Assembly: GCF_000255135.1 (NCBI RefSeq)
Contig: NC_016751.1
Coordinates: 248,001-312,000, forward strand
Source of the DNA: Marinitoga piezophila KA3
Lineage (GTDB): Bacteria > Thermotogota > Thermotogae > Petrotogales > Petrotogaceae
DNA length: 64,000 bases
Reading direction: 5' to 3'
In this document: piece after piece, positions 1-64,000 of the stretch
Layout of the letters: each line of letters opens with the position of its first letter
Numbering within the stretch: position 1 is the first letter of the stretch
Notes under the pieces: generated by a model
Told to the model about the DNA's origin: nothing
What the model saw: the letters and a program-made list of their open reading frames with translations, nothing else
The model's database searches: none
Position numbers and translations under genes: made by a program

Positions 1-419
1 ATAGCGATAATATTCTTATCAATATTTTGATTTTTAAACCCTATTTCATATCCCAAAGCAGCAGAAATAGAAGTGCCAGCATGCCCAGCACCAAAATAAT
101 CATATTCACTTTCGAATATATTTGTAAATCCACTAATTCCATTTTTCTGTCTTAATGTTTTAAATGCTTCCCATCTTCCAGTTAGTAATTTATGTATATA
201 TGCTTGATGACTTGTATCCCAGATAACAATATCCTCTTTCGGGTCAAAAATTCTATATAGTGCAAGGGTTAATTCAACCACTCCAAGATTTGAGGCAAGA
301 TGTCCTGTATTTTTTGTAACCGTTTCATATATATAATTCCTTATTTTATTCGCTAAACTCTCTAATTCTTCATAATCCATTTCCCGTATCTTGTGGTACA
401 AAGGGTTTTCCATATCCAT
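1..419 (-). CDS. dxs: 1-deoxy-D-xylulose-5-phosphate synthase, N-terminal part (runs off left edge)
   Basis: Makes DXP from pyruvate and glyceraldehyde 3-phosphate with thiamine diphosphate, the first step of the MEP isoprenoid pathway. About 139 N-terminal residues are visible; the C-terminus lies outside the window. The diagnostic N-terminal stretch [16 protein letters not shown] is present, followed by the [16 protein letters not shown] and [15 protein letters not shown] segments that build the ThDP site. ATGs at 419 and 413 are both in frame. A GAGGTGG Shine-Dalgarno at 430-424 leaves 4 nt to the first and 10 nt to the second, so either could serve. It starts 10 nt after the nusB stop, so it is probably the distal gene of the efp-asp23-nusB operon. 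Family assignment is secure. Confidence 0.93.
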
Positions 420-429
420 CCAACCACCT

Positions 430-858
430 CTATAGCCTTTTAAATTCTTCTTTTGCTATTTTATCTAAAATACCGTTTATAAATTTGGCACTTTTTTCAT
501 TGGAATATTTTTTTGCTAATTCAACAGCTTCATCAAGAATAACCTTAGGCGGAATATCCTTTCTTTTTTCTAACTCAAATATTGCAAGTCTTAAAATAGT
601 TTTTTCAATATTTGCAACTCTATCAAAATCCCAATTAATAAGATATTTTTTTATATATTCATCATATCTATCTTTATTTTCCAAAATATTTTGTAAATAA
701 ATTTCCCCTTCTTCAAATAGGTTTTGAGGGACCTTTTTTTCTTTTAAAAGGTCCCTCAATAAATCTATTACATTTTCATATTCTATACCCTCAATAAAAT
801 CAAGTTGAAATGTCGCTTCTAATACTGCTTCTCTAACATATCTTCTTTTTGGAATCAA
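430..858 (-). CDS. nusB: Transcription antitermination factor NusB
   Basis: 142 residues, the usual length for NusB, an all-helical protein that binds boxA RNA together with NusE (S10) during rRNA antitermination. The N-terminal [18 protein letters not shown] helix and the C-terminal [29 protein letters not shown] helix pair are typical of the family. Its start overlaps the stop of the upstream Asp23 gene by 4 nt (ATGA), and dxs follows after 10 nt, so the three genes are translationally and transcriptionally linked. The asp23-nusB order is common in Gram-positives. Confidence 0.93.
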
Positions 859-1289
859 TTTTCAACACTCCCATTTTCATCTTCGATTTTTTCATAGTCT
901 ATTTCTTCTTCAATTTCTGGTTTTTCTGCTTCTTCTAATTCTTCATAATTATCTTCCGTAGAAGAAATAATTAATCCATCAAGAACAATATCAACATTTC
1001 TTACAGGCACTTCTGTCATTTTTTCTACTTCTGATTTTAAGAATTCCTGTAAATCCTTTGCGAATTTTATTATGCTCTCACCATATTTTGCTTTTGTTTT
1101 TACGAATACTGATATTGTTCCGTCATCATTTTCATTTACTTTAATCAATTTTGCTAAATCTCTTTCATTTAAATCTGCACCTTCAACATTTTCTTTAAAA
1201 AATAATTGATACGATTTCATGGCCAATTCTTTTAATGCACTATCAGTGAAGGTTAATTCACCAAATTGATTTTTTTCATACATGGCCAT
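855..1289 (-). CDS. Asp23/Gls24 family protein
   Basis: 144 residues. The segment GELTFTDSALKELAMKS opens an Asp23/Gls24 domain, which continues through IKFAKDLQEFLKSEVEKMT and VRNVDIVLDGL. The C-terminus is a strongly acidic tail rich in Glu. The family includes a membrane-associated envelope-stress protein of staphylococci, but its molecular role is poorly defined and I infer no function here. A GAAGGGAGGG Shine-Dalgarno sits 5-6 nt before the chosen ATG. Located between efp and nusB, a recurrent arrangement. Confidence 0.85.
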   Translation of the reverse strand: MAMYEKNQFGELTFTDSALKELAMKSYQLFFKENVEGADLNERDLAKLIKVNENDDGTISVFVKTKAKYGESIIKFAKDLQEFLKSEVEKMTEVPVRNVDIVLDGLIISSTEDNYEELEEAEKPEIEEEIDYEKIEDENGSVEN

Positions 1290-1304
1290 ATTATCCCTCC
1301 CTTC

Positions 1305-1862
1305 TCAGGCTCTTTCAATATATTCACCGGTTCTTGTGTCTACTTTTACTTTTTGTCCCACTTCAACAAAAAATGGAACTGTTGTTTTTAATCCAGTCTG
1401 TAAAATTGCTGGTTTTCCTCCTCCTGAAGCAGTATCTCCTTTAAAATTAGGTTCTGTTTCAACAACTTCAAGTACCACAACTGTTGGCAATACTATTCCA
1501 ACAGGTTTTTCATCATAGAATGTTAAAGTAACTTCGAGATTGTCTATTAAATAATCTTTAGCATCTGCAACATCTTCTTCTGATAATAAATATTGCTCAT
1601 ATGTGTTTAAATCCATGAATACATAACTATCTCCATCGTGATATAAGTATTCAGCTGGTCTATATTCAAGAGCAGCTTCTTCAACCTTTTCACCAGAGTT
1701 GAAATTTTTATCTATTACATAACCTGTTTTTATATTCTTTAATTTTGTTTTTATTATTCCACTACCTCTACCTGTGAAATGTTTCTGCATTCCTAATACT
1801 CTGTATAATTCCCCATCTAAAAGTATAATCATTCCTTTTTTTAAATCTCCAACTACTACCAT
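1305..1862 (-). CDS. efp: Elongation factor P
   Basis: 185 residues with the three beta-barrel domains of EF-P, which rescues ribosomes stalled at polyproline. The domain I loop that contacts the P-site tRNA reads HFTGRGSG, with Arg32 at the tip. Most bacteria have a modifiable Lys or a rhamnosylated Arg preceded by Pro-Gly; here the usual Pro is Thr. From memory T. maritima EF-P has a very similar GRGSG loop, so this is a lineage trait rather than a defect. The C-terminal [14 protein letters not shown] signature is intact. Followed by the Asp23 gene after 15 nt. Confidence 0.95.
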
Positions 1863-1891
1863 TCTTACATTCCTCCTATCTTTTTTCTTTT

Positions 1892-2974
1892 TTATATTAT
1901 AATAAGATTTTTATCAAAAGTTGTTAATAATTCATAACCATCTTCTGTTACCAATACATCATCTTCAATTCTTATTCCAACTTCTCCTGGAATATAGATT
2001 CCCGGTTCTATTGTAATTATATCACCAGGTTGTGAGGTTTCAGTTGATAATTTAGATACTCTTGGACTTTCATGAACTTCAAGCCCTACTCCATGTCCAA
2101 GTCCATGTGAGAAATATTCACCATACCCTGCTTCAGAAATAATGTCTCTTGCTATCTTATCTATTTCAGAATATGCCAATCCAGGTTTTACACCTGCAAC
2201 AGCAGCTTTCTGTGCCTTTAAAACTATTTCATATATTTCTCTATGTTTTTCTGAAATTTCACCAATAGCAATGGTTCTTGTAATATCTGAATTATAACCA
2301 TTTGCATATGCTCCAAAGTCAATTACTACCAATTCACCTTTATTAATAGTTTTATCTGATGCAATCCCATGAGGTAAAGCACCTCTTGGACCTGATGCAA
2401 CTATTGTTTCAAATGCATAAGTGTCTGAACCGAAAATTTTCATATTATATTCAAGTTTTGCTGCAAATTCTTTTTCTGTCATTCCTAATTTAAATGTATC
2501 CAATGTTTCTTGCAAAGCTTTTTCAGCTATTTCAACAGCTTTTTTTATATATTCTACTTCTTCCATTGATTTTGTTCTTCTTAATTCCAATAAAAGTTCT
2601 TCAGCTGGAACAAATGTATATTTTTCAAATTTCATTAATATATTTAAATATATATGAGAAGAAACAGTGTTAGCTTCAAATCCTATTTTTGCTCCTTCAG
2701 GTAATTCAATAAGTTTTTTTATTTCTTCTTCCAATTTTCCTTTTAAGATAATTGGTTTTTCTCCTGTTTGTTTTGTAGCCTGTTCTATGTATCTTCCATC
2801 TGTCATAAACTTTACTTCTTTTTCTGTTATTAAAACAACAGAAAAAGATCCGGTAAATCCTGTTAAATAGTATGATGATGGTTTTGAAGAGCTTTCAATA
2901 TTAATAATTAAATATCCATCTAAACCTTTATTTGCCATTTTTTCTCTTAAGAGATTGATTCTGTCAAAAAACAT
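1892..2974 (-). CDS. pepP: M24B family metallopeptidase (Xaa-Pro aminopeptidase)
   Basis: 360 residues: an N-terminal creatinase-like domain (about 1-130) and a pita-bread catalytic domain. All five metal ligands can be placed: Asp219 and Asp230 (VIDFGAY...NSDITRT), His294 ([12 protein letters not shown]), Glu323 (ITIEPGIY) and Glu337 (VRIEDDV). This is the di-metal site of Xaa-Pro aminopeptidases and prolidases, which remove residues N-terminal to proline. Aminopeptidase versus dipeptidase activity cannot be decided from sequence. Lies 29 nt upstream of efp on the same strand; the PepP-EF-P pairing is frequent in bacteria. Confidence 0.9.
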
Positions 2975-3035
2975 GATCTATCCCCTTTCATAAATATTTT
3001 AATAAAACACTAAAATATATTATATCATAGTTAGG

Positions 3036-5468
3036 CTAAAAAAGTTTTAATTGTTTGGTATTTTTTTGATACTTTCTATGTTTTATTTTTTTCATACTCT
3101 TTAATTTATTTTCAAATTCAGTTTTGTTTGAAATTTCTTCCATAACCTCTTTTGCACGTGAAACAACTTCTGCCGGTAATCCTGCAAGTTTCGCTACTTC
3201 TATACCATAACTTTTATCACTAATTCCATCTTCTATTTTATGCATAAATATTATACCTGATTCTGTTTCCATAACCTTTACTCTTTTATTTAAAATCCCA
3301 TCATAAAAATCCGCCAACATAGTAAGCTCCATATAATGTGTAGCAAAAATAGTATATGATTTTAAAATCTGATATATATATTCGGATGTCGCCCATGCAA
3401 CACTTATTCCATCTATTGTTCCCGTTCCCCTTCCAACTTCATCAAGAAGAACAAGACTTTTTTCGTCAGCATTATTTAGAATACTTGAAACCTCTGACAT
3501 TTCCACAAGAAAGGTTGATTTCCCGCTTACAACATCATCTTTTGCACCTATTCTCGTATATATATTGTTTAATATAGGCATTTCAGCATATTCAGCCGGA
3601 ACAAATGAGCCTATTTGTGCCATTATTGAGATAATTCCAATTTGCCTTAAATATGTAGATTTACCGCTCATATTTGGTCCAGTTAAAATAACAAATCTCT
3701 TATTTTCATCAAGCATTATATCATTTGGCGTGAATTGTTCTACAAACCTTTCTACTACAGGATGTCTTCCATTTTTTATAATAAATTTATTATCAGAAAA
3801 TATAGGTCTCACATAATTATATTTAATCGAGGCTTCTGCAAAACCACGTAAAATATCTATTTTTGAAATATTTTCAGCAAATATTTTAAGTGTTTTTACA
3901 TATCTTTGTAAATCCCTTATTAAATCTTCAAAAATCCTCTTTTCAAGTTCATCTATCTTCTTTTCTGCTATACTAAATTTTTCTTCTAACTCTCTAAGTT
4001 CTTCTGTAATATACCTTTCAGAATTAACCAAAGTTTGTTTTCTTATATAATACCCGGGCACTTTATCGCTGTTTGCTTTTGTAACTTCAATATAAAAACC
4101 ATATATTTTATTTCTTCCTACTTTAAGATTGGTAATTCCAGTTTTTTCTTTTTCTTTTATTTCTATTTCCTTTAGAAAATCTGAGGATTTTTCAAATATT
4201 TTTTTATATTGGTCAAGCTCCTCATTAAATCCTTCTTTTATTACTTTTCCTTTACCAATTTGATTGGAAGGCTCATCTACTATTGCACGATTTAGTAATT
4301 CTTTTAATTCAAAAAACTCTTCAAGCGTTTCAAGACCTAACATTAGAAGTAATTCATTTATATATGGAATTACTTCTAATGTTGTTTTTAATGCCGTTAA
4401 ATCGCGCGGAGTAGCTTTCATTAAAGAAATTCTTGATGCAATTCTTTCAACATCTCTTACAGCAGAAAGATACTCCTTTAATTCTTCCATAACCAGCTGA
4501 TCATTTCTAAATATTTCCAGAATATCCTGCCTTTCTTCTATTTCTTTTTTTGATATTAATGGCTTTGATATCCACTGTTGAAGATGCCTTGCACCCATTG
4601 AAGTTTTTGTAAACTTCAATACATCATATAATGTTTTTCCTTTAGTTTCTTTATTTGGTAATAATCCGAGATTTAAAATAGTCGTTGAATCAAGAATCAT
4701 ATTATTGGATGTTTTAAATCTTTTAGGAAATGAAAAATGCGTTATTTTTTGTTTTTGGGAAACTTCAAGATATTTAAATACAGCTCCAAGAGCATAAATT
4801 TCTTCATCATTTAATTTTAGAACATCCGGGTTTAATATCCCATAACTTTCTTTAACTATATCAATATTATTTTTATTGAAATACCAATCTTCTAATTCTT
4901 CAACGTACAAACCTGGATAAGAATTTTTGATATTATTTTTTATATTTCTAAGATTGTTTGTTAATAACACTTGCACAAATGAATATGAAGAAATAAAGTC
5001 CATAATTTCATTTTCAGTATATTCAAATGTGTCTATATACAAATCACCTGTACTAAAATCAAAAATCACAAAAACATATCCTTTTTTTGCAGGATATATT
5101 AATAACGAATATCTATTATTTTCATCTATCATATTTTCCTCAACAACTGTACCCGGAGTTAAAACCTGAGTAACCTCACGTTTTACTATACCTTTTGCTG
5201 TTGAAGGATCCTCCATTTGTTCACAAATAGCCACTTTAAAGCCCTGATCAAGCAGTTTTTTTAAGTAATTATCAAGCGCATGATGAGGAATACCGGCCAT
5301 AGGATGACCATTTCTCTGGGTTAAAGTAATTTGAAGGGCTTCGCTGGTTATTTTTGCGTCTTCAAAAAAGGTTTCATAAAAATCACCTAGTCTAAATAAA
5401 ACGAGACAATCCTTGTAATCTTCCTTTATTTCAAGATATTGTCTCATCATAGGGGTAAGAGTTTTAAT
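3036..5468 (-). CDS. mutS: DNA mismatch repair protein MutS (probable AUU start)
   Basis: Mismatch recognition ATPase. Domain I has the mismatch-wedging Phe-x-Glu motif (GDFYETFF, near residue 30 from the chosen start), followed by the MAGIPHHAL segment. The C-terminal ATPase has Walker A GPNMSGKST, the MSEVSSILNNA region, Walker B LVLLDEVGRGTGT and the FATHYMELT loop. The first ATG is at 5450, but no Shine-Dalgarno stands near it. AAGGTG (5479-5474) lies 5 nt before an in-frame ATT at 5468, and starting there gives M-K-T-L-T-P-M-M-R-Q-Y, matching the M-K-V-T-P-L-M pattern I recall for T. maritima MutS. I therefore prefer the ATT start; an in-frame TAA just upstream limits alternatives. No mutL in the window. 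Confidence 0.93.
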   Translation of the reverse strand: MKTLTPMMRQYLEIKEDYKDCLVLFRLGDFYETFFEDAKITSEALQITLTQRNGHPMAGIPHHALDNYLKKLLDQGFKVAICEQMEDPSTAKGIVKREVTQVLTPGTVVEENMIDENNRYSLLIYPAKKGYVFVIFDFSTGDLYIDTFEYTENEIMDFISSYSFVQVLLTNNLRNIKNNIKNSYPGLYVEELEDWYFNKNNIDIVKESYGILNPDVLKLNDEEIYALGAVFKYLEVSQKQKITHFSFPKRFKTSNNMILDSTTILNLGLLPNKETKGKTLYDVLKFTKTSMGARHLQQWISKPLISKKEIEERQDILEIFRNDQLVMEELKEYLSAVRDVERIASRISLMKATPRDLTALKTTLEVIPYINELLLMLGLETLEEFFELKELLNRAIVDEPSNQIGKGKVIKEGFNEELDQYKKIFEKSSDFLKEIEIKEKEKTGITNLKVGRNKIYGFYIEVTKANSDKVPGYYIRKQTLVNSERYITEELRELEEKFSIAEKKIDELEKRIFEDLIRDLQRYVKTLKIFAENISKIDILRGFAEASIKYNYVRPIFSDNKFIIKNGRHPVVERFVEQFTPNDIMLDENKRFVILTGPNMSGKSTYLRQIGIISIMAQIGSFVPAEYAEMPILNNIYTRIGAKDDVVSGKSTFLVEMSEVSSILNNADEKSLVLLDEVGRGTGTIDGISVAWATSEYIYQILKSYTIFATHYMELTMLADFYDGILNKRVKVMETESGIIFMHKIEDGISDKSYGIEVAKLAGLPAEVVSRAKEVMEEISNKTEFENKLKSMKKIKHRKYQKNTKQLKLF

Positions 5469-5489
5469 AATATCACCTTCCCATTATTT

Positions 5490-5561
5490 CAGGGTGCTTT
5501 CGCACCCTGAATTTTTACATATAATAATGTTATTAATCAGGGCAAAAATGCCCTGATTAAT
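5490..5561 (-). promoter_or_regulatory. Two tandem hairpins between clpP and mutS
   Basis: Two perfect inverted repeats fill the clpP-mutS gap. The clpP-proximal one (5532-5543 with 5550-5561) has a 12-bp stem ending CAGGGC/GCCCTG. The mutS-proximal one (5490-5497 with 5502-5509) has an 8-bp CAGGGTGC stem closed, on the minus strand, by a GAAA tetraloop. Neither has a strong U-run on the minus strand. The 3' arm of the first could pair with the 5' arm of the second (CCCTGA with TCAGGG). They may act as a weak terminator, processing site or attenuator. Confidence 0.5.
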
Positions 5562-5567
5562 GTTATT

Positions 5568-6164
5568 TTATTTAATTTCTTTTCGACTTTTTATTACTTT
5601 ATCAATTAATCCATATTCTTTTGCTTCTTCAGCAGACATAAAGAAATCTCTATCTGCATCTTTTTCAATTTGAGAAACATCTTTTCCTGTATGTTCGCTT
5701 AATATTTTATTTAACATTTTCTTCATCCTTAAGATTTCCTGAGCCTGTATTTCTATATCCTTTGCAGTTCCCTGCGCTCCACCCCAGGGTTGATGAATCA
5801 TAATCCTTGAATTTGGAAGAGCAAATCTTTTCCCTTTTGCACCAGCAGTTAACAACACAGCACCCATTGATGCAGCCTGACCTATACAAATTGTAGAAAC
5901 ATCTGGCTTTATATATTGCATAGTATCATATATTGCAAGACCTGCTGTAATAGAACCTCCAGGACTGTTTATATATAAATAAATATCTTTTTCTGGATCC
6001 TGAGCTTCAAGAAACAGCATTTGTGCTACAATAAGATTAGAAACATAATCATTAACTTCTGAACCAAGAAATATAATTCTATCTTTTAAAAGTCTTGAAT
6101 AAATATCATAAGCTCTTTCATATCTACCACTTGATTCAACAACAACTGGTATAGGCATGCTCAC
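5568..6164 (-). CDS. clpP: ATP-dependent Clp protease proteolytic subunit
   Basis: 198 residues, the standard length. The catalytic triad is visible: Ser99 in GQAASMGA, His124 in MIHQPWGG and Asp173 in DADRDFFM. The [11 protein letters not shown] oxyanion-strand motif and the [14 protein letters not shown]-terminal signature are intact. ClpP forms the tetradecameric chamber that degrades unfolded substrates delivered by ClpX/ClpA/ClpC. The start codon overlaps the stop of the upstream RemA-like gene by 4 nt (ATGA), so the two are co-translated from the promoter at 6428-6456. No clpX in the window. Confidence 0.96.
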
Positions 6165-6406
6165 TGTTCATTCACTCTCCTTATCTTTTCAAAAATCTTG
6201 TTTACTGGTATTGCTAATAAAAACATATGGCCGCTATCTGTAAATAATATTGATTTCACACTTTTTCCATAGGTTAAATCTACAAGACTTGTAGTATTTC
6301 TATGTTCTTTCTTTAATCGCTTAAAATGGGAGAATTTTTCTGGTATAATTGAATGTATCCTTTCTGCGATAATAAAAGAGTTTTTTGTTACATTTATGAT
6401 AGCCAT
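6161..6406 (-). CDS. RemA/DUF370 family regulator-like protein
   Basis: 81 residues from the ATG at 6406, chosen because GGAGGTGAAAAT places an ideal Shine-Dalgarno 6-8 nt upstream; a longer reading from 6436 would swallow that site. The sequence follows the DUF370/RemA pattern: an N-terminal beta segment, [13 protein letters not shown], then [20 protein letters not shown] and a short tail. RemA is a small DNA-binding activator of biofilm matrix genes in Bacillus; in this lineage the function is unproven. Overlaps clpP by 4 nt, so it is the first gene of a two-gene operon. Confidence 0.75.
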
Positions 6407-6427
6407 ATTTTCACCTCCATCCTTTAT

Positions 6428-6456
6428 ATTATACACTGAAAATATTAAAAAATCAA
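6428..6456 (-). promoter_or_regulatory. Promoter for remA-like/clpP operon
   Basis: On the minus strand TTGATT (6456-6451) is separated by exactly 17 nt from a perfect TATAAT (6433-6428), preceded by TG. It lies about 22 nt upstream of the RemA-like start codon. It shares the short divergent region with obg, so the two operons may be transcribed back to back. Confidence 0.7.
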
Positions 6457-6471
6457 AACGGAGGCGATAAA

Positions 6472-7800
6472 ATGAGTGAAAATAATTTTATAGATGAAGT
6501 TATTATAACCGTATTCGGAGGCAAAGGTGGCGATGGTGCTGTAAGTTTTAGAAGAGAGAAATTTATTCCAAAAGGCGGCCCTGACGGCGGTGATGGTGGT
6601 GATGGCGGTAATGTAATAATAATGTCTACTGTAGAAAAAAACACATTAATGGATTTCAAACATAAAAAGAAGTTTAGAGCTGAAAACGGAAAAAATGGTC
6701 AGGGAAAGAAAATGTATGGTAGAAACGGTGAAGATTTAATAATAAAAGTCCCTGTTGGAACCCTTGTATATGATTATGAAACTAATGAATTAATAGCCGA
6801 TCTTAAATATCCAAATCAATATGTTGTAGTCGCACGCGGCGGAAAAGGAGGAAAAGGAAATATTCATTTTACAAATTCCAGAGTTCAGGCTCCAACTATT
6901 GCAGAAAAGGGAATCGAAGGAGAATCAAGAGTTTTAAGATTAGAATTAAAGGTTTTAGCAGATGTTGGAATTATAGGATATCCTAATGTTGGTAAATCTA
7001 CCTTAATTTCTGTTATTTCACGAGCTCGACCCAAAATAGCTAATTATCATTTTACTACTTTAATACCTAATCTTGGTGTTGTTGATATGGGTGATGGAAA
7101 TTCTTTTGTTGTCGCAGATATTCCAGGATTAGTCCCTGGTGCTCATGAAGGTGTTGGGTTAGGAGATAAATTTCTAAAACACGTTGAAAGATGTTATTGT
7201 TTAGTGCATATACTCGACATTTCAGAAAGCGAAGGAAGAAAAGCTGAAGATGATTATTATACAATACGAATGGAATTGGAAAAATTTTCTGAAGAACTTG
7301 CTAAAAAACCTGAAATCATAGCAGTAAACAAAATTGATTTATTACCTGAAGACGAATTAGAAAAAAGGTTAAATAAACTTGAAGAAAAATTGGGCAAAAA
7401 AATCATTCCTATTTCCGCTGCTACAAGAAAGAATATAGATTTACTTTTAAATACTATATGGGATACAATCAAAGAAATGCGTATAGATAGGCAAAAACAA
7501 ATACTTGAATCCTTAAAAAATGCTCCTGATAAAATAAAATTAAAAATTAAACCTGTAGATGTTGATATACCTAAAAAAGTTAGATTTGAAATTATCAAAT
7601 GGGATGAAGGTGTTTATGAAATTACCGGTCATGATGTTGAAGTGTTATTGAAAAAATATCCTATTGACCAAAAAGATGCAAGGCTGAAGATTTTACAAAT
7701 ACTTGAAAAAAGCGGTTTAGAAAGATTCCTTAAGAAAGTCGGTGTAAAAGAAGGAGATACCGTTTATCTTGGTGATTTCGCATTTGAATATATGGAGTGA
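6472..7800 (+). CDS. obg: GTPase Obg
   Basis: 442 residues in three domains. The N-terminal Obg fold is glycine-rich (GGKGGDGAVSFRREKF, then GGPDGGDGGDGG). The GTPase domain has G1 GYPNVGKST, switch II DIPGLVPGAHEG and NKIDL. A C-terminal OCT domain covers about the last 90 residues (YPIDQKDARLKILQI). Obg acts in 50S ribosome assembly and stress control. ACGGAGG precedes the ATG by 8 nt. nadD follows after 5 nt and aroE shortly after, so it is the first gene of that operon. Confidence 0.96.
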   Translation: MSENNFIDEVIITVFGGKGGDGAVSFRREKFIPKGGPDGGDGGDGGNVIIMSTVEKNTLMDFKHKKKFRAENGKNGQGKKMYGRNGEDLIIKVPVGTLVYDYETNELIADLKYPNQYVVVARGGKGGKGNIHFTNSRVQAPTIAEKGIEGESRVLRLELKVLADVGIIGYPNVGKSTLISVISRARPKIANYHFTTLIPNLGVVDMGDGNSFVVADIPGLVPGAHEGVGLGDKFLKHVERCYCLVHILDISESEGRKAEDDYYTIRMELEKFSEELAKKPEIIAVNKIDLLPEDELEKRLNKLEEKLGKKIIPISAATRKNIDLLLNTIWDTIKEMRIDRQKQILESLKNAPDKIKLKIKPVDVDIPKKVRFEIIKWDEGVYEITGHDVEVLLKKYPIDQKDARLKILQILEKSGLERFLKKVGVKEGDTVYLGDFAFEYME

Positions 7801-7805
7801 TATAA

Positions 7806-8363
7806 ATGATTGTAATATTTGGTGGAACATTTAATCCACCTCACATTGGACATAGAATTATAGCCGAATATGCATATGATTATTTAAAACCAGATAAATT
7901 TTTAATTATCCCGGCTTATACTCCACCACATAAACTTGAAAATTCAGATATTGCAAATTATGACAAACGAATTGAATGGTGCAAAAATACTTTTCCATCT
8001 GAAAGATTTGAAATTTCCAGAATTGAGGAAAAACTTGATAAACCTTCTTATACACTACAAACGGTAAAATTTTTAAAAGAAAAATATAATGACGAAATAT
8101 ATTTATTAATTGGCGAAGATTCACTAATTAGCTTTCATACATGGTATAAATGGAAAGAATTACTAAAAAATGTTACTCTTGTTGTTTATAAGAGATTTTC
8201 TGAAAAATTAAAATTTGAAAATTATAATATTGAACATATCTTTTTAGATTCTCCAATAATAGAAATATCTTCAACGAATATAAGAGAAAGAATTAGAAAA
8301 AAACTCAGCATTTATGGAATGGTATCAGATTCTATAGTAGATGATATTTTAAAAACTTTTTAG
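7806..8363 (+). CDS. nadD: Nicotinate-nucleotide adenylyltransferase
   Basis: 185 residues. The nucleotidyltransferase signature GGTFNPPHIGH opens the protein and the C-terminal ISSTNIRERI motif closes the active site; the LIGEDSLISFHTWYKWKEL segment is typical of NadD. It transfers AMP to nicotinate mononucleotide in NAD synthesis. It begins 5 nt after obg; obg-nadD linkage is widespread in bacteria. In many genomes a rsfS gene follows; here aroE does. Confidence 0.93.
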   Translation: MIVIFGGTFNPPHIGHRIIAEYAYDYLKPDKFLIIPAYTPPHKLENSDIANYDKRIEWCKNTFPSERFEISRIEEKLDKPSYTLQTVKFLKEKYNDEIYLLIGEDSLISFHTWYKWKELLKNVTLVVYKRFSEKLKFENYNIEHIFLDSPIIEISSTNIRERIRKKLSIYGMVSDSIVDDILKTF

Positions 8364-8381
8364 AAAAATGAGGTGAATAAA

Positions 8382-9164
8382 ATTAAATTAGGAATTCTAC
8401 AATTTCCTCATAAAATAACCCTTTCAGAAAAAGTTTATACTGAATATTTTAAATTTCTAAATAGTGATTCTTCTTATAATTCTATAACTATTAATTCTGA
8501 ACTTTTTGATTTTGAAATTGAAAAAATTTTAAATAGTTATGATGGTCTAAATGTCACTGTTCCTTTTAAAGAGAAAATAATGAAATATATTGATGTTATA
8601 GAAGACGCTTCAGTTTTAAAAGCAATAAATACTATTTACAATAAAATTGGTTATAACACTGATTGGATCGGGTTCATAAATTCATTAAAAGAATCAAATT
8701 ATAACTTAAATGGAAAAATATTAATTTTTGGCGCTGGTGGTGTAGCACGCGCCATTGTTTATGGATTATACAAATTAGGTATCGATAAAGTCACAGTAAT
8801 TAACAGAACATATGAAAGGGCTTTAAATTTAAAAGTTGAATTTCAGAAAATTATAAATATTATTCCACATCCGCTGGAAAAATTAAACAATGAATTAAAA
8901 GATACATCTATATTTATAAATGCTTCATCGTTAGGCATGTTTAATGAAAAATTGCCTATAGAACCCTCATATTTGAAAAACATTAAACTTGTATATGACG
9001 TTGTTTATTATAATACTCCTCTTCAAGAATTGGCAAAAGAATTAAACATAAACCTTATCACCGGTGAAAAAATGTGGTATTATCAGGCTATTGAAAATCT
9101 TAAAATATGGAATATATACGATGAATCAAAATTTAAGAAAGCTTTTCAGAACTTCAAAAAATGA
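8382..9164 (+). CDS. aroE: Shikimate dehydrogenase (probable AUU start)
   Basis: About 260 residues. Substrate-binding N-domain with NVTVPFKEKI (the conserved Lys) and NTDWIGF; C-terminal NADP-binding Rossmann domain with FGAGGVARAI and VINRTYERA. It reduces 3-dehydroshikimate to shikimate. A GTG at 8373 is in frame but has no ribosome site of its own and lies inside one: GAGGTG (8370-8375) stands 6 nt before an ATT at 8382. Starting at this ATT gives M-K-L-G-I-L, aligning with the M-K-F-C-I-I N-terminus recalled for T. maritima AroE, so I chose it. The usual serine-rich SHSLSP motif is weak (PHKITLS). Confidence 0.88.
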   Translation: MKLGILQFPHKITLSEKVYTEYFKFLNSDSSYNSITINSELFDFEIEKILNSYDGLNVTVPFKEKIMKYIDVIEDASVLKAINTIYNKIGYNTDWIGFINSLKESNYNLNGKILIFGAGGVARAIVYGLYKLGIDKVTVINRTYERALNLKVEFQKIINIIPHPLEKLNNELKDTSIFINASSLGMFNEKLPIEPSYLKNIKLVYDVVYYNTPLQELAKELNINLITGEKMWYYQAIENLKIWNIYDESKFKKAFQNFKK

Positions 9165-9204
9165 TATAATATTCTATGAATCTATTTAAATAAGGAGAGA
9201 TTTT

Positions 9205-10386
9205 ATGGCAAATGTATATTTGAAAAAAGGAATTAAAAGCAGGGTTGTAAATGGCCATCCCTGGATATATGAAAATGAAATAAATGAAATTCAAGGAGAA
9301 TACGCTAACGGCGAGATAGTAAATGTTTTTTATAATAAGAATTTCATTGGAAAAGGATATATTAACGATAACTCAAAAATAAGAGTTAGACTTTTAACAA
9401 AAAAGAATGAAGAGATCGATAAAGAATGGATAAAAGGAAAAATTAAAAAAGCTATCGATTATAGAAAAATGATTTTTGGTAATGAAAATACCTTTAGATT
9501 AATATTTGGCGAAGGCGATTATTTCCCAGGACTTATCGTAGATAAATTCAATGATTATTTAGTCATTCAAATTAATACTCTTGGAATATATAAACTCAAG
9601 AATCATATTATCGATTCGTTAGTAGAACTCATTAATCCAAAGGGAATTTTCGAGAAAGATGATGAAAAAAGTGCTAAAATAGAAGAATTCGAATACACTG
9701 AAGGGTGGATATATAAAACAGGCCCTGAATTGATTCCATTTGAAATCAACGGAATAAAGTTTTTTGCCGATACGCTTGGACAAAAAACAGGATTCTTTTT
9801 AGATCAAAGATATAACGCTCTTAAAGTAAAAGAATTAGCTAAAGATAAAAATGTTCTCGATGGATTTTCATATACAGGAAATTTTGGTATCCATGCATTA
9901 TCTGGTGGTGCAAAACATGTCACATTCCTTGATTATTCTGATAGAGCTTTATTTGTTCTTGAAAAAACTTTAAAAGAAAATAATATCTCAAAGGACAAAT
10001 ATGATTTATATGAAACAAATACATTTGATCAGCTTAGAAAATTTGACGGCGCAAATATCTATTTTGACTTTGTTATTATTGATCCTCCATCTCTAGCCAA
10101 GTCAAGAAGTTCAATAAAAAATGCTATAAGAGGTTATAAAGAATTAAATTTAAGAGCTATGAGAATAACAAAAAATGGTTCTTTATTCGCCACGGCATCA
10201 TGTACACAATTGGTATATGACGAAGAATTCAAAAGAATCATTTTCGATGCAGCTAAAGATAATAAACTATTATTAAGACAAATATTTAAAGGAAATCAAT
10301 CACCAGATCATCCTGTAGTATATAATATTTTAGAAACAGAATATCTTAAATTCTATATTTTCCAACTTGAAAATATGAAATTGTAA
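9205..10386 (+). CDS. Class I SAM-dependent rRNA methyltransferase (RlmI/PUA family)
   Basis: 393 residues with the architecture of the RlmI (23S rRNA m5C1962) family: N-terminal PUA-like domain (VYLKKGIKSRVVNGHPWIYENEI), a central EEHEE-type domain, then the methyltransferase fold with NVLDGFSYTGNFGIHAL as SAM motif I and FVIIDPPSLAKS as motif IV. A Cys is present in FATASCTQLV, the expected post-motif catalytic region. The exact target base is inferred from the family only. Own Shine-Dalgarno AAGGAGAG; ends before the bidirectional terminator at 10412-10445. Confidence 0.85.
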   Translation: MANVYLKKGIKSRVVNGHPWIYENEINEIQGEYANGEIVNVFYNKNFIGKGYINDNSKIRVRLLTKKNEEIDKEWIKGKIKKAIDYRKMIFGNENTFRLIFGEGDYFPGLIVDKFNDYLVIQINTLGIYKLKNHIIDSLVELINPKGIFEKDDEKSAKIEEFEYTEGWIYKTGPELIPFEINGIKFFADTLGQKTGFFLDQRYNALKVKELAKDKNVLDGFSYTGNFGIHALSGGAKHVTFLDYSDRALFVLEKTLKENNISKDKYDLYETNTFDQLRKFDGANIYFDFVIIDPPSLAKSRSSIKNAIRGYKELNLRAMRITKNGSLFATASCTQLVYDEEFKRIIFDAAKDNKLLLRQIFKGNQSPDHPVVYNILETEYLKFYIFQLENMKL

Positions 10387-10411
10387 TTATTTCTTGATCT
10401 CTATAATCTAT

Positions 10412-10445
10412 AAAAAAACAGCGCTTTCAAAAGCGCTGTTTTTAA
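10412..10445. terminator. Bidirectional intrinsic terminator
   Basis: AACAGCGCTT and AAGCGCTGTT form a 10-bp stem with a tiny loop, flanked by an A-run on the left and a T-run on the right. It lies between convergent genes (the rRNA methyltransferase and a membrane protein) and can serve both. Confidence 0.85.
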
Positions 10446-10951
10446 ATTATAGTTACAAATAGACTCATTATAAGAAATATGAATATCTGAAATTTTATAT
10501 ATTTGAGTTTTTGTTTCCCTAAATCTTCCTGAAAAACCAGAAAATTATTAATAAGAGTAATCAAAATATATAAAATAATAACTGTTTTAATTGACGGACT
10601 AACTAAATATAACATGAGTATATTTATAAGAGAGGTTAATCCATTTATTATAAGAAAAGCAAGAAAAAACTTCACTTTATCAATTTTGACTCTTAATATT
10701 TTTAGAATTAAAATATTGGCAATCATTTCTAAAGAAATAATCACAAATAACAAAATAGCGGAAAAAATTACTATCTTTTTTAAATCAACTGTATTTACAA
10801 AGATTTTAAGAAAACCATAAAAGTGTTCTTTAAAAATAATGTTATTGTTTATATATTCTAAAACAAATGATGTAAATATATATATTGTTCCAATTAGAGT
10901 AATAAAAAGAACAAGAAAATCCCATAACTTTTCCTTTAATACTTGATCCAT
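10442..10951 (-). CDS. Uncharacterised membrane protein
   Basis: 169 residues with four to five hydrophobic segments (around 12-32, 60-85, 95-120, 122-142 and 150-168) and little else. No recognised motif. The short hydrophilic N-terminus (MDQVLKEKLWDF) and loop charges would put the N-terminus in the cytoplasm, but I cannot assign a function. It is monocistronic: convergent with the methyltransferase downstream, with a GGGGTGATT ribosome site in front. Confidence 0.7.
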   Translation of the reverse strand: MDQVLKEKLWDFLVLFITLIGTIYIFTSFVLEYINNNIIFKEHFYGFLKIFVNTVDLKKIVIFSAILLFVIISLEMIANILILKILRVKIDKVKFFLAFLIINGLTSLINILMLYLVSPSIKTVIILYILITLINNFLVFQEDLGKQKLKYIKFQIFIFLIMSLFVTII

Positions 10952-11142
10952 ATAATCACCCCATCTTTTAATTCATTTTTTATTATATCAAAAATATACG
11001 ATTATTAATGTTAAAAAATAGTAAAAAGAACTTTTAATTTTTATTTTCTAATTTATTTCTATTTAAATATGATTTATTGAAACTAATTTACAAAGAAATA
11101 TATTGTAAAAACGTTTTTTTTGATGTTATCTGAAGTATTTTT

Positions 11143-11184
11143 ATAAAAAAAACTCTGCATATCCATAATAGATATACAGAGTTT
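11143..11184 (-). terminator. Intrinsic terminator of the DHH gene
   Basis: Minus-strand AAACTCTG/CAGAGTTT arms (11184-11177, 11157-11150) with inner ATATC/GATAT pairing, followed by a run of seven or more T. It sits about 10 nt beyond the stop codon of the gene at 11194-12819. Confidence 0.8.
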
Positions 11185-11193
11185 CTTGTAAAT

Positions 11194-12819
11194 CTAAGTA
11201 TTTCTGAAAACAAGAGGCATTACCTGTTTTTTTCTTGATACAATTCCTTCAAGATAGGATATTTTATCTGAAAAATCACGTCTAAATATTTTTTCAGCCA
11301 ATTTATATTGACCAGCTGCAAATATATAAGAACCTTCTTTTAAAACATCAGTTAAAAGGAATAAAAATAAGATGTATCCTCTTTCTTCTACAATTTTTTC
11401 CATCTCATTTAAAATCTTATCCTTTCTTTTTAAAATACTTTCTACATCAATTACCTCTATTTGAGCAATTGCAATGGTTCCGCGAGATAATCTTGATTCT
11501 TTCAAATCTATTGTTAAAATTTGTTTTTCACTAAAATCTTCAAGATCAGTTTTAGCTTTATACATTTCTATACCATAATTTATAGCGTCAAGTTTTAATA
11601 AATTTGAAATTTCTTCAACTGCTTTTTTATCTTCATCAGTAGTAGTAGGTGATTTTAAAAGCATGGTATCTGATAATATTGCTGAAAGCATTACACCAGC
11701 GATTTCTTTTGGAGGAATAATATTGTGTTTTTTATATAAATCCCATATTATTGTATTTGTACATCCTACAGGTCTAATATGAGCAGTAATTGGAAGCCCT
11801 GTTTCCAATCCTCCTAATCTATGATGATCCACAATTTCAAGAATTTCAGCTTCTTCAATTCCTTCTACACTTTGGGATTTTTCCGAGTGATCTACTAATA
11901 TAACTTTTTTCTGTTTTGGTTTTATCAAATCATGTCTTGTTATAATACCTTTTACATATCCATTTTTATCTACTACAACCGCAACACCTTTCTTATCCTG
12001 CATTAATTCCTCTTCAAAATCTTTTAGTATTTCATCAGGTGATGTGGTTAATGGATTTCTGCTCATTATTCTTTCCACATGAGTACTTAGACGTAATAAC
12101 CTCCCTGCAACATATGTAGGATGAGGAGTTACAACTATCGGAATATTTTTCTCTTCAGCAAGATTTATTATTTTTTTTGAAGGAATAAAATCCCCTGTTA
12201 TTATTAAACAGCTTACTCCACTCTCCAGTGCTATTTTTTGAACATCTTCCCTATTTCCTGTTATCAATACATCATTCTTTTTTAAGTATCTTTTAACTTC
12301 TTCTGCTGTCATTGCTCCAATTGTTGGACAACCCATTAATTTTTTATTTTCATCTCCAACAATTAATTTTGCATCCATTGTTTTTATAATATCTTTAACC
12401 TTTGGTGGATTCTCTTCAAGTGTAAAATTCTGTATTTCTTTCAAAAAATTTCTGGCTAATTCTCTTTCAGTTAAAAGGCCTATTAATTTATTCTCTTCAT
12501 CAACAATTGGGATACTCTTAACATGTTTCTCTAACATCGTGTTTCCAATTTCAAATATTGTTGATTCTCTTTTAGCTAAAACAACATCTTTTACCATTGC
12601 ATCTTTTACTTGAATGTATACATGTTCTAATAATTCCGGCTTATTTATGCTAAAATAATTCAAAACAAAATTACTTTCAGGATTTATATCTCCCAGTCTA
12701 TATGGTTTATATGTATTATCATTATCTATTTGATTCTTTAAATAAGCATAAGATATTGCAGCAGCAATACTATCAGTATCAGGACGTTTATGACCTATTA
12801 CATATATTTCATTTTTCAT
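11194..12819 (-). CDS. DHH-family phosphoesterase with CBS and DRTGG domains (family II inorganic pyrophosphatase type)
   Basis: 541 residues. Order: DHH motif region (IGHKRPDTDSIAAAI, residues 7-21), CBS repeat (about 70-130), DRTGG domain (about 140-240), second CBS repeat (about 250-305), then the rest of the DHH domain (ILVDHSEK near 318, EIVDHHRLGG near 345) and a DHHA2 domain. This is the plan of CBS-containing family II manganese pyrophosphatases, which are regulated by adenine nucleotides or diadenosine polyphosphates through the CBS pair. Pyrophosphatase activity is inferred from family, not proven. Monocistronic, with its own Shine-Dalgarno and terminator. Confidence 0.85.
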   Translation of the reverse strand: MKNEIYVIGHKRPDTDSIAAAISYAYLKNQIDNDNTYKPYRLGDINPESNFVLNYFSINKPELLEHVYIQVKDAMVKDVVLAKRESTIFEIGNTMLEKHVKSIPIVDEENKLIGLLTERELARNFLKEIQNFTLEENPPKVKDIIKTMDAKLIVGDENKKLMGCPTIGAMTAEEVKRYLKKNDVLITGNREDVQKIALESGVSCLIITGDFIPSKKIINLAEEKNIPIVVTPHPTYVAGRLLRLSTHVERIMSRNPLTTSPDEILKDFEEELMQDKKGVAVVVDKNGYVKGIITRHDLIKPKQKKVILVDHSEKSQSVEGIEEAEILEIVDHHRLGGLETGLPITAHIRPVGCTNTIIWDLYKKHNIIPPKEIAGVMLSAILSDTMLLKSPTTTDEDKKAVEEISNLLKLDAINYGIEMYKAKTDLEDFSEKQILTIDLKESRLSRGTIAIAQIEVIDVESILKRKDKILNEMEKIVEERGYILFLFLLTDVLKEGSYIFAAGQYKLAEKIFRRDFSDKISYLEGIVSRKKQVMPLVFRNT

Positions 12820-12867
12820 TTATATCACCTCACAATTTTTACAGAATATAATATCATTTTACCACAT

Positions 12868-12891
12868 AAAAAAAACGGAGCTTACGCTCCG
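12868..12891 (-). terminator. Orphan intrinsic terminator on the minus strand
   Basis: CGGAGC/GCTCCG stem (12891-12886, 12881-12876) with a 4-nt loop and, on the minus strand, eight T. No minus-strand gene lies upstream of it: the next gene (13093) runs the other way, and the DHH gene starts downstream. It would therefore end a non-coding transcript. Confidence 0.75.
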
Positions 12892-12990
12892 AAATTCCTT
12901 AATTTATTTTAAGGAGGATAGGGGTATTATTATGATAATACTAAAATGTTAAGATTAATATCAATTTATTATTCAAGTTCATGTATTATA
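12868..12990 (-). ncRNA. Candidate small RNA with C-rich anti-Shine-Dalgarno segment
   Basis: Inferred from the orphan terminator. Reading the minus strand towards it there is a GTATTAT/ATAATAC hairpin (near 12942-12925), a C-rich ACCCCTATCCTCC segment (near 12925-12913), a CCTTAA/TTAAGG hairpin (near 12914-12897) and the terminator. CCTCC segments complementary to ribosome binding sites mark sRNAs such as RsaE or FsrA, though no homology is claimed. The 5' end is a guess. On the plus strand the same bases look like a buried AAGGAGG with no ORF after it. Confidence 0.3.
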
Positions 12991-13092
12991 AATTAAGAAA
13001 TAAATAATCTTTTTTCAAAAAAAATGTTTTTTAAATTATACAAATAATGATATAATATACAGAGATTAAAAATTTTTCAGGAGGTGTTTTTG

Positions 13093-13602
13093 GTGAAAAA
13101 AACTTCAAAACTCTTAGTGGCAGTAGCGCTTATTGCAGCATTTTTATTTATTCCTAAAATTGGAATTTCTGAAAATTCCAGAGAAACAGGGAAAAACTTA
13201 AAAATAGCATTTGTACAAATGGAAAAAGTAACTCAGTCCTATTATAAATGGCAGGACTTACAGGAAAAATACAAAAACGACTTACAGTATTATCAGGGAA
13301 AAATCAATAAATTACAAAAAGAATTTGAAGACTTAAAAAACTCAGGTGCTACAAATGATGAATTGGTAAAAAAACAACAGGAATTACAGTTAAGAATTAA
13401 TGAATATCAAAAAGCTATTCAGGATGAATACACAAAGAAGACAAATGAATTATTAGCAGAAGTAAAAGAAAAAATAGTGAAATACGCTAAAGATAATGGT
13501 TACAACTTAGTATTATATGAACCATCAGTTTTATATGCTGATGAATTAGTAGATATAACTCCGCAAATTATTGAAATGTTAAAAACAGCGGGTGTAAATT
13601 AA
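13093..13602 (+). CDS. OmpH/Skp family periplasmic chaperone-like protein
   Basis: 169 residues from the GTG at 13093, which has AGGAGGTG 6-8 nt upstream; an earlier GTG overlaps that site. A signal peptide (KKTSKLLVAVALIAAFLFI) is followed by an OmpH-type domain: IAFVQMEKVTQSYYKW, a long coiled coil rich in Lys, Glu and Gln, then KYAKDNGYNLVLYEPSVLYAD. Skp holds unfolded outer membrane proteins in the periplasm; here the client would be toga proteins. An extended -10 (TGATATAAT) lies about 35 nt upstream. lptB follows 4 nt after the stop. Confidence 0.85.
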   Translation: MKKTSKLLVAVALIAAFLFIPKIGISENSRETGKNLKIAFVQMEKVTQSYYKWQDLQEKYKNDLQYYQGKINKLQKEFEDLKNSGATNDELVKKQQELQLRINEYQKAIQDEYTKKTNELLAEVKEKIVKYAKDNGYNLVLYEPSVLYADELVDITPQIIEMLKTAGVN

Positions 13603-13606
13603 TTCG

Positions 13607-14317
13607 ATGGAAAAACATACACTTGTTTGCAAAAAAATTATAAAAAAGTATGGAAGAAAAATAGTTTTAAATGGAGTAGATTTTGAAGCCGGCACTGGTG
13701 AAATTGTTGGGATCCTTGGTCCCAACGGTGCCGGAAAATCTACTTTATTTAAAACTATTCTTGGTATTGTAGTACCTAAAAGCGGTGAGGTATTATTGGA
13801 CAATATTAAAATAACTCATTTACCTGTACATATACGTGCAAAGAATGGAATTGCATATCTTCCACAGGAACCTTCTGTTTTTAGAAATTTAACTGTATGG
13901 GATAACATGGATTTAATTGCTTCCATGTTAAAAATTGAAAACAAAGAAAAAATCATTACAGATATATTAAGCGAATTTGGAATATTAGAACTTAAAAATC
14001 AAATTGCTGACTCCTTATCCGGTGGTGAAAAAAGAAGATTGGAGTTTGCAAGAACATTGCTAATGAAACCTAAATTTATTCTTCTCGATGAACCGTTTGT
14101 AGGAATTGATCCTATTACAGTAAAAGATATACAAAAAATCATCAAATCTCTTTCTAAAAGAGGGTTAGGTGTAATTGTTACAGATCACAATGTTGATGAA
14201 ATTGCTGAAGTTGTTGATATATTATATGTCGTTCATAAAGGTAATGTTATTGCTCATGGAAAACCTGAAGAAGTTTTAAAAGATGAAAAAGTTATTGAAA
14301 ATTATCTGGGTTGGTGA
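13607..14317 (+). CDS. lptB: LptB-type ABC transporter ATPase
   Basis: 236 residues: Walker A GPNGAGKST, Q-loop YLPQEPSVFRNLTV, signature LSGGEKRR, Walker B FILLDEPFVGIDP and switch His in VTDHNV. The FRNLTV, DEPFVGIDPI and GVIVTDHNVDE wording is that of LptB rather than LivF, the closest alternative. LptB powers lipopolysaccharide export through LptFGC. No other lpt gene is in the window, so the substrate in this sheathed organism is open. It follows the OmpH gene directly, which supports an envelope role. Confidence 0.75.
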   Translation: MEKHTLVCKKIIKKYGRKIVLNGVDFEAGTGEIVGILGPNGAGKSTLFKTILGIVVPKSGEVLLDNIKITHLPVHIRAKNGIAYLPQEPSVFRNLTVWDNMDLIASMLKIENKEKIITDILSEFGILELKNQIADSLSGGEKRRLEFARTLLMKPKFILLDEPFVGIDPITVKDIQKIIKSLSKRGLGVIVTDHNVDEIAEVVDILYVVHKGNVIAHGKPEEVLKDEKVIENYLGW

Positions 14318-14322
14318 TATAA

Positions 14323-14847
14323 ATGTTGAAAATTGGAGTGATTGGATATTCGGGAGAATTAACCGAAGAAAAAATTAAAAATCTTTCTGAAATTACCTTT
14401 GAAATTGGAAAAATGATTGCAAAAAATGGATGGATATTATATAGCGGTGGAAGAAATGGAATTATGGAAATTGTTTCAAAAGGTGCTAAAGAAAGCAACG
14501 GAGTTACTGTGGGAATTCTTCCCTGGGAAATAGATGGAAATCAATATATAGATTACCACATAAAAACCGGCCTGGATTTTTCAATGAGATCATTTGTTCT
14601 TGTAAAAAGCGTTGATGTAATTATTAGCATAGGTGGTGAAATTGGTACAGCCATTGAATTATTGGGTGCATATGCAAACGGAAAACCTATTATTTTAATG
14701 AATAACACAGGTGGATGGACTGATAGAATAAAAAAATGTTTAATAGAAAATACATATCTTGACAATAGAAAAACAGCAAAAGTTTATTCTGTAAATACCA
14801 TAGAAGAACTTGAAAAGTTATTGAAAAAAATGGAGGTTGAAAAATGA
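14323..14847 (+). CDS. SLOG-family (TIGR00725-like) protein
   Basis: 174 residues with a Rossmann-like SLOG/LOG fold: IGVIGYSGE, then ILYSGGRNGIMEIVSKGAK (the GGxxGxM-type nucleotide loop), DFSMRSFVLVKSVDVIISIGGEIGTAIEL (glycine loop plus acidic residue) and GKPIILMNN. Relatives bind nucleotides or release cytokinin-like bases; some are annotated as molybdenum cofactor carriers. The substrate is not predictable. It sits between lptB (5 nt gap) and gltX (4-nt overlap) in one operon. Confidence 0.75.
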   Translation: MLKIGVIGYSGELTEEKIKNLSEITFEIGKMIAKNGWILYSGGRNGIMEIVSKGAKESNGVTVGILPWEIDGNQYIDYHIKTGLDFSMRSFVLVKSVDVIISIGGEIGTAIELLGAYANGKPIILMNNTGGWTDRIKKCLIENTYLDNRKTAKVYSVNTIEELEKLLKKMEVEK

Positions 14848-16250
14848 TACGTCTAAGATTTGCTCCAAGCCCTACTGGGCATTTACATGTTGGCGGAGTT
14901 AGAACAGCTTTATTTAACTGGTTATATGCAAAAAAAAATAACGGAAAATTTATTCTGCGTATTGAAGATACAGATTTAGAACGTTCAAGTAAAGAATTTG
15001 AAAATGAAATACTTGATTCAATGAAATGGTGTGGTCTTGACTGGGATGAGGGACCTGATAAAGGGGGAGATTTTGGTCCTTATAGACAAAGCGAAAGATT
15101 GGAAATTTATAAAGAACATATAAATCAATTATTGAAAGAAGAAAAAGCTTATTATGCTGTGTATAAGGGTGAAGAAGTTATACACAAATCATATGAATTT
15201 CCTGAAGAATATAATACAAAAGATTTTTCTATTGTTGTAAAATTTAAAATAAATAAAGAAGGTTCTGTAAGATTCAATGACCTTTTAAAAGGAGAAATTG
15301 AATTTAAAAATGAATATATTGATGATTTTATAATCCTGAGATCAAATGGAATTCCCGTATATAATTTTACCGTTGTAATTGATGATCATTATATGGAAAT
15401 TACTCATGTAATTCGTGGTGAAGACCATATTTCAAATACTCAAAAACAGATATTATTATATCAGGCTTTTAACTGGAATATTCCAGAATTTATGCATATC
15501 CCTTTAATCCTTGGAAATGACAGAAAACCTTTAAGCAAAAGACATGGAGGCACCACTGTTGACTTTTTTAGAAAAGAAGGTTACTTAAAATCAGCTTTAA
15601 TGAACTACCTTGCTTTATTGGGCTGGACAATAGAAGATGAAATCTTTAATTTCAAAGATAAAATAGATAATTTTGTTCCGGAAAAAATCTCTAACAAAGG
15701 TGTTATATTTGATTATGAAAAACTTGAATGGATTTGTGGAAAACATTTAAGATTATTGGATATAGAAGAATTATATTCTGAACTTAAAGAATGGCTTGGA
15801 TATATTAATGATATTGAATTTATTAATATGCTGGAAAAAGACATAGATTTTTCAAAAGAAGTAATAAAAATCTCAAGAGAAAAAATTAACACATTAAAAC
15901 AATTAAAAGATTTTTCATATAACTTTTTCAACGACAATTATGATTATGATGAAAAATACATACAAAAGTTTCTAAAAAAAGAATGGGCACCAGAACTTTT
16001 AAAAACAACTATAACAAAATTTGAAGAATTACAAGAATATACAATAGAAAGCGTTGAAAAAACTATAAGAGAAATTGCCGATTTAAAAATCACTTCCAAA
16101 AAGAACACATTTCAAACAATTAGAGGGGCTGTATTGGGAAAGTTAGTGACTCCGGGATTATTTGAGTCAATAGCCGTATTGGGAAAAGAAAAAACAATTT
16201 CTCGTCTTAAAAAAACAGAGGTGTTTTTAAATGAACAGATTCAAGGATAA
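14844..16250 (+). CDS. gltX: Glutamyl-tRNA synthetase
   Basis: 468 residues, class Ic synthetase. The HIGH-type motif reads PSPTGHLHVGGVRTALFNW and the KMSKS-type motif reads KPLSKRHGG; the IRGEDHISNT segment between them is conserved. The C-terminal anticodon-binding region is helical and of normal length. Charges tRNA-Glu, possibly also tRNA-Gln if the organism uses the transamidation route (not testable here). Overlaps the SLOG gene by 4 nt and coaBC by 20 nt. Confidence 0.95.
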   Translation: MIRLRFAPSPTGHLHVGGVRTALFNWLYAKKNNGKFILRIEDTDLERSSKEFENEILDSMKWCGLDWDEGPDKGGDFGPYRQSERLEIYKEHINQLLKEEKAYYAVYKGEEVIHKSYEFPEEYNTKDFSIVVKFKINKEGSVRFNDLLKGEIEFKNEYIDDFIILRSNGIPVYNFTVVIDDHYMEITHVIRGEDHISNTQKQILLYQAFNWNIPEFMHIPLILGNDRKPLSKRHGGTTVDFFRKEGYLKSALMNYLALLGWTIEDEIFNFKDKIDNFVPEKISNKGVIFDYEKLEWICGKHLRLLDIEELYSELKEWLGYINDIEFINMLEKDIDFSKEVIKISREKINTLKQLKDFSYNFFNDNYDYDEKYIQKFLKKEWAPELLKTTITKFEELQEYTIESVEKTIREIADLKITSKKNTFQTIRGAVLGKLVTPGLFESIAVLGKEKTISRLKKTEVFLNEQIQG

Positions 16251-17439
16251 AAAAATTACGCTTGGCGTAAGTAGCGGAATTGCTATATACAAAGCAGTAG
16301 ATCTTGCATCAAGATTAAGAAAAACAAATGCACAACTTAATATAGTTATGACAGAAGATGCAAAAAAAATGATTTCACCTGTAGTTTTCTCTGCTGTTGG
16401 AAATTGTCCAGTTTATAGTGATTACTTTAATGAAGTTAAAGATGGTTGGATTCCCCACACACAGCTTTCAATGGAAAGCGATGTTTTTGTTGTTGCACCA
16501 GCTACTTCAAATATAATTGCAAAAATTGCGAATGGAATTTCAGATGATCTTGTTTCATTAATAGGTTTAGCCTTTAGAAAAAAAGCGAAAATAGTAGTTC
16601 CAACAATGAATACAAGAATGTATGATTCACCAGCATTTCAACGAAATTTGAAAAATTTAAAAAATGATGGTTGGACAATTGTTGAACCAGAAGTTGGTCA
16701 TCTTGCATGTGGCGAAATAGGAAAAGGAAGATATCCTGACAATGAAATAATCATGGAATATATAGAAAAATTCTTATCTCCACAAGACTTCAAAGGAAAA
16801 AAAATACTAATCACTGCTGGTCCTACTGTTGAGCCGATAGATCCTGTAAGAAATATAACAAATAAATCAAGTGGAAAAATGGGATATGAAATTGCAAAAG
16901 AATTCGCATTAAGAGGAGCTGAAGTAATATTAATTTCAGGTCCTACAAACTTAAAACCTTCTCCATTAATAAAAGAAATTATTAATATAACTACTGCTGA
17001 AGAAATGTTAGAAGCAGCAAAAGATAAATACGAAAATATGAATATTATAATAATGACAGCTGCCGTATCTGATTTCAAAGTAAAAAATGCTTCAAAACAA
17101 AAGATAAAGAAAGATAAAGACTCAATAACCTTAGAATTAATAAAAAATCCTGATATTTTAAAAACAATAGGAAAAATAAAGAAAGAAAATCAATTACTAG
17201 TGGGCTTTGCCGCAGAAACTAATAATCTCATTGAATATGCAAAGAAAAAACTCAAAGAAAAAAATTGCGATTTGATTATTGCAAATGATGTATCAAAAGC
17301 AGAAACAGGTTTTAATGTGGATTATAATGAAGTTTATATTCTTAATAAATTGGGAGATGTTACCCATGTTGAAAAAAACACCAAAAAGAATATTGCTATT
17401 AATATTGCTGATTATATTTCAAAGCTTATTAATAGCTAA
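16231..17439 (+). CDS. coaBC: Bifunctional phosphopantothenoylcysteine decarboxylase/phosphopantothenate-cysteine ligase
   Basis: 402 residues. CoaC half (1-180): GVSSGIAIYKAVDL FMN-binding loop, the catalytic His in WIPHTQLS, PTMNTRMY, and the flap Cys in LACGEIGKGRYP. CoaB half: KILITAGPTVEPIDPVRNITN, the GKMGYEIAKE dimer segment and NPDILKTIG. It forms 4'-phosphopantetheine from phosphopantothenate and cysteine via two steps of CoA synthesis. It starts 20 nt inside gltX, and the LysM/YkuD gene starts about 70 nt inside its 3' end in another frame. Confidence 0.95.
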   Translation: MNRFKDKKITLGVSSGIAIYKAVDLASRLRKTNAQLNIVMTEDAKKMISPVVFSAVGNCPVYSDYFNEVKDGWIPHTQLSMESDVFVVAPATSNIIAKIANGISDDLVSLIGLAFRKKAKIVVPTMNTRMYDSPAFQRNLKNLKNDGWTIVEPEVGHLACGEIGKGRYPDNEIIMEYIEKFLSPQDFKGKKILITAGPTVEPIDPVRNITNKSSGKMGYEIAKEFALRGAEVILISGPTNLKPSPLIKEIINITTAEEMLEAAKDKYENMNIIIMTAAVSDFKVKNASKQKIKKDKDSITLELIKNPDILKTIGKIKKENQLLVGFAAETNNLIEYAKKKLKEKNCDLIIANDVSKAETGFNVDYNEVYILNKLGDVTHVEKNTKKNIAINIADYISKLINS

Positions 17440-18553
17440 CACTCTAAGTATTGATGATTTTCATGACAATATTATATTTTTAAAGTTTATTACAAAAGAA
17501 AAAATGATAAATCCGCATGTATCCGTTTATTCAGGTGGATTCAGAGTAATACCTGAATATTCTACAACTCCATCGTATATAGGAATAAAAATTAATATCA
17601 ATGATTTTTCAAAAAACGATATTCTCACATTCAATATTGAATTTGATTCCTTAAATGGTCATAAAACTCTTACTTTTCATAATTTTATTAAATTAAAATA
17701 TTTTTCTACACCTTTAAATGCAGAAATTTCAACAATTGAAACACCAGATGGCTGGAAAGGAGTTCTTGTAAATAATTCAAATAATGAATTCAAAATTACA
17801 GGAATTAAAATTGATAATAAAATTGAACTATTAAATACTGAAAATAATATTTTCTATCTTCCACAAAATCTTGATAACGGATTTCACACTCTCGATATAA
17901 CCTATGAAAATACATATAAAATCTCTTTTTCAAAAAAAATAAAATTCTTTAAAAAAGATTGGTTTTTTGGTTCTTCTAATCTTAAAGGAGCGTCTTATAG
18001 AGTTGAATTTATAAGCAATTATCTTGTCAAAAAAGGTGATTCAATATATAAAATCGCCCGAAAATTTGGAGTAAAACCCGGTGAAATTGTTCTATATAAT
18101 AATATTAAAGATCCTAAAAAAATATACTCCGGACAGTTACTAAAAATAGGGAAATTACGATTTGGTGAAAGTCCTTTGGTTATTACGGTAGATCTTGATA
18201 AAAGTATTTTAAATCTATATTATCTTGGTGAAAAGGTTTTAACTTTTCCAGCTGCAGTTGGAAGAAGCGATGCAACACCACCTGGATATTATAGAATTAT
18301 GTATAAAGAAAAAGAACCTGCATTATATTGGTATGGTGAATACATAAAACCGGGATCAATAATTAATGGAATTGGAAGTAGATGGTTACAACTCTCAGAA
18401 GAACAATATGGAATTCATGGTACTACAAAGCCATGGGAAATCGGGAAACGTATTTCTCACGGCTGCATAAGATTATTTAATCAGGATGTTGAACTTCTCG
18501 ACTTTTTAACAGGAATTGGAACAGAAGTATATGCTATAAAATCAGTGAGGTGA
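17366..18553 (+). CDS. LysM and YkuD (L,D-transpeptidase) secreted protein
   Basis: About 395 residues from the ATG at 17366, which is followed by a signal sequence (LKKTPKRILLLILLIIFQSLL) and has GGGAG about 10 nt upstream; a longer frame reaches back to 17279 but only adds residues before the signal peptide. Middle: a beta-rich region of unknown family. Then a LysM repeat (VKKGDSIYKIARKFGVKPGE...SGQLLKIG) and a YkuD domain with the catalytic HGT...SHGCIRL motif. It should cross-link or anchor peptidoglycan in the periplasm. The 5' end overlaps coaBC. Confidence 0.88.
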   Translation: MLKKTPKRILLLILLIIFQSLLIANTLSIDDFHDNIIFLKFITKEKMINPHVSVYSGGFRVIPEYSTTPSYIGIKININDFSKNDILTFNIEFDSLNGHKTLTFHNFIKLKYFSTPLNAEISTIETPDGWKGVLVNNSNNEFKITGIKIDNKIELLNTENNIFYLPQNLDNGFHTLDITYENTYKISFSKKIKFFKKDWFFGSSNLKGASYRVEFISNYLVKKGDSIYKIARKFGVKPGEIVLYNNIKDPKKIYSGQLLKIGKLRFGESPLVITVDLDKSILNLYYLGEKVLTFPAAVGRSDATPPGYYRIMYKEKEPALYWYGEYIKPGSIINGIGSRWLQLSEEQYGIHGTTKPWEIGKRISHGCIRLFNQDVELLDFLTGIGTEVYAIKSVR

Positions 18554-18557
18554 ATAG

Positions 18558-19466
18558 ATGTTATTTTCTCTTGCTTTTTTCAAGGTATTACCTCTTTTCA
18601 TTATAATCTCTATTGGATATATTCTCGGCAAAACATTTGAAGAATATGACAATAAAATTCTAAATAAAATTACAATATGGGTTGCAGGAAATGTTTTAGC
18701 ATTTACAGCAATAAATTCTCATCCACCAAAATCAGATGAATTGAAAGTATTTTTTTCAGGATATATAATCCTTTTTATATTAGCTATTTTAATTCCATTT
18801 ATCCTAAAAAAATTGAACCTCATAAAATCTGAATGGGGAATTATATCTTTTGCATTGATGTTTTCAAATGGCGGATATTTAGGATATCCCGTTGTTGGAG
18901 CACTATTTGGAGATGAATATATTGCTAAAGCTGTAATTTACGTTATTGCAATGACATTACTTTCATTTTCAATAGGTATAGTTATTCTTACAGGAAATAT
19001 AAAAAAAGGATTATTAAATATGGTTAAATTACCCATGTTATGGGGATTCTTAATTGGATGGATATTAGGTGCAAATAATATATTCTGGTATAACTTTCCA
19101 GCTGTTATTTCTGAACCAATTGAAATGATAAAAAATGCAAGTATTGTGATCATTCTTATAAACATCGGTGTTTCTTTATCAAAAATAAAAATTAAAATCT
19201 ATGATTTATACGATACCATTTTAACTACTTTTTTCAGATTAATTGTATTTCCAGTTCTCGCCATTTTTATAGTAAAACTATTAAAATTTGACCCTATTCT
19301 TGGAGCGATATTTGTAATTGAAGCAGGAATGCCTGTTGGAATGAATGTATCATTTATTACTGAAGAATTAAAGATAAATCCTGCATTAGGTAATTTGCTT
19401 GTTTTTGTAAGTACTCTATTATCAATTTTAACTGTTCCATTATTATATTATCTTATTAATCTTTAG
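18558..19466 (+). CDS. AEC (auxin efflux carrier) family transporter
   Basis: 302 residues, nearly all in about ten membrane helices. The pattern FSNGGYLGYPVVGALFG in the first half and EAGMPVGMNVSFITEEL in the second is the signature of the AEC family (MdcF/YfdV relatives), which move malonate, malate or other small organic acids. The substrate is unknown. It begins 4 nt after the L,D-transpeptidase stop with GAGGTGAAT as ribosome site, and the CoA-binding protein follows. Confidence 0.82.
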   Translation: MLFSLAFFKVLPLFIIISIGYILGKTFEEYDNKILNKITIWVAGNVLAFTAINSHPPKSDELKVFFSGYIILFILAILIPFILKKLNLIKSEWGIISFALMFSNGGYLGYPVVGALFGDEYIAKAVIYVIAMTLLSFSIGIVILTGNIKKGLLNMVKLPMLWGFLIGWILGANNIFWYNFPAVISEPIEMIKNASIVIILINIGVSLSKIKIKIYDLYDTILTTFFRLIVFPVLAIFIVKLLKFDPILGAIFVIEAGMPVGMNVSFITEELKINPALGNLLVFVSTLLSILTVPLLYYLINL

Positions 19467-19477
19467 GAGGAATTAAT

Positions 19478-19855
19478 ATGATAGATATATCAAAAATAAA
19501 AAAAATCGCGTTAATAGGTGCCACAACAAATAAATCAAAATTTGGATATAAAATCTTAAAAGACCTTGTAAAAAAAGGATATGAAGTATTACCAGTAACT
19601 CCAAATTATGATGAAATAGAAGGAATTAAAACATATAAATCAGTTAATGAATTACCAGAAGTTGATGTTTTAAACTTTGTTGTCCCGCCTAAAATTGGAT
19701 TAGAAATTACAAAAGAGGCTTATAAAAATGGATTTAAAAAATTCTGGTATCAACCAGGTGCCGAATCTCAGGAAATCAAAGAATTCTTGGATTCATTAAA
19801 TGATCCAGAAGTTGATTACCTGTTCTATAAATGTATAATGGTTGAAACAATATAA
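19478..19855 (+). CDS. CoA-binding domain protein
   Basis: 125 residues forming a single CoA-binding Rossmann domain (YccU/YneT type): IALIGATTNKSKFGYKILKDL, EVLPVTPNYDEIEG, NFVVPPKIGLEI and FWYQPGAES. Stand-alone members have no known enzymatic role; one human relative is a succinyl-CoA ligase subunit domain. AGGAGGAAT lies 6 nt before the ATG; an intrinsic terminator begins at its stop codon, so it closes the operon. Confidence 0.82.
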   Translation: MIDISKIKKIALIGATTNKSKFGYKILKDLVKKGYEVLPVTPNYDEIEGIKTYKSVNELPEVDVLNFVVPPKIGLEITKEAYKNGFKKFWYQPGAESQEIKEFLDSLNDPEVDYLFYKCIMVETI

Positions 19856-19882
19856 AAGCCCTATTAAAGGGCTTTCTTTTAT
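19855..19882 (+). terminator. Intrinsic terminator
   Basis: AAAGCCCT and AGGGCTTT form an 8-bp stem with a 5-nt loop followed by CTTTT, directly after the CoA-binding protein stop codon and 30 nt before murJ. Confidence 0.85.
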
Positions 19883-19909
19883 AATAGTAAATAAAAAGGG
19901 GCTGTTATA

Positions 19910-21409
19910 ATGTCTGGGATTTTAAAATACACCGCAATATTTGCATCTGCCACAATGGTAAGTCGTTTTCTTGGATTATTCAGAGATATGCTTTTCGCAT
20001 ATTACTTTGGAAGAAGTGGAGAATATGATGCCTATATTATAGCAATACTTCTTCCATTTTTTCTAAGAAGAATATTTGCTGAAGGTGCTTTTTCTACTGT
20101 ATTCATTCCTTTATACAATAGAAAAAAAGGAAAAGAGGCTGATCTATTTGCAAGCACCGCAATAAATATTTTATTTTTAATCACATTTTCTCTATATATT
20201 CTAGTATTTTTTTATTCACCAATTTTTGCTAAAATACTCGGAAGTGGTTTAGATAAAGAATATTTAAACCTTTCTGCCTTTTTAATGAAAATCACATTTC
20301 CATTTATTACTTTTATTTCCATATGGTCGATATTTGCCAGTATTTTACATAATGAAAGCAATTTCTTTATCTCGGGAGTATCACCAGCAATAACCAATGT
20401 TTTTACCATATTAGGTATTTTATTTTCTGTATATTTTCCTATTAAAATTTTAGGTCCAACAATTGGGTTTCTCCTTGGCGGATTTTTTCAATTATTCTTT
20501 GTTTATATTTACGTACATAAGAAAAAATATTTTAAATATTATCCTGTTATAAAAAAAGACTATATAAACGAAATAATGGTAATGTTTATTCCTGCATTAT
20601 TTGGTGTTGCCATTTCTCATATTAATAGTATTGTGGATACAAATGTTGCAACCTGGACTGGAGAAGGTGGAGTTGCAACTATTCAATATGCATTAAGATT
20701 ATATCAATTGCCTTTAGCAATTTTTTCTGTGAGCATCGCAAACGTTATTCTTCCAAGATTATCTAAATTATCTGCAAAAGATGATATGGAAAATTTTGTA
20801 AAAGAGTTTAAAGAAGCGATAATCATATCCTTATTTTTAACAATTCCCGCTGCATCTGGATTAATTATATTAAGCAAAGAAATAATTAAATTAATATATC
20901 AGCATGGTAGCTTTACTTCAAATGATACAACAGCAACTGCCTACACATTAATTGCATATTCTATTGGTATTGTTTTCTATTCCATTCACGGTATTCTTGT
21001 AAGAAATTATTATTCAAAATTAGACTCCAAAAAACCAACAAAAATTTCATTTATAATGGTTACAATTAACATAATACTCGATATTATACTTGCTAAATAT
21101 TTTGGAACTGCCGGAATTGGTTTGGCAACATCAATTTCAGGAATGATTGGTATGATAATTCTGGGTTGGGATTTATTTGCACATTTTGATAAAAATGACA
21201 TAATTGAAGTATTAAAAATCTTTATTGCATCATTTATTATGGGAACAATATTATATATATCAAAGAAATTATATATATCAAACATCTACACACTTATACT
21301 TGTTATTGAAGGAATGATAATATACGCTGTTGCGGCATATTTGCTAAATTGTAAATACTTCACCGAAATATCAAAAATGCTAAAAAATAAACTCAAAAAA
21401 AATGGTTAA
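19910..21409 (+). CDS. murJ: Lipid II flippase MurJ
   Basis: 499 residues with about 14 membrane helices of the MOP/MVF family. The N-terminus (ASATMVSRFLGLFRDMLFAYYFG) and the FLRRIFAEGAFSTVFIP segment are classic MurJ, as are HINSIVDTNVATW and LPLAIFSVSIANVILPRLS. It flips undecaprenyl-linked peptidoglycan precursor. Preceded by AAAAGGGGCTG and followed by a 70-nt gap with a new promoter for the kinase gene. Confidence 0.93.
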   Translation: MSGILKYTAIFASATMVSRFLGLFRDMLFAYYFGRSGEYDAYIIAILLPFFLRRIFAEGAFSTVFIPLYNRKKGKEADLFASTAINILFLITFSLYILVFFYSPIFAKILGSGLDKEYLNLSAFLMKITFPFITFISIWSIFASILHNESNFFISGVSPAITNVFTILGILFSVYFPIKILGPTIGFLLGGFFQLFFVYIYVHKKKYFKYYPVIKKDYINEIMVMFIPALFGVAISHINSIVDTNVATWTGEGGVATIQYALRLYQLPLAIFSVSIANVILPRLSKLSAKDDMENFVKEFKEAIIISLFLTIPAASGLIILSKEIIKLIYQHGSFTSNDTTATAYTLIAYSIGIVFYSIHGILVRNYYSKLDSKKPTKISFIMVTINIILDIILAKYFGTAGIGLATSISGMIGMIILGWDLFAHFDKNDIIEVLKIFIASFIMGTILYISKKLYISNIYTLILVIEGMIIYAVAAYLLNCKYFTEISKMLKNKLKKNG

Positions 21410-21432
21410 AAATTCACAAAATTTGACATTTG

Positions 21433-21441
21433 TGGTATAAT
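21433..21441 (+). promoter_or_regulatory. Extended -10 promoter of the PfkB operon
   Basis: TGGTATAAT (TGnTATAAT form) lies 40 nt before the kinase ATG. The TTGACA nearby (21424-21429) is only 7 nt from it and cannot be its -35; no good -35 is seen at 17 nt. Confidence 0.5.
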
Positions 21442-21480
21442 AAAGATGAATATAACAAATAATTTTGAGGGGGCTAAATT

Positions 21481-22437
21481 ATGGATGTAATGACCGTAAC
21501 ATTAAATCCTTCACTAGATAGAGAAATAATCGTAGAAGACTTTAAATGCGGACATATGTTTAGAATTTCTAATCCATCTAATTCTGTAATGGAACCTGGT
21601 GGAAAAGGTATCAATGTATCAAAAATGCTTAGTAAATTAGGCGTTGAAAACATGGCCTTGGGTTTTTTAGGCGGATTTGTTGGAAGAGTGTTTTTAGAAA
21701 AATTACTCGAAGATAAAAATATAACTGCAAACTTTGTTTTTGTTGAGGAAGAAACTCGTGAAAATATCGCTATATTGGACCTGAAAAATCACACAATTAC
21801 TCAAATTAATTCAAGTGGTCCAAAACTTCAGGAAATAGATATTAACCATATGATTCAAAGATATAAAAATTCACTTTCTCTTGTAGAACATGTTTTAATT
21901 TCTGGAAGCATTCCACCTAATGCACCAGTTGATATCTATGCAAGAATGTTTGAACTTGCAAAGAAAAATGGGGTTACAACATATATGGAAGCAAATGGTC
22001 CTCATTTTAACGAGGCAATTGAAAAATCATGTCCTATGGTAGTAAGAATTGACTTAAGAAGAGAGAAAAAATATTTTGATAGAGAATTAAAAGAAATGGA
22101 TGACTATGTATATGCTGCAGAAGATATTATAAAACATGGCGCAAAATTAGCTGTTCTCAGTTATCATGTTGAAGGAGATATAATTGCAACCCCTGAAGGA
22201 ATCTGGTTATTCAAATTAGAAGAAAATGTTGATAGATCTCATTTATTTGGTGTTGGTGACTCTTTCATGACAGGAATTATATATTATATATTAAAGAATG
22301 GATATAATTACCTTGAAGCTGCAAAATTTGGTATGGCAACTGCTATTGCCAAAGTTCATCATATCGAAAAGTATATTGAAGATATAGAAGAGATTCATAA
22401 ATATCTAAATTACTTTGAAGTAAAGAAGGTGAAATAA
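21481..22437 (+). CDS. PfkB-family hexose kinase (1-phosphofructokinase-like)
   Basis: 318 residues. It begins TVTLNPSLDREIIVEDF as in FruK/LacC kinases, has GGKGINVSKMLSKLG and ends its ATP site with FGVGDSFMTG, where the catalytic base Asp is kept but the usual GAGD reads GVGD. The likely reaction is phosphorylation of fructose 1-phosphate or tagatose 6-phosphate; no PTS gene is near, so the substrate is open. Its stop overlaps the start of the CBS protein (ATAATG), and both are co-translated. Confidence 0.8.
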   Translation: MDVMTVTLNPSLDREIIVEDFKCGHMFRISNPSNSVMEPGGKGINVSKMLSKLGVENMALGFLGGFVGRVFLEKLLEDKNITANFVFVEEETRENIAILDLKNHTITQINSSGPKLQEIDINHMIQRYKNSLSLVEHVLISGSIPPNAPVDIYARMFELAKKNGVTTYMEANGPHFNEAIEKSCPMVVRIDLRREKKYFDRELKEMDDYVYAAEDIIKHGAKLAVLSYHVEGDIIATPEGIWLFKLEENVDRSHLFGVGDSFMTGIIYYILKNGYNYLEAAKFGMATAIAKVHHIEKYIEDIEEIHKYLNYFEVKKVK

Positions 22438-22889
22438 TGAAAGTAGAAGATATTATGTTAAAAGATGTAACTTCCTTAGCAGAAGACGTAACTATAGATA
22501 GATTTATAACTTTATGTGAAAGGCATGGATACTCAGCGTTGCCTGTTGTAGATTCCGAATTTCACCTCGTTGGATTATTAAGCGAATCAATGGTAATAAA
22601 AGCTTCTATCCCGGGATATTTATCTTTAATGCAATCTACTTCATTTATCCCTGATTCTCAACAATTCATAAAAGGATTAGGTCATATTTTAAACAAACCC
22701 GTTTCAGAAATAATGGATAAAAATCCTACAAAAGTTTATTATGACGACACAGCTTTACATGTTGCCGATGTAATAATAAAAAAGAGTTTAAAAATAGTTC
22801 CTGTTGTTGATTATGATAACAGGCTTATTGGTATTGTAAGAAGAATTAAACTTTTAAGTTTAGCAGCAAAGGGTATTTTGGAGGAATAA
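22437..22889 (+). CDS. Tandem CBS-domain protein
   Basis: 150 residues made of one CBS pair: VEDIMLKDVTSLAEDVTIDRFI...YSALPVVDSEFHLVGLLSE and VSEIMDKNPTKVYYDDTALHVADVII...LKIVPVVDYDNRLIGIVRR. CBS pairs bind adenosyl ligands and often regulate a neighbour. Being translationally coupled to the PfkB kinase it may sense the energy charge for that enzyme, which is inference. mtaB follows after 2 nt. Confidence 0.82.
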   Translation: MKVEDIMLKDVTSLAEDVTIDRFITLCERHGYSALPVVDSEFHLVGLLSESMVIKASIPGYLSLMQSTSFIPDSQQFIKGLGHILNKPVSEIMDKNPTKVYYDDTALHVADVIIKKSLKIVPVVDYDNRLIGIVRRIKLLSLAAKGILEE

Positions 22890-22891
22890 TA

Positions 22892-24184
22892 TTGGAAAAA
22901 GTTAATATAGTTACATATGGATGCAAATTAAATCAGGCTGAAAGTGAAGTAATTGGTGAGAAATTATCTTCTTTAAATTATATTGTTGAATATGACAAAT
23001 CAACTAAGAGTGATATATTAATTATAAACTCATGCACAGTAACTTCTGAAGCCGAAAGGAAAATTCGCCAATTAATAAGGAAGACCAAAAGAGAAAAACC
23101 TGATACCAAAGTCGTTGTTGTTGGGTGTTACACACATACAGATACGAAATCATTACTGGAAAATGGTGTTGATCTAATCTTAGGAAACCTTGAAAAAAAA
23201 TACATAGAAAATTATATAGATAAAAATGGTGTCTTTGTAGACCTTGATTATTGGCATTCAAAAAATGAAAAAATATTTCTACCTCAAAAACCTTATAATA
23301 ATTATTCAAGATATTTCCTGCCAATTGAAGAAGGATGTCTTGAGTTCTGTACATATTGTAGAATAATATTCGCAAGAGGAAATAAAATAAGAAGTGTCTC
23401 AAAAGATGAGATATTCAAAAAAATTGATTCTCTTATTAAAAAAGGGGTAAAAGAATTTATTATTACTGGCATCAATTTAACCTATTATGGTTATGGAACA
23501 GATTATAATTTATTAAATCTGATAATGGATATTGAAAAAAAATATCAATCCCAAAAAATTCGTTTTAGGATTAGTTCTTTATATCCCGATTTCATCAATG
23601 AAAATATCATTCAATTTCTCAATGAGAGCAAAATTTTCGAAAAACACATACATTTATCACTCCAGCATGTTTCCACAAAAGTTCTGGAAAATATGGGAAG
23701 AAAATATAATGAAAAATATCTAATAAATTTATTCGATATGATTTTTAGAATAAACGATATTTTTTCCATATCCTCAGATATAATTGTTGGTTTTCCAGGC
23801 GAAACTAATGAAGATTTTGAAATATTATTAGAATTTATTAATAAATATCCATTCTCAAGAGTTCATGCATTTAGATATTCATCACGTCCAAATACCAAAG
23901 CGTCAAAAATGCCTCACCAAATTTCAGGTGAAATAAAAAAAGCCCGCATGAAACAATTGCAACAATACATAAAAAATTCAAATGAACAATATTTAAAAAA
24001 ATTAATTAACTCTGGTATAACCCCAGAAATTCTTATAGAAAAAAAGGATAATCAATACAGTTACGGATATGATGAATATTATATATACCATAAAATATTA
24101 AATAATAGTATAAACTTAAATGATTTTCATAAAGTAAAAATAAATAAAATTGAAAATACTGGAGTGATATCAAGTGTTTTATAA
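22892..24184 (+). CDS. mtaB: tRNA ms2t6A37 methylthiotransferase MtaB
   Basis: 430 residues, TTG start with GGAGGAATAATA upstream. The N-terminal UPF0004 domain holds three cluster cysteines (YGCKLNQAE, NSCTVTSEAE, VVGCYTH); the radical SAM CxxxCxxC motif is EEGCLEFCTYCRI followed by FARGNKIRS; HLSLQHVS and DIIVGFPGE complete the core. The short spacing and the GCKLNQ motif favour MtaB (modifying t6A37) over MiaB or RimO. A TRAM-like C-terminus follows. Ends 11 nt inside the aminotransferase gene. Confidence 0.9.
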   Translation: MEKVNIVTYGCKLNQAESEVIGEKLSSLNYIVEYDKSTKSDILIINSCTVTSEAERKIRQLIRKTKREKPDTKVVVVGCYTHTDTKSLLENGVDLILGNLEKKYIENYIDKNGVFVDLDYWHSKNEKIFLPQKPYNNYSRYFLPIEEGCLEFCTYCRIIFARGNKIRSVSKDEIFKKIDSLIKKGVKEFIITGINLTYYGYGTDYNLLNLIMDIEKKYQSQKIRFRISSLYPDFINENIIQFLNESKIFEKHIHLSLQHVSTKVLENMGRKYNEKYLINLFDMIFRINDIFSISSDIIVGFPGETNEDFEILLEFINKYPFSRVHAFRYSSRPNTKASKMPHQISGEIKKARMKQLQQYIKNSNEQYLKKLINSGITPEILIEKKDNQYSYGYDEYYIYHKILNNSINLNDFHKVKINKIENTGVISSVL

Positions 24185-24995
24185 TTCAAAAGAATGGATA
24201 GAAAGTACTGAATATAAAAGTGAAGATTTTGAAATATTTAACGGATATTCTACTTACGAAACCATTAGAACATACAACAAAAATCTATTTGCCCTTAACT
24301 TTCACTATGAAAGATTAAAAAAATCTGCCATATTTTTGGGATTAGAATTCCCTGAATACAATAAACTAAAAGAAACTCTTCTTGAAGGAGTTAAAAAGTT
24401 TAATTGCAAAGAAGACATTAGAATAAAAATATTAATTAACAAATACACATCAAAAAATAAAAGTTTTTATGCGTTTATTGAGCCGATATATGAAGTTGAT
24501 GATTTAAGAGAAAGTGGAGTTGTTTTGGCAATATCTCGAGAAAGAAAACCAAAAAATCCCGTTATTCCATATTATGTAAAAACTTCTCTAAATGGCTATG
24601 GATTATATTTAAGACAAAAATACAATGTGTATTATGATGCAATAGTATTAAACGAATTTGGTTATGTAACTGAAGGAACAAAATCAAATCTATTTATGGT
24701 AAGTGCTGGAGTAATTATAACTCCTCCTTTATCAGCTGGTATATTACCTGGAATTACAAGAAAAGTTGTTATCGACCTTATAAAAAGCTTCAATATAGAC
24801 TTTGAAGAAAGAAATATTGAATTATGGGAATTATTATCAGCAGATGAAATATTCTTAACTCATACAAGTGCAGGAATTGTTCCAGTAAGAAGAATAGTTC
24901 CTAATTTTACCTTTAATGCCCCAGGTATTACAACTGAAACATTAATAAATTACTGGAAAGACTTTATTATACAAAACAACGAATATTGGGATTAA
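24174..24995 (+). CDS. Class IV PLP aminotransferase
   Basis: 273 residues, GTG start with GGAGTGATA upstream. Fold-type IV signatures: NGYSTYETIRTYNKNLFAL, the PLP lysine in PYYVKTSLNGYG (near residue 140) and VTEGTKSNLFMV with LPGITRKVVIDL. Members include branched-chain aminotransferase, D-amino acid aminotransferase and aminodeoxychorismate lyase. The sequence does not decide among them; the small size fits the last two slightly better. Overlaps mtaB by 11 nt. Confidence 0.83.
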   Translation: MFYNSKEWIESTEYKSEDFEIFNGYSTYETIRTYNKNLFALNFHYERLKKSAIFLGLEFPEYNKLKETLLEGVKKFNCKEDIRIKILINKYTSKNKSFYAFIEPIYEVDDLRESGVVLAISRERKPKNPVIPYYVKTSLNGYGLYLRQKYNVYYDAIVLNEFGYVTEGTKSNLFMVSAGVIITPPLSAGILPGITRKVVIDLIKSFNIDFEERNIELWELLSADEIFLTHTSAGIVPVRRIVPNFTFNAPGITTETLINYWKDFIIQNNEYWD

Positions 24996-24996
24996 T

Positions 24997-25296
24997 ATGA
25001 AAGAAATCAAAGATATCTTATATGAATTATCTTCAAAAAACAATGTTATAAAAAAAATTATGTTGCTTGACGAGATAAAAAATAAGATATCAGCAATTTT
25101 AGATAAATATAATTTTACCTCAGTGGAGGTGGTTGATATAGATTTAAAAACCTCCACGCTTTTTTTGTATGTTGAAAACAACTACATAAAACAGGAAATT
25201 CTATTTAAAAAAAATAAATTAATAAAAGAAATTAATAATTCATTGCAAATAGACAGGATAAAAAGCATAAAATTTACTGGAGGTGCTGTTAGATGA
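24997..25296 (+). CDS. DciA-like (DUF721) protein upstream of gyrB
   Basis: 99 residues. A helical N-terminus is followed by a beta-rich part (VEVVDIDLKTSTLFLYVENNYIKQEILFKKNKLIKEIN) with the spacing of DUF721/DciA proteins. DciA loads or assists the replicative helicase DnaB, and its gene is commonly just upstream of gyrB, as here (4-nt overlap). The match is by pattern and synteny and is not strong on its own. A terminator-like hairpin with seven T lies inside the coding region. Confidence 0.55.
   Translation: MKEIKDILYELSSKNNVIKKIMLLDEIKNKISAILDKYNFTSVEVVDIDLKTSTLFLYVENNYIKQEILFKKNKLIKEINNSLQIDRIKSIKFTGGAVR
25123..25166 (+). promoter_or_regulatory. Terminator-like hairpin inside the dciA-like gene
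   Basis: GTGGAGGT (25123-25130) and ACCTCCAC (25150-25157) are perfect complements with a 19-nt loop, followed by GC and seven T (25160-25166), 126 nt before the gyrB start. It has the form of an intrinsic terminator on the coding strand. It could attenuate gyrB when translation of the small gene is poor. Confidence 0.4.
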
Positions 25297-27221
25297 GCCA
25301 TTATTCTCAAGAAGATATTAAAGTATTAAAAGGTTTAGAACCTGTTAGAAAAAGACCTGGTATGTATATTGGATCAATTGGAAAAGCAGGTTTAAACCAT
25401 CTTGTATATGAAATTGTTGACAATAGTGTTGATGAATATATGAGTGGTTTCTGTACCAAAATAATGGTAAAAATAAATGAAGATGATACTATAGAAGTAA
25501 TGGATAACGGAAGAGGTATTCCAGTTGGTCCACACCCTACAGAAAAAAAAGACACTCTTGAAGTTGTATTTACAACTTTACATGCTGGAGGTAAATTTAA
25601 TACAGAAACATATAAAATAAGTGGTGGGCTCCACGGAGTTGGTGCATCTGTTGTTAATGCATTATCAGAATTCTTAGAAGTATGGGTTCATAGAAATGGA
25701 AAAATTTATTATCAAAAATATTCAAGAGGAAAAAAGGTAACTGAAGTAGAAATATTAGGTGAGACGAATAAAACAGGTACACATATAAAATTTAAACCTG
25801 ATGCTGAAATCTTTGAAAATGGAGATATTGAAGTTGAAGGTCAAATCATAGAAAATAGATTAAGGGAATTGGCTTTCTTAAACCCTGGTCTCGAAATAGA
25901 ATTTATAGATGAAAAAAGAAATAAAAAACAAAAATTCCTTTTTAAAGAAGGACTTTCTGAATTTCTTGATTATTTAATAAAAAAGAATAAAAAAGCACCT
26001 ATTCATGAATCACCAATTTTTGGAAAAGGTTCTTTTAAAAATCCTCGTGGCGAAAACTTTTCAGATATAATAGTTGAATTTTCAATGATGTATACAAGAA
26101 ACGATTATCCTCACATATTCAGTTTTGTTAACAATATAAGAACTGTAGAAGGCGGGGAACACGAATCAGCATTTAAAACAACACTTACAAGAGTAATGAA
26201 TGACTATGCCAAAAAAGCTGGATTTTTAAAAGAAAAAGATCCTAATTTTACGGGCGAAGATGTCAGAGAAGGTTTAATAGCTATATTAAGTATTAAACTT
26301 CCTGATCCTGTTTTTGAAGGACAAACAAAAGCAAAACTGGGAAGTAAAGAAGTTAGAGCAGCTGTAAACGATATAGTCGCGGAATATTTAGTAAAATATC
26401 TTGATTCACACCCAAAAGATACAAAATTAATATTTGAAAGAATAAAAGAAGCTGCAAGAGCAAGAATAAGTGCAAGAAAAGCAAGAGAAAAGGTAAAAAG
26501 AAAATCTATATTTGAAAATTCGCCATTACCTGGGAAATTGGCAGATTGTACATCAAATAATCTCGATGAATCAGAATTATTTATTGTTGAAGGTAATTCT
26601 GCTGGTGGAAATGCTAAAACCGCAAGAGATAGAAATTTCCAGGCTATATTACCTTTAAGAGGTAAAATAATAAATGTAGAAAAGCATGATATTGAAAGAT
26701 TAATGAAAAATGAACAGGTAGCTAACATAATTTCGGCTATTGGAACGGGAATTGGCGAAAACTTTGATATATCAAAATTACGTTATGGAAAGATAATAAT
26801 AATGACAGATGCTGATGTTGACGGAGCTCATATTAGAACATTGTTATTAGCATTATTTTACAGGTTTATGCCAGAATTACTTAAAGCTGGAAGAATATAT
26901 GCAGCTCAACCTCCTCTATACAAATTTAAATCTGGTAAATTTGAAAAATATTTATACTCAGATGCTGAATTAGAGGAATTAAAAAAAGAATTTGAAGGAA
27001 AAAAGTATTCACTTCAGAGATATAAAGGTCTTGGTGAAATGAATTCAGATCAATTATGGGAAACCACAATGAATCCTGAAAAGAGAAAATTAATTCAAAT
27101 TAATATTGATGATATTGTAGAAACAGAAGAAATTCTTGAAATCTTAATGGGAAGTGATCCTTCAGCTAGAAGGGAATTTATTGAAGAACACGCATTAAAG
27201 GTTAAGGAGTTAGACATCTAA
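25293..27221 (+). CDS. gyrB: DNA gyrase subunit B
   Basis: 642 residues, GHKL ATPase plus TOPRIM. VRKRPGMYIGS, the ATP-binding EIVDNSVDEYMSG and VMDNGRGIPVG, and HGVGASVVNALSE mark the N-domain; LFIVEGNSAGGNAK and IIIMTDADVDGAHIRTLLL the metal-binding TOPRIM; QRYKGLGEMNSDQLWETTMNP the C-terminus. It introduces negative supercoils with GyrA. No large insert in the tail. It overlaps the dciA-like gene by 4 nt and is followed at once by an FtsQ-like gene. ParE is the alternative; length and QRYKGLGEM fit both, context favours GyrB. Confidence 0.93.
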   Translation: MSHYSQEDIKVLKGLEPVRKRPGMYIGSIGKAGLNHLVYEIVDNSVDEYMSGFCTKIMVKINEDDTIEVMDNGRGIPVGPHPTEKKDTLEVVFTTLHAGGKFNTETYKISGGLHGVGASVVNALSEFLEVWVHRNGKIYYQKYSRGKKVTEVEILGETNKTGTHIKFKPDAEIFENGDIEVEGQIIENRLRELAFLNPGLEIEFIDEKRNKKQKFLFKEGLSEFLDYLIKKNKKAPIHESPIFGKGSFKNPRGENFSDIIVEFSMMYTRNDYPHIFSFVNNIRTVEGGEHESAFKTTLTRVMNDYAKKAGFLKEKDPNFTGEDVREGLIAILSIKLPDPVFEGQTKAKLGSKEVRAAVNDIVAEYLVKYLDSHPKDTKLIFERIKEAARARISARKAREKVKRKSIFENSPLPGKLADCTSNNLDESELFIVEGNSAGGNAKTARDRNFQAILPLRGKIINVEKHDIERLMKNEQVANIISAIGTGIGENFDISKLRYGKIIIMTDADVDGAHIRTLLLALFYRFMPELLKAGRIYAAQPPLYKFKSGKFEKYLYSDAELEELKKEFEGKKYSLQRYKGLGEMNSDQLWETTMNPEKRKLIQINIDDIVETEEILEILMGSDPSARREFIEEHALKVKELDI

Positions 27222-27222
27222 G

Positions 27223-27696
27223 ATGAACGTTCAACGTTCGATAATACTTATTAAAACAGTATTATATGTTTTTATAATATTTTATATAATACTATCTTAT
27301 TTAATTATCCCTTCTAAACCTGTTCGTCCTATATTAGATAATATATCTCAGCCAATATGCGTTGTAGAGATAAATCATAGGTATTTTTTACTAAACAAAA
27401 ATGGTTATATTTTTAAAATATCTGATATTCCTATTTTAGGTTTTCCAAACATAGAATATAATGACTTCTTAAAATACAAAGATAAAATAAACAAATTGAC
27501 TCTTGACGAATTAAATTATATATCTACTATAGATTTTAAAAATAAAATTATATATATAAATCCAGAATACAAAATATTTTATAACTCATGGGATGAAGTT
27601 GTAAATTATTTAAATCAAACATTAAAAAAACTTGAAAAATATGAACCGGGAAGTTATTATTTACTCTCTGGTGGTAGTTTAATCAGCATTTATTAG
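27223..27696 (+). CDS. FtsQ/DivIB-like short division protein (tentative)
   Basis: 157 residues. One membrane helix near the N-terminus (TVLYVFIIFYIILSYLII) is followed by an extracytoplasmic domain beginning ICVVEINHRYFLLNKNGYIF, then IPILGFPNI, which resembles the beta domain of FtsQ (a line like YLVDENGKVF ... LPLI). It lacks room for a clear POTRA domain. It sits directly before ftsA and ftsZ, where ftsQ normally lies. Function is inferred from position and this short resemblance. The first codons contain a perfect GAACGTT/AACGTTC palindrome (27226-27240). Confidence 0.45.
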   Translation: MNVQRSIILIKTVLYVFIIFYIILSYLIIPSKPVRPILDNISQPICVVEINHRYFLLNKNGYIFKISDIPILGFPNIEYNDFLKYKDKINKLTLDELNYISTIDFKNKIIYINPEYKIFYNSWDEVVNYLNQTLKKLEKYEPGSYYLLSGGSLISIY

Positions 27697-27707
27697 GAGG
27701 GATTAAA

Positions 27708-29024
27708 ATGGCCAAAAAGGTAATTTATGCTATCGATATTGGAAATTACTATGTAAAAGGAATCGCAATTGAAGAAAATAGAGGTAATTTTCAGTTAATA
27801 TCAAGTGCAATAGAACGTGCTGAAGGAATCGTCAAAGGACAAATACAGGATGTAAAATCATTAAGAAAAAAGATAGAAAATGTTATATACTCACTTGAAG
27901 GGGAAAATAGTAAAGCAAGAGAAATAGAAATAATAATTTCATATGCAACAAACGAATTAAAAATATCAAGAGAAAATTATACACTTGAATTCACAGAACC
28001 AAAAGAAATAACAGAAATGGATCTTGAAAAGATAAAAGCAAATATACAGCAAAAATATTCTGAATCCAATAAAGAAGTATTAGATATAAAATTTGTAGAT
28101 TTCGAAGTTGACGAAAAAAGAGTTAAAAACCCTGTTGCATTTGTAGCAAATTACTCATTAAACTCAACAATAAATGTTGTATGGGTACCAGAAAACTCGT
28201 TTGCACCTATTAGAAATACAATAAAAAATCTAATCGAAGGAGAAATCCCTATATACGATTCGACACTTGCAGCAGCATATGGTGTAACCAATACATCAGA
28301 TAGAAACTTAGGAGTTGGAATAATTGATTTAGGTCATTCAAAAGCACGTATGCTTTTATTCAAAGATGGAATACCAAAATTCTATCTTGACTTTGAAGTT
28401 GGTGTGGAATATGTATTAAAAGATATAATGCACGTATTAAAAACTTCTGAAAAAGAGGCTCTTAGGCTTTTAGAAGACCATGCTGTATGTCTTCAGGATA
28501 CAAAAGCTGTTAAAAAGATTGATTATTTAAGCCTTGTTGGTGATCACTATGAATATACAACACAAAATCTTTTAAACAAAATTGTATTTGCAAGAGTAAG
28601 AGAAATCATAAACAAATTAAACAGCGATCTTGCAAAATTAGAGTATGAAAACACTGTTGAAATTGCTGGAGGATTACAGGCTGGAGTTGTTCATACAGGC
28701 GGAGGCGCAAGAATCAAAAACATAGAAAAAACAATATCCGATTTTATGGGATTGCAAACAAGATTGGGTATTGCAGTAAACAATTCATCCAATTTCTATA
28801 TTGAAAATGCTGAAGAAATTTACAAAGATCCTCTTTTTGCACCACTTATTGGTACAATTAACCTATATTTTAGCGGTACAAATATTCCAAAATTATACAT
28901 AGAAGAATCTGAAGAAAATATAATTGAAAATAATCCAAGAATTCAAGAAAAACAGGAAAAAAAGAGTGGATTCTTCGCAAAATTAGGTAGAATCCTGTTA
29001 GGGGGTAATGAAGATGCCATTTAA
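27708..29024 (+). CDS. ftsA: Cell division protein FtsA
   Basis: 438 residues of the actin/HSP70 fold. Phosphate 1 loop AIDIGNYYVKGIAIE, central YDSTLAAAYGV and IIDLGHSKARMLL (phosphate 2), and VHTGGGARIKNIE (adenosine loop). The C-terminus ends with an amphipathic helix (KSGFFAKLGRILLG), the membrane-targeting sequence that tethers FtsZ. Start preceded by AGGAGGGATT. The last codons overlap the ftsZ start region. Confidence 0.93.
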   Translation: MAKKVIYAIDIGNYYVKGIAIEENRGNFQLISSAIERAEGIVKGQIQDVKSLRKKIENVIYSLEGENSKAREIEIIISYATNELKISRENYTLEFTEPKEITEMDLEKIKANIQQKYSESNKEVLDIKFVDFEVDEKRVKNPVAFVANYSLNSTINVVWVPENSFAPIRNTIKNLIEGEIPIYDSTLAAAYGVTNTSDRNLGVGIIDLGHSKARMLLFKDGIPKFYLDFEVGVEYVLKDIMHVLKTSEKEALRLLEDHAVCLQDTKAVKKIDYLSLVGDHYEYTTQNLLNKIVFARVREIINKLNSDLAKLEYENTVEIAGGLQAGVVHTGGGARIKNIEKTISDFMGLQTRLGIAVNNSSNFYIENAEEIYKDPLFAPLIGTINLYFSGTNIPKLYIEESEENIIENNPRIQEKQEKKSGFFAKLGRILLGGNEDAI

Positions 29025-30126
29025 TTTACCTATGCCAGATGAAAATAAAGAAATTTTCCATAAAAGACCTAAATATGTAATAAAAGTAATGGGGGTCGGC
29101 GGCGCTGGAAATAATGCCATAGAACGAATGGTTCGTCTTGGTGTAAAAGATGTTGACCTTATCGCAGCTAATACAGATGTTCAGGTCCTTGAAGCAAGCA
29201 GTGCAAAATTCAAACTTCAACTTGGTAAAGAACTTACCAGAGGACTTGGGGCTGGTGGAAATCCTGATAAAGGAGAAAAGGCTGCCGAAGAAAGTATTGA
29301 TGAAATACGTGAAATGATTCAGGGAACTGACCTGTTATTTATCACTGCTGGCTTAGGTGGTGGAACAGGTACCGGTGCCTCTCCTGTAATTGCAAGAGTT
29401 GCAAGAGAATTAGGAATATTAACTGTTGCTGTAGTTACAATACCTTTCCACTTTGAAGGTTCTACAAAACAAAAAATCGCAAACAGAGGTTTAAACAAAT
29501 TAAAACCATATGTAGACACATTAATAAAAATATCAAATGACAAATTACTTGAAGACAATGATGATATCCCAATTAGACAGGCATTTGCTAAAGCTGATGA
29601 CATATTATACCAGGGTATCACAGGTATTTCAGACTTAATTACCAAAAAAGGTCTTGTTAATACAGACTTTGCTGACGTTGAATCAGTATTAAAAAGAAGA
29701 GGTTCAGCAATGCTTGGTATAGGTTGGGGAAAAGGCGATAACAGAGCAGAAGAAGCAGCTAAAAACGCTTTAAACTCTAAATTCCTTGAAAATTCTGTTC
29801 AAAATGCAACAGCAGCATTAGTTAATGTATCTGGTAAAAATCCTACATTAAAAGATTTAAAAATAGTAACTTCTATACTTCATTCTTACTCAACAGATGA
29901 AGTAAATTTAAAATACGGAATTACTGAAGTTGAAGATATGCAACCAGATGAATTAAAAGTAACTATTGTTGCAGCTGGCTACAACAAAATCATGAACGAA
30001 TATGATGGTGAAAACATTTACGAAATACCTGCAGTATATAGGTTATTTGGAAACAATGTTGCAAATGAAGAACGAATAAAATTAGAAAAATATCTTGAAG
30101 CTCAGCAGGGAGATTATGAAGAGTAA
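29014..30126 (+). CDS. ftsZ: Cell division protein FtsZ
   Basis: 370 residues of tubulin fold. The glycine-rich loops GVGGAGNNAIERM and the tubulin signature GLGGGTGTGASP are intact, as is NTDVQVLEAS. T7 is weak but present (NTDFADVESVL). The ATG at 29014 follows GGGGG at a good distance; an ATG two codons earlier is also in frame. The C-terminal tail is short (YLEAQQGDYEE) and lacks a clear conserved FtsA-binding peptide of the DIPxFLR type. Overlaps ftsA by 11 nt. Confidence 0.96.
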   Translation: MPFNLPMPDENKEIFHKRPKYVIKVMGVGGAGNNAIERMVRLGVKDVDLIAANTDVQVLEASSAKFKLQLGKELTRGLGAGGNPDKGEKAAEESIDEIREMIQGTDLLFITAGLGGGTGTGASPVIARVARELGILTVAVVTIPFHFEGSTKQKIANRGLNKLKPYVDTLIKISNDKLLEDNDDIPIRQAFAKADDILYQGITGISDLITKKGLVNTDFADVESVLKRRGSAMLGIGWGKGDNRAEEAAKNALNSKFLENSVQNATAALVNVSGKNPTLKDLKIVTSILHSYSTDEVNLKYGITEVEDMQPDELKVTIVAAGYNKIMNEYDGENIYEIPAVYRLFGNNVANEERIKLEKYLEAQQGDYEE

Positions 30127-31255
30127 ACTGGAAAAACTTGCTATTGAACAATTATTTACAAATTCAACTGTGGATTTTTTCAAAAAAACTGAAGATACAA
30201 ATTCCTCAAGATTATCTTCATTTGAAGATATAATGATGTATTTATTAAATAACAATATAAGTGATCTTCACTTTTCTTCTAAAAAATCATGTGTAACAAT
30301 ATATTATAGATATAATACTGAATTAATAAAATTATCAGAACTCGAAAAAGATGAATATAAGAAAATATTAACAAAAATACAGATAATGAGTAAAATAGAC
30401 ATAATAAATAATAGGGATCCAGCAGATGGGTCCTTTACTTTTTTGAATAATTATTTTAGAGTTTCATTGATAAACAATAATTACGGAACAAATTGTGTAA
30501 TCAGGAAATTAAAAACAATAAATGACTTAACAATAGAAAATCTTAAATATCCTGAAGAATTCTTAAAAAGTATTGAGTCAATAAAATTACATAAAGATGG
30601 TTTAATTATTTTTTCAGGGCCAACAGGTAGCGGAAAAACAACCTCATTAGCCTTTATAATACTTCAACTTTTAAAAGAAAAAACTAAAAAAATAATAACT
30701 ATCGAAAATCCCTTAGAATATATAATTCCCGGTGCAGAACAAATTGAAATAAAAAATGATTCTCAAAAAACTTCTATATTAAAAAATATATTACGTCATG
30801 ATCCAGACATAATAATGACTGGAGAAATAAGAACAGATGAATTTGCAAAGCTAACTCTTGAATCAGCAATGACTGGACATTATGTATTTTCAACAATTCA
30901 CGCAAATAATGTATTTAATGCAATTCAACGATTAGAATTATTAGGATTAAATAAATCATATCTTCTTGACACTTTAAAAATTATCTACAATCAGCGATTT
31001 GTAAAAATACTTTGTTCTTGTAATAAAAAAGGGTGCGAAACCTGTAAATACACTGGATACTCTGACATAATTCCTGTTTTCGAAATCCTTCACATAAATG
31101 AGTATACAAAACAAATGATTCTTTCTAACAAAATAGATGAAATTAAAAACTCCATTTTTTATATATCACCAGAAATTCAGCTAAATAGATTATTAATTCA
31201 GGGAAAAATAGATACAGAAGAATACAATCAATTCATCACTAGCATAGGGGGATGA
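30116..31255 (+). CDS. Short GspE/PilB-type secretion ATPase
   Basis: 379 residues from the ATG at 30116, preceded by GGGAGATT and overlapping ftsZ by 11 nt. Walker A GPTGSGKTTS, Asp box ENPLEY, Walker B DPDIIMTGEIRTDEFAKL, His box GHYVFSTIHANN. A C-terminal Cys-rich knuckle (CSCNKKGCETCKYTGYSDIIPVFEIL) is the zinc motif of GspE/PilB assembly ATPases and is not found in PilT, but the long N-terminal domain of GspE is missing. It could drive a type IV pilus or a related system; no other pilus gene is near. Confidence 0.8.
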   Translation: MKSKLEKLAIEQLFTNSTVDFFKKTEDTNSSRLSSFEDIMMYLLNNNISDLHFSSKKSCVTIYYRYNTELIKLSELEKDEYKKILTKIQIMSKIDIINNRDPADGSFTFLNNYFRVSLINNNYGTNCVIRKLKTINDLTIENLKYPEEFLKSIESIKLHKDGLIIFSGPTGSGKTTSLAFIILQLLKEKTKKIITIENPLEYIIPGAEQIEIKNDSQKTSILKNILRHDPDIIMTGEIRTDEFAKLTLESAMTGHYVFSTIHANNVFNAIQRLELLGLNKSYLLDTLKIIYNQRFVKILCSCNKKGCETCKYTGYSDIIPVFEILHINEYTKQMILSNKIDEIKNSIFYISPEIQLNRLLIQGKIDTEEYNQFITSIGG

Positions 31256-31259
31256 TATA

Positions 31260-32504
31260 ATGGGTTATTATTCAAAAAGTCCTGAAGAATGGAAAAAATT
31301 AGATGAGGAAAAAGCAAAAAAAGATAAATTGCGTCAAATTCAAAAAAGAAGACAAAAAATAAACAATATGCTTATTATCTTTATTTCAATACTCGCAATA
31401 GCTTTTATATTCATTTCAAAAAAATATTTTCCTCGATATAATTTCGGATTTTATGTTTTAGTTGACAAAATTTCTTATTCAATATTCTCATCAGACAAAT
31501 ACACATATCCAGATCCTTTAACAATTTCTGTTTCAATGAACAATAGTACAACATCTCCAATAGATGTAAAAATTGATTCATTTAAATTTATAATCTACAA
31601 AATAACAGGAGATTCAAGCGAAACATTCTATAAATTCGAATATCCAAAAATAATAAAATATCAATTATCGCCATATGAAACAAAAAAAATATTTGATCTA
31701 ATGAATATAAACCCTCTTTCAAAAATTCCTGACGGTAAATACATAATATATTCCACATTTAATTCAAATGGAAAAGAAATAAAATTGCACAAAGAAATAG
31801 ATTATATACATACAGTTAGATATAATGTCTATCTAAAAAAAGGCTTCTTCCTTGAAAATGAGTATCCTCAACTCATCATAGAGGCAAGAAACTATTCTGA
31901 AGAAACCAGACAATTTGAATTTAAAGGAACAATTCAAATATATACCAAAAAAAAGAAATTAATAAAAGAAATTCCTGTAGATTTTGGTTATTTAACATTA
32001 AAATCTCTTGAGAAAAAAGTAAATGATTTTAATATACCAAGAATAGAAAAGGGAACATATGATCTATATTTCGTTTCAAAACAATTTAATCAGGCTGTAT
32101 ATATTCCATTCCCAATTACAGATAAAATTGAAACAAAATTAAAAAACATAAGTCTGTCAATGGATACTTATCTCTTTTATCCAGTAAATGAAAAATTTCA
32201 GGGAATATTTTACATCAATAACAAAGATTTAAAAAAAGAAAGATTTATTGAAATTACGGGATATTCGTTAAGACTCATTAATCTTGATAAAAACACAGTT
32301 GTATTCAACTATGAAAATTCCGACAAAAGGAGAATATACATAAATGCTGGTGGAAAGGCTATAGTATATTACCTCTCACCTTACGATCGTCCTGTAACTT
32401 TATCAATTCCAGGAAAATATCAATTAATTTATACTGTAAAAACAAATGAAAGTGTAATCGAAAGAAAAGTAACTGTATATGTTGGAATTAATCAAAATAA
32501 ATAA
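31260..32504 (+). CDS. Uncharacterised membrane-anchored protein
   Basis: 414 residues. A basic, coiled N-terminus (about 35 residues, many Lys and Arg) leads into one membrane helix (MLIIFISILAIAFIF) and a long extracytoplasmic beta-rich region, in which segments such as YTYPDPLTISVSMNNSTTSPIDV and GKYIIYSTF suggest repeated immunoglobulin-like domains similar to intracellular proteinase inhibitor (BsuPI) folds. No catalytic motif. It starts 4 nt after the secretion ATPase with GGGGGATGAT upstream, so a role in the same envelope complex is possible. Confidence 0.65.
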   Translation: MGYYSKSPEEWKKLDEEKAKKDKLRQIQKRRQKINNMLIIFISILAIAFIFISKKYFPRYNFGFYVLVDKISYSIFSSDKYTYPDPLTISVSMNNSTTSPIDVKIDSFKFIIYKITGDSSETFYKFEYPKIIKYQLSPYETKKIFDLMNINPLSKIPDGKYIIYSTFNSNGKEIKLHKEIDYIHTVRYNVYLKKGFFLENEYPQLIIEARNYSEETRQFEFKGTIQIYTKKKKLIKEIPVDFGYLTLKSLEKKVNDFNIPRIEKGTYDLYFVSKQFNQAVYIPFPITDKIETKLKNISLSMDTYLFYPVNEKFQGIFYINNKDLKKERFIEITGYSLRLINLDKNTVVFNYENSDKRRIYINAGGKAIVYYLSPYDRPVTLSIPGKYQLIYTVKTNESVIERKVTVYVGINQNK

Positions 32505-32546
32505 TTAAATTACATGGAATAAACTATTAATATGGGGGATGGTAAA

Positions 32547-33137
32547 ATGCATTTAAAAAAAGAACGTTATTTTTTAGGAATTGGTATAATCCTTATGTTT
32601 ATCAATGAATTAAATACCATAGGAATTATCCTTCAATTCATCGGTATTTATTTACTTAGCGAAAAAACAAATAACAAAAAAACATTTTATTATTTTGTAA
32701 TATCACTATTTTTATTTTATTCTCTAATTAGTTTCTTTGTTCCACAAAGCATAATTATGATTTTCAAAAATTATCCAGGTCTTGCTAACAATTTTGATTC
32801 TCTATTCACCCTAAGATACTCTTTACTTGAAAGCATAAGAAATTATTTCTTTGTCATTTCTTTATCCTTTTTTATTTATCTAATCTCTTTAATATTAGAA
32901 AGAATAGCCTATAAAAATTTATATGATATAACTTTATCAAAAGAACTTTCCATAGCAATAAAATTAATATCAGTAGAAGCTGTCGTACTTACCTTTTCTT
33001 ATCTATTATTGGCAAAATTTGTAATAGACGATGTAATTATTCTAAATTTATTAATTATATTATTTGTCTTAAACCTAACCTTAATTTTCCTAATAAAATT
33101 ATTTGAAATTATTGGGTTTATAAACATTGAACAGTAA
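32547..33137 (+). CDS. DUF996-like membrane protein
   Basis: 196 residues from the ATG at 32547 (GGGGGATGG upstream; an ATG 5 codons earlier overlaps this site). Five or so hydrophobic helices. The opening YFLGIGIILMFINELNTIGIILQFIGIYLL resembles the DUF996 family of small integral membrane proteins, a match made by eye. Function unknown. It ends the division cluster at a terminator. Confidence 0.55.
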   Translation: MHLKKERYFLGIGIILMFINELNTIGIILQFIGIYLLSEKTNNKKTFYYFVISLFLFYSLISFFVPQSIIMIFKNYPGLANNFDSLFTLRYSLLESIRNYFFVISLSFFIYLISLILERIAYKNLYDITLSKELSIAIKLISVEAVVLTFSYLLLAKFVIDDVIILNLLIILFVLNLTLIFLIKLFEIIGFINIEQ

Positions 33138-33171
33138 AAAATCCAGCCAGAAAATTGGTTGGATTTTTTAT
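33136..33171 (+). terminator. Intrinsic terminator of the division cluster
   Basis: AAAAATCCAGCC and GGTTGGATTTTT form a 12-bp stem with one G-U pair and end in six T, just after the DUF996-like stop codon. Confidence 0.85.
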
Positions 33172-33204
33172 TAAGAATCTGGACATGCTGTATTTTTAGA
33201 AAAA

Positions 33205-33359
33205 TTTGAAACATATTGTAATATAATAAAGGGCTTTTTACTACTATAGATTTTTGTAATTCAAATAATAAAAAACTTGATTCCTTAAAATTATTATATA
33301 AAAAATGACCGGAATATCTGTGGAACTTCTGGAGAATTAGTAATTTAACAAAAACTTGA
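33205..33359 (+). pseudogene. Relic of a metallopeptidase gene (3' end only)
   Basis: The stretch matches the last 145 nt of the peptidase gene at 53084-53893. Read in frame it gives NSNNKKLDSLKLLYKK, a stop, PEYLWNFWRISNLTKT and a stop, against NSNNKKLDSLKLLYKKG, PEYLWNFWEINYLTKT and a stop in the intact copy. One GGA codon has become TGA. Upstream similarity fades out by about 33205. So it is a decayed partial paralogue, not a functional gene. Its terminal TGA forms part of the -35 hexamer of the next promoter. Confidence 0.8.
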
Positions 33360-33384
33360 CAATAATTAGAAAAAGAGTTATAAT
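33356..33384 (+). promoter_or_regulatory. Consensus sigma-A promoter ahead of the cas operon
   Basis: TTGACA (33356-33361), a 17-nt spacer and TATAAT (33379-33384): both hexamers are perfect. It directs transcription into the 17-codon ORF and the terminator that precede cas6. Confidence 0.9.
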
Positions 33385-33410
33385 ATTAGTAGAAACTACG
33401 GGGGATGGAG

Positions 33411-33464
33411 ATGTTAATTATGGTAAAAAGAATTAACAAAAAATCAATAGATTTTCTAAAATAA
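33411..33464 (+). CDS. 17-residue leader peptide ORF before cas operon
   Basis: MLIMVKRINKKSIDFLK, with GGGGGATGGAG as ribosome site 0-10 nt upstream, 27 nt after the -10 box. The stop codon lies at the base of a terminator hairpin, so ribosome position would influence hairpin folding. Basic and short; no similarity recognised. It may be a leader for attenuation of the cas operon or the product of a small independent transcript. Confidence 0.5.
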   Translation: MLIMVKRINKKSIDFLK

Positions 33465-33498
33465 AGAGACCTTTATATGGTCTCTTTCTATTTTTTTA
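33463..33498 (+). terminator. Terminator/attenuator between leader peptide and cas6
   Basis: AAAGAGACC (33463-33471) and GGTCTCTTT (33479-33487) form a perfect 9-bp stem with a 7-nt loop, followed by CTATTTTTTT. It ends about 55 nt before cas6. No other clear promoter lies in the remaining gap, so cas transcription may depend on read-through. Confidence 0.85.
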
Positions 33499-33552
33499 CA
33501 TTTTATTAATATATCAGATGATAAATTAATTTTATTTAAGGTGGTGGAATAT

Positions 33553-34308
33553 ATAAGAATTAAAGTAGAATTTATTTCAGATAATAATATTATTTTACCT
33601 ATTGGTTTTAATAAATATATTCAAGCGTTAATATATAACATGTTTTCTCAAAAACTAAGAAAATTTATTCACGAAAATGGCTTTGAAAGTTTTAGTAAAA
33701 GAGTATATCGTTTTTTCACATTTTCCTCAATATTAGAAAGAGGGAAATACTATAAAAAAATGAAAATTTTCAACTTTGGAAATAAAATAAGCTTTTATAT
33801 TTCATCTCCTATAAATGAAATATTAGAAGATATATTGAATAATCTTTTTGAGAAAGATCGTTTTAGCCTAGGGGAAAATATACTATATCTTTCAAGTGTA
33901 ATATCATTAGGATCATTTTACACCGAAAAAAATATAATAAATATAAAGATGTTAACTCCTTTAGAAGTTCATAAAACAGAAATAATAAATAATAAAAAGA
34001 AAACTATTTATTATTCTCCATTTTCTGCAGAATTTGAAGAGTTAATAAATCTAAATCTTAAACATAAATGGGAAGCTTTTTATAATAAAGAACTTAAAGA
34101 ATCAATAAAAATTATACCGTTATTTAATGAAAATAAATATAAAAAAATCGTATATTATGGCCTTGGAGATAAAAAATATATTATTGAAGGTTGGATGGGA
34201 AATTATAAAATGAAAGGAGATCCGAAAATAATAAAATTTTTATATGATGTGGGGTTAGGAAGCAAAAATTCACAGGGGTTTGGAATGTTTGAAGTGTTGC
34301 GTGAGTAA
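33553..34308 (+). CDS. cas6: CRISPR RNA endonuclease Cas6 (possible AUA start)
   Basis: About 252 residues. Two ferredoxin-like halves; the N-terminus RIKVEFISDNNIILPIGFNKYIQALIYN and the C-terminal glycine-rich loop GLGSKNSQGFGMFE are typical of Cas6, which cuts pre-crRNA within the repeat. GTGs at 33541 and 33544 are in frame but overlap AAGGTGGTGG; that site is 6 nt ahead of an ATA at 33553, which would give M-R-I-K-V, the usual Cas6 beginning. I prefer ATA, with GTG as alternative. First gene of the cas operon. Confidence 0.88.
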   Translation: MRIKVEFISDNNIILPIGFNKYIQALIYNMFSQKLRKFIHENGFESFSKRVYRFFTFSSILERGKYYKKMKIFNFGNKISFYISSPINEILEDILNNLFEKDRFSLGENILYLSSVISLGSFYTEKNIINIKMLTPLEVHKTEIINNKKKTIYYSPFSAEFEELINLNLKHKWEAFYNKELKESIKIIPLFNENKYKKIVYYGLGDKKYIIEGWMGNYKMKGDPKIIKFLYDVGLGSKNSQGFGMFEVLRE

Positions 34309-34403
34309 AAAAGTAACCATATCTTTTTATAAAATAAATGAAGATATTTCTTTTAATTATATCTAATTTTATAATTAAGAAATTTGTTAGGAGGTTTTAT
34401 GAA

Positions 34404-35783
34404 ATGGTTACAGGTGATCCATTTGTAGACGCTGGCGGAGTTGTTTTAGAATATCTGAAAAATCAGTTCCCAGAAAAAAATATAATCGATTTGATAGATT
34501 TTGCTGCAGAAATTTTTATATATAAATGGAATGGTAAAATTGATTCGCTTCAACTTAATTCTAATATTACTCATAATTCCAAACGGGGTTCTCTCGAAAA
34601 GCAAAAAAAAGCAAAAGAAAACGTAAAAAAATATTTTGAAAATATATTAAATAGTGGGAGCTTTTCTGACGCGAGTGGCTATTGCCGTATTTGCGGAAAA
34701 AAAGGAAAAAATTTTAAAGTTGGGAGAGAAACTTTTCCATTATCTGGATCTGGTAAATTTGTAAATTTTCATCATGGACATGAAAATGGAATTTTGTTAT
34801 GTAATGATTGTATTACAAAACTTTTTTTCTTACCACTTGCTGTATTGCAAATGAGAAAAAATTTAGCACTTCTACATGTTCATAGTGAAAAGATAAAAGA
34901 ATACTGGATAGAAAAGGTAATAAAGAAAAATCTTGATAATTATTCTAAAAATATTTCTGAAGGAATATTAAAATCAAAATTAAATAATCCTAAAAATGCT
35001 TTATTTGAAATGGCATCAGAATTAATAAATGAATTTGAAGCTAAAAATGAATATTTACAACTTTTTTATTTTACAAATTTTGGAGCTAATCCCAATTGCG
35101 AAATTTATATTTTACCTAATCCTGTATTTAGATTTATAAGTAAAGTTTTGCGATATTGCAGAAAAGATTGGTTCGTTTTTATTAAACGATATTATAAGGT
35201 GTCTAAAGCTACTTGGGATTATACTACATTTGAATGGGTTTCAGAAAAAGAAGGTAAAATTACAAAAGATTATTATCAAGATGAAAAAAATATGGTTATT
35301 GAATATTTATTAGAGGGAAAATCATTAATAGGAATTTTAAAAAAATTTTATAGAGAAAACTTTTTAAAAAAGAAAGAAGTTAGTTCTTTAATTTTAGATT
35401 ATTATTTGAAGGAGGTAAAAAATATGGATCTTAAGCAAATTGAGTTAATTAAGCGACTTGGTAAATCTATAATAGAAATTTCACGTAAAGAAAACAATTT
35501 TAAAAAATATCTTACTATGATTGAAGGAGCAAACAAAGCTTTTCAATTAAGAGCTATAATCATTACATTAATTAAAAAACATTATATTAATGGAGAAGAA
35601 AAACCACTGATTACTTTAGATGAATATGTTAATTATCTTTTCCCTGATGGGCAATATTGGAGTGAAATAAGAGATATATTACTTATTTATCTTTATGAAT
35701 TATTACATGAAGAAAATATAAAAAATATTGATGTAGAAGAAAGTAATTTAGAAGAGCCTGAAGATGAATTAATAGAATTTTAA
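34404..35783 (+). CDS. cas8b: Type I-B Cas8b1 (Cst1 family)
   Basis: 460 residues from the ATG at 34404, which has AGGAGG 9 nt upstream; the frame stays open further back but without a ribosome site. The start GDPFVDAGGVVLEYL and the two CxxC pairs (YCRICGKKG near 90, LLCNDCITK near 130) identify the CXXC-CXXC Cas8/Cst1 large subunit, which recognises the PAM within Cascade. The C-terminus is acidic. Lies between cas6 and cas7 in one operon. Confidence 0.85.
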   Translation: MVTGDPFVDAGGVVLEYLKNQFPEKNIIDLIDFAAEIFIYKWNGKIDSLQLNSNITHNSKRGSLEKQKKAKENVKKYFENILNSGSFSDASGYCRICGKKGKNFKVGRETFPLSGSGKFVNFHHGHENGILLCNDCITKLFFLPLAVLQMRKNLALLHVHSEKIKEYWIEKVIKKNLDNYSKNISEGILKSKLNNPKNALFEMASELINEFEAKNEYLQLFYFTNFGANPNCEIYILPNPVFRFISKVLRYCRKDWFVFIKRYYKVSKATWDYTTFEWVSEKEGKITKDYYQDEKNMVIEYLLEGKSLIGILKKFYRENFLKKKEVSSLILDYYLKEVKNMDLKQIELIKRLGKSIIEISRKENNFKKYLTMIEGANKAFQLRAIIITLIKKHYINGEEKPLITLDEYVNYLFPDGQYWSEIRDILLIYLYELLHEENIKNIDVEESNLEEPEDELIEF

Positions 35784-35795
35784 AGGAGGGGTAAA

Positions 35796-36848
35796 ATGAA
35801 TACAATTCAAGGATTTATGCTTATTGATGTGGATGTTGCAGCATTAAACAATGCAGGTAATGATACTTCTACAACTTTAGATAATGCAGTTATGACTAAA
35901 AAAATAAGAAAAGATGGGAAAGAATATCCATATGTTTCTGGTCAAGCATGGAGATATTGGTGGCGCGAAACATTAATGAGAAATTTTAATTGGCAAATAT
36001 CTCCTATTATAAGAGAAAAAAAGATAGCTTATACTGAAGCCGATCCATTAAAATATGCTGATGATGATATTTTTGGATATATGAGAGCGGGGAAAAAAAA
36101 TATTATTGATACAAAAACAGGAAAATCAAAATCAATAAATGTAACTTTAACCAGAGTATCTCCTTTAAAAAATTCAGCTTTAATTGCTGTTTCTTATAAT
36201 CCGATAGTTCAGCATTGGTCTTCGATGTCCAGGCATGAGGGAGATGCTGTTCCATATGGAAAAGATGAATATTGTGCAATAATGAAAGGAATGTTTTCAA
36301 TAGATCTGGATATGGTTGGTACTTTTTCTTCCATGAATAAAACAGGTTTTCAAAATATAAATGAAGATATGAGGCAGTTGTATCTTGAAAAAGAAGGTGT
36401 TTTTGAAATTGATGATCCATTTGCAAAAGATATCAATGGTAATCCATTAAAACTTATAAGACTTCCAAAAGAAATTAGAGAGCAAAGAGTTAAAGATGTC
36501 ATCTTAGCTTTAAAATATTTATCTGGAGGAGCAAAACAAACTACAAATTTTGCAGATGTTACACCTAAAATAATTGTTCTTGCTATTTTAAAATCAGGCA
36601 ATCATCCATTTTCTCATCTTGCAAAAGAAGAAATGGGTAAAGCTGTATTTTCTGTAGATGCACTTAAAGAAGTAATAAATGATTATCAAGATAAATTTGA
36701 TAATAAAATATTTGTTGGAAAAAGGAAAGGATTTATGGACGAAATTGAAAGTGATTTGATAAAATTAAAAGAAGAAAATCTTATAGAATATGGATCAGTT
36801 AATAAAATAATAGATAAATTTGTAAAAACTATTGATTTAGGAGAGTAA
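35796..36848 (+). CDS. cas7: Cas7 backbone protein (DevR/Cst2 family)
   Basis: 350 residues. The N-terminal MLIDVDVAALNNAGND and KEYPYVSGQAWRYWWRETL segments and TRVSPLKNSALIAV are typical of the DevR/Csa2/Cst2 branch of Cas7, the RRM-fold subunit that lines the crRNA in Cascade. AAAGGAGGGG precedes the ATG by 6 nt. Cas5 begins 2 nt after its stop. Confidence 0.9.
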   Translation: MNTIQGFMLIDVDVAALNNAGNDTSTTLDNAVMTKKIRKDGKEYPYVSGQAWRYWWRETLMRNFNWQISPIIREKKIAYTEADPLKYADDDIFGYMRAGKKNIIDTKTGKSKSINVTLTRVSPLKNSALIAVSYNPIVQHWSSMSRHEGDAVPYGKDEYCAIMKGMFSIDLDMVGTFSSMNKTGFQNINEDMRQLYLEKEGVFEIDDPFAKDINGNPLKLIRLPKEIREQRVKDVILALKYLSGGAKQTTNFADVTPKIIVLAILKSGNHPFSHLAKEEMGKAVFSVDALKEVINDYQDKFDNKIFVGKRKGFMDEIESDLIKLKEENLIEYGSVNKIIDKFVKTIDLGE

Positions 36849-36850
36849 TT

Positions 36851-37507
36851 ATGAAAGTATATAGAATCTATATTTCAAGTTGGACAGCATCATTTAGATA
36901 TCCTAATTTAATCAGTGGTTTTCAACCAACTTTATTAGTACCACCGTTTTCAACAATAAATGGACTTATCTCATCTGCAAAAGGAGATTATTTTATACCT
37001 CAAAAAGAGAAGATAGGATATGTTTTTAGAGCTAAATCAAAAAATATAGATCTTGAAACCATATATCAAATGGAAAAATCTCTTAAAAATATAAAATCGA
37101 ATGTCATAAAAAGAGAGTTTTTAGTAGAAGCTGAATTGTTTTTATATACAGATAGTAAAGTTATTGCTGGATACTTTTTAAAACCAAAATATCAATTATT
37201 ATTGGGCCGCTCAAGTGATTTGGCGACAGTTAAAAATATTGATGAAATAGAAATTGAAGAAAAAAATAATTTAAAAAATTTGAAAGGAACAATTATACCT
37301 TTAAAATATGGTATAATGCCAGGAGTTATCCATGCTTTACCTAAATATTTTTCAAATACTATTCCAAGAAAGAATATAGGAACTCAACCATATTGTATTT
37401 TAGACTGGAATTATAAGCAGGAAGAAATTACAATACATGCTTTGGGTTTTTCAGATTATGACAAAAAATTAAAAATAGATTGGGATGTTTACTGGCAAGA
37501 ACCATAA
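36851..37507 (+). CDS. cas5: Cas5 Cascade subunit (Cas5t type)
   Basis: 218 residues. The N-terminus YRIYISSWTASFRYPNLISGFQPTLLVPPFSTINGLISSAKGDYF is the Cas5 RRM with the PP-S-x-x-G-L signature after the first strand. Cas5 caps the 5' handle of the crRNA. Because Cas6 is separate, this Cas5 need not be catalytic. It follows cas7 by 2 nt; a 50-nt gap with a short ATCGC/GCGAT repeat separates it from cas3. Confidence 0.88.
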   Translation: MKVYRIYISSWTASFRYPNLISGFQPTLLVPPFSTINGLISSAKGDYFIPQKEKIGYVFRAKSKNIDLETIYQMEKSLKNIKSNVIKREFLVEAELFLYTDSKVIAGYFLKPKYQLLLGRSSDLATVKNIDEIEIEEKNNLKNLKGTIIPLKYGIMPGVIHALPKYFSNTIPRKNIGTQPYCILDWNYKQEEITIHALGFSDYDKKLKIDWDVYWQEP

Positions 37508-37557
37508 ATAACATCGCTTGCACATATAGGCGATATTATAAAAGTGAGGTATTTGAT

Positions 37558-39909
37558 ATGAAATCAGTCAAATCAAATGAAAATTTGATATTAGCAAAAT
37601 CTGACGGAACAACTCTTTTAGAACATATTGAAGATAATATTGTAATATTAAATAATTTAAAAAGAATGTTACCATTATTACCCAAAATAACTAAACTCGA
37701 TAATTTTTGGGATATTCTTTTTTCTACAATTTTTTTTCATGATTTTGGAAAAATTCATAAAGAATTTCAAAAGTATATAAAAGGAGAAAAAAATTTATGG
37801 ACAAAACAAAGACATGAGATTTATTCAATACCATTTATAGATAAACTTAATCTGGATGAAAGATATATAAAACTTATAAAAAAAGTTATATTATCTCATC
37901 ATAAGTCGTTTTATGAACTAAAATATAATTATCTTAAAAGCAAAGAAGATCTGGAATATGAATATGAACTTAATTGGAAAAATAAAACGAAATTTCATCC
38001 GCAAGATTATGAAGGAAATCTAAAGTATAACTTTGATAAAAAAGTAATTGATTTTTATATAAAAAAATTCGACGAACTTGCGAAAAAATACCATATATCA
38101 GTTCAATTAAAAAACGAGAAAATCAAAATTAATAATATAAGAAATCCTATTGAGGAGTTTGCATATAATTTAGAAAAATATAATAAAGAAGAATATTTAC
38201 AGCATCTTTTATTATGGGGAAGTTTAAAAATTTGTGATCATCTTGGATCTGCGAAAATCATAGAAATCTATATGTTTGAAGAAAAACATTTTGTTTTTTT
38301 AGATGAAATGAAAAGAAAGATAGAATTTTATGATCATCAAAAGAAGTGTTTTTCTATTAAAGGTTCATGCTTGTTAATTGCACCTACAGGTTCAGGTAAA
38401 ACTGAATCTGCTATAGGATGGGTAAAAACACAACTTGAAAATAAACAGGGTAGGGTATTTTATGTTTTGCCTTATACAGCATCAATAAATGCAATGCATA
38501 AGAGATTAATAAAAAATATGGATAGAAGTGCTTCAAAAATATCAAATATAATAGGTATTTTGCATGGTAATATATCTCATTATATTTCAATTTATTTTGA
38601 AGAAGGTATTACTAAAAATGAAAATTCTATTAGAAATAAAAAAATAAAAAAGATTATAAAACAATATAAAAATTTACTTTCCCCCCTAATTGTGTGTACA
38701 CCTTTTCAACTTTTAAAGTATTTCTATGGAGTTAAAGGTTTTGAAAAGGGCTTTGTTTTTTTCTCTGGTGCAAAACTTATTTTTGATGAAATACATGCTT
38801 ATGATATAGTTACATTTGCACAAATTGTTGTAATGCTTGAGGTTTTAAAAAAGGATTTTTTATGTGATGTTATGATAATGACAGCTACAATTCCTACTTT
38901 TATGCAAAATATCCTTGCTGAGCGATTGAATATTGATAATATTATTACTGCTGATAAAAAATTTGTTGAAAAATTGAAAAGACATAAAATAAAAATAGTT
39001 GATAAAAATATATTTGATTTTATTGATAGTAATTTCCGTAAAATAATAAATAATCACAATAAAATTATTTTAGTTTGTAATACAGTTGAACAATCGCAAA
39101 AAGTTTATATGAAAGTTAGAGATATGAATATTTGTTCTGATAATGAAATTGTACTTATTCATGGAAGATTTAATCAACATGATAGGAATGATAAAGAAAA
39201 AGCTATTTACAACCAAAAAACTAAAATTCTTATAGGTACTCAAACAATTGAAGTAAGTCTTGATATAGATTATGATGTTATGATTACTGAACCAGCTCCT
39301 ATCGATGCGTTATTACAAAGATTTGGAAGAGTTAATAGAAATTCTAAAAAGAAACCAGCACCTGTTTATATTTGTAGAAAGGGTGGAGAGTATGATCACT
39401 ATATTTATCCTATTAATAAAATAGAAAAAACTTTAGAAGTTCTTAATGATGTAGATATACTTTGTGAAAAAAACATTGGTAATTTGATTGATGAAGTTTA
39501 TCCAAATTGGAACGATTTTGAGAAAAAAGAATTTGAAGATACTGTTTCTTTATTCAGAAATTCATTAAAAAGTCTTCAGCCATTTTCGGATACAAAAGAA
39601 ACAGAGGAATTTTATTATAGTAAATTTACAAATATTAAAGTTTTACCTGCTTGTTATTATTCAAAATATATTAATCTTATGGAATTATATAATTTTATTG
39701 AAGCTGAGAAACTCTTGGTAAATATAAATAGAAATTTTTTTTATAAGTATATAAAAGAAGGGAAAATTGAAAAAAGAGAGTTGGTTTTGTCTGAAGATGA
39801 AAAAATATTAAAAAAACATTCTTTTTATATTATTAAATGCAAATATAATTCGGAAGTTGGTCTTATAAATGAATATGAAGAAATAAAACATGATATAAAT
39901 TTTATATAG
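37558..39909 (+). CDS. cas3: CRISPR helicase/nuclease Cas3
   Basis: 783 residues from the ATG at 37558, with GTGAGGT upstream; an upstream extension overlapping cas5 lacks a ribosome site. HD nuclease domain first (FFHDFGKIHKEFQKY; LSHHKSFYEL; the metal-binding His and Asp are present), then the SF2 helicase: LIAPTGSGKTESAIGW (Walker A), LIFDEIHAYD (DExH), VMIMTATIP (motif III) and LQRFGRVNRN (motif VI). It degrades the target DNA after Cascade binding. No frameshift or missing motif. Confidence 0.94.
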   Translation: MKSVKSNENLILAKSDGTTLLEHIEDNIVILNNLKRMLPLLPKITKLDNFWDILFSTIFFHDFGKIHKEFQKYIKGEKNLWTKQRHEIYSIPFIDKLNLDERYIKLIKKVILSHHKSFYELKYNYLKSKEDLEYEYELNWKNKTKFHPQDYEGNLKYNFDKKVIDFYIKKFDELAKKYHISVQLKNEKIKINNIRNPIEEFAYNLEKYNKEEYLQHLLLWGSLKICDHLGSAKIIEIYMFEEKHFVFLDEMKRKIEFYDHQKKCFSIKGSCLLIAPTGSGKTESAIGWVKTQLENKQGRVFYVLPYTASINAMHKRLIKNMDRSASKISNIIGILHGNISHYISIYFEEGITKNENSIRNKKIKKIIKQYKNLLSPLIVCTPFQLLKYFYGVKGFEKGFVFFSGAKLIFDEIHAYDIVTFAQIVVMLEVLKKDFLCDVMIMTATIPTFMQNILAERLNIDNIITADKKFVEKLKRHKIKIVDKNIFDFIDSNFRKIINNHNKIILVCNTVEQSQKVYMKVRDMNICSDNEIVLIHGRFNQHDRNDKEKAIYNQKTKILIGTQTIEVSLDIDYDVMITEPAPIDALLQRFGRVNRNSKKKPAPVYICRKGGEYDHYIYPINKIEKTLEVLNDVDILCEKNIGNLIDEVYPNWNDFEKKEFEDTVSLFRNSLKSLQPFSDTKETEEFYYSKFTNIKVLPACYYSKYINLMELYNFIEAEKLLVNINRNFFYKYIKEGKIEKRELVLSEDEKILKKHSFYIIKCKYNSEVGLINEYEEIKHDINFI

Positions 39910-39991
39910 TTTAATATTAAATATGAAATTAGTCTTTTCACAAATAAACGATTTTATCAAAACAGAAAAAATCAAGGGAGTATGATTTTAT

Positions 39992-40495
39992 TTGAAAAAT
40001 AAAATAAAAATATATGGCAGTTTAATACAATCATATTTTATCTGTAAAAGACAAACATGGCTACTTGCTCATCAATTGATTGGTGAGCAAGATAATATGT
40101 TTATAGAAATAGGAAGATTTATAGCAGAAAAAAGTTATCAAAATACGAAGAAAGAAATTAAAATTGATGGCGGAATAATAGACTTCATAAAAAAAGAAAA
40201 TGGAAAAACAATAGTTGCTGAAGTAAAAAAATCCTCTAAAAATATAAAAAGCGCAGAATATCAATTACTATTTTATCTAAAAAAATTAAAAGGGAAAATT
40301 GATATTCAATATGCGGAAATAAGAATTCCCGTTGAAAAAAAGATTATAAAAATTGAATTAACAGAAGAAAAAGAAAAAGAATTAGAGAAAATAGAAGAAG
40401 AAATTATAACCATAATTAATAAAGAATTACCTCCAATGCCAGAAAAAATAAAGTATTGTAAAACTTGTTCATATCAAAATTTTTGTTGGGGATGA
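39992..40495 (+). CDS. cas4: Cas4 exonuclease of the adaptation module
   Basis: 167 residues, TTG start with GGGAGTATGA upstream. RecB-type nuclease core: GGIIDFI, the E-x-K of VAEVKKSS and YQLLFYL. The four iron-sulfur cysteines are one near residue 20 (YFICKRQTW) and three at the C-terminus (YCKTCSYQNFCWG). Cas4 trims prespacers and selects PAMs with Cas1-Cas2. Separated from cas3 by 82 nt and from cas1 by 4 nt. Confidence 0.92.
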   Translation: MKNKIKIYGSLIQSYFICKRQTWLLAHQLIGEQDNMFIEIGRFIAEKSYQNTKKEIKIDGGIIDFIKKENGKTIVAEVKKSSKNIKSAEYQLLFYLKKLKGKIDIQYAEIRIPVEKKIIKIELTEEKEKELEKIEEEIITIINKELPPMPEKIKYCKTCSYQNFCWG

Positions 40496-40499
40496 AAAA

Positions 40500-41495
40500 A
40501 TGAAAGAGACCATATATATATTTAGTAGTGGCGAATTAAAAAGAAAAGATAATTCAATAGTTTTTATAACTTCTGACAACAAAAAAAGATACATACCTAT
40601 TGAAAATTTAAAAGAAATATTGATTTTTGGAGAAGTAAATATTACTAAAAAAACGCTTGAATTTTTAAGTCAAAAGGAAATAATAGTTTCATTTTATAAT
40701 TATTATGGATATTATATGGGAAGTTATTATCCTCGAGAGCATTATAATTCGGGATATATGATTTTAAAACAAGCTGAACATTATATAAATGAAATAAAAA
40801 GAAGCAAACTTGCAAAAAGTTTTGTAATAGGAGCAACAAAAAACTCCTTAAAAATTTTAAAATATTATAATCGTAGAGAAAAAAATCTTGAGGAATATAT
40901 AAAGAAGATAGAATCTCTTTTAATGAAATTAGAAAAGAAATCGAAAATTAAAGAAATTATGACAATTGAAGCAGAAATAAAAAAAGAGTATTATAAAACA
41001 TTTAAAATAATTATAGAAAATGAAGCTTTTGAATTTTCCAAAAGAAGCAAAAGACCTCCTGAAGATAGAATAAACGCATTGATAAGTTTTTCTAATTCTA
41101 TAATATATAATATGATTTTAAAAGAAATATATACAACTCATCTTGACCCAAGGATAGGTTATTTACATACTACAAATTTTAGAAGATTCACATTAAATCT
41201 TGATATAGCAGAAATATTTAAACCAGTAATAGGAGACAGAACAATATTTAATGTCATAAATAAAAAAATAATAAACGAAAAACATTTTGAAACTGGAATA
41301 AGTGGAGTCTTTTTGAACAACAAAGGAAAACAAAAATTTCTTGAAAAATTAGAAGAAAGATTAAAACAAACAATAAAACATTATAAATTAAATAAAAGAG
41401 TAAGCTATAGATATCTAATAAAAATAGAATTATATAAACTTGAAAAACACTTAATTGGAGAAGAAGAATACAAACCTTTTGTAATGGAGTGGTAA
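40500..41495 (+). CDS. cas1: CRISPR integrase Cas1 (type I-B)
   Basis: 331 residues. N-terminal beta domain (YIFSSGELKRKDNSIVF; ENLKEILIFGEVNI), then the helical catalytic domain; expected metal ligands are Glu in MTIEAEIKKEYY, His in YLHTTNFRRF and Asp in LNLDIAEIFKPVIGD. Integrates spacers with Cas2. Its stop precedes the Cas2 start by 2 nt. Confidence 0.94.
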   Translation: MKETIYIFSSGELKRKDNSIVFITSDNKKRYIPIENLKEILIFGEVNITKKTLEFLSQKEIIVSFYNYYGYYMGSYYPREHYNSGYMILKQAEHYINEIKRSKLAKSFVIGATKNSLKILKYYNRREKNLEEYIKKIESLLMKLEKKSKIKEIMTIEAEIKKEYYKTFKIIIENEAFEFSKRSKRPPEDRINALISFSNSIIYNMILKEIYTTHLDPRIGYLHTTNFRRFTLNLDIAEIFKPVIGDRTIFNVINKKIINEKHFETGISGVFLNNKGKQKFLEKLEERLKQTIKHYKLNKRVSYRYLIKIELYKLEKHLIGEEEYKPFVMEW

Positions 41496-41497
41496 AT

Positions 41498-41758
41498 ATG
41501 TTTGTAATATTATATTATGATGCAAATGAAAAAAGAGTATCAAAATTTTTGAAAGTATGTCGAAAATATTTAACTTGGGTGCAAAATTCAGTTTTTGAGG
41601 GTGAAATTACAAAAGCAAATCTGGAAAAACTAAAATATGAATTAAAAACAAAGGTTAAAGATAACGATTCTATAATAATATATGAATTTAGAAGTATGAA
41701 TTATAGTAAAAGAGAAGTAATAGGAATTGATAAAAAAGAAAATAATAAATTTATATAA
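41498..41758 (+). CDS. cas2: CRISPR protein Cas2
   Basis: 86 residues from the ATG at 41498, with GGAGTGG in the end of cas1 as ribosome site. Ferredoxin fold: FVILYYDANEKRVSKFLKVCRKYLTWVQNSVFEGE, with the conserved Asp after the first strand, and SIIIYEFRS. Structural partner of Cas1. Ends the cas operon 45 nt before a terminator. Confidence 0.94.
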   Translation: MFVILYYDANEKRVSKFLKVCRKYLTWVQNSVFEGEITKANLEKLKYELKTKVKDNDSIIIYEFRSMNYSKREVIGIDKKENNKFI

Positions 41759-41802
41759 GATTCTGTCGATATGGAATAATCAGTAAAATACAGGAATTAG
41801 AC

Positions 41803-41825
41803 CGAAATTTTAATTTCGTTTTTGT
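41803..41825 (+). terminator. Intrinsic terminator after cas2
   Basis: CGAAATT (41803-41809) and AATTTCG (41812-41818), or a slightly shorter stem with a larger loop, followed by TTTTTG. It separates the cas operon from the CRISPR leader. Confidence 0.6.
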
Positions 41826-41918
41826 AAAAAAAAATGACAAATAGAAAATTAAATAAAAAAATATGATATAATTCATCTATAATAATTATATTAATTAAGA
41901 AACTATAAAAAAATTACT
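41826..41918 (+). promoter_or_regulatory. CRISPR leader with extended -10 promoter
   Basis: AT-rich stretch between cas2 and the first repeat. An extended -10, TGATATAAT (41864-41872), would start pre-crRNA about 40 nt before the first repeat; no good -35 is visible. Its place next to cas2 and the decay of repeats at the other end make this the leader side. Confidence 0.65.
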
Positions 41919-42802
41919 CTTTCTACAGTACCTATAAGGAATTGAAATCTTAATAATTCAACAATTACGTCGTCTTTCTTCTATGCTTTCTACAGTACCT
42001 ATAAGGAATTGAAATCGATGCTATAATTGAAGTTGTTTGTTCGTTTTCTCCGCTTTCTACAGTACCTATAAGGAATTGAAATCAGTCTCATGATAGCGTT
42101 ACTTATGGTGGAATTAACTTTCTACAGTACCTATAAGGAATTGAAATGATGGATAGGAAAAGATAAAATATATAACTTCTTACCTTTCTACAGTACCTAT
42201 AAGGAATTGAAATTCTGTTAATCTAAATTGATATGCTTTTTTAAATTCTTCTTTCTACAGTACCTATAAGGAATTGAAATAATTTTTTAAGAACTTTTTT
42301 ATTGGTATCTAATGCATGCTTTCTACAGTACCTATAAGGAATTGAAATAATATTTCAACAGCTTCAAACATGAGCTTTTTAAATAACTTTCTACAGTACC
42401 TATAAGGAATTGAAATCGGTTATACAGTTGTTAGTGAGGGAGTGGAATTGATGCTTTCTACAGTACCTATAAGGAATTGAAATATACCAATTAAGGAGGT
42501 TGTTTAATCATGTTATTTGACTTTCTACAGTACCTATAAGGAATTGAAATCCTCACTTCAAAATAATTTTATGATTTTCAATTTTTCCCACTTTCTACAG
42601 TACCTATAAGGAATTGAAATAAAATCCAGCTGTTTTGGATGAAATAGAGGAAACACTTTCTACAGTACCTATAAGGAATTGAAATCAAGATGATGATTTA
42701 ATGAATCAAGTTCCAACAATACTTTCTACAGTACCTATAAGGAATTGAAATAGAAATTGAAAATTTAAACTTAGAAGCAAATTTAACTTTCTACAGTACC
42801 TA
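41919..42802 (+). CRISPR. CRISPR array, leader-side part (13 full repeats plus half of the 14th)
   Basis: 30-nt repeats beginning CTTTCTACAG and ending AAGGAATTGAAAT, at 41919, 41986, 42053, 42118, 42184, 42251, 42319, 42387, 42454, 42521, 42591, 42656 and 42722, all identical. Spacers are 35-40 nt. The 14th repeat starts at 42787 and is cut after CTA at 42802 by an IS3-family element. The ATTGAAAT end would be the 8-nt crRNA 5' handle, so transcription is rightward. The spacer at 42484-42520 contains AAGGAGGTTGTTTAATCATG, a translation start region, as expected for a mobile-element protospacer. Confidence 0.98.
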
Positions 42803-42862
42803 TGCACTTACCCCAAATTAGTGGACAGCCTGAGTTTAACCTAAAAAAATAGCATTTTAAGC

Positions 42863-44564
42863 GGTAGTATAATAAAAAGTGTGTAAATAAAAAAATAGAA
42901 AAATAAAAAGAATGAATATGTGAAAAAAAGAAGCCCAGTAGTGTGGTGAAAGAGAAAGGGGATTTTGAAAAAAAGGTTACATGGGGGGATAGTAATGCCG
43001 AGAAAAAGAAAAGAGGAAAATGAACAGATTCTTGGCAATGTGGATAGGAATTTCATAAAACAATATATAAAAGAAAATGGAATTAAGGATTGGAATGATG
43101 TTGAGGATATAAGCAAAAAGCTTGTAAAAATAATGCTTGAAGAAATGTTGAAAGCAGAAATGGATTATGAACTTGGATATGAAAAGTATTCCAGAAAACC
43201 TGAGGATAACGATAATTATCGAAATGGTTATTCTAAAAAAACTGTAATAACTAAAAATGGTGAGATGGAATTAACAGTTCCAAGGGATAGGAATGGAGAA
43301 TTTGAACCACAAATTGTTAAAAAGAGACAAAGACATATTTCTGTTATTGAGGATTTGGTATTATCGCTATATTCAAAAGGATTAAGTGTCAGGGATATTA
43401 GAGACCATATTAAAGAAATATATGATGTGGAAGTTTCTCCAGAGAAAATCAGTATGATTACTAATTCTGTAATGCCTTTAATAAATGATTGGAGAAATAG
43501 ACCTTTGGAAGAGATATATGCTATTGTATATCTGGACGCTTCATTTTATTCAGTAAAAGAAGATGGTGTTGTTAAAAGAAAGGCTATATATAACGTCATA
43601 GGTATTAATCTTGATGGATATAAGGATATCCTTGGTATATACATAGAAAAAACTGAATCCTCAAGATTCTGGATGAATGTCTTGAATGATTTAAAAGCCA
43701 GAGGTGTTAAAAGATATTTTAATCGCTTCTGTTGATGGGTTAAATGGTTTTGTTGATGCAATCCATACCGCTTTCCCTAATGCTGAAGTTCAAATGTGTA
43801 TTGTCCATCAATTGAGAAATACATTTAAATATGTCCCTCATAAGCATAGAAAAGCTGTTGTTAAGGATTTAAAACCTATATATCAAGCTCCAAGTCTTGA
43901 AGCTGCTGAAGCTGCACTTGAAGATTTCGAAAAAAAATGGGGCGAAACTCACCCCTTGGCAGTACAAATATGGAAAATAATTGGGATAAATTATCAGCCT
44001 ATTTTAAATATTCAGAACCAATAAGAAGGCTGATATACACAACCAATCCAATAGAAAATGTTCATAGACAATTTAGAAAAATAACCAAAAACAAAAGCGT
44101 ATTTCCAACAGATGACTCATTGATAAAAGCAATATATTTTGCAGCAATGAGAATAACGGAAAAATGGACTACAAGAATTAGGGATTGGGGACAAATATTA
44201 AATGAGTTAAGAATATATTTTGGAGATGATAGAGTGCCTATTTACAGAACAAACGATTAAAAAGAAAATTCAAAATTCTGTATATATTAAACTTTGAAAA
44301 GTGAATATTTCTTAAAAGATTGCACTAAATTGTGCAAAAGGAGTGAAAACTCAAAAATTAGCTTCTTAAAAAACAAAAAGATTATTAAAAAAATTATTCA
44401 AACAATTTTTAATATCTCATTAAAAATTATAACTCTAATATTTTGATTTCACAAAGTATTGAATTTTCTTGAATTATTAAGAATAAACATCATATTTATT
44501 CCTAAACACAAATAATCTCTTATAACCAACTATAATTAATTTACACAGTATTTTGGATAGTCCC
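42863..44564 (+). mobile_element. IS256-family element nested in the IS3 element
   Basis: Terminal repeats are GGTAGTATAATAAAAAGTG at the left and, on the other strand from 44564, GGGACTATCCAAAATACTG, both running on into TGTAAAT; 21 of the first 29 positions agree. It is flanked by an 8-bp direct repeat TTTTAAGC (42855-42862 and 44565-44572), the IS256-type duplication. It landed across the stop codon end of the IS3 orfB, which the duplication preserved. 1702 bp is longer than usual because about 300 non-coding bases follow the transposase; they hold a TTGCAC/GTGCAA hairpin (near 44320) and nothing else I can name. Confidence 0.88.
42995..44260 (+). pseudogene. IS256-family transposase broken by two single-base frameshifts
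   Basis: Start at 42995 after GGGGGGATAGTA. The pieces join to a full transposase of about 420 residues. The DDE residues are all present: Asp in VYLDASFYSVKEDG, Asp in ASVDGLNGFVDAI and Glu in NPIENVHRQF. The frame breaks at 43709-43712, where AAAA should be AAA (...ARGVK then DILIASVDG), and again at 43974-43977, where AAAA should be AAAAA (...AVQIWK then NNWDKLSAYF). The two changes, +1 and -1, restore the original frame. Decay, sequencing error in A-runs or transcriptional slippage are all possible. Confidence 0.85.
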
Positions 44565-44566
44565 TT

Positions 44567-45298
44567 TTAAGCTATGTTACTTTTTTCTAACAATTTTAGA
44601 GCTTCATCTTCTTTTTCCTGTGGAGTCAGATAATTTATTGAACTGTGTATTCTTTTTCTGTTGTAGAATGATTCTATATACTCAAAGATTTTTATTTTTG
44701 CTTCTTCAAAGCTTTTATAGTTATTTACGTATATTTCTTCTTTTTTTATAATCGAATGAAATGATTCTATTTTTGCATTGTCATATGGTGTTCCTTTTTT
44801 GCTGTATGAATGTTGTATTCCTTTCTGTTTTAGTAAATCATTGAATTCTTTGCTTGTATATTGTGTTCCTAAATCACTATGAAATATTATTCCCTTTGTT
44901 TCTTTTACATTTATACAGGCATTTTTCAGCGCTGTTATTACTAATTCTTTATTCATTTTTTTGGAATATGAATATCCTATTATTTTATTTGTATGCATAT
45001 CCATTACACTTGCTAAATATGTCCAGCCTGTTCCGCGTATGTATATATAGGTTATATCTCCACACCATTTCTGATTTATTGATGTCGTTTCAAAATCCTG
45101 GTTTATTATATTTGGTAATTGTTTTATTTTTTCTTTTGTTTTATGATTTTTGAATTTCTTCGCTACTATTGATCTAATTTTTAGATTTCTCATCCGTTTT
45201 TGTACTGTTTTTATATTTACCTTTATATTTTTCTTTTCAAGCACTTTATGCATCTTTGGAGCTCCATAGCGTTTGTGGCTATCTATATATATTTCCAA
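44567..45298 (-). CDS. IS3-family transposase OrfB (catalytic part)
   Basis: 243 residues from the first ATG, but the frame continues upstream to about 45446 (IVRFIEKYKKYYPVKTICKVL...), so the real product is an OrfAB fusion made by -1 frameshifting near CGAAAAC at the end of orfA. The rve integrase core has Asp in WCGDITYI, Asp in FHSDLGTQY and Glu in AKIESFHSII. HTH_21-like region HKRYGAPKMHKVLEKK precedes it. The TAA stop lies inside the IS256 target duplication and is intact, so the element may still be active. Confidence 0.88.
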   Translation of the reverse strand: MEIYIDSHKRYGAPKMHKVLEKKNIKVNIKTVQKRMRNLKIRSIVAKKFKNHKTKEKIKQLPNIINQDFETTSINQKWCGDITYIYIRGTGWTYLASVMDMHTNKIIGYSYSKKMNKELVITALKNACINVKETKGIIFHSDLGTQYTSKEFNDLLKQKGIQHSYSKKGTPYDNAKIESFHSIIKKEEIYVNNYKSFEEAKIKIFEYIESFYNRKRIHSSINYLTPQEKEDEALKLLEKSNIA

Positions 45299-45444
45299 TA
45301 TACTTTTATCAAGTTTTTCATTAAATTTTGCTCTATTGCTTATTTTGTGATTTTTCGCTTTGTAATATGTGCTCCTTGGAAATTTTAGTACTTTACATAT
45401 TGTTTTTACTGGGTAATATTTTTTGTATTTTTCTATGAACCTTA

Positions 45445-45720
45445 CTATTTGTCTTGTTGTTTTCGTGCGAATATGGCTGTAGCTTTTTTTAATATTTCAT
45501 TCTCCATTCTTAATTGCTGCAGTTCCCTTTGCATTTTCTCATATTCTTTTTTGCTGATACCACCTTCTATTACCGGTTTGGATTCTTTTATCCACTTATA
45601 TATCGTTACATTGCTTATGCCATATTCGCGACTTAAATCATATACCTTTTTTCCCATTTCATGCAATTTCACTATTTGTTCTTTAAATTCGGCACTATAT
45701 CTTTTACCGTTCTTACTCAT
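45445..45720 (-). CDS. IS3-family transposase OrfA
   Basis: 91 residues: an HTH_Tnp_1 domain (KRYSAEFKEQIVKLHEMGKKVYDLSREYGISNVTIYKWI) followed by a leucine zipper-like coil (YEKMQRELQQLRMENEILKKATAIF). Binds the IS ends and regulates transposition. GAAGGTGACCAC precedes the ATG. orfB begins in the -1 frame over its last codons. Confidence 0.9.
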   Translation of the reverse strand: MSKNGKRYSAEFKEQIVKLHEMGKKVYDLSREYGISNVTIYKWIKESKPVIEGGISKKEYEKMQRELQQLRMENEILKKATAIFARKQQDK

Positions 45721-45797
45721 GTGGTCACCTTCTTTCTGGTTTTATTATACTATTCCTTTGTTAACTTTTCGGTGCCCACTTTTGTTGGTCAAATCCA

Positions 45798-46417
45798 CTA
45801 TAAGGAATTGAAATAAATCTTTGTTAAGCTGTTCGGCAATATCTAAATTTCTTTCTACAGTACCTATAAGGAATTGAAATAAGACTAACCAATAATAAGC
45901 TGGTAAATGTAAAGCTCTTTCTACAGTACCTATAAGGAATTGAAATCTGTCTGTAATTTTACCAAAACTTTCTGATGTATTATCCTTTCTACAGTACCTA
46001 TAAGGAATTGAAATTAAATTCTTGTTATATTAAATAATCCCTGTTTATATCTTTCTACAGTACCTATAAGGAATTGAAATACAACAATAAATCCTTTTAA
46101 GCCTGAAGGCACTCTTTTAACTTTCTACAGTACCTATAAGGAATTGAAATTAAAAATAAAAATTAAATTCTTTTGCATTTAACATACTTTCTACAGTACC
46201 TATAAGGAATTGAAATTTAAAAAAATTATCTCGTGAAAACGGAATGTATACACTTTCTACAGTACCTATAAGGAATTGAAACTTCACTGTCTGTCTCGTT
46301 ACTCCAACTTTTTCCGCGGTTTTTATCGTAACTATAAGGAATTGAAAACTAAAAATATTTTGCAACCAGGAAGTTAAATCAACAACTGTTTTTATCGTAA
46401 CTATAAGGAATTGAAAA
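45798..46417 (+). CRISPR. CRISPR array, trailer-side part (half repeat, 7 repeats, 2 variant repeats)
   Basis: Begins with the second half of the interrupted 14th repeat (45798-45814). Standard repeats follow at 45851, 45917, 45985, 46051, 46121, 46187 and 46253; the last of these ends in C instead of T. The final two, at 46319 and 46388, are identical to each other but differ from the rest: GTTTTTATCGTAA replaces CTTTCTACAGTAC, while CTATAAGGAATTGAAA is shared. Spacers are 36-40 nt. One spacer (46283-46318), read on the minus strand, encodes KVGVTRQTV, a helix-turn-helix pattern of a regulator. Confidence 0.95.
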
Positions 46418-46441
46418 AATAATTTTAAACATAAAATTAGG

Positions 46442-46618
46442 ATGGTGATAAAAATCAAAAAAATAAAATTATATGATTATGAAGAATATAAGGAAAATGC
46501 TTTTAGAAAAAATCCAAGGTTAAAAGAAGCTTATGATAGTCTTGAAGAGAAGTATAAAGCAATAAGTCAAGAGATAATTAATAATATGAATTTGGTTAAA
46601 AAGGATAAAGATATTTAA
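46442..46618 (+). CDS. Antitoxin-like remnant (N-terminal HigA/XRE arm)
   Basis: 58 residues from ATG 46442, or 54 if translation begins at the ATC at 46454, which lies 6 nt after GGTG in GGATGGTG. The sequence DYEEYKENAFRKNPRLKEAYDSLEEKYKAIS matches the N-terminal arm of HigA-type antitoxins (YKEELLKDPEVRKEYDxLExEY), but a stop comes before the helix-turn-helix. No toxin gene adjoins. Most likely a truncated antitoxin left at the array end. Confidence 0.45.
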   Translation: MVIKIKKIKLYDYEEYKENAFRKNPRLKEAYDSLEEKYKAISQEIINNMNLVKKDKDI

Positions 46619-46668
46619 ATGCGCAACAACTTGTTTCGCAATTTTCAATTTTGTTAATTACCAAATTA

Positions 46669-46690
46669 GGGCAACAAGCTGTTGCCCTGT
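46669..46690. terminator. Hairpin between antitoxin remnant and secreted protein gene
   Basis: GGGCAACA and TGTTGCCC form a perfect 8-bp stem with a 3-nt loop between converging genes. The U-tracts on both sides are modest (TGTTTATT on the plus strand), so strength is uncertain. Confidence 0.6.
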
Positions 46691-46693
46691 TTA

Positions 46694-47224
46694 TTAAAAT
46701 CTTCCTCTTCCACCATGACCTCTACCTCTTGGTGCTGGTTTTGCATATGCTCCAGGTTGTGCTGGATATTGTGTCTGTGATGCATATCCTGTTCCTCTTG
46801 CTGAACCTCTAAAACCGTTTAATAATACTTCTTCTCCGTCTATTTTTGTTTCTGCTGGTCTAAAGATTTTTTCTCCATTTATTTCCACCGACCATCCTGT
46901 TACTTCCATTGTTTGTCCTATTTCTAAACTTCCAGCAAAATATGCATTTGCATGTAATTCTATTTCTTCTCCTGCTTCTGTTTTAACTTTTATTTCCAAT
47001 AATCCTGGATAATCCTCATTTTCTTCTATTGATTCAATTACTCCAGTTACTGTTAGCATATTTTCTTCAGTAAATAAATATCCACCTGGTACTCCTTGAT
47101 AATTTTGATACATTGGTACTGTTCCTGACGTTTCTTGATATACCCTTGGTGCATTTGCATTAAATGCAAAAATTGAACCTGTCATCAATCCACCTACTAA
47201 TAATGCTGTTAATAATTTCTTCAT
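46694..47224 (-). CDS. Secreted OB-fold-like protein with Arg/Gly-rich tail
   Basis: 176 residues. Signal peptide (KKLLTALLVGGLMTGSIFA), then one beta-rich domain: LTVTGVIESIEENEDYPGLLEIKVKTEAGEEIELHANAYFAGSLEIGQTMEVTGWSVE, the pattern of a small OB-fold (as in YgiW/YdeI-type stress proteins), and a low-complexity end with APRGRGHGGRGRF. Exported, perhaps a binding protein for metal ions or nucleic acid, but I do not recognise the family. GGAGGTGTTATT before the ATG. Four phased TAAG boxes lie in the promoter, pointing to two-component control. Confidence 0.65.
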   Translation of the reverse strand: MKKLLTALLVGGLMTGSIFAFNANAPRVYQETSGTVPMYQNYQGVPGGYLFTEENMLTVTGVIESIEENEDYPGLLEIKVKTEAGEEIELHANAYFAGSLEIGQTMEVTGWSVEINGEKIFRPAETKIDGEEVLLNGFRGSARGTGYASQTQYPAQPGAYAKPAPRGRGHGGRGRF

Positions 47225-47287
47225 AATAACACCTCCATAGTAATTTTGTTTTTTTATTTTTTGTTTTCCTTCCTGTCTTTCGATACT

Positions 47288-47343
47288 TATATATTAACCT
47301 TTAAAACTTAAAGAAAACTTAGTTTTCACTTAGAAATTCCTTA
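47288..47343 (-). promoter_or_regulatory. Four TAAG direct repeats, 11-bp period, upstream of a -10 box
   Basis: On the minus strand TAAG occurs at 47343-47340, 47332-47329, 47321-47318 and 47310-47307, exactly one helical turn apart, each preceded by C or T. The last lies next to where the -35 should be, and TATATA (47293-47288) can be the -10. OmpR/PhoB-class activators bind such half-site arrays. The gene's start codon is about 65 nt downstream. Confidence 0.6.
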
Positions 47344-47497
47344 AAATTTTTACTCATTAAGAAAAAATTGGTTTTTTGGTTATAACTTATAATAATTCCG
47401 TTTAATTAAAAGTCATTATTAATAATAGCATTTTTTAATATAAAAAAAATATGTTATATTGTAAATAATGAAAAATTTCACGGAAGGAGGGTATCAC

Positions 47498-47605
47498 ATG
47501 AATAAATTAGCATTTGTAAGATTTGAATTATTACAATTTGATAGTGGGAGAAGTGTGTCTACTTCATGTGATAACCTCGCTCAAATAAAGGTCAATTGTT
47601 GTTGA
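47498..47605 (+). CDS. 35-residue peptide ORF, Cys-Cys C-terminus, ahead of ABC exporter
   Basis: Reads MNKLAFVRFELLQFDSG, then RSVSTSCDNLAQIKVNCC and stops. GGAAGGAGGG sits 6 nt before the ATG, an excellent ribosome site, and TGTTATATT (near 47452-47460) can be an extended -10. Followed by two terminator hairpins, another small ORF and a heterodimeric ABC exporter. It may be a leader peptide whose translation decides termination, as known for bmrB ahead of bmrCD in Bacillus, or a precursor peptide exported by the transporter. The three Cys near the end fit either. No homologue recognised. Confidence 0.6.
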   Translation: MNKLAFVRFELLQFDSGRSVSTSCDNLAQIKVNCC

Positions 47606-47622
47606 ATATAGACATAAAATTT

Positions 47623-47707
47623 GGGCTATGGTTATCACACCATAGCCCATTTTTTATATTTATCTACATAAAGGGCTATGGTGTATTTATACCATAGCCC
47701 TTTTTTA
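47623..47707 (+). terminator. Twin terminator hairpins with the same stem
   Basis: First: GGGCTATGGT (47623-47632) with ACCATAGCCC (47639-47648) and ATTTTTTAT. Second: AAAGGGCTATGGT (47670-47682) with ACCATAGCCCTTT (47691-47703) ending in TTTTTT. Because the stems are nearly identical, the 5' arm of the first can pair with the 3' arm of the second, and the inner two arms with each other, giving alternative folds. They separate the peptide ORF from the exporter genes. Confidence 0.85.
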
Positions 47708-47741
47708 TAAATTTTTCACAAAATTTAAGGAGGGGATTTTT

Positions 47742-47861
47742 ATGAAAAAGTATAAGAATGATTTTTTGCTGAAAAACAAAAAAACATCATATTATGAAGG
47801 TTTTGACGTTATGGACAAGTTAAAAGATATTCTAATTGAACTAAAACGCTCACAGATTTAG
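47742..47861 (+). CDS. 39-residue peptide ORF directly before ABC exporter
   Basis: MKKYKNDFLLKNKKTSYYEG followed by FDVMDKLKDILIELKRSQI. AAGGAGGGG stands 6 nt before the ATG. Basic N-terminus and an amphipathic C-terminal helix. The exporter's own ribosome site (AGGAGG) overlaps its stop codon, so it is translationally linked to the ABC genes. Function unknown; could be a small regulator of the exporter or a peptide substrate. Confidence 0.5.
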   Translation: MKKYKNDFLLKNKKTSYYEGFDVMDKLKDILIELKRSQI

Positions 47862-47872
47862 GAGGTTATATC

Positions 47873-49603
47873 ATGAAAAGTATTTTAAAATATGTTTCTC
47901 AACAGAAAAGATTTATTATTATTGCATCTTTATGCCTAATTGGCGGAGTATCAGCAGAGCTGATACTCCCATACCTGAATAAAATTGTTATAGATGACAT
48001 TATCGTTGGTGGGAAAAGAAACTTATTATTTCCTGTTTTATCCGGTATATTTTTTATAACTATCTTCAGAGCATTAATGGGGTATTCTCAGGAATTTTTA
48101 TTTGATTTTACTGGTTCTCAGATAAGCAAAAATATCAAAAACGACCTTTTTAAACATATTCAAAAGTTACCTTTTACCTATTTTGATAAAACTAACACTG
48201 GAGAATTAATGTCCAGAATAGGAGAAGATGTAGATAATATCTGGAATGCTCTTGGTTTTGGAATAAGTATTGCTGTTGAGTTTGCATTATATTTTATTCT
48301 TGGAAGTCTTGTTTTATTTTATTTAAACTGGAAACTCGCTTTAATTAGTTTAATTTCAGCTCCTGCTATTGCATATCTTGCAACTAAATTAGAAAATGAA
48401 ATAGGAAAAGCATTTGATAAGATAAGCGATCAGGCTGCTGTGATAAATACCACAGCTCAGGAAAATATTTCTGGCGTTCGTCTTGTTAAAGCCTTTGCAA
48501 GAGAAAAATATGAAATCATGAAATTTTTAAAATTAAATAACGAAAACTATGAATTAAATCTTGAAAAATCTCGAATATGGGGCAAATATTTTCCCACAAT
48601 TGAATTTCTTGGCAATGGCGCTTTAATACTAGTTGTAACTGTAGGTGGAGCTTTAGTAATAAAAGGAAATATATCTATTGGTACTCTTGTTGCTTTCAAC
48701 GGTTATATGTGGATGATTGTATGGCCAATGCGACTAATAGGATGGCTTTCCAATATTTTTTCTCAGGCAAATGCTTCAGCTAAAAAAATAGAAAAAATTT
48801 TAAAGGAAGATACGGAAGATTTTAAAGGAATAAAGATTGAAAAATTAAATGGTGAGATTGAATTTAAAAATGTAAGTTTTAAATATGATAATGAATACGT
48901 ATTAAAAAATATAAATTTTAAGATTAAACCTGGAAAAACACTTGCAATAATGGGTCCAACTGGATGTGGAAAAAGTACATTAATAAGTTTATTATCCAGA
49001 TTTTATGAAATCGATGAAGGTGAAATTTTAATTGACGGAATAAATATAAAAGATTTTTCTTTAAACACACTTAGAAAAAATATAAGCTATGTTTTCCAGG
49101 ATACTTTTCTATTTTCAGATACAGTAAAAGAAAACATAAAATATGGAAAAGACAATATTGATGATAAAGAAATAATAAGCGCCTGTAAAGAAGCACAGGC
49201 TTATGATTTTATTATGAAATTACCAGAAAAATTTGACACAATTATTGGAGAAAGAGGGCTGGGATTATCGGGAGGCCAGAAACAAAGATTAACAATTGCA
49301 AGAGCGCTTATAAAAAAAGCTCCTATAATAATTTTTGATGATGCAACTTCAGCTCTTGATATGGATACAGAATATGAATTATTAAAAAGTATATATTCAA
49401 AAGAACTACAAAACACAAAAATTATTATTGCTCATCGAATCTCTGCTGTAAAAAATGCCGATGAAATAATTTATCTTGATAATGGCGAAATCATCGAAAG
49501 AGGAACACATGATGAATTATTAAATATGAAAGGAAGATATTATGAAATTTATGCTGAGCAATTTAAGGACTTTGAGGATTTAATTGAAGATGAGGTGGTA
49601 TAA
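47873..49603 (+). CDS. ABC exporter half-transporter, subunit with degenerate ATP site
   Basis: 576 residues: a six-helix type IV exporter membrane domain, then a nucleotide-binding domain with Walker A GPTGCGKST, signature LSGGQKQR and Walker B IIIFDDATSALD. The catalytic Glu after Walker B is Asp, as in the TM287 subunit of the T. maritima TM287/288 heterodimer. It pairs with the next gene, which starts right after its stop. Typical substrates are drugs, lipids or peptides; there is no peptidase (C39) domain. Confidence 0.88.
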   Translation: MKSILKYVSQQKRFIIIASLCLIGGVSAELILPYLNKIVIDDIIVGGKRNLLFPVLSGIFFITIFRALMGYSQEFLFDFTGSQISKNIKNDLFKHIQKLPFTYFDKTNTGELMSRIGEDVDNIWNALGFGISIAVEFALYFILGSLVLFYLNWKLALISLISAPAIAYLATKLENEIGKAFDKISDQAAVINTTAQENISGVRLVKAFAREKYEIMKFLKLNNENYELNLEKSRIWGKYFPTIEFLGNGALILVVTVGGALVIKGNISIGTLVAFNGYMWMIVWPMRLIGWLSNIFSQANASAKKIEKILKEDTEDFKGIKIEKLNGEIEFKNVSFKYDNEYVLKNINFKIKPGKTLAIMGPTGCGKSTLISLLSRFYEIDEGEILIDGINIKDFSLNTLRKNISYVFQDTFLFSDTVKENIKYGKDNIDDKEIISACKEAQAYDFIMKLPEKFDTIIGERGLGLSGGQKQRLTIARALIKKAPIIIFDDATSALDMDTEYELLKSIYSKELQNTKIIIAHRISAVKNADEIIYLDNGEIIERGTHDELLNMKGRYYEIYAEQFKDFEDLIEDEVV

Positions 49604-51358
49604 ATGAATTTAAAATTTGAAAAAACAAAAACTATTTTAAGAATATTTTCATACTTAAAACCGTTCTTTAAACAAACAATTATGGTTATTTTTCTTATGA
49701 TTATAGTAATGGGTATTAATTTAATAAACCCCTATTTCTTTAAAATAGCTATAGATAAATACATTGCAAATAATAATCTCAACGGTTTAATAATAGTTGG
49801 AGTAGCTGTAATGTTTTTAAACCTGCTCTCACTTTTTATTTCAAGAATGCGCATTATATTAATGGGTAAAATTACAAATAAAATCGTTGTGAATATTAGA
49901 CATGAATTATACGAACACATACAAAAACTTTCATTTTCCTTTTTTGATACTAAACCTGTAGGAAAAATTTTAGCACGTGTTGTGAATGATGTAAATTCAC
50001 TTCAACAACTATTTTCTAATAGTATAACAAGTTTAGTACCTGAATTTTTAACTCTTGTTTTTGTAGCAATAATAATGTTTTCGATGAACTTTAAACTAGC
50101 CCTTGCATCAATGATAATATTGCCATTTCTGCTTTTTGGTTTATTTCTAATTGAAAACATTAGTAGAAAACGATGGATGAATTATAGAAAAAACCGTTCT
50201 GAATTAAATGCTTTTACACATGAAGATATATCAGGAATTAGAATTATTAAATCGTTTACTGCTGAAAATAAAACAAATAAAAAATTCAGATTTTTAACTC
50301 AAAAAATGATGAATTCATTTGTTAATGCTGTAAAAATAAATGATTGGTTCTGGGCAATGGTTTTGGTTTCCTGGGGAATTGGAAGTGTTGTTGTATTTTA
50401 TTTAAGTACCAAAATGATAGATTTAAATGAAATAACCGTTGGAACTGTTGTAGCTTTTATTGGTTATATAGGTATGTTCTGGAGACCTATTATGAATTTA
50501 AGTAATTTTTATAACTCGCTTGTTACCAATATTTCAGCAGCAGAAAGAATATTTGAGATACTGGATACTAAACCACTTATTGTTAATTCAAAAAATGCCA
50601 GAATTATGCCTGAAATAAAGGGAAAAGTTGAATTTAAAAATGTATATTTTTCATACGATAAAGAAATTATATTAAAAGACATGTCTTTTAAAGTAAATGC
50701 AGGAGAAACTATAGCTCTAGTCGGACCAACCGGTGCAGGAAAAACAACTGTAATTAATTTAATTAGCAGATTTTACGATCCCCAAAAAGGTAAAATATTA
50801 ATTGATGGAATAGATATTAAAAACGTGGATCTTGAATCTTTACGCTCTCAAATGGGAATTATGCTGCAGGATACATTTCTATTTTCAGATACTATAAAAG
50901 AAAATATTAGATATGGAAAATTGGATGCCACAGATGAAGAAATTATCAATGTTGCTAAAGCTGTTCATGCTCACGAATTTATTATGAAATTAGAAAAAGG
51001 TTATGATACAAAAGTTAACGAAAGAGGTGTAAGATTATCAATTGGAGAAAGACAATTAATCTCTTTTGCAAGAGCCTTACTCGCAAATCCAAAAATCTTA
51101 ATTTTAGACGAAGCGACATCAAATATTGATACACACACAGAAAAATTAGTACAAGATGGGATTAAAAAATTATTAAAAGGTAGAACATCATTTGTTATTG
51201 CTCATAGACTATCCACAATTAGAAATGCCGATAGAATATTTTATATTGATAATGGAAAAATCATTGAATCCGGGAATCATGATGAACTAATGTCTAAAAA
51301 AGGATTTTATTACAATTTATATCTTTCACAATTTAAGTTTCTTGAAATAGGTGCATAA
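49604..51358 (+). CDS. ABC exporter half-transporter, catalytic subunit
   Basis: 584 residues with the same layout. Walker A GPTGAGKTT, Walker B ILILDEATSNID with the catalytic Glu present, His switch IAHRLST. Its signature motif is altered to LSIGERQL instead of LSGGQ, so the site it makes with Walker A/B of its partner is the degenerate one and the other site is canonical. That is the TM288/BmrD arrangement. GAGGTGGT at the end of the first gene is its ribosome site. Confidence 0.88.
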   Translation: MNLKFEKTKTILRIFSYLKPFFKQTIMVIFLMIIVMGINLINPYFFKIAIDKYIANNNLNGLIIVGVAVMFLNLLSLFISRMRIILMGKITNKIVVNIRHELYEHIQKLSFSFFDTKPVGKILARVVNDVNSLQQLFSNSITSLVPEFLTLVFVAIIMFSMNFKLALASMIILPFLLFGLFLIENISRKRWMNYRKNRSELNAFTHEDISGIRIIKSFTAENKTNKKFRFLTQKMMNSFVNAVKINDWFWAMVLVSWGIGSVVVFYLSTKMIDLNEITVGTVVAFIGYIGMFWRPIMNLSNFYNSLVTNISAAERIFEILDTKPLIVNSKNARIMPEIKGKVEFKNVYFSYDKEIILKDMSFKVNAGETIALVGPTGAGKTTVINLISRFYDPQKGKILIDGIDIKNVDLESLRSQMGIMLQDTFLFSDTIKENIRYGKLDATDEEIINVAKAVHAHEFIMKLEKGYDTKVNERGVRLSIGERQLISFARALLANPKILILDEATSNIDTHTEKLVQDGIKKLLKGRTSFVIAHRLSTIRNADRIFYIDNGKIIESGNHDELMSKKGFYYNLYLSQFKFLEIGA

Positions 51359-51421
51359 ACAAAAGTGTAACCTTAAAAATTAGAATATATTGTGATAATA
51401 AATGAGTTTATACTATAATTT

Positions 51422-51456
51422 AAGCCAGCCAGGATCAATCCTGGCTGGCTTTTTTA
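51422..51456. terminator. Bidirectional terminator between ABC exporter and trpB2
   Basis: AAGCCAGCCAGGA and TCCTGGCTGGCTT form a 13-bp GC-rich stem with a TCAA loop, then TTTTTT. It lies between converging genes. Confidence 0.92.
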
Positions 51457-52731
51457 TTAAGAATACGCTGTTAAATCAAGAAGCCCATGACCGGACAATG
51501 TAAATACAATAACCTTCTCTTCTTTATTTTCTTTTGCTTCAATTGCTTCCTTAATTGCACCAGCAATTGCATGGGAAGATTCAGGAGCTGGAACAATACC
51601 TTCTAATTTCGCAAACAATTTTGCAGCTTCAAAAGTTTCATCCTGTGAAAAAGCTACAGCATCTAAAAGCCCTTCATGTTTTAACCTTGCAATAATTGGT
51701 GCAGAACCGTGATAACGTAATCCACCTGCATGAATCTTAGGAGGAATAAATTCTTTTCCCAGTGTATACATTTTCATTAAAGGAGTTAAACCTGCAGTAT
51801 CGCCATTATCGTATCTATACTCACCTTCAGTTAAAGAAGGACAGGACTTCGGCTCACATGCAAGAAATTTAATATTATCATTAGAAAGTTTTTCTGGAAC
51901 AAACGGCAAAATTGTTCCACCAAGATTGGAACCTCCACCGTGACATCCTATAACAACATCAGCACTTTCATTAATCTTTTCAAGCTGTTTCTTAATTTCA
52001 AGTCCTATTATACTCTGATGCAATAAAACATGATTTAAAACACTGCCGAGAGCATATTTTGCATTCTTTTTGGTAAATACAACTTCCAATGCTTCACTAA
52101 TTGCTATTCCTAAACTACCTGGATTATCTTCATCCATTGAAATCATCTTTTTACCAAATTCAGTATCTAAACTTGGACTTGGAGTAACCTTACCATTAAA
52201 AAGATTAATAAGATGTTTCCTCATTGGCTTTTGTTCAAAACTTGTCTTAACCATATATACCTCTATGTTCAATCCAAATTTTAGACCTGCATAAGATAAA
52301 GCGCTTCCCCATTGTCCAGCACCTGTTTCAGTGACAAGAGTATCAACACCAGAAATTTTATTATAATATGCCTGAGGAATAGAAGTATTAGTCTTATGAC
52401 TGCCGGTTGGAGAAACACCTTCATATTTATAATAAATCCTTGCAGGTGTTTCAAGGTATTCTTCAAGATTAGTTGCTCTAATAAGTGGTGTTGGCCTGAA
52501 AATTGCATATTCCTCTAAAACTGCATCAGGAATCTTTATATATCTCTCCTTTGTAACTTCCTGCTCTACAATTGGTTTTGGAAAAATTGCCTCTAATTCT
52601 TCTGGTTTCATTATTTCCTTAGTTTGTGGATTTAAAGGTGGATCAAGTTCAAATGGCAAATCAGCTAATGCATTATACCAGTATTTTGGCATCTCCTCAA
52701 CAGACAAATAAACTCTTTCTCTTTTACCCAT
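51457..52731 (-). CDS. trpB2: TrpB2-type tryptophan synthase beta
   Basis: 424 residues. The PLP lysine is in [11 protein letters not shown], the substrate loop Glu in [11 protein letters not shown], the phosphate cup GGGSNLGG. The long N-terminal extension and the wording are those of TrpB2, not the TrpA-bound TrpB1. TrpB2 makes tryptophan from indole and serine and is thought to salvage indole; some act on phosphoserine instead. No trpA or other trp gene is near, which fits. Preceded by a structured leader with terminator (52770-52977). Confidence 0.9.
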
Positions 52732-52769
52732 AAAACCAACCCCTTTCTTTCAAATTTGTAATTTAAAAT

Positions 52770-52977
52770 AAAAAAACCGGATATCCAATTTGGATATCCG
52801 GTGACTGCCTACATTAATTAATAATCACTCGCTTTAATGCCTCATTTTTCCGAAGCATGACAAAGCAGTAGACACCCACCGGGCGTCCACCACCAATTTA
52901 CGCTATTAAAATTTGTATTTACAACTATATTTCTATTATAATAATTTCCCATACACAAAACCTCTTTATAATAATTT
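52770..52977 (-). ncRNA. Structured leader with terminator upstream of trpB2 (candidate riboswitch)
   Basis: About 200 nt between a good promoter and trpB2. Minus-strand elements in order: GACGCCC/GGGTGTC hairpin (near 52885-52869), outer pairing of GGTG and ACTGC with GCAGT and CACC, an inner GCTTT...AAAGC stem holding ATGC/GCAT (near 52866-52831), and an 11-bp terminator stem ACCGGATATCC/GGATATCCGGT followed by seven T (52802-52770). The first T-box and SAM-I signatures I looked for are absent. The ligand is unknown. It need not be tryptophan. Confidence 0.5.
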
Positions 52978-52983
52978 TCATAT

Positions 52984-53012
52984 ATTATACTACAAAAATT
53001 TCAAAAAGTAAA
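52984..53012 (-). promoter_or_regulatory. Promoter of the trpB2 leader
   Basis: Minus strand TTTACT (53012-53007), 17-nt spacer, TATAAT (52989-52984). The start would be near 52977, giving a leader of about 245 nt up to the trpB2 ATG. Confidence 0.65.
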
Positions 53013-53083
53013 GTCTTCCACCAAAAATAATGTATAATATATTATATTAAATATAAAAACTCATGAAAGGAGAAAAATGGAAA

Positions 53084-53893
53084 ATGAAAATAAATACAGA
53101 AATAATAGATACATATTTAATGGAAAAAAATTTAAAAAAAATCTCAAACAATAAAATCTTTTCTCTTATTGAAAATGGAAAAATTTTATTTGAAGCACCT
53201 CCAGAGGAATCTTATCAAAAAATTAAAAACACTTATAATTTATTCAAAAATATCATTTTTTCATTTAAACCTTGTAATTATAATATATGGAAAAATATAT
53301 TTGAAATATCTGATAATACAGATAATAGCTTCATTATTTTCCCAATCATTGGCGCTCCATCTCCCTACGAAGCAATGATAAGATATGATGAAAACGGAAA
53401 TACTTTGATGATTTTCGATATATATTTACTTGGAAAAAATATTGACAATCTTCCAAAGTTAAAAGAAAATATATCCTTATTAATCACTCATGAATTAGCT
53501 CATTACTACATTCATCAAAGATTTCAATATCCACAAAAAATCGAAAATCAATTAAAATATTTATTTTTTGACGAGGGATTTGCACATTTTTTATCCTATT
53601 CAAATAACATAGAACAAATTAATTGGAACGAAAAAAAATATATTAAAAAAAGAGAATATTCATATGAAATGTTAAAAGAAAAATTGAAAAATAAATTAGA
53701 TAAAAATCTTTTAATAAAGGGAATTACAGCAAATAATTATTGGGATAAATATATTGCAATATCAGGAATGTTCGCCATTATAGATTTCTGGCATTCAAAC
53801 AATAAAAAACTTGATTCATTAAAATTATTATATAAAAAAGGACCAGAATATCTGTGGAATTTCTGGGAAATCAATTATTTAACAAAAACTTGA
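53084..53893 (+). CDS. Uncharacterised gluzincin-type metallopeptidase
   Basis: 269 residues from the ATG at 53084 (AAAGGAG about 11 nt upstream; an ATG at 53063 adds only 7 residues). HExxH zinc motif in LLITHELAHYYIHQRF near residue 140 and a downstream glutamate in FFDEGFAHFLSYSN, the layout of clan MA gluzincins with peptidase MA-like domains. No signal peptide seen, so likely cytoplasmic. The substrate is unknown. A decayed copy of its 3' end lies at 33205-33359, next to the cas operon. Confidence 0.7.
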   Translation: MKINTEIIDTYLMEKNLKKISNNKIFSLIENGKILFEAPPEESYQKIKNTYNLFKNIIFSFKPCNYNIWKNIFEISDNTDNSFIIFPIIGAPSPYEAMIRYDENGNTLMIFDIYLLGKNIDNLPKLKENISLLITHELAHYYIHQRFQYPQKIENQLKYLFFDEGFAHFLSYSNNIEQINWNEKKYIKKREYSYEMLKEKLKNKLDKNLLIKGITANNYWDKYIAISGMFAIIDFWHSNNKKLDSLKLLYKKGPEYLWNFWEINYLTKT

Positions 53894-53894
53894 T

Positions 53895-53936
53895 AAAAAA
53901 ACAGCGACGTTTTAATAAACGTCGCTGTTTTTTATG
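53895..53936. terminator. Bidirectional terminator
   Basis: ACAGCGACG and CGTCGCTGT arms with an AT loop, A-run before and T-run after. It ends the peptidase gene and is the last host-like feature before the integrative element. Confidence 0.85.
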
Positions 53937-53978
53937 GCAGCCCCACCCCGTATTAAACGGAATAGTAAAACCACAGTA

Positions 53979-55448
53979 TTATTCAATCTGTTTAAAATTA
54001 ATTTCAATAAACTTATCTTTATAAACGATAATCCTTTCAATTAGCTGATTATAAATTTCTATTAATTTATCTTCATCATAATTTTCTAACGCTTGAATTT
54101 TTTCTCTCCATTTTTTCTTTAATCTTTCAGGTGTTTCCGTATCAAAATGCATATCTGCCATTTTAATTTGGTTTATGATATCATTTTTTTCTTTAGTTAG
54201 CAACTCATTTTCTTTTTTTATTTCATCATTAATTATTCCTGCTTTTATTGCATTTGTAATATTTATCAGTTGTTCTTCAATCTCTTCTAATCTTTTTCTT
54301 AAAGCTAAAACTTTTTCATTTTCAATATTCATTTTTAATTTTTTTACATAATTAAGTGTTTCAGCAAATTCTTCCCAAAATTCATCATCGTCAAAATCAA
54401 ATTCCAATAACCTATGCTTAACGTGTAAAAATACTTCACGTTCAATTTTGCTTTTGGCTATACCTATATATCCTCTTGTTTTTCCAGAATGCCAGGCGGA
54501 AGAAACATAAGATGGAGTTTTTCCTCCTGCTCCTACCATTCTGTCTCCGTTTTCAGTATATATTAACCCTTTTAAAAGATACTTATGTCTTGTTAATGCA
54601 TTAGTTAGTTTCCCATTTTTTCTATTTACTTCTTCAAAAACTTCTCTGCTGATAATAGGTTCAACAAAATTTTCTATAATTACTGCATCTTTCAATTCTG
54701 ATGATCTTTTCCTACTTCTCTTATTACCTTTTCCATAAATATATATCCCAGCGTATAATGGATTGTTGATCATATCTAAAATCGTTGATCCTCTCCATAG
54801 ATTTCCACGCGCATTTTTTATACCTCGTTCATTTAAACGCTTGGCGATTTCAGAATAACCAATATTTTTTAATCTTAATTCAAAAATTTCCCTTACAATC
54901 TTAGCCTGTTCTTCGTTTATTTTTAGCTTTCTTCTTTTCTTCCCTTCATCGTCAATAATTTGATAACTATCAAAACCAAAAGGTGGATTCCCACCCATCC
55001 AGTATTTTTTTGAGGCAATATCTTTCATTCTCATTTTTGTCCTTTGCGAAATCATTTCTCCTTCAAGTGTATAAGAAGCAAGAATTATAGTTCTTGTAAA
55101 ACGACCTTGAGGCGTTGAAACATCGAAAGGTTCTAAAGCAGCAATAACAAGAACATTGTAATTCTTTTCTAAATCCTGAATTATAACCTGTCCATCAATA
55201 CCAGCTCTGGAAAAACGATCGTACTTTTCAACAAGAATTACATCATATTTCCCTTTATATGCATTTTCTAAAAGAATGTCTAACTGTTCTCTTTTCATTT
55301 TCTTTCCAGAGTCTTTATCCGAAAAATAATCTACAATTTTAAATCCATATTGTTTTGCAAAATTTTCTATTGTTTTAAACTGCCCTTCAATTGATATTTT
55401 TGATTGATCTTTTGTCGAAACTCTTGCATAAGCTGCAGCCTTTTTCAT
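53979..55448 (-). CDS. Large serine recombinase (integrase)
   Basis: 489 residues. Resolvase domain with the catalytic Ser in YARVSTKDQ (Ser10) and the arginines of EKYDRFSRAG; recombinase domain GGNPPFGFDS and NERGIKNARGNLWRGSTILDMINNPLYAGIY; zinc-ribbon region GLIYTENGDRMVG, where the usual Cys pair is replaced, so a zinc site is doubtful; then a coiled coil. Such enzymes integrate phages by attP x attB recombination. A 55-residue ORF ends just upstream. Own promoter at 55710-55738. Confidence 0.9.
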   Translation of the reverse strand: MKKAAAYARVSTKDQSKISIEGQFKTIENFAKQYGFKIVDYFSDKDSGKKMKREQLDILLENAYKGKYDVILVEKYDRFSRAGIDGQVIIQDLEKNYNVLVIAALEPFDVSTPQGRFTRTIILASYTLEGEMISQRTKMRMKDIASKKYWMGGNPPFGFDSYQIIDDEGKKRRKLKINEEQAKIVREIFELRLKNIGYSEIAKRLNERGIKNARGNLWRGSTILDMINNPLYAGIYIYGKGNKRSRKRSSELKDAVIIENFVEPIISREVFEEVNRKNGKLTNALTRHKYLLKGLIYTENGDRMVGAGGKTPSYVSSAWHSGKTRGYIGIAKSKIEREVFLHVKHRLLEFDFDDDEFWEEFAETLNYVKKLKMNIENEKVLALRKRLEEIEEQLINITNAIKAGIINDEIKKENELLTKEKNDIINQIKMADMHFDTETPERLKKKWREKIQALENYDEDKLIEIYNQLIERIIVYKDKFIEINFKQIE

Positions 55449-55450
55449 AG

Positions 55451-55618
55451 TTATTCACTTCCCTCCTTGCTAACCTTTTGTAGTAAAAGCAAAAACTTAT
55501 AAAATGCGTAAAGTTCGTCTTGATTGAGTTTTCTTTCATCCCAAAACATAAATCCAAACTCTTTAAGTAAGTCTAAATCTTCTTCACTAACTAATACACG
55601 AACTATAATCATTTGCAT
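55451..55618 (-). CDS. Small ORF in front of the recombinase
   Basis: 55 residues beginning MQMIIVRVLVSEEDLDLLKE and ending FLLLLQKVSKEGSE. ATGs at 55618 and 55612; GAGGTG stands directly before the first and 6 nt before the second, so 55612 may be the true start. The recombinase ATG is 2 nt past its stop, and GGAGGGAAG inside it serves the recombinase. Possibly a recombination directionality factor or regulator, which is only a guess from position and size. Confidence 0.55.
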   Translation of the reverse strand: MQMIIVRVLVSEEDLDLLKEFGFMFWDERKLNQDELYAFYKFLLLLQKVSKEGSE

Positions 55619-55662
55619 CACCTCAAACACATTTTAATATTTTCTTACTGAAGTGATGCAAA
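55612..55662 (-). promoter_or_regulatory. Inverted repeat burying the small ORF start codon
   Basis: GTGATGCAAA (55653-55662 on the plus strand) and TTTGCATCAC (55612-55621) are perfect 10-bp complements, 31 nt apart. In the minus-strand RNA the second arm contains the start codon and half of the ribosome site of the small ORF, so folding would block translation. Confidence 0.5.
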
Positions 55663-55709
55663 ATAATTTAATTAATATGATTAAACTTTTAAGATTAATA
55701 TCAACATAT

Positions 55710-55738
55710 ATTATACTACATTTTTGTTATTTTGCAAA
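55710..55738 (-). promoter_or_regulatory. Promoter for small ORF and recombinase
   Basis: Minus strand TTTGCA (55738-55733), 17-nt spacer, TATAAT (55715-55710); preceded by the terminator of the upstream cassette. Confidence 0.55.
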
Positions 55739-55740
55739 AT

Positions 55741-55768
55741 AAAAAAATGCCGGAATTTTAGTCCGGCA
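55741..55768 (-). terminator. Terminator of the defence-like operon
   Basis: TGCCGGA/TCCGGCA stem (55768-55762, 55754-55748), 7-nt loop, then seven T on the minus strand (55747-55741), directly after the DUF4325 gene. Confidence 0.88.
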
Positions 55769-56140
55769 TTATATTCTATGATAATTACTTTTAAAATGAT
55801 TTAAAATATGAAGTGGAACTTTTTTATAAGCATATTTATCAGGCTTAAAAATAAAATCTCTAACTCTATCTATTTTTATTAATTTGCCTATTGATTTTAC
55901 TGAATTTTGTGCATTCTTAAATTTTATCCTTTTGAATACTATAGGGCCATACTCAGAAAAAAGCGTTCCTACGGCTTGATCTAAAAAACTGTGAGTAACA
56001 ACATTTATGTTATTAAAATCTATGTATATAATATCTTTTGTATTTTCAAGATATTTTTTTAAAATTATTCTTAACTTTTCTCCTTCATATCTTGTCCCTA
56101 AAATATCAGTGTTATACATTTCAAAAAGTTTTATGAGCAT
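55769..56140 (-). CDS. DUF4325 (STAS-like) protein
   Basis: 123 residues from the ATG at 56140 with GGGGGCGATT upstream. The segment DIIYIDFNNINVVTHSFLDQAVGTLF followed by IKFKNAQNSVKSIGKLI is the DUF4325 pattern, an alpha/beta STAS-like fold (compare LDFEGVxxITxSFxDE). Such proteins are usually found beside a histidine-kinase-like ATPase, and the next gene upstream is one, 17 nt away. By analogy with anti-sigma antagonists it could form a regulatory switch, but there is no direct evidence. Last gene of the operon. Confidence 0.7.
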   Translation of the reverse strand: MLIKLFEMYNTDILGTRYEGEKLRIILKKYLENTKDIIYIDFNNINVVTHSFLDQAVGTLFSEYGPIVFKRIKFKNAQNSVKSIGKLIKIDRVRDFIFKPDKYAYKKVPLHILNHFKSNYHRI

Positions 56141-56156
56141 ATAATCGCCCCCTTGT

Positions 56157-57122
56157 TTACCATTCTTCGTCGAAATCTTCATCTAGTATTATATCACTAT
56201 TTACATTTTTATTCAAGTATTCTGATGTTTCATTTAAAAGCATTTCATGTAAAATGTCATAATCAAAAATATTTTCATTATTAATAGACAATGCAAAAAG
56301 CGTCCCATCTATTATATTATATTTAAATTCTTTTTTTATAGTTTCTTTTCCTCTTTTTATAAAATACAACCCTTTTTTTGAAATTACTAACAAATTCCAC
56401 TTATTCATTTGAACATATCTTTTTATATAATATAATCCAGCACCCCGATGATCACTCCCAAAATATATTCCACTATTTTTTTTGCTAGAAACACCAAAAT
56501 CCAAAGATTTTTCTATTAGTAAGTGATCCATACTTATATTTTGGAAAAAAGGCTTTAAAGTTGCAGGTATTCCGACTCCAAGATCACCAACACTAAAAAT
56601 TATTTTTTCAGTAGAACTGGAATGATATTTTTGAGACATTAATAAAGCTCCGATCGAACTTTCGGCATGAGAGAATATATTATCCAGCAATTCTCTGATT
56701 TGATATCCTAAAAATCTTGCTAAATCTTCATCTTTTATTACTTTTTGAAAATGCTTTTCAACATCTGGTATTTCTTCTATTGAATATATTTCTTTCATTT
56801 CAAGGAAGCGATTATTCGAATCATGCTTAACATGTGGATATTCTAAATAATCAATTCCTAACTTATCAAAAAAATTCATTCTATTTAAGTAATCAAACAC
56901 ATCTGAATTTAGTTCTAAAATATTAACATTAATTTTAATTCCTTTGTTTTCTAAATTTTTTATCAAAAGAACCAAAAAATTTGCTCCAAAAGGATCTACA
57001 AAACTAACTTTTGAAAAATCGAATAAAATTTCATTTCCATTATTAAAAGATTGCTGAGTTAAATTAATTAAGGTTAAAACATTATCTAAAGTAACTTTGT
57101 TTGGTAGTTCAATAACTTCCAT
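56157..57122 (-). CDS. STAS domain plus HATPase (GHKL) protein
   Basis: 321 residues from the ATG at 57122, with AGGAGGGA at an ideal distance; a frame extension to 57161 lies over that site. Residues 1-95 form a STAS-like domain (EILFDFSKVSFVDPFGANFLVLL). The rest is a GHKL ATPase: N-box RELLDNIFSHAESS, G1 VGDLGVGIP, G2 DHRGAGLYYIKRY. No DHp or phospho-acceptor His, so not a normal sensor kinase. The acidic C-terminus ends LDEDFDEEW. With the downstream DUF4325 protein it makes a two-gene module of unknown role. Confidence 0.75.
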   Translation of the reverse strand: MEVIELPNKVTLDNVLTLINLTQQSFNNGNEILFDFSKVSFVDPFGANFLVLLIKNLENKGIKINVNILELNSDVFDYLNRMNFFDKLGIDYLEYPHVKHDSNNRFLEMKEIYSIEEIPDVEKHFQKVIKDEDLARFLGYQIRELLDNIFSHAESSIGALLMSQKYHSSSTEKIIFSVGDLGVGIPATLKPFFQNISMDHLLIEKSLDFGVSSKKNSGIYFGSDHRGAGLYYIKRYVQMNKWNLLVISKKGLYFIKRGKETIKKEFKYNIIDGTLFALSINNENIFDYDILHEMLLNETSEYLNKNVNSDIILDEDFDEEW

Positions 57123-57173
57123 GGTATCCCTCCTAAATCTTATTTTTATTTTAGCCTCCAAGAGGTTATCCCC

Positions 57174-58973
57174 TCAATTCCTCTCGTACTCCTCGAGTTT
57201 AACAGGAACAAAATGTCCAAATCTATCTTTTGTATATGTTCCTTTCTTTAAGCCTTCTTCAATAGCTAATGTTTCTCTATATTCTGCTGCTTCAGCCTGG
57301 ATTGTCCATTTTGCTTCAATTCCTTCTTTTTCAAGAAATTCCTTGATTTCAGCTATAGTTACTTTGAAAAATTCCTTTCTTAAATTTACTTTGTTCATCC
57401 TTTTTTCTTCAAAGAATTTATGTAATCTGTTTTCCAACTCCGGAGCATTTTCACTATAAATTAAAGCATGAACATCAAATGGAAATGGAACACTTGCATC
57501 TCCTAATTCTCTAACTCTATCAAGCGGTTCTAATCTTCTTGTCATACCAATTTTATAAACATTTTCACCAAAAGAACCTATATTTGAAATTATATAAACA
57601 TGACCAGCTTTTGTTTGCTGTGCCATAGATATAGCTCTTTGATTTCGTGCTTCGGCTTCTTCGAGTTTTTGTTTCAATTTTTCTAATTGAGCTTCGTATT
57701 TTGCTTTTTGCTGTTCAGTAGCTACTGCAAGTTCGGCTCTAACCTTTTCCATAGCTTTTTGCAACATTTCTTCTTCTTTTTGAGCTTCTTTTAATGCTTT
57801 TTCGATTTCTCTTCTTGCTTTTTCTTCTTCTCTCATTTGTTCTCTGATTCTTCTTTGTTCTTCCATATCTTTAAGTTTTAATTCTTTTAAAAATGTTGCG
57901 TATTTCAATTCATCTAATTTCAATTGCAAATATTCATTTGTAACTCGCGCATTTTGAAATGGCTTCCCTAACTTATTAACAAGATGGAATGCATCTATAA
58001 TTTTTTGCCTTAAAATACCATAATTATCATGTTTTACTTTTGCCATAATAGTAGCAACTTTTCCATTAAATGCGTCTATAACAAAATCTTTAGCGTTATC
58101 TGCTCTATAATGATCTGCATAATCACATTTTGCGGCTGTTCTATCTTTAATCATTTTTCTCATGGTTTTTCTAATTTCTTTAATCTTTTGAGATGCTTCG
58201 CTATATCCATATTCTTCAATTAACTCGTCTAAAACAGTATAAGTTGGTATAATATATTCATTCCCATAACCATTTATGGTGTTTCTCAAAGCTTTTTCAA
58301 TTTTTCTTAATTCTTCAATTTTCTTTTCAAGTTGTTCCTTTTCCTTTGCATTTTCATAAGCATCACCAAGAATTTCTTTAGCTTTCTTTTCTGCTTCAGC
58401 TATAATATATTGCGCTTTTTGTTGTGCTTTGGCAAGAACAATATCAACATTTGAATTAGGCTCTTCCTTATATTTTTTATCCTCTTCTTTAGAGTTTATC
58501 TTCCCTTCATAAGATATATCTTCATTTTTATCTTGATTATTTTTTTTACCCATTAATTCTTTTAAATGAAATTCTAAATCTTCTATCTCTTTTTCTATAT
58601 TATGAATTTTTTCGTAAATATTTTTAGCTTCATTTTTTAACTTTTCAGCTTTAGCCATTTTCTTTTTATAAGTCCATTCTTTACCTGTCAAATTCCTTTC
58701 TATTTCAGCAGCTTTATTAATTAAAGAATCAGCTTCTTTTTTTAATGCTTTTATAAGTTTATTCTTTTTATTGATATCTTTTTTAATAATCTCCATACGC
58801 ATTGCTTTTGAAAAGAGAATTATAAATTCTAATAAAAAAAGAAAACCTAATATATAAAATAGTAGGTTATTAACATTCATCCCATTAAAAGTAATATCTT
58901 TAGCTATTCCGCTAATTAATATACCTAAAATACTTCCAGAAATAAGAGTCAAAAAGGTCATGAGTTTAATCAT
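57174..58973 (-). CDS. Membrane-anchored DUF4041/GIY-YIG nuclease (SNIPE-like)
   Basis: 599 residues. Two N-terminal membrane helices (about 4-25 and 36-56), a long charged coiled coil (60-240), a DUF4041 region (about 245-350, with TAAKCDYADHYRADNAKDFVIDAFNG), a second coiled coil (385-450) and a C-terminal T5orf172-type GIY-YIG nuclease: GHVYIISN, YKIGMTRRLEPLDRVRELG and the catalytic Glu region ELENRLHKFFEEKRMNK. The same order (membrane anchor, DUF4041, GIY-YIG) is that of SNIPE, a recently described nuclease that cuts phage DNA as it enters at the membrane. Starts 51 nt upstream of the STAS/HATPase gene. Confidence 0.82.
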   Translation of the reverse strand: MIKLMTFLTLISGSILGILISGIAKDITFNGMNVNNLLFYILGFLFLLEFIILFSKAMRMEIIKKDINKKNKLIKALKKEADSLINKAAEIERNLTGKEWTYKKKMAKAEKLKNEAKNIYEKIHNIEKEIEDLEFHLKELMGKKNNQDKNEDISYEGKINSKEEDKKYKEEPNSNVDIVLAKAQQKAQYIIAEAEKKAKEILGDAYENAKEKEQLEKKIEELRKIEKALRNTINGYGNEYIIPTYTVLDELIEEYGYSEASQKIKEIRKTMRKMIKDRTAAKCDYADHYRADNAKDFVIDAFNGKVATIMAKVKHDNYGILRQKIIDAFHLVNKLGKPFQNARVTNEYLQLKLDELKYATFLKELKLKDMEEQRRIREQMREEEKARREIEKALKEAQKEEEMLQKAMEKVRAELAVATEQQKAKYEAQLEKLKQKLEEAEARNQRAISMAQQTKAGHVYIISNIGSFGENVYKIGMTRRLEPLDRVRELGDASVPFPFDVHALIYSENAPELENRLHKFFEEKRMNKVNLRKEFFKVTIAEIKEFLEKEGIEAKWTIQAEAAEYRETLAIEEGLKKGTYTKDRFGHFVPVKLEEYERN

Positions 58974-59011
58974 AATATCCCTCCAATTCGCCGTTAAAAT
59001 TTTAGTATTAT

Positions 59012-59107
59012 TTACAATTTAACTAATCCGAAAGCTAAATCAAAGATAAAAACTAAAATAAAGCAAATACATAATACAACAATTATTTTCTTATCATAAT
59101 TTTCTAT
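59012..59107 (-). CDS. Possible 31-residue membrane peptide
   Basis: Open frame with no ATG: from an ATA at 59107, 4 nt after GAGGAAAG... it reads ENYDKKIIVVLCICFILVF then IFDLAFGLVKL and a TAA. One membrane helix. It fills the gap between the methyltransferase and the SNIPE-like gene on the same strand. The ribosome site overlaps the methyltransferase stop. Start codon is non-standard, so existence is uncertain. Confidence 0.3.
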   Translation of the reverse strand: MENYDKKIIVVLCICFILVFIFDLAFGLVKL

Positions 59108-59116
59108 CTTTCCTCA

Positions 59117-60673
59117 CTAAAATAATTTTATTTTCTTTACTGGTTCTTTTCTTCTTGGAGCTTTTCTAGAATATTTTCTTTGTAAAGGAATATATAATTT
59201 TTGCCCATTTAATAACTGCTCTATAGTAATTATTCTAACTTTTGGTATTGAATCTTCAGAATATTTTGGCTTATATTTTCCAGCACTTATAGCTTCTTTT
59301 AACATTGGTCGAGTTGGTTTTTGTAGAGTTATAAAAATCCCAAAAGGGGCTTTTTCTCTTTCAATTGTTCCAACAAAATCTCTAATATCTTTGACGGAGA
59401 CTTTACCACTTTTTACTTGAACCAATGCTTTTTTAACTTCTTCTATTTCATCAAAATATATTATTCCATCGATTCCATCATCAGCTCCTTTTTTTTCCAA
59501 TGGTTTAGCTCCAACCAACCCACAAGCCCAAATTTGGAATTCCATTCTATCATTTAAAGCTAATTCTTTAGCTGCTTCAACTGTTAAAGGTTCTCCGTGA
59601 ACTTCAAATGTATCTTTTATATCAATACCATATCTATCAGACAACCTATGCTTTATTAAAGTAATAGCTAAATGAGTAATATCTATTCCAATCCATTTTC
59701 TATTTAAGTTTTGCGCAGCATCAATTGTAGTTCCACAACCACAAAATGGATCAAAAACAATATTTCCCTCAGTAGATGATACAGAAAGAATTTTTTTTAA
59801 TAACTCAAGAGGTTTTTGTGTAGGATAGCCTAATCTTTCCTTAGCTGATTGATTTAATTGTTCTATATACCAATAGTCAGGTTCAGTTAATCCTTTTCTT
59901 TCATCTAGGTAAACTCGAACAGTTAATTCAGGATGTTCTTTTTCCCAAATAGGATCAACATCTTTTGCACTTTTTATAGGGGAACCTACAATTCCTCTTC
60001 CACAAAGTCGGTATTTTCTTCCAGTTTCGTCAATTAATTTATATTTTTTTATTGTTTCTTCAGATAAAGGTTCTAAAACCTTTGTATAATCAAAATAATA
60101 TTTATTAGTTTTAGTATAAAATAAGATAATATCATGTTTTCTGTTAAATCTTTTCTTTGAATTTGGTCTTGATTTATAACACCATACAATTTCATTTTTA
60201 AAATTCTTTACTCCAAATATTTGATCCATAATTACTTTAATATAATGACTCATTGTTGGATCACAATGCAAATAAATTGAAGCAGTTGGTTTCATTATTC
60301 TATATATTTCTAATAATCTAATAGTAAGCATAACTAAGTATGCAGTAGCATCATTTCTTCCTAACGCTTTGACAAAACCATTAATTAAATCTATTAGTTT
60401 TGGTGTTGAATTTGGATGTTCTCGAATAGCTATTAGCGTTTCTTCAGAATCAGGCCCCCAATGCCACGTATCATCAAAAGCTTTTATTTGAGCAGGCGAA
60501 TCATTTTTATCCATTTCCTTAAAAATAACATTATAACTTCTTTTCGAATTAAAAGGTGGATCTAAATATACCAAATCAACAAATTCATCTGGTATATATT
60601 TTTTCATAACTTCTAAATTATCCCCAAAAAAAAGTTTATTTTTCCAATTCTCTAGCTTCCAATTGATGCTCAT
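59117..60673 (-). CDS. DNA methyltransferase fused to a PD-(D/E)xK endonuclease domain
   Basis: 518 residues. Beta-class N6A/N4C methyltransferase: motif IV DLVYLDPPFNSKRSYN near residue 35 comes before the target-recognition part, and motif I FDPFCGCGTT near 320 after it. From about 400 a restriction-type domain follows: GADDGIDGIIYF, then the ALVQVKSGKV motif (Asp...Gln-x-Lys of Mrr-like nucleases) and FGIFITL. A basic tail ends it. Methylase and cutter in one chain without a separate specificity gene is unusual; a type IIG-like or Mrr-type enzyme is possible. First gene of the operon behind a 28-bp palindrome. Confidence 0.85.
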   Translation of the reverse strand: MSINWKLENWKNKLFFGDNLEVMKKYIPDEFVDLVYLDPPFNSKRSYNVIFKEMDKNDSPAQIKAFDDTWHWGPDSEETLIAIREHPNSTPKLIDLINGFVKALGRNDATAYLVMLTIRLLEIYRIMKPTASIYLHCDPTMSHYIKVIMDQIFGVKNFKNEIVWCYKSRPNSKKRFNRKHDIILFYTKTNKYYFDYTKVLEPLSEETIKKYKLIDETGRKYRLCGRGIVGSPIKSAKDVDPIWEKEHPELTVRVYLDERKGLTEPDYWYIEQLNQSAKERLGYPTQKPLELLKKILSVSSTEGNIVFDPFCGCGTTIDAAQNLNRKWIGIDITHLAITLIKHRLSDRYGIDIKDTFEVHGEPLTVEAAKELALNDRMEFQIWACGLVGAKPLEKKGADDGIDGIIYFDEIEEVKKALVQVKSGKVSVKDIRDFVGTIEREKAPFGIFITLQKPTRPMLKEAISAGKYKPKYSEDSIPKVRIITIEQLLNGQKLYIPLQRKYSRKAPRRKEPVKKIKLF

Positions 60674-60695
60674 ATTATCCCCCCATTTTTATTTG

Positions 60696-60723
60696 AATTA
60701 ATATATCACCTGATATATTAATT
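60696..60723 (-). promoter_or_regulatory. 28-bp palindromic operator at the methyltransferase promoter
   Basis: AATTAATATATCA and TGATATATTAATT are perfect 13-bp inverted arms separated by CC. It ends 22 nt before the methyltransferase start codon and includes -10-like TGATATATT on the minus strand. The ATATCA/TGATAT core is shared with the CI/Cro operators at 61413-61490, so the same repressor may act here. Confidence 0.65.
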
Positions 60724-60751
60724 AAAAAAGCGAGACCCTCGAGGTCTCGCT
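60724..60751 (-). terminator. Terminator of the CI-like repressor gene
   Basis: GCGAGACC/GGTCTCGC stem with a 5-nt loop; on the minus strand it is followed by TTTTTTAATT. Starts at the repressor stop codon. Confidence 0.88.
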
Positions 60752-61372
60752 TTATTCCCATCTTTCATATTTCCCTACTACTTTACCAACAATAATTATG
60801 TCGTCCCAATTTCTTTTTGGGATTACTATTGGCGGATGATTTTCATTTAAACTAATTAATGTTATAGCATTTTCAGATTGATAATATTTTTTTACTACGC
60901 CTTCATTTCCATTAATAATAATCACTCCGATTTCGCCATTTTCAAGAATAGGTTGTTTTAAAACTACGGCAATATCACCGTCTTTAAGACGAGGTTCCAT
61001 GGAGTCTCCTTTGATTATTAAACCAAAATCTCCTCGCATTCCTTCAGGGATAACGATAAAATCGAGTAATTCTTCATATGCAACTTCACCATGCTGACTA
61101 TTTGCTGCAACATATCCATATACAGGAATTTGCTTTAAACTGAGTTTGTTGTCTTCGATATTTTTAATTTTATTATCTATTCCCAAAAGAAAGTCTACTG
61201 AGACATCTAATAATTTTGCTAATTCTGAAGCAATTTTAATATCAGGAATTGATTTTCCTCTTTCCCACATAGCAACAGTGGACTGACCTACATGAAGTAA
61301 ATCAGCCAAATCTTTTTGTCTTAAATTTTTATTTAATCTTGCACGTTTCAACCTTTCAGCAAATTTTTCCAC
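60752..61372 (-). CDS. CI/LexA-like repressor (XRE HTH plus S24 peptidase)
   Basis: 206 residues. HTH (FAERLKRARLNKNLRQKDLADLLHVGQSTVAMWERGKSIPDIK), linker, then the S24 fold with Ser in GDSMEPRLKDGD and Lys in EGVVKKYY, the self-cleavage dyad. The expected Ala-Gly or Cys-Gly cleavage site reads GYVAANSQHG, with Ala-Ala in place of Ala-Gly, so autocleavage may be weak or absent. It should keep the element silent and respond to DNA damage. Divergent from the Cro-like gene. Confidence 0.88.
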   Translation of the reverse strand: MEKFAERLKRARLNKNLRQKDLADLLHVGQSTVAMWERGKSIPDIKIASELAKLLDVSVDFLLGIDNKIKNIEDNKLSLKQIPVYGYVAANSQHGEVAYEELLDFIVIPEGMRGDFGLIIKGDSMEPRLKDGDIAVVLKQPILENGEIGVIIINGNEGVVKKYYQSENAITLISLNENHPPIVIPKRNWDDIIIVGKVVGKYERWE

Positions 61373-61412
61373 AATTTCACCTCAAAAATAATTATACACT
61401 AAAATCAATAAT

Positions 61413-61439
61413 ATTGATATTTATATTTTGAATATCAAT
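61413..61439. promoter_or_regulatory. Operator-like inverted repeat on the repressor side
   Basis: ATTGATATT (61413-61421) and AATATCAAT (61431-61439) are perfect 9-bp inverted arms, in the divergent control region and sharing the ATTGATAT element of the operator at 61474-61490. The minus-strand -10 for the repressor is probably TATAAT at 61394-61389. Confidence 0.55.
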
Positions 61440-61467
61440 TTTTAATATAAATTTCATATTTTTGTAA

Positions 61468-61496
61468 TTGACATATCAATTCAATTGATATATAAT
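61468..61496 (+). promoter_or_regulatory. Early promoter with the operator filling its spacer
   Basis: TTGACA (61468-61473), TATAAT (61491-61496), and between them exactly 17 nt that form the perfect palindrome TATCAATTCAATTGATA. Repressor bound there would block polymerase. Drives the Cro-like gene and the following early genes. Confidence 0.85.
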
Positions 61497-61556
61497 ATCA
61501 ATGTAAATGATTTTTAGAAGAAAAAAATTGATTCAAATGATATAGGAGGTGAGTAA

Positions 61557-61766
61557 ATGAAAAAATTAAAGATTTATCGTTTAAAAAAAGGTTTAACTCA
61601 AAAAGAACTAGCAAAGCTTTTAAATGTACAACAAAACACTGTAGCCATGTGGGAAACAGGAAAAAGCAAACCCCCACTCGACAAAGCAATAAAAATAGCA
61701 AGGATATTAGGAACAACAGTGGAAGAACTCTTCGATTTTAAAGATACACCATTAGCAGGGAGGTGA
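61557..61766 (+). CDS. Cro-like XRE regulator
   Basis: 69 residues, one HTH_3 domain: KIYRLKKGLTQKELAKLLNVQQNTVAMWETGKSKPPLDKAIKIARILGTTVEELF. Very similar in helix 3 to the CI-like protein (STVAMWERGKS versus NTVAMWETGKS), so the two should bind the same operators. AGGAGGTGAGTAA precedes the ATG. First gene of the rightward early unit. Confidence 0.85.
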   Translation: MKKLKIYRLKKGLTQKELAKLLNVQQNTVAMWETGKSKPPLDKAIKIARILGTTVEELFDFKDTPLAGR

Positions 61767-61770
61767 TGCA

Positions 61771-61965
61771 ATGAAAACAAAAATTAGTAAAAGATATTTA
61801 GAAACTTTAGTGGGGATATACCTGATACTAGAAGAGGGAGGTGAAAAAAATGGGAGAAATACGAGAGGTAGCAGTTTCGAAAATAAAGATAGTGAAATTA
61901 ATTCAAGAAAACAGCAACTCAATAGCCAATTCTATGATCATTCAAAACTTATTGGAAAAATATAA
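61771..61965 (+). CDS. Small ORF after the Cro-like gene (doubtful in its second half)
   Basis: 64 residues starting MKTKISKRYLETLVGIYLI, with GGGAGGTGATGCA before the ATG. The last two-thirds overlap the next gene in another frame and look like a shadow, so if translated, its role may be coupling to the downstream start. Confidence 0.3.
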   Translation: MKTKISKRYLETLVGIYLILEEGGEKNGRNTRGSSFENKDSEINSRKQQLNSQFYDHSKLIGKI

Positions 61966-62299
61966 TTATCTGGAAGAAATTGAAGATGAATTAAAAGTAA
62001 AATTACAAAAGTTAATAAGAACATCGCCGGAACCATATAAAACGTATTTTAAAGATATTTTGAAAACAATAAATAGAATTGACAATCCACAAGATGAAAT
62101 TATTATACAGATTTTTTTTAGAAGTATCCAGATTGGTGTGGAAAATAGAAAATCAAATGGCTTATTGAAATTTTTCGATATTCATGGCCCATATCAAAAA
62201 TGGAAGATTAGAGAAGGGATTAAACGATACAAAGAAGAACAAGCAAGACTTATAAGCTTACCTTTAAAAGAAAACGCCCACACCGCGGGAACAGTGTGA
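61850..62299 (+). CDS. Uncharacterised early protein of the element
   Basis: 149 residues from the ATG at 61850 (GGGAGGTG 6 nt upstream; a GTG at 61841 overlaps that site). Mostly helical, Lys/Glu-rich: VSKIKIVKLIQENSNSIANSM, NLLEKYNYLEEIEDELKVKLQKLI, and FFDIHGPYQKWKIREGIKRYKEE. Reads like a phage early accessory protein. No family recognised. The last codons contain CGCCCACAC/GTGTGAGCG complementary arms. Confidence 0.55.
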   Translation: MGEIREVAVSKIKIVKLIQENSNSIANSMIIQNLLEKYNYLEEIEDELKVKLQKLIRTSPEPYKTYFKDILKTINRIDNPQDEIIIQIFFRSIQIGVENRKSNGLLKFFDIHGPYQKWKIREGIKRYKEEQARLISLPLKENAHTAGTV

Positions 62300-62383
62300 G
62301 CGCGGAAGATAGGGAAAAATTCCATATTTCTGCCAATATTATTATATCATATTTTTTTTAAATTTGAAGAGGAGGGAGAAGCG

Positions 62384-64000
62384 ATGAAATTAATTTTAAA
62401 AAAATTAAAAATGAAAAATTTCAAAGGAATACGAGATTTAGAAATAACTTTCGATAAAAAAGAGACTTCGATTTTTGGTGCAAACGCAACTGGAAAGACT
62501 TCTATTTTCGACGCTTTTGTTTGGCTCCTGTTTGATAAAGACTCTACTAACCGAACTCAATTTGAAATCAAAACACTTGATAAAAATGGAAATGTCATTC
62601 ATGGATTAGAACACAGTGTCGAAGCAATCATAGAGATTGATGGAAAAGAAACGTCTTTTAAAAAAATTTATAAAGAAAAATGGACTAAACGAAGGGGAGA
62701 ATCAACAAAACAACTAACAGGTCATGTAACTGATTTTTTTATAGATGATATTCCAGTGAAAAAATCAGAATATCAGCAAAGAATCAATGAAATAATAGAT
62801 GAAAAAATATTTAAGTTAGTTACGAATCCTCTTTACTTCAATGAACAGCTTCATTGGACTGAAAGAAGAAAATTATTACTTGAAATTGTTGGAGATGTTT
62901 CGAATGATGAAATAATAAAATCTAAAAGAAGCTTATCTAAAATAGAAGAATTCTTAAAGGATAAAGAAATTGATGAATTCAAAAAGATGATCTCATATAA
63001 AAAGAAGAAACTTAATGATGAAATAAAAACTATACCAATAAGGATCGATGAAATAAACCAGTCTTTAGCAGATTATAATTTAGATTTTAAAGAAATAGAA
63101 AAAAATATTGAAATACTCAATAAACAACTTGAAGAAATAGAAAATAAAATACTTGACGAATCAAAGATATATGAAGAAAATTCTAAAATAAAAAGCAAAA
63201 TTTATGAAAAACAAAATGAATTACAAAAAATACAATATGAAAAACAGCTTAATCAAGAAGCACCCAAAAGAGAATTAGAAGAGCAGTTAAGAAGAATCAA
63301 ATATGAAATCAAAAACATTCAAAGCAATGTTCAAGATTTTGAGAATGAAATAGAGAGGCTTCAGGAAAAGGAAAAAGATTATAAAGAGCAAATTCAATAT
63401 AACAAAGAAAAAATACAAGAATTGCAAATAGAAAATGAAAAACTCAGGAAAAAATGGCAGGAAGAAAAATCTAAAGAATTTGTTATTGATGAAAAACAAT
63501 TTGTTTGTCCAACGTGTGGACAGATGCTTCCTGAAAATCAAAAAGAAGAAAAAATAAAAGAAATGGAATTAAATTTTGAAACAAATAAAAATAAAATACT
63601 TGAAAATATAAGATATTCTGGGATGAGAAATAAAAACGAAATTGAAAAATTAGAACAAAAAAATCAAGACTTTGAAGAGAAAATCAAAAATATCAATAAG
63701 AAAATAAATGAATTGAAAATTGAATTAGATAACAACAAAGATGATCTTGAAACATATATAGCTAAAAAAATAGAAATTGAAGAAAGAATAGAGAATTTTA
63801 AGCCCATAATTATAGAAACACCAGAAGAGAAAATATTAAAAGCTAAAATTGAGAAACTAAAAAATGAAGTAAAAGAACCAGATGAAAATACTATCGAGAT
63901 ATTGAAAGTTGAAAAAAGAAAAATTTTAAAAGAAATAGATGAACTAAAGAATAAATTAAGTTTTAAAGAGCAACAAGAAAAAGCTAAAAAAAGAATAGAA
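62384..64000 (+). CDS. Rad50/SbcC-like AAA ATPase with zinc hook (runs off right edge)
   Basis: 539 residues visible, open to the window end. GGAGGGAGAAGCG precedes the ATG. N-terminal ATPase lobe: KMKNFKGIRDLEITF, Walker A IFGANATGKTSIFDAF, VWLLFDKDS, and the Q-like YFNEQLHW. From about residue 200 a long coiled coil, broken by a zinc-hook motif VCPTCGQMLP near 373, then the returning coil. Walker B would lie beyond the window. Such proteins in phages work with a nuclease or recombinase in DNA metabolism. Confidence 0.82.
   Translation, partial: MKLILKKLKMKNFKGIRDLEITFDKKETSIFGANATGKTSIFDAFVWLLFDKDSTNRTQFEIKTLDKNGNVIHGLEHSVEAIIEIDGKETSFKKIYKEKWTKRRGESTKQLTGHVTDFFIDDIPVKKSEYQQRINEIIDEKIFKLVTNPLYFNEQLHWTERRKLLLEIVGDVSNDEIIKSKRSLSKIEEFLKDKEIDEFKKMISYKKKKLNDEIKTIPIRIDEINQSLADYNLDFKEIEKNIEILNKQLEEIENKILDESKIYEENSKIKSKIYEKQNELQKIQYEKQLNQEAPKRELEEQLRRIKYEIKNIQSNVQDFENEIERLQEKEKDYKEQIQYNKEKIQELQIENEKLRKKWQEEKSKEFVIDEKQFVCPTCGQMLPENQKEEKIKEMELNFETNKNKILENIRYSGMRNKNEIEKLEQKNQDFEEKIKNINKKINELKIELDNNKDDLETYIAKKIEIEERIENFKPIIIETPEEKILKAKIEKLKNEVKEPDENTIEILKVEKRKILKEIDELKNKLSFKEQQEKAKKRIE

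Follow-up and report, generated by a model that had tools for sequence, protein, structure and literature searches.

The type I cas operon of the window (the whole 64-kb stretch of DNA that was analysed, lying on contig C2 of a genome of two contigs and 2,244,793 bases) is preceded by a compact cassette composed of a consensus promoter, a ribosome-binding site, a short open reading frame (the mini-ORF) and an intrinsic terminator, which is followed by a palindrome. The cassette has homologs in other genomes of the genus, is linked to cas genes, and contains an ORF that is open up to the terminator hairpin; the palindrome is one of a family of similar sites. We read positions 33356 to 33497 as an independent, cas-linked mini-gene, with cas6 starting separately at the palindrome, and regard this reading as having about an even chance of being right. 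Control of the cas genes by attenuation is possible, but a mini-gene combined with a separate cas promoter is preferred over it.

All parts of the cassette lie on the forward strand. The promoter, P1 (TTGACA-17-TATAAT, 33356 to 33384), matches the consensus at 12 of 12 positions and is conserved in five other genomes of the genus (G002 to G006). The nearest purine-rich ribosome-binding site, GGGGGATGGAG, is found at 33400 to 33410 and includes a GGGATKG motif common to all six cassettes. The mini-ORF that follows, MLIMVKRINKKSIDFLK, has 17 codons (33411 to 33464); by eye, there are further in-frame ATGs at 33405 and 33420. The intrinsic terminator (33463 to 33497) consists of a stem-loop of 9 pairs with a loop of 7 nt (33463 to 33487) and a T-rich tail. 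Thus, the earlier, sequence-only reading of this DNA is borne out in its anatomy: a perfect promoter lies ahead of cas6, a 17-codon ORF has a good ribosome site, and the stop codon of this ORF falls within the first bases of a 9-bp stem. The local statistics for promoter and terminator are modest. Two 12 of 12 promoter sites are present in the window versus none or one in each of 20 dinucleotide shuffles, so P1 alone is just mildly unusual, and two terminator-like sites are seen between 32000 and 36000 versus 0.9 expected. A known RNA family is ruled out, since nothing in the window matches Rfam at the gathering score.

What settles the reality of the layout is its conservation across the genus. 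The sequence-only reading would have given way to a leader missing from close relatives; instead, the cassette is present in six of the seven genus genomes (G000, the genome of the window, and G002 to G006, with G001 lacking it), which rules out a chance layout. Among the six other genus genomes, four (G002, G003, G004 and G006) carry it upstream of cas6, in the order TTGACA-TATAAT, GGGATKG, ATG, 20 to 33 codons, a strong hairpin with a T-rich tail, and palindrome. In G005 it is an orphan with a 12-codon ORF, in a genome that lacks any cas6 match. The pattern of P1 plus ribosome site has 17 matches in 21 genomes of the family. Six of these are the cassettes, one per genome, and G001 and 14 other family genomes have no cassette; of the 11 remaining matches, five were read and all five lie at ordinary gene starts. 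With the window copy left out, an HMM of the other five cassettes finds 33397 to 33495 as its best match in the window when the palindrome is omitted (E = 0.0006; runner-up, 0.89). When the palindrome is included, the window cassette scores E = 6e-8, and the top match is another palindrome, at 60697.

The cassette follows the genus and not the cas lineage, because the nearest relatives of the window cas6 have no such terminator while genus members with a different cas6 have the cassette. The cas6 genes behind the cassette in G002, G003, G004 and G006 are only 27-30% identical to that of the window (E from 1e-6 to 4e-9). Its three closest relatives (58-59% identity), in G054, G056 and G060, belong to another family, and none has a terminator between promoter and cas6, which rules out a leader tied to the nearest cas6 relatives. 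A scan of genome contigs for loci related to Cas6 and a plasmid search each gave no result.

The mini-ORF is probably translated, because it is open in all six cassettes and because the changes between G003 and G006 are synonymous. The probability that the frame stays open from the ATG up to the hairpin is 0.03 to 0.13 per cassette, as judged by dinucleotide shuffles of the same stretch. For three roughly independent lineages (G000; one of G002, G003 and G006; one of G004 and G005), the joint probability is about 4e-4. The mini-ORFs of G003 and G006 are distinguished by changes at two sites, and by eye neither change alters the encoded residue. Between lineages, the sequences of mini-ORF and terminator diverge widely, and the peptide is poorly conserved. 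The window mini-ORF contains no codon below 5 per thousand, no consecutive rare codons and no run of one amino acid (the other ORFs were read by eye).

Upstream of the window cassette lies a gene for a membrane protein (32532 to 33137, forward strand), which is a distant relative of DUF996. Such a gene is present upstream in all six genomes with a cassette, although it is broken in G006. The copies of G003 and G004 match Pfam DUF996, that of G005 matches weakly, and the window copy has no Pfam match of its own; in G001 both the DUF996 match and the cassette are absent. The membrane-protein gene ends in its own intrinsic terminator (33136 to 33168, forward strand; inverted repeat I10). Next come, on the same strand, remnants of two other genes. 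The 3' end of an alpha/beta-hydrolase-like gene (33168 to 33243; family name by eye) is 77-84% identical in DNA to the 3' ends in G001, G003, G004 and G006, and in relatives this gene is found near the thiolase site. The 3' end of a metallopeptidase-like gene (33231 to 33359) has 82% DNA identity and corresponds to residues 235-276 by tblastn; the intact gene of the window is at 53063 to 53893, and the TGA stop of the remnant forms part of the P1 -35 hexamer. A repeat at 33209 to 33365 is this gene remnant, which rules it out as a regulatory repeat. The window cassette lies behind ftsA-ftsZ-like and secretion-ATPase-like genes (names by eye), unlike the cassettes of G002 to G006, which lie behind a thiolase-like gene. 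The idea that the cassette travels with the thiolase site is rejected, since the thiolase and DUF996 genes present elsewhere in the window genome are accompanied by neither the palindrome nor the P1 pattern.

The cas6 gene (33541 to 34308, forward strand) has its start homologous to those of relatives at 33553, an ATA preceded by AAGGTGG, and in the window cas6 seems to begin at this codon. At 4 of 30 cas6 loci (L005, L007, L020 and L021, in G013 to G016), no in-frame ATG, GTG or TTG is found upstream of the conserved N-terminus, and the candidate starts are solely of the ATA, ATC or ATT type. The rest of the operon (34338 to 41758, forward strand) encodes a CXXC-type Cas8-like protein, Cas7/DevR, a Cas5-sized protein with no Pfam match, the Cas3 helicase, Cas4, Cas1 and Cas2. 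CRISPR arrays lie downstream of the operon, which spans 33541 to 41758. One array is split at 42841 to 45720 by insertion-sequence-like transposase ORFs, one of them with a broken frame, and the second array switches to another repeat variant, GTTTTTATCGTAACTATAAGGAATTGAAAA, towards its far end (46300 to 46460).

Between the terminator and cas6 lies the palindrome, ATTAATATATCA-GA-TGATAAATTAAT (33505 to 33530), a candidate operator with one mismatch to the genus consensus, ATTAATATATCANNTGATATATTAAT. With up to three mismatches, this consensus has 4 to 14 copies in each of the seven genus genomes and is present in 12 of 61 genomes, while the reversed consensus, used as a control, has no copy in the 61. 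The family comprises about 70 sites in the genus, two of them in the window (33505 to 33530 and 60697 to 60722), and its members lie upstream of cas6, cstA-like, pepT-like, chemotaxis-like, polysaccharide and DNA-methyltransferase-like genes (names by eye). The palindrome resembles a global regulator's operator. Other cas6 genes also have the palindrome upstream (the second locus of G006, and G007, G013 and G016), and G013 and G016 each have a single site with one mismatch, namely the one at cas6. Two near-identical sites of the window genome, at 917081 and 2221745 of contig C2 (L069 and L072), lie beside similar AAA-type genes (names by eye); this pair is perhaps part of a mobile element.

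The start of cas6 transcription is most likely at the palindrome, a placement proposed because copies elsewhere sit within core promoters and because an extended -10 sequence, TGA-TAAATT (33519 to 33527), is present here within the palindrome and downstream of the terminator. Of the 33 sites that were read, after loci numbered below 48, L073-L091 and duplicate sites had been set aside, 13 have a start codon at most 60 nt away, counting solely genes that read away from the palindrome. At both pepT-like genes (G002 and G004) and at the three chemotaxis-like genes of G000, G003 and G004, a TTGACA or TTGAAA is found exactly 17 nt from the -10 inside the palindrome, and thus the palindrome is part of the core promoter there. 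The methyltransferase-like gene of the window has the same order as cas6: an unrelated repressor-like gene, a terminator, the palindrome at 60697 to 60722, and the gene. Several observations argue against a separate start. No such -35 precedes the palindrome at the G011 chemotaxis-like gene; at the cas cassettes the extended -10 is present but the -35 is poor (2 or 3 of 6 positions in the four aligned); and the palindromes of the G004 and G006 cassettes have a one-base deletion. In addition, P1 is the sole good two-hexamer promoter upstream of cas6 in G000 and, by eye, in G003. The earlier statement that cas6 has no other evident promoter therefore stands for promoters with two good hexamers, but the extended -10 past the terminator speaks against it as a general claim.

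Two relatives point to a cas promoter still further downstream. In G002 and G006, two degenerate CRISPR repeats, antisense to cas, are present between the palindrome and cas6 (3830-4045 of L073 in G002 and 2360-2590 of L076 in G006). They score 22 and 20 in G002 and 23 and 20 in G006, versus shuffle maxima of 15 and 14. No degenerate repeat rises above the shuffle maximum in G000, G003, G004 or G005, and near the window cassette the scores for its own repeat, 9 and 11, are within those of shuffles. With its own site masked in the search, the spacer of G002 matches DNA just upstream of cas6 at 14 of 15 scored positions, which 3 of 500 shuffles reach; that of G006 matches at 12 of 15, which is weak alone, as 82 of 500 shuffles reach it. 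Both targets adjoin CCA, the presumed PAM, and in neither genome does any of 300 shuffles match with CCA. The matched DNA lies 200 bp beyond the cassette, where it covers or lies next to a TATTAT in G002 and a TATAAT in G006. This is a likely cas6 promoter, which would be under autoregulation of the kind described for CreR guides, whose arrangement is the same in a review (PMC12737573). A cas promoter would thus lie downstream of the cassette in G002 and G006.

The sequence-only reading saw in this layout ribosome-mediated attenuation of the cas operon. The layout itself is real, homologous and linked to cas, but the placement of the stop codon within the stem, on which the argument drew, is ordinary. 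In a survey of the window and nine genus loci, a terminator could be detected within 60 nt of 18 genes. Counted from the first base of the stop codon, all 18 stems begin in the range -3 to +19 nt, 10 of them at +2 or less; the window and G005 mini-ORFs, with the stem at +1, are within this range. The argument from the stop thus fails for the window because ordinary genes share its geometry. The candidate promoter past the terminator, the lack of a run of control codons, the G005 cassette without cas6 and the CreR-like guides of G002 and G006 also count against attenuation. The alternative offered at the time, an independent small transcript, is at least equally well supported. Attenuation could work by conditional read-through, which we consider doubtful: the cas genes would be transcribed from P1, and a trailing ribosome would mask the terminator's 5' arm. 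Transcription would then continue into cas behind a well-translated leader and stop behind a poorly translated one, with no antiterminator fold required. It would account for the retention of the order promoter, ORF, terminator and cas6 in five genomes, with two cas6 lineages and at two kinds of chromosomal site, and for the finding that, in the window, the stretch from terminator to cas6 contains no promoter with two good hexamers. Elsewhere in the genus, the cas6 loci L008, L011 and L014 have a plain promoter and no intervening terminator. The ORF touches or overlaps the stem in all six cassettes, and its stop lies 12 nt inside the stem-loop in G003 and G006, 22 nt in G004 and 35 nt in G002, an overlap seen at none of the 18 ordinary genes; this depth would fit a ribosome that opens the terminator and is a point against an independent mini-gene. 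Read-through is weakened by the ordinary geometry of the window, the candidate promoter within the palindrome, the likely cas6-proximal promoter targeted in G002 and G006, and the G005 orphan. Minimum-energy folds of the six leaders at 37 C, for a thermophilic host, also reveal no shared alternative or antiterminator fold. A broader version, in which translation-coupled read-through via a fast-evolving mini-ORF is layered with a regulator that binds the palindrome and, in certain species, with CreR, and the whole cassette has been passed to unrelated cas operons, seems unlikely to us.

The cassette might instead be a guard like CreT: the mini-ORF transcript would be toxic, the CRISPR effector would normally keep it repressed, and the cell would thereby be addicted to its cas genes. 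PMC8501985 describes a creTA pair that directly precedes a cas operon. The strong promoter and ribosome site, the mini-ORF, the stable stem-loop and the neighbouring type I cas operon all suit such a guard, as does the finding that the shortest ORF is that of G005, which lacks a cas6 match. The survival of a cassette in that same genome nevertheless counts against toxicity upon loss of the effector. Moreover, no degenerate repeat accompanies the window cassette, the best guide match in G002 and G006 is upstream of cas6 and not at P1, and the window ORF lacks rare codons. Targeting of the leader by array spacers is ruled out as well, since none of the 20, 48, 123 and 50 spacers read from the arrays of G000, G002, G003 and G006 matches the leader region above shuffles. 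A guard of this kind is thus, in our judgment, very unlikely. We give just as little credence to the idea that the cassette of the window has lost its function and is decaying. Its position behind scraps of two other genes and the wide divergence of ORF and terminator between lineages would agree with decay, but six genomes have retained a perfect promoter together with a ribosome site, an uninterrupted ORF and a terminator, and the synonymous differences between G003 and G006 point the same way.

According to the preferred reading of an independent mini-gene, 33356 to 33497 would form a small transcription unit of its own, in which a promoter and a ribosome site, both strong, serve a short translated ORF that runs up to an ordinary intrinsic terminator. 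The unit would have been retained beside type I cas operons and the DUF996-type membrane gene through most of the genus. Its product, a basic peptide of 12 to 33 residues or an RNA, may serve the CRISPR system. The cas genes would be transcribed separately, from a start at or just past the palindrome, which would be both promoter and operator for a regulon extending to unrelated genes. The CreR-like guide of G002 and G006 would act on the cas6-proximal promoter further downstream. Read-through from P1 may contribute to cas expression but would not be its main control. If the mini-gene is separate, type I cas operons have a small, conserved neighbour, a gene for an RNA or a peptide, that has been overlooked. 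If read-through is true, translation would influence CRISPR immunity; we did not find such a link in the open-licence literature, where no paper on a leader peptide, attenuation or terminator read-through of a cas operon was found. With either reading, the palindrome suggests an operator common to cas and unrelated genes, such as the pepT-like and chemotaxis-like ones.

Ribosome-mediated attenuators, such as the trp and his leaders, consist of a promoter, a short leader ORF with its ribosome site, an intrinsic terminator and then the structural genes. The window has each of these elements in the same order; unlike those leaders, the cassette has no antiterminator fold that we could see and no run of control codons, and it is followed by a candidate promoter past the terminator. 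CreTA, as described in PMC8501985, is similar in that a mini-ORF with a strong ribosome site and a stem-loop adjoins a type I cas operon. It differs in that no creA guide against P1 was found for the cassette, the window ORF has no consecutive rare codons, and the cassette is retained in G005 without a cas6 match. The comparison with CreR (PMC12737573) applies to two relatives and not to the window, where no such guide was found; in G002 and G006 the guide lies downstream of the cassette, and, as with CreR, a spacer between two degenerate repeats matches CCA-flanked DNA upstream of cas6.

What the first reader, a model, noticed from the sequence alone, without database searches (positions are those of the whole stretch)
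55741..60723. Repressor-linked multi-gene defence cassette in an integrative element
On one strand, between a 28-bp palindrome at the promoter and a strong terminator, lie: a methyltransferase fused to a PD-(D/E)xK domain, a possible membrane peptide, a membrane DUF4041/GIY-YIG nuclease, a STAS/HATPase protein and a DUF4325 protein. Gaps are small and no internal terminator is seen. Each part is known or suspected separately; I do not know this combination as a described system. The ATPase/DUF4325 pair could gate the nucleases, and the shared ATATCA core suggests control by the element's CI-like repressor. The operon and the joint function are inference.
Basis: partly seen in the sequence, partly recalled or inferred. 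Interest (0 to 1): 0.8.

Follow-up and report, generated by a model that had tools for sequence, protein, structure and literature searches.

The report
Prophage slot stacking three defence modules
The stretch is the cargo region of the known prophage MPV1 of a heat-loving bacterium; it stacks a known DNA-cutting phage defence (SNIPE), a DNA methylase joined to a nuclease-like domain, and a two-gene kinase switch related to CapKS/VapKSC. These known kinds travel separately, so it is probably not one new system, but what the orphan switch controls is an open question.

Summary
The genes are real and lie on one strand between the CI repressor and serine integrase of Marinitoga prophage MPV1 (OZ018341.1). 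Identities: 57174-58973 is SNIPE (PD-lambda-1; PADLOC E 2e-117; Glu514 aligns with catalytic Glu414). 59117-60673 is a beta-class DNA methylase with an Mrr-like C-terminus. 56157-57122 and 55769-56140 are a SpoIIAB-like STAS-GHKL kinase and a DUF4325 STAS protein of the newly published CapK/CapS and VapK/VapS kind (DUF4325 profile hits the VapS structure, E 9e-11), but without CapS's winged helix, CapK's HTH, or VapC (no PIN domain in the genome). The four-gene order was found nowhere else. SNIPE and the methylase occur alone beside integrases in other phages; the kinase-DUF4325 pair recurs in 78 of 89 loci (52 fused), never beside SNIPE. The 28-bp palindrome is beyond chance, but its half-site spacing (N2) differs from the CI-cro operators (N7), so CI control is not supported. 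The 'membrane peptide' has no standard start codon. Best reading: stacked independent morons plus a DNA-damage-type switch whose target is unknown. That the switch gates SNIPE is possible, unlikely and testable.

The parts
53979..55448 (-). large serine integrase of prophage MPV1 (boundary of the cargo slot, not part of the cassette)
   Evidence: Pfam Resolvase + Recombinase; phrog_95 integrase E 4e-100; MPV1_48
55746..55770 (.). two-way terminator-like hairpin closing the cassette
55769..56140 (-). DUF4325 STAS protein ('S'), 123 aa with a C-terminal tail; invariant Ser51-Phe52
   Evidence: PF14213 E 5e-16; profile matches VapS 9z7o E 8.9e-11, protein alone E 2e-4; Ser-Phe invariant in 95 of 95; model pLDDT 92, matches SpoIIAA/RsbV at Z 6.3-6.9
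56157..57122 (-). STAS-GHKL protein-kinase-like ATPase ('K'), 321 aa; E144-N148-H152, D180-G182-G184 and G227-G229-L230 all present
   Evidence: STAS and HATPase_c weak hits; phrog_3364 E 7e-40; motifs invariant; model matches SpoIIAB at Z 9.2-9.9 over residues 103-285
57174..58973 (-). SNIPE (PD-lambda-1) membrane GIY-YIG nuclease with DUF4041
   Evidence: PADLOC PD-Lambda-1 E 2e-117; DUF4041 E 2e-17, T5orf172 E 9e-16; Glu514 = Glu414 of E. coli PD-lambda-1; hydrophobic stretches
59117..60673 (-). beta-class N6/N4 DNA methyltransferase (DPPF at 38, DPFCGCGTT at 308) with C-terminal Mrr-like domain (D402, Q419-V-K421)
   Evidence: N6_N4_Mtase E 1e-47, Mrr_cat E 5e-10; motifs
60696..60723 (.). 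28-bp inverted repeat AATTAATATATCA-GG-TGATATATTAATT (minus strand), 22 nt before the methylase start codon
60727..60753 (-). terminator-like hairpin at the end of cI, separating it from the cassette
60752..61372 (-). CI-like repressor, HTH + S24 peptidase (boundary of the cargo slot)
   Evidence: Peptidase_S24 E 9e-24, HTH_3 E 1e-16
61402..61513 (.). CI-cro operator region with three ATATCA-N7-TGATAT-like sites and a perfect TTGACA-17-TATAAT promoter at 61468-61496 (+)

Best explanation
The stretch is the lysogenic-conversion (moron) slot of temperate siphovirus MPV1, between cI and the integrase. It holds three separately mobile modules that would be expressed in the lysogen: (1) SNIPE, which on published evidence sits in the membrane and cuts siphovirus DNA during injection; (2) a methylase fused to an Mrr-like nuclease fold, probably a one-chain restriction-modification or self-marking enzyme; (3) a kinase-substrate switch of the CapK/CapS-VapK/VapS kind, in which a SpoIIAB-like kinase, probably switched on by single-stranded DNA, would phosphorylate Ser51 of the DUF4325 STAS protein and release whatever that protein holds. 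Shown here: the identities, intact catalytic motifs, SpoIIAB/SpoIIAA-like models, and the separate distribution of the modules. Inferred: expression in the lysogen, phosphorylation, ssDNA activation, and nuclease activity of the Mrr domain. The target of the switch is unknown, since both published outputs (DNA-binding CapS and toxin VapC) are missing.
For: Prophage MPV1: 9,454 bases collinear with OZ018341.1, attR at a tRNA-Glu. SNIPE: with PMC13190303. SNIPE alone between repressor and integrase in phage KP12, alone in PhiR26_1, and in Marinitoga virus MCV2 with other neighbours. Methylase-Mrr alone beside a serine integrase in Streptomyces phage Hippo and near an integrase in Mycobacterium phage Amgine. 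Kinase-DUF4325: together in 78 of 89 loci, 52 as one chain and 26 adjacent, with no SNIPE and one weak methylase hit (E 7e-5) among neighbours; same pair on plasmids and in Streptococcus phages. Ser-Phe invariant in 95 of 95; GHKL E, N, H, DxG and GxGL residues invariant or nearly so. VapS hit. SpoIIAB fold match. Published mechanism.
Against: No transcript or protein data exist here, so operon structure and lysogenic expression are inferred. The genes are tightly packed (51 nt from SNIPE to kinase, 16 nt from kinase to DUF4325), which allows a functional link I cannot exclude. In the three phage homologues the Mrr motif QVK reads SVK, so nuclease activity is uncertain. The deposited MPV1 record carries a 190-bp frame shift that breaks SNIPE, so SNIPE may be inactive in some stocks. 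The ssDNA-contact residue (CapK W68, VapK F54) could not be placed in this kinase.
Confidence: 0.78

Rival explanations
1. One gated system: the VapKS-like pair has been rewired to a nuclease beside it. The DUF4325 protein holds SNIPE (or the methylase-nuclease) inactive, and the kinase releases it when phage DNA or damage is sensed.
For: Tight spacing, one strand and one closing terminator. VapS directly inhibits a nuclease toxin in VapKSC through its STAS domain and C-terminal tail; this DUF4325 protein also has a long C-terminal tail. CapKS often lies behind restriction systems (88 of 443); here 3 of 25 unfused pairs lie directly behind HsdR. No VapC exists in the genome.
Against: E. coli SNIPE defends alone and is held off by membrane anchoring. 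No other pair-SNIPE neighbourhood was found in 89 loci, and MPV1 is the only phage record with both. MCV2 keeps SNIPE in the same slot without the pair.
Confidence: 0.1
2. The pair is an anti-sigma / anti-anti-sigma module for the phage's own sigma-like factor MPV1_16 (OZ018341.1 8077-8559) and times late gene expression.
For: SpoIIAB and SpoIIAA are the best structural matches; MPV1_50 is annotated 'putative anti-sigma factor' and MPV1_16 'RNA polymerase sigma factor'.
Against: Orthologues of MPV1_16 exist in MCV1 and MCV2 (49-50% identity), yet no kinase hit was found in either virus and no DUF4325 gene in MCV2's slot. MPV1_16 has no Pfam match. The pair is widespread next to unrelated genes.
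Confidence: 0.08
3. The pair is a remnant: a VapKSC-like operon that lost its toxin and has no current function.
For: No PIN-domain gene in the genome; the only full-length kinase copy in the phylum sample.
Against: Both frames are intact with all catalytic residues; 24 of 25 unfused pairs elsewhere also lack a close downstream gene, and 52 loci have the two fused, so toxin-free forms are the rule in this sample, not decay.
Confidence: 0.12

Closest known systems
SNIPE / PD-lambda-1 (Vassallo 2022, PMC9519451; Saxton 2026, PMC13190303)
   Same: N-terminal membrane stretch(es), DUF4041, C-terminal GIY-YIG nuclease with the catalytic Glu at the matching position; carried by a prophage
   Different: Two hydrophobic stretches instead of one; 599 aa against 500; lies in a multi-gene slot; activity not tested
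VapKSC (Chambers 2026, PMC13373217)
   Same: STAS-GHKL kinase without HTH plus STAS protein with C-terminal region and conserved Ser; kinase gene first
   Different: No VapC, and no PIN domain in the whole genome; neighbours are SNIPE and a methylase fusion
CapK/CapS (Chambers 2026, PMC13373217)
   Same: Kinase-STAS pair in a defence context, often near restriction systems
   Different: Kinase lacks the N-terminal HTH, STAS protein lacks the winged helix, and the pair lies downstream, not upstream, of the defence genes
SpoIIAB/SpoIIAA and RsbW/RsbV
   Same: GHKL kinase with ExxxNxxxH N-box and STAS partner with Ser; best fold matches
   Different: Kinase carries an extra STAS domain; DUF4325 is a divergent STAS family; no sigma factor gene adjoins
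Phage methylase with Mrr-like tail (e.g. Streptomyces phage Hippo gp48)
   Same: Full-length similarity, 44% identity in alignment; lies beside the integrase
   Different: QVK instead of SVK at the nuclease motif; host and phage unrelated

Membership tests
SNIPE (PD-lambda-1) | DUF4041 domain | tested here: met
   PF13250 E 2e-17; PADLOC PD-Lambda-1 E 2e-117 over residues 144-577
SNIPE (PD-lambda-1) | GIY-YIG nuclease with catalytic Glu (E414 in E. coli SNIPE) | tested here: met
   T5orf172 E 9e-16; E514 aligns with E414 of PhiR26_1 PD-lambda-1
SNIPE (PD-lambda-1) | N-terminal membrane anchor | tested here: met
   Hydropathy peaks at residues 2-20 and 37-55; location in the membrane itself not tested
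SNIPE (PD-lambda-1) | Cuts phage DNA during injection | not testable with these tools
   Needs phage challenge
VapKSC | STAS-GHKL kinase without HTH (VapK) | tested here: met
   Domain order, length 321 aa, motifs and SpoIIAB fold match
VapKSC | STAS protein with short C-terminal region and conserved Ser/Thr (VapS) | tested here: met
   VapS hit E 9e-11 with the family profile; invariant Ser51; C-terminal tail about 30 aa. Caution: HMMER places a VapS Pro opposite Ser51 and a Ser one residue before it, so the exact residue match is not settled
VapKSC | VapC-like PIN toxin gene in the operon | tested here: not met
   No PIN (PF01850) match in the whole genome; the same search rings in 10 of 14 control genomes
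CapKS | HTH on the kinase and winged helix on the STAS protein | tested here: not met
   Kinase starts at its STAS domain; the DUF4325 protein is 123 aa, STAS plus tail only
CapKS / VapKSC | Kinase activated by ssDNA, phosphorylates the STAS Ser | not testable with these tools
   Needs kinase assay
One-chain restriction-modification enzyme | Methylase motifs plus active PD-(D/E)xK nuclease | tested here: inconclusive
   Methylase motifs invariant; D402 and K421 invariant, but the middle residue is Q in MPV1 and S in three homologues
Single co-transferred defence system | Gene order conserved in other genomes | tested here: not met
   Not found in 103 Thermotogota genomes, phage records or 89 pair loci

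The most novel reading that the evidence does not exclude
A VapKS-like, DNA-damage-sensing kinase-STAS switch has been rewired from an RNase toxin to the membrane DNase SNIPE (or the methylase-nuclease) beside it. That would be the first regulated SNIPE and a third output for the CapKS/VapKSC switch.
Probability: 0.1. Interest if true: 0.75.

Novelty: new variant of a known kind. Interest (0 to 1): 0.42.

Why it matters
It puts names and mechanisms on the cargo of a prophage from a deep-sea thermophile. It also shows that kinase-DUF4325 pairs without a close toxin gene or DNA-binding domain, many of them fused into one chain, are common across bacteria. The paper found describes only the CapS and VapC outputs, so what toxin-free pairs control is open and easy to test. 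SNIPE in MPV1 also bears on the MPV1-pMP1 piracy: a lysogen with SNIPE might resist DNA, including plasmid pMP1, injected through MPV1-type tails (inference).

Tried and rejected
Joint four-gene system: rejected as the leading reading for lack of a conserved neighbourhood. CI control through the palindrome: not supported, spacing N2 against N7. Membrane peptide: no standard start codon. Sigma-factor partner: weakened by MPV1_16 orthologues in MCV1 and MCV2. VapC toxin: none in the genome. Recurrent neighbours of the pair across 89 loci: only HsdR and recombinases recur across unrelated hosts; the rest looks like shared chromosomal context of related genomes. PADLOC DrmA hits to both kinase (E 1e-9) and DUF4325 (E 7e-5) fall in order on one 1750-position model, hinting at a fusion to a DISARM-type protein; not followed up. 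Scans of viral contigs with single proteins returned only MPV1 itself. Foldseek gave no significant hit for DUF4325 (best E 0.25), and VIA Z values under 8 are weak on their own; no VapS entry appeared among the fold matches, so only the sequence match supports that link. Text searches for DUF4325 found almost no literature.
Full report
What was checked. The four long genes, their order and strand are as described. Domain searches give a methylase with an Mrr-like tail, a DUF4041/GIY-YIG protein, a STAS/HATPase protein and a DUF4325 protein. The two long hairpins that bracket the cassette are present: one closes cI at 60727-60753, the other closes DUF4325 at 55746-55770. The 28-bp repeat at 60696-60723 is the longest perfect inverted repeat of the phage, with no equal in 40 shuffles.

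Where it is. The element is the prophage MPV1 of Marinitoga piezophila: 9,454 bases align end to end with OZ018341.1. Outside a 190-bp stretch the two differ at one base. The prophage ends at a tRNA-Glu with a short shared core AGCCCCAC. MPV1 is inducible by mitomycin C and packages plasmid pMP1 (PMC11921389). The four genes fill the slot between cI and the serine integrase. In a relative and in unrelated temperate phages this slot carries variable cargo: MCV2 has a SNIPE with different neighbours there, and KP12 has SNIPE alone between repressor and integrase.

SNIPE. The protein at 57174-58973 matches PADLOC's PD-Lambda-1 at E 2e-117. Its Glu514 falls on Glu414 of E. coli PD-lambda-1, the residue whose change abolishes defence in the 2026 Nature paper (PMC13190303). 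It has two hydrophobic stretches near the N-terminus, as 7% of homologues do. Membership is met on every sequence feature tested; function is not tested.

Methylase fusion. The protein at 59117-60673 is a beta-class methylase, with DPPF before DPFCGCGTT. D402 and K421 of the Mrr-like domain are invariant in four phages, while the middle residue is Q here and S in the others. Full-length relatives stand alone near integrases in Streptomyces and Mycobacterium phages. Mycobacterium phage Mask has both a methylase fusion and a GIY-YIG protein of the SNIPE type close by, but on opposite strands. One Thermotogota genome has a relative at 55-57% identity in a 479-aa frame, without SNIPE or the kinase.

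Kinase and DUF4325. The pair is the most informative part. A profile of DUF4325 proteins finds one strong match in the PDB, VapS, at E 8.9e-11; the MPV1 protein alone finds it at E 2e-4. The paper that names VapS (PMC13373217) describes CapK and CapS, in which an ssDNA-activated GHKL kinase phosphorylates a STAS-winged-helix repressor, and VapKSC, in which the same kind of switch frees an RNase toxin. The MPV1 kinase has the VapK layout (STAS-GHKL, no HTH), an intact ExxxNxxxH N-box and DxGxG and GxGL boxes, and a model that fits SpoIIAB best (Z 9.2-9.9 over about 130 residues). The DUF4325 protein has the invariant Ser-Phe (95 of 95) and a STAS model close to SpoIIAA and RsbV (Z 6.3-6.9; weak on its own). 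It lacks a winged helix, and the genome has no PIN domain at all. So the pair is like VapK and VapS but is not a VapKSC operon, and it is not CapKS.

How the pair is distributed. In 89 loci found with DUF4325 profiles, 52 have kinase and DUF4325 in one chain and 26 have them adjacent in the order kinase-DUF4325. None has SNIPE within the fetched flanks. Of 25 unfused pairs, one has a gene within 60 nt downstream, and three sit directly behind a type I restriction subunit. Neighbours include restriction, methylase and recombinase genes. A kinase-STAS module without a close toxin gene, often fused, is thus common. The paper's main text does not mention fusion, SNIPE or Thermotoga; I did not read its datasets.

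Regulation. The CI-cro region holds three sites like ATATCA-N7-TGATAT and a perfect sigma-70 promoter. The palindrome has the same hexamer with N2 spacing. One dimer geometry would not normally read both, although CapS itself reads two spacings, so CI control is unlikely rather than excluded. The palindrome could equally act as an RNA hairpin or as an operator of a cassette protein.

Judgement. The best reading is a stack of independent defence morons in a prophage slot, one of them a switch with an unknown target. Gating of SNIPE or the methylase by the pair remains possible at about one in ten. The decisive tests are a kinase assay, a pull-down of DUF4325 and plaque assays with and without the pair.

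Noticed in passing
window 58547-58736; OZ018341.1 about 38874-39063: The deposited MPV1 record reads the SNIPE gene one base out of frame between two poly-A tracts, so it is annotated as three small genes; the KA3 genome reads it intact. Either sequencing error or loss in a phage stock.
   Followed up: partly
89 loci L032-L120: Single-chain fusions of the GHKL kinase and DUF4325 are more common (52) than adjacent pairs (26) in this sample; their function seems undescribed.
   Followed up: partly
window 55769-57161, against PADLOC model PDLC02567 (DrmA, 1750 positions): Both the kinase and DUF4325 match the first 400 positions in order, which suggests a natural fusion of the switch to a DISARM-type DrmA protein.
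   Followed up: no
window 53935 and L145 711-785: MPV1 ends at the 3' end of a tRNA-Glu (CTC) gene although its integrase is a large serine recombinase.
   Followed up: partly
window 55451-55630 (-): A 53-59 aa gene lies 2 nt upstream of the serine integrase gene, with a weak match to phrog_13023; could be an integrase partner.
   Followed up: no
L007 8701-10051: MPV1 carries a weak MqsR-like toxin match and a Panacea (SocA-like) antitoxin gene next to its sigma-like gene.
   Followed up: no
L045, L067, L068: Kinase-DUF4325 pairs follow an HsdR gene with 14 nt or less between them in three Bacteroidota genomes, a repeat of the restriction link reported for CapKS.
   Followed up: partly
L028 (Mycobacterium phage Mask) 4486-8210: Methylase-Mrr fusion and a SNIPE-type GIY-YIG protein lie near each other on opposite strands next to a tyrosine integrase.
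   Followed up: no
window 33541-41495: A type I CRISPR-Cas gene set (cas6, cas8-like, cas7, cas5, cas3, cas4 and cas1-like frames) lies about 12 kb left of the prophage, judged from the ORF translations only.
   Followed up: no
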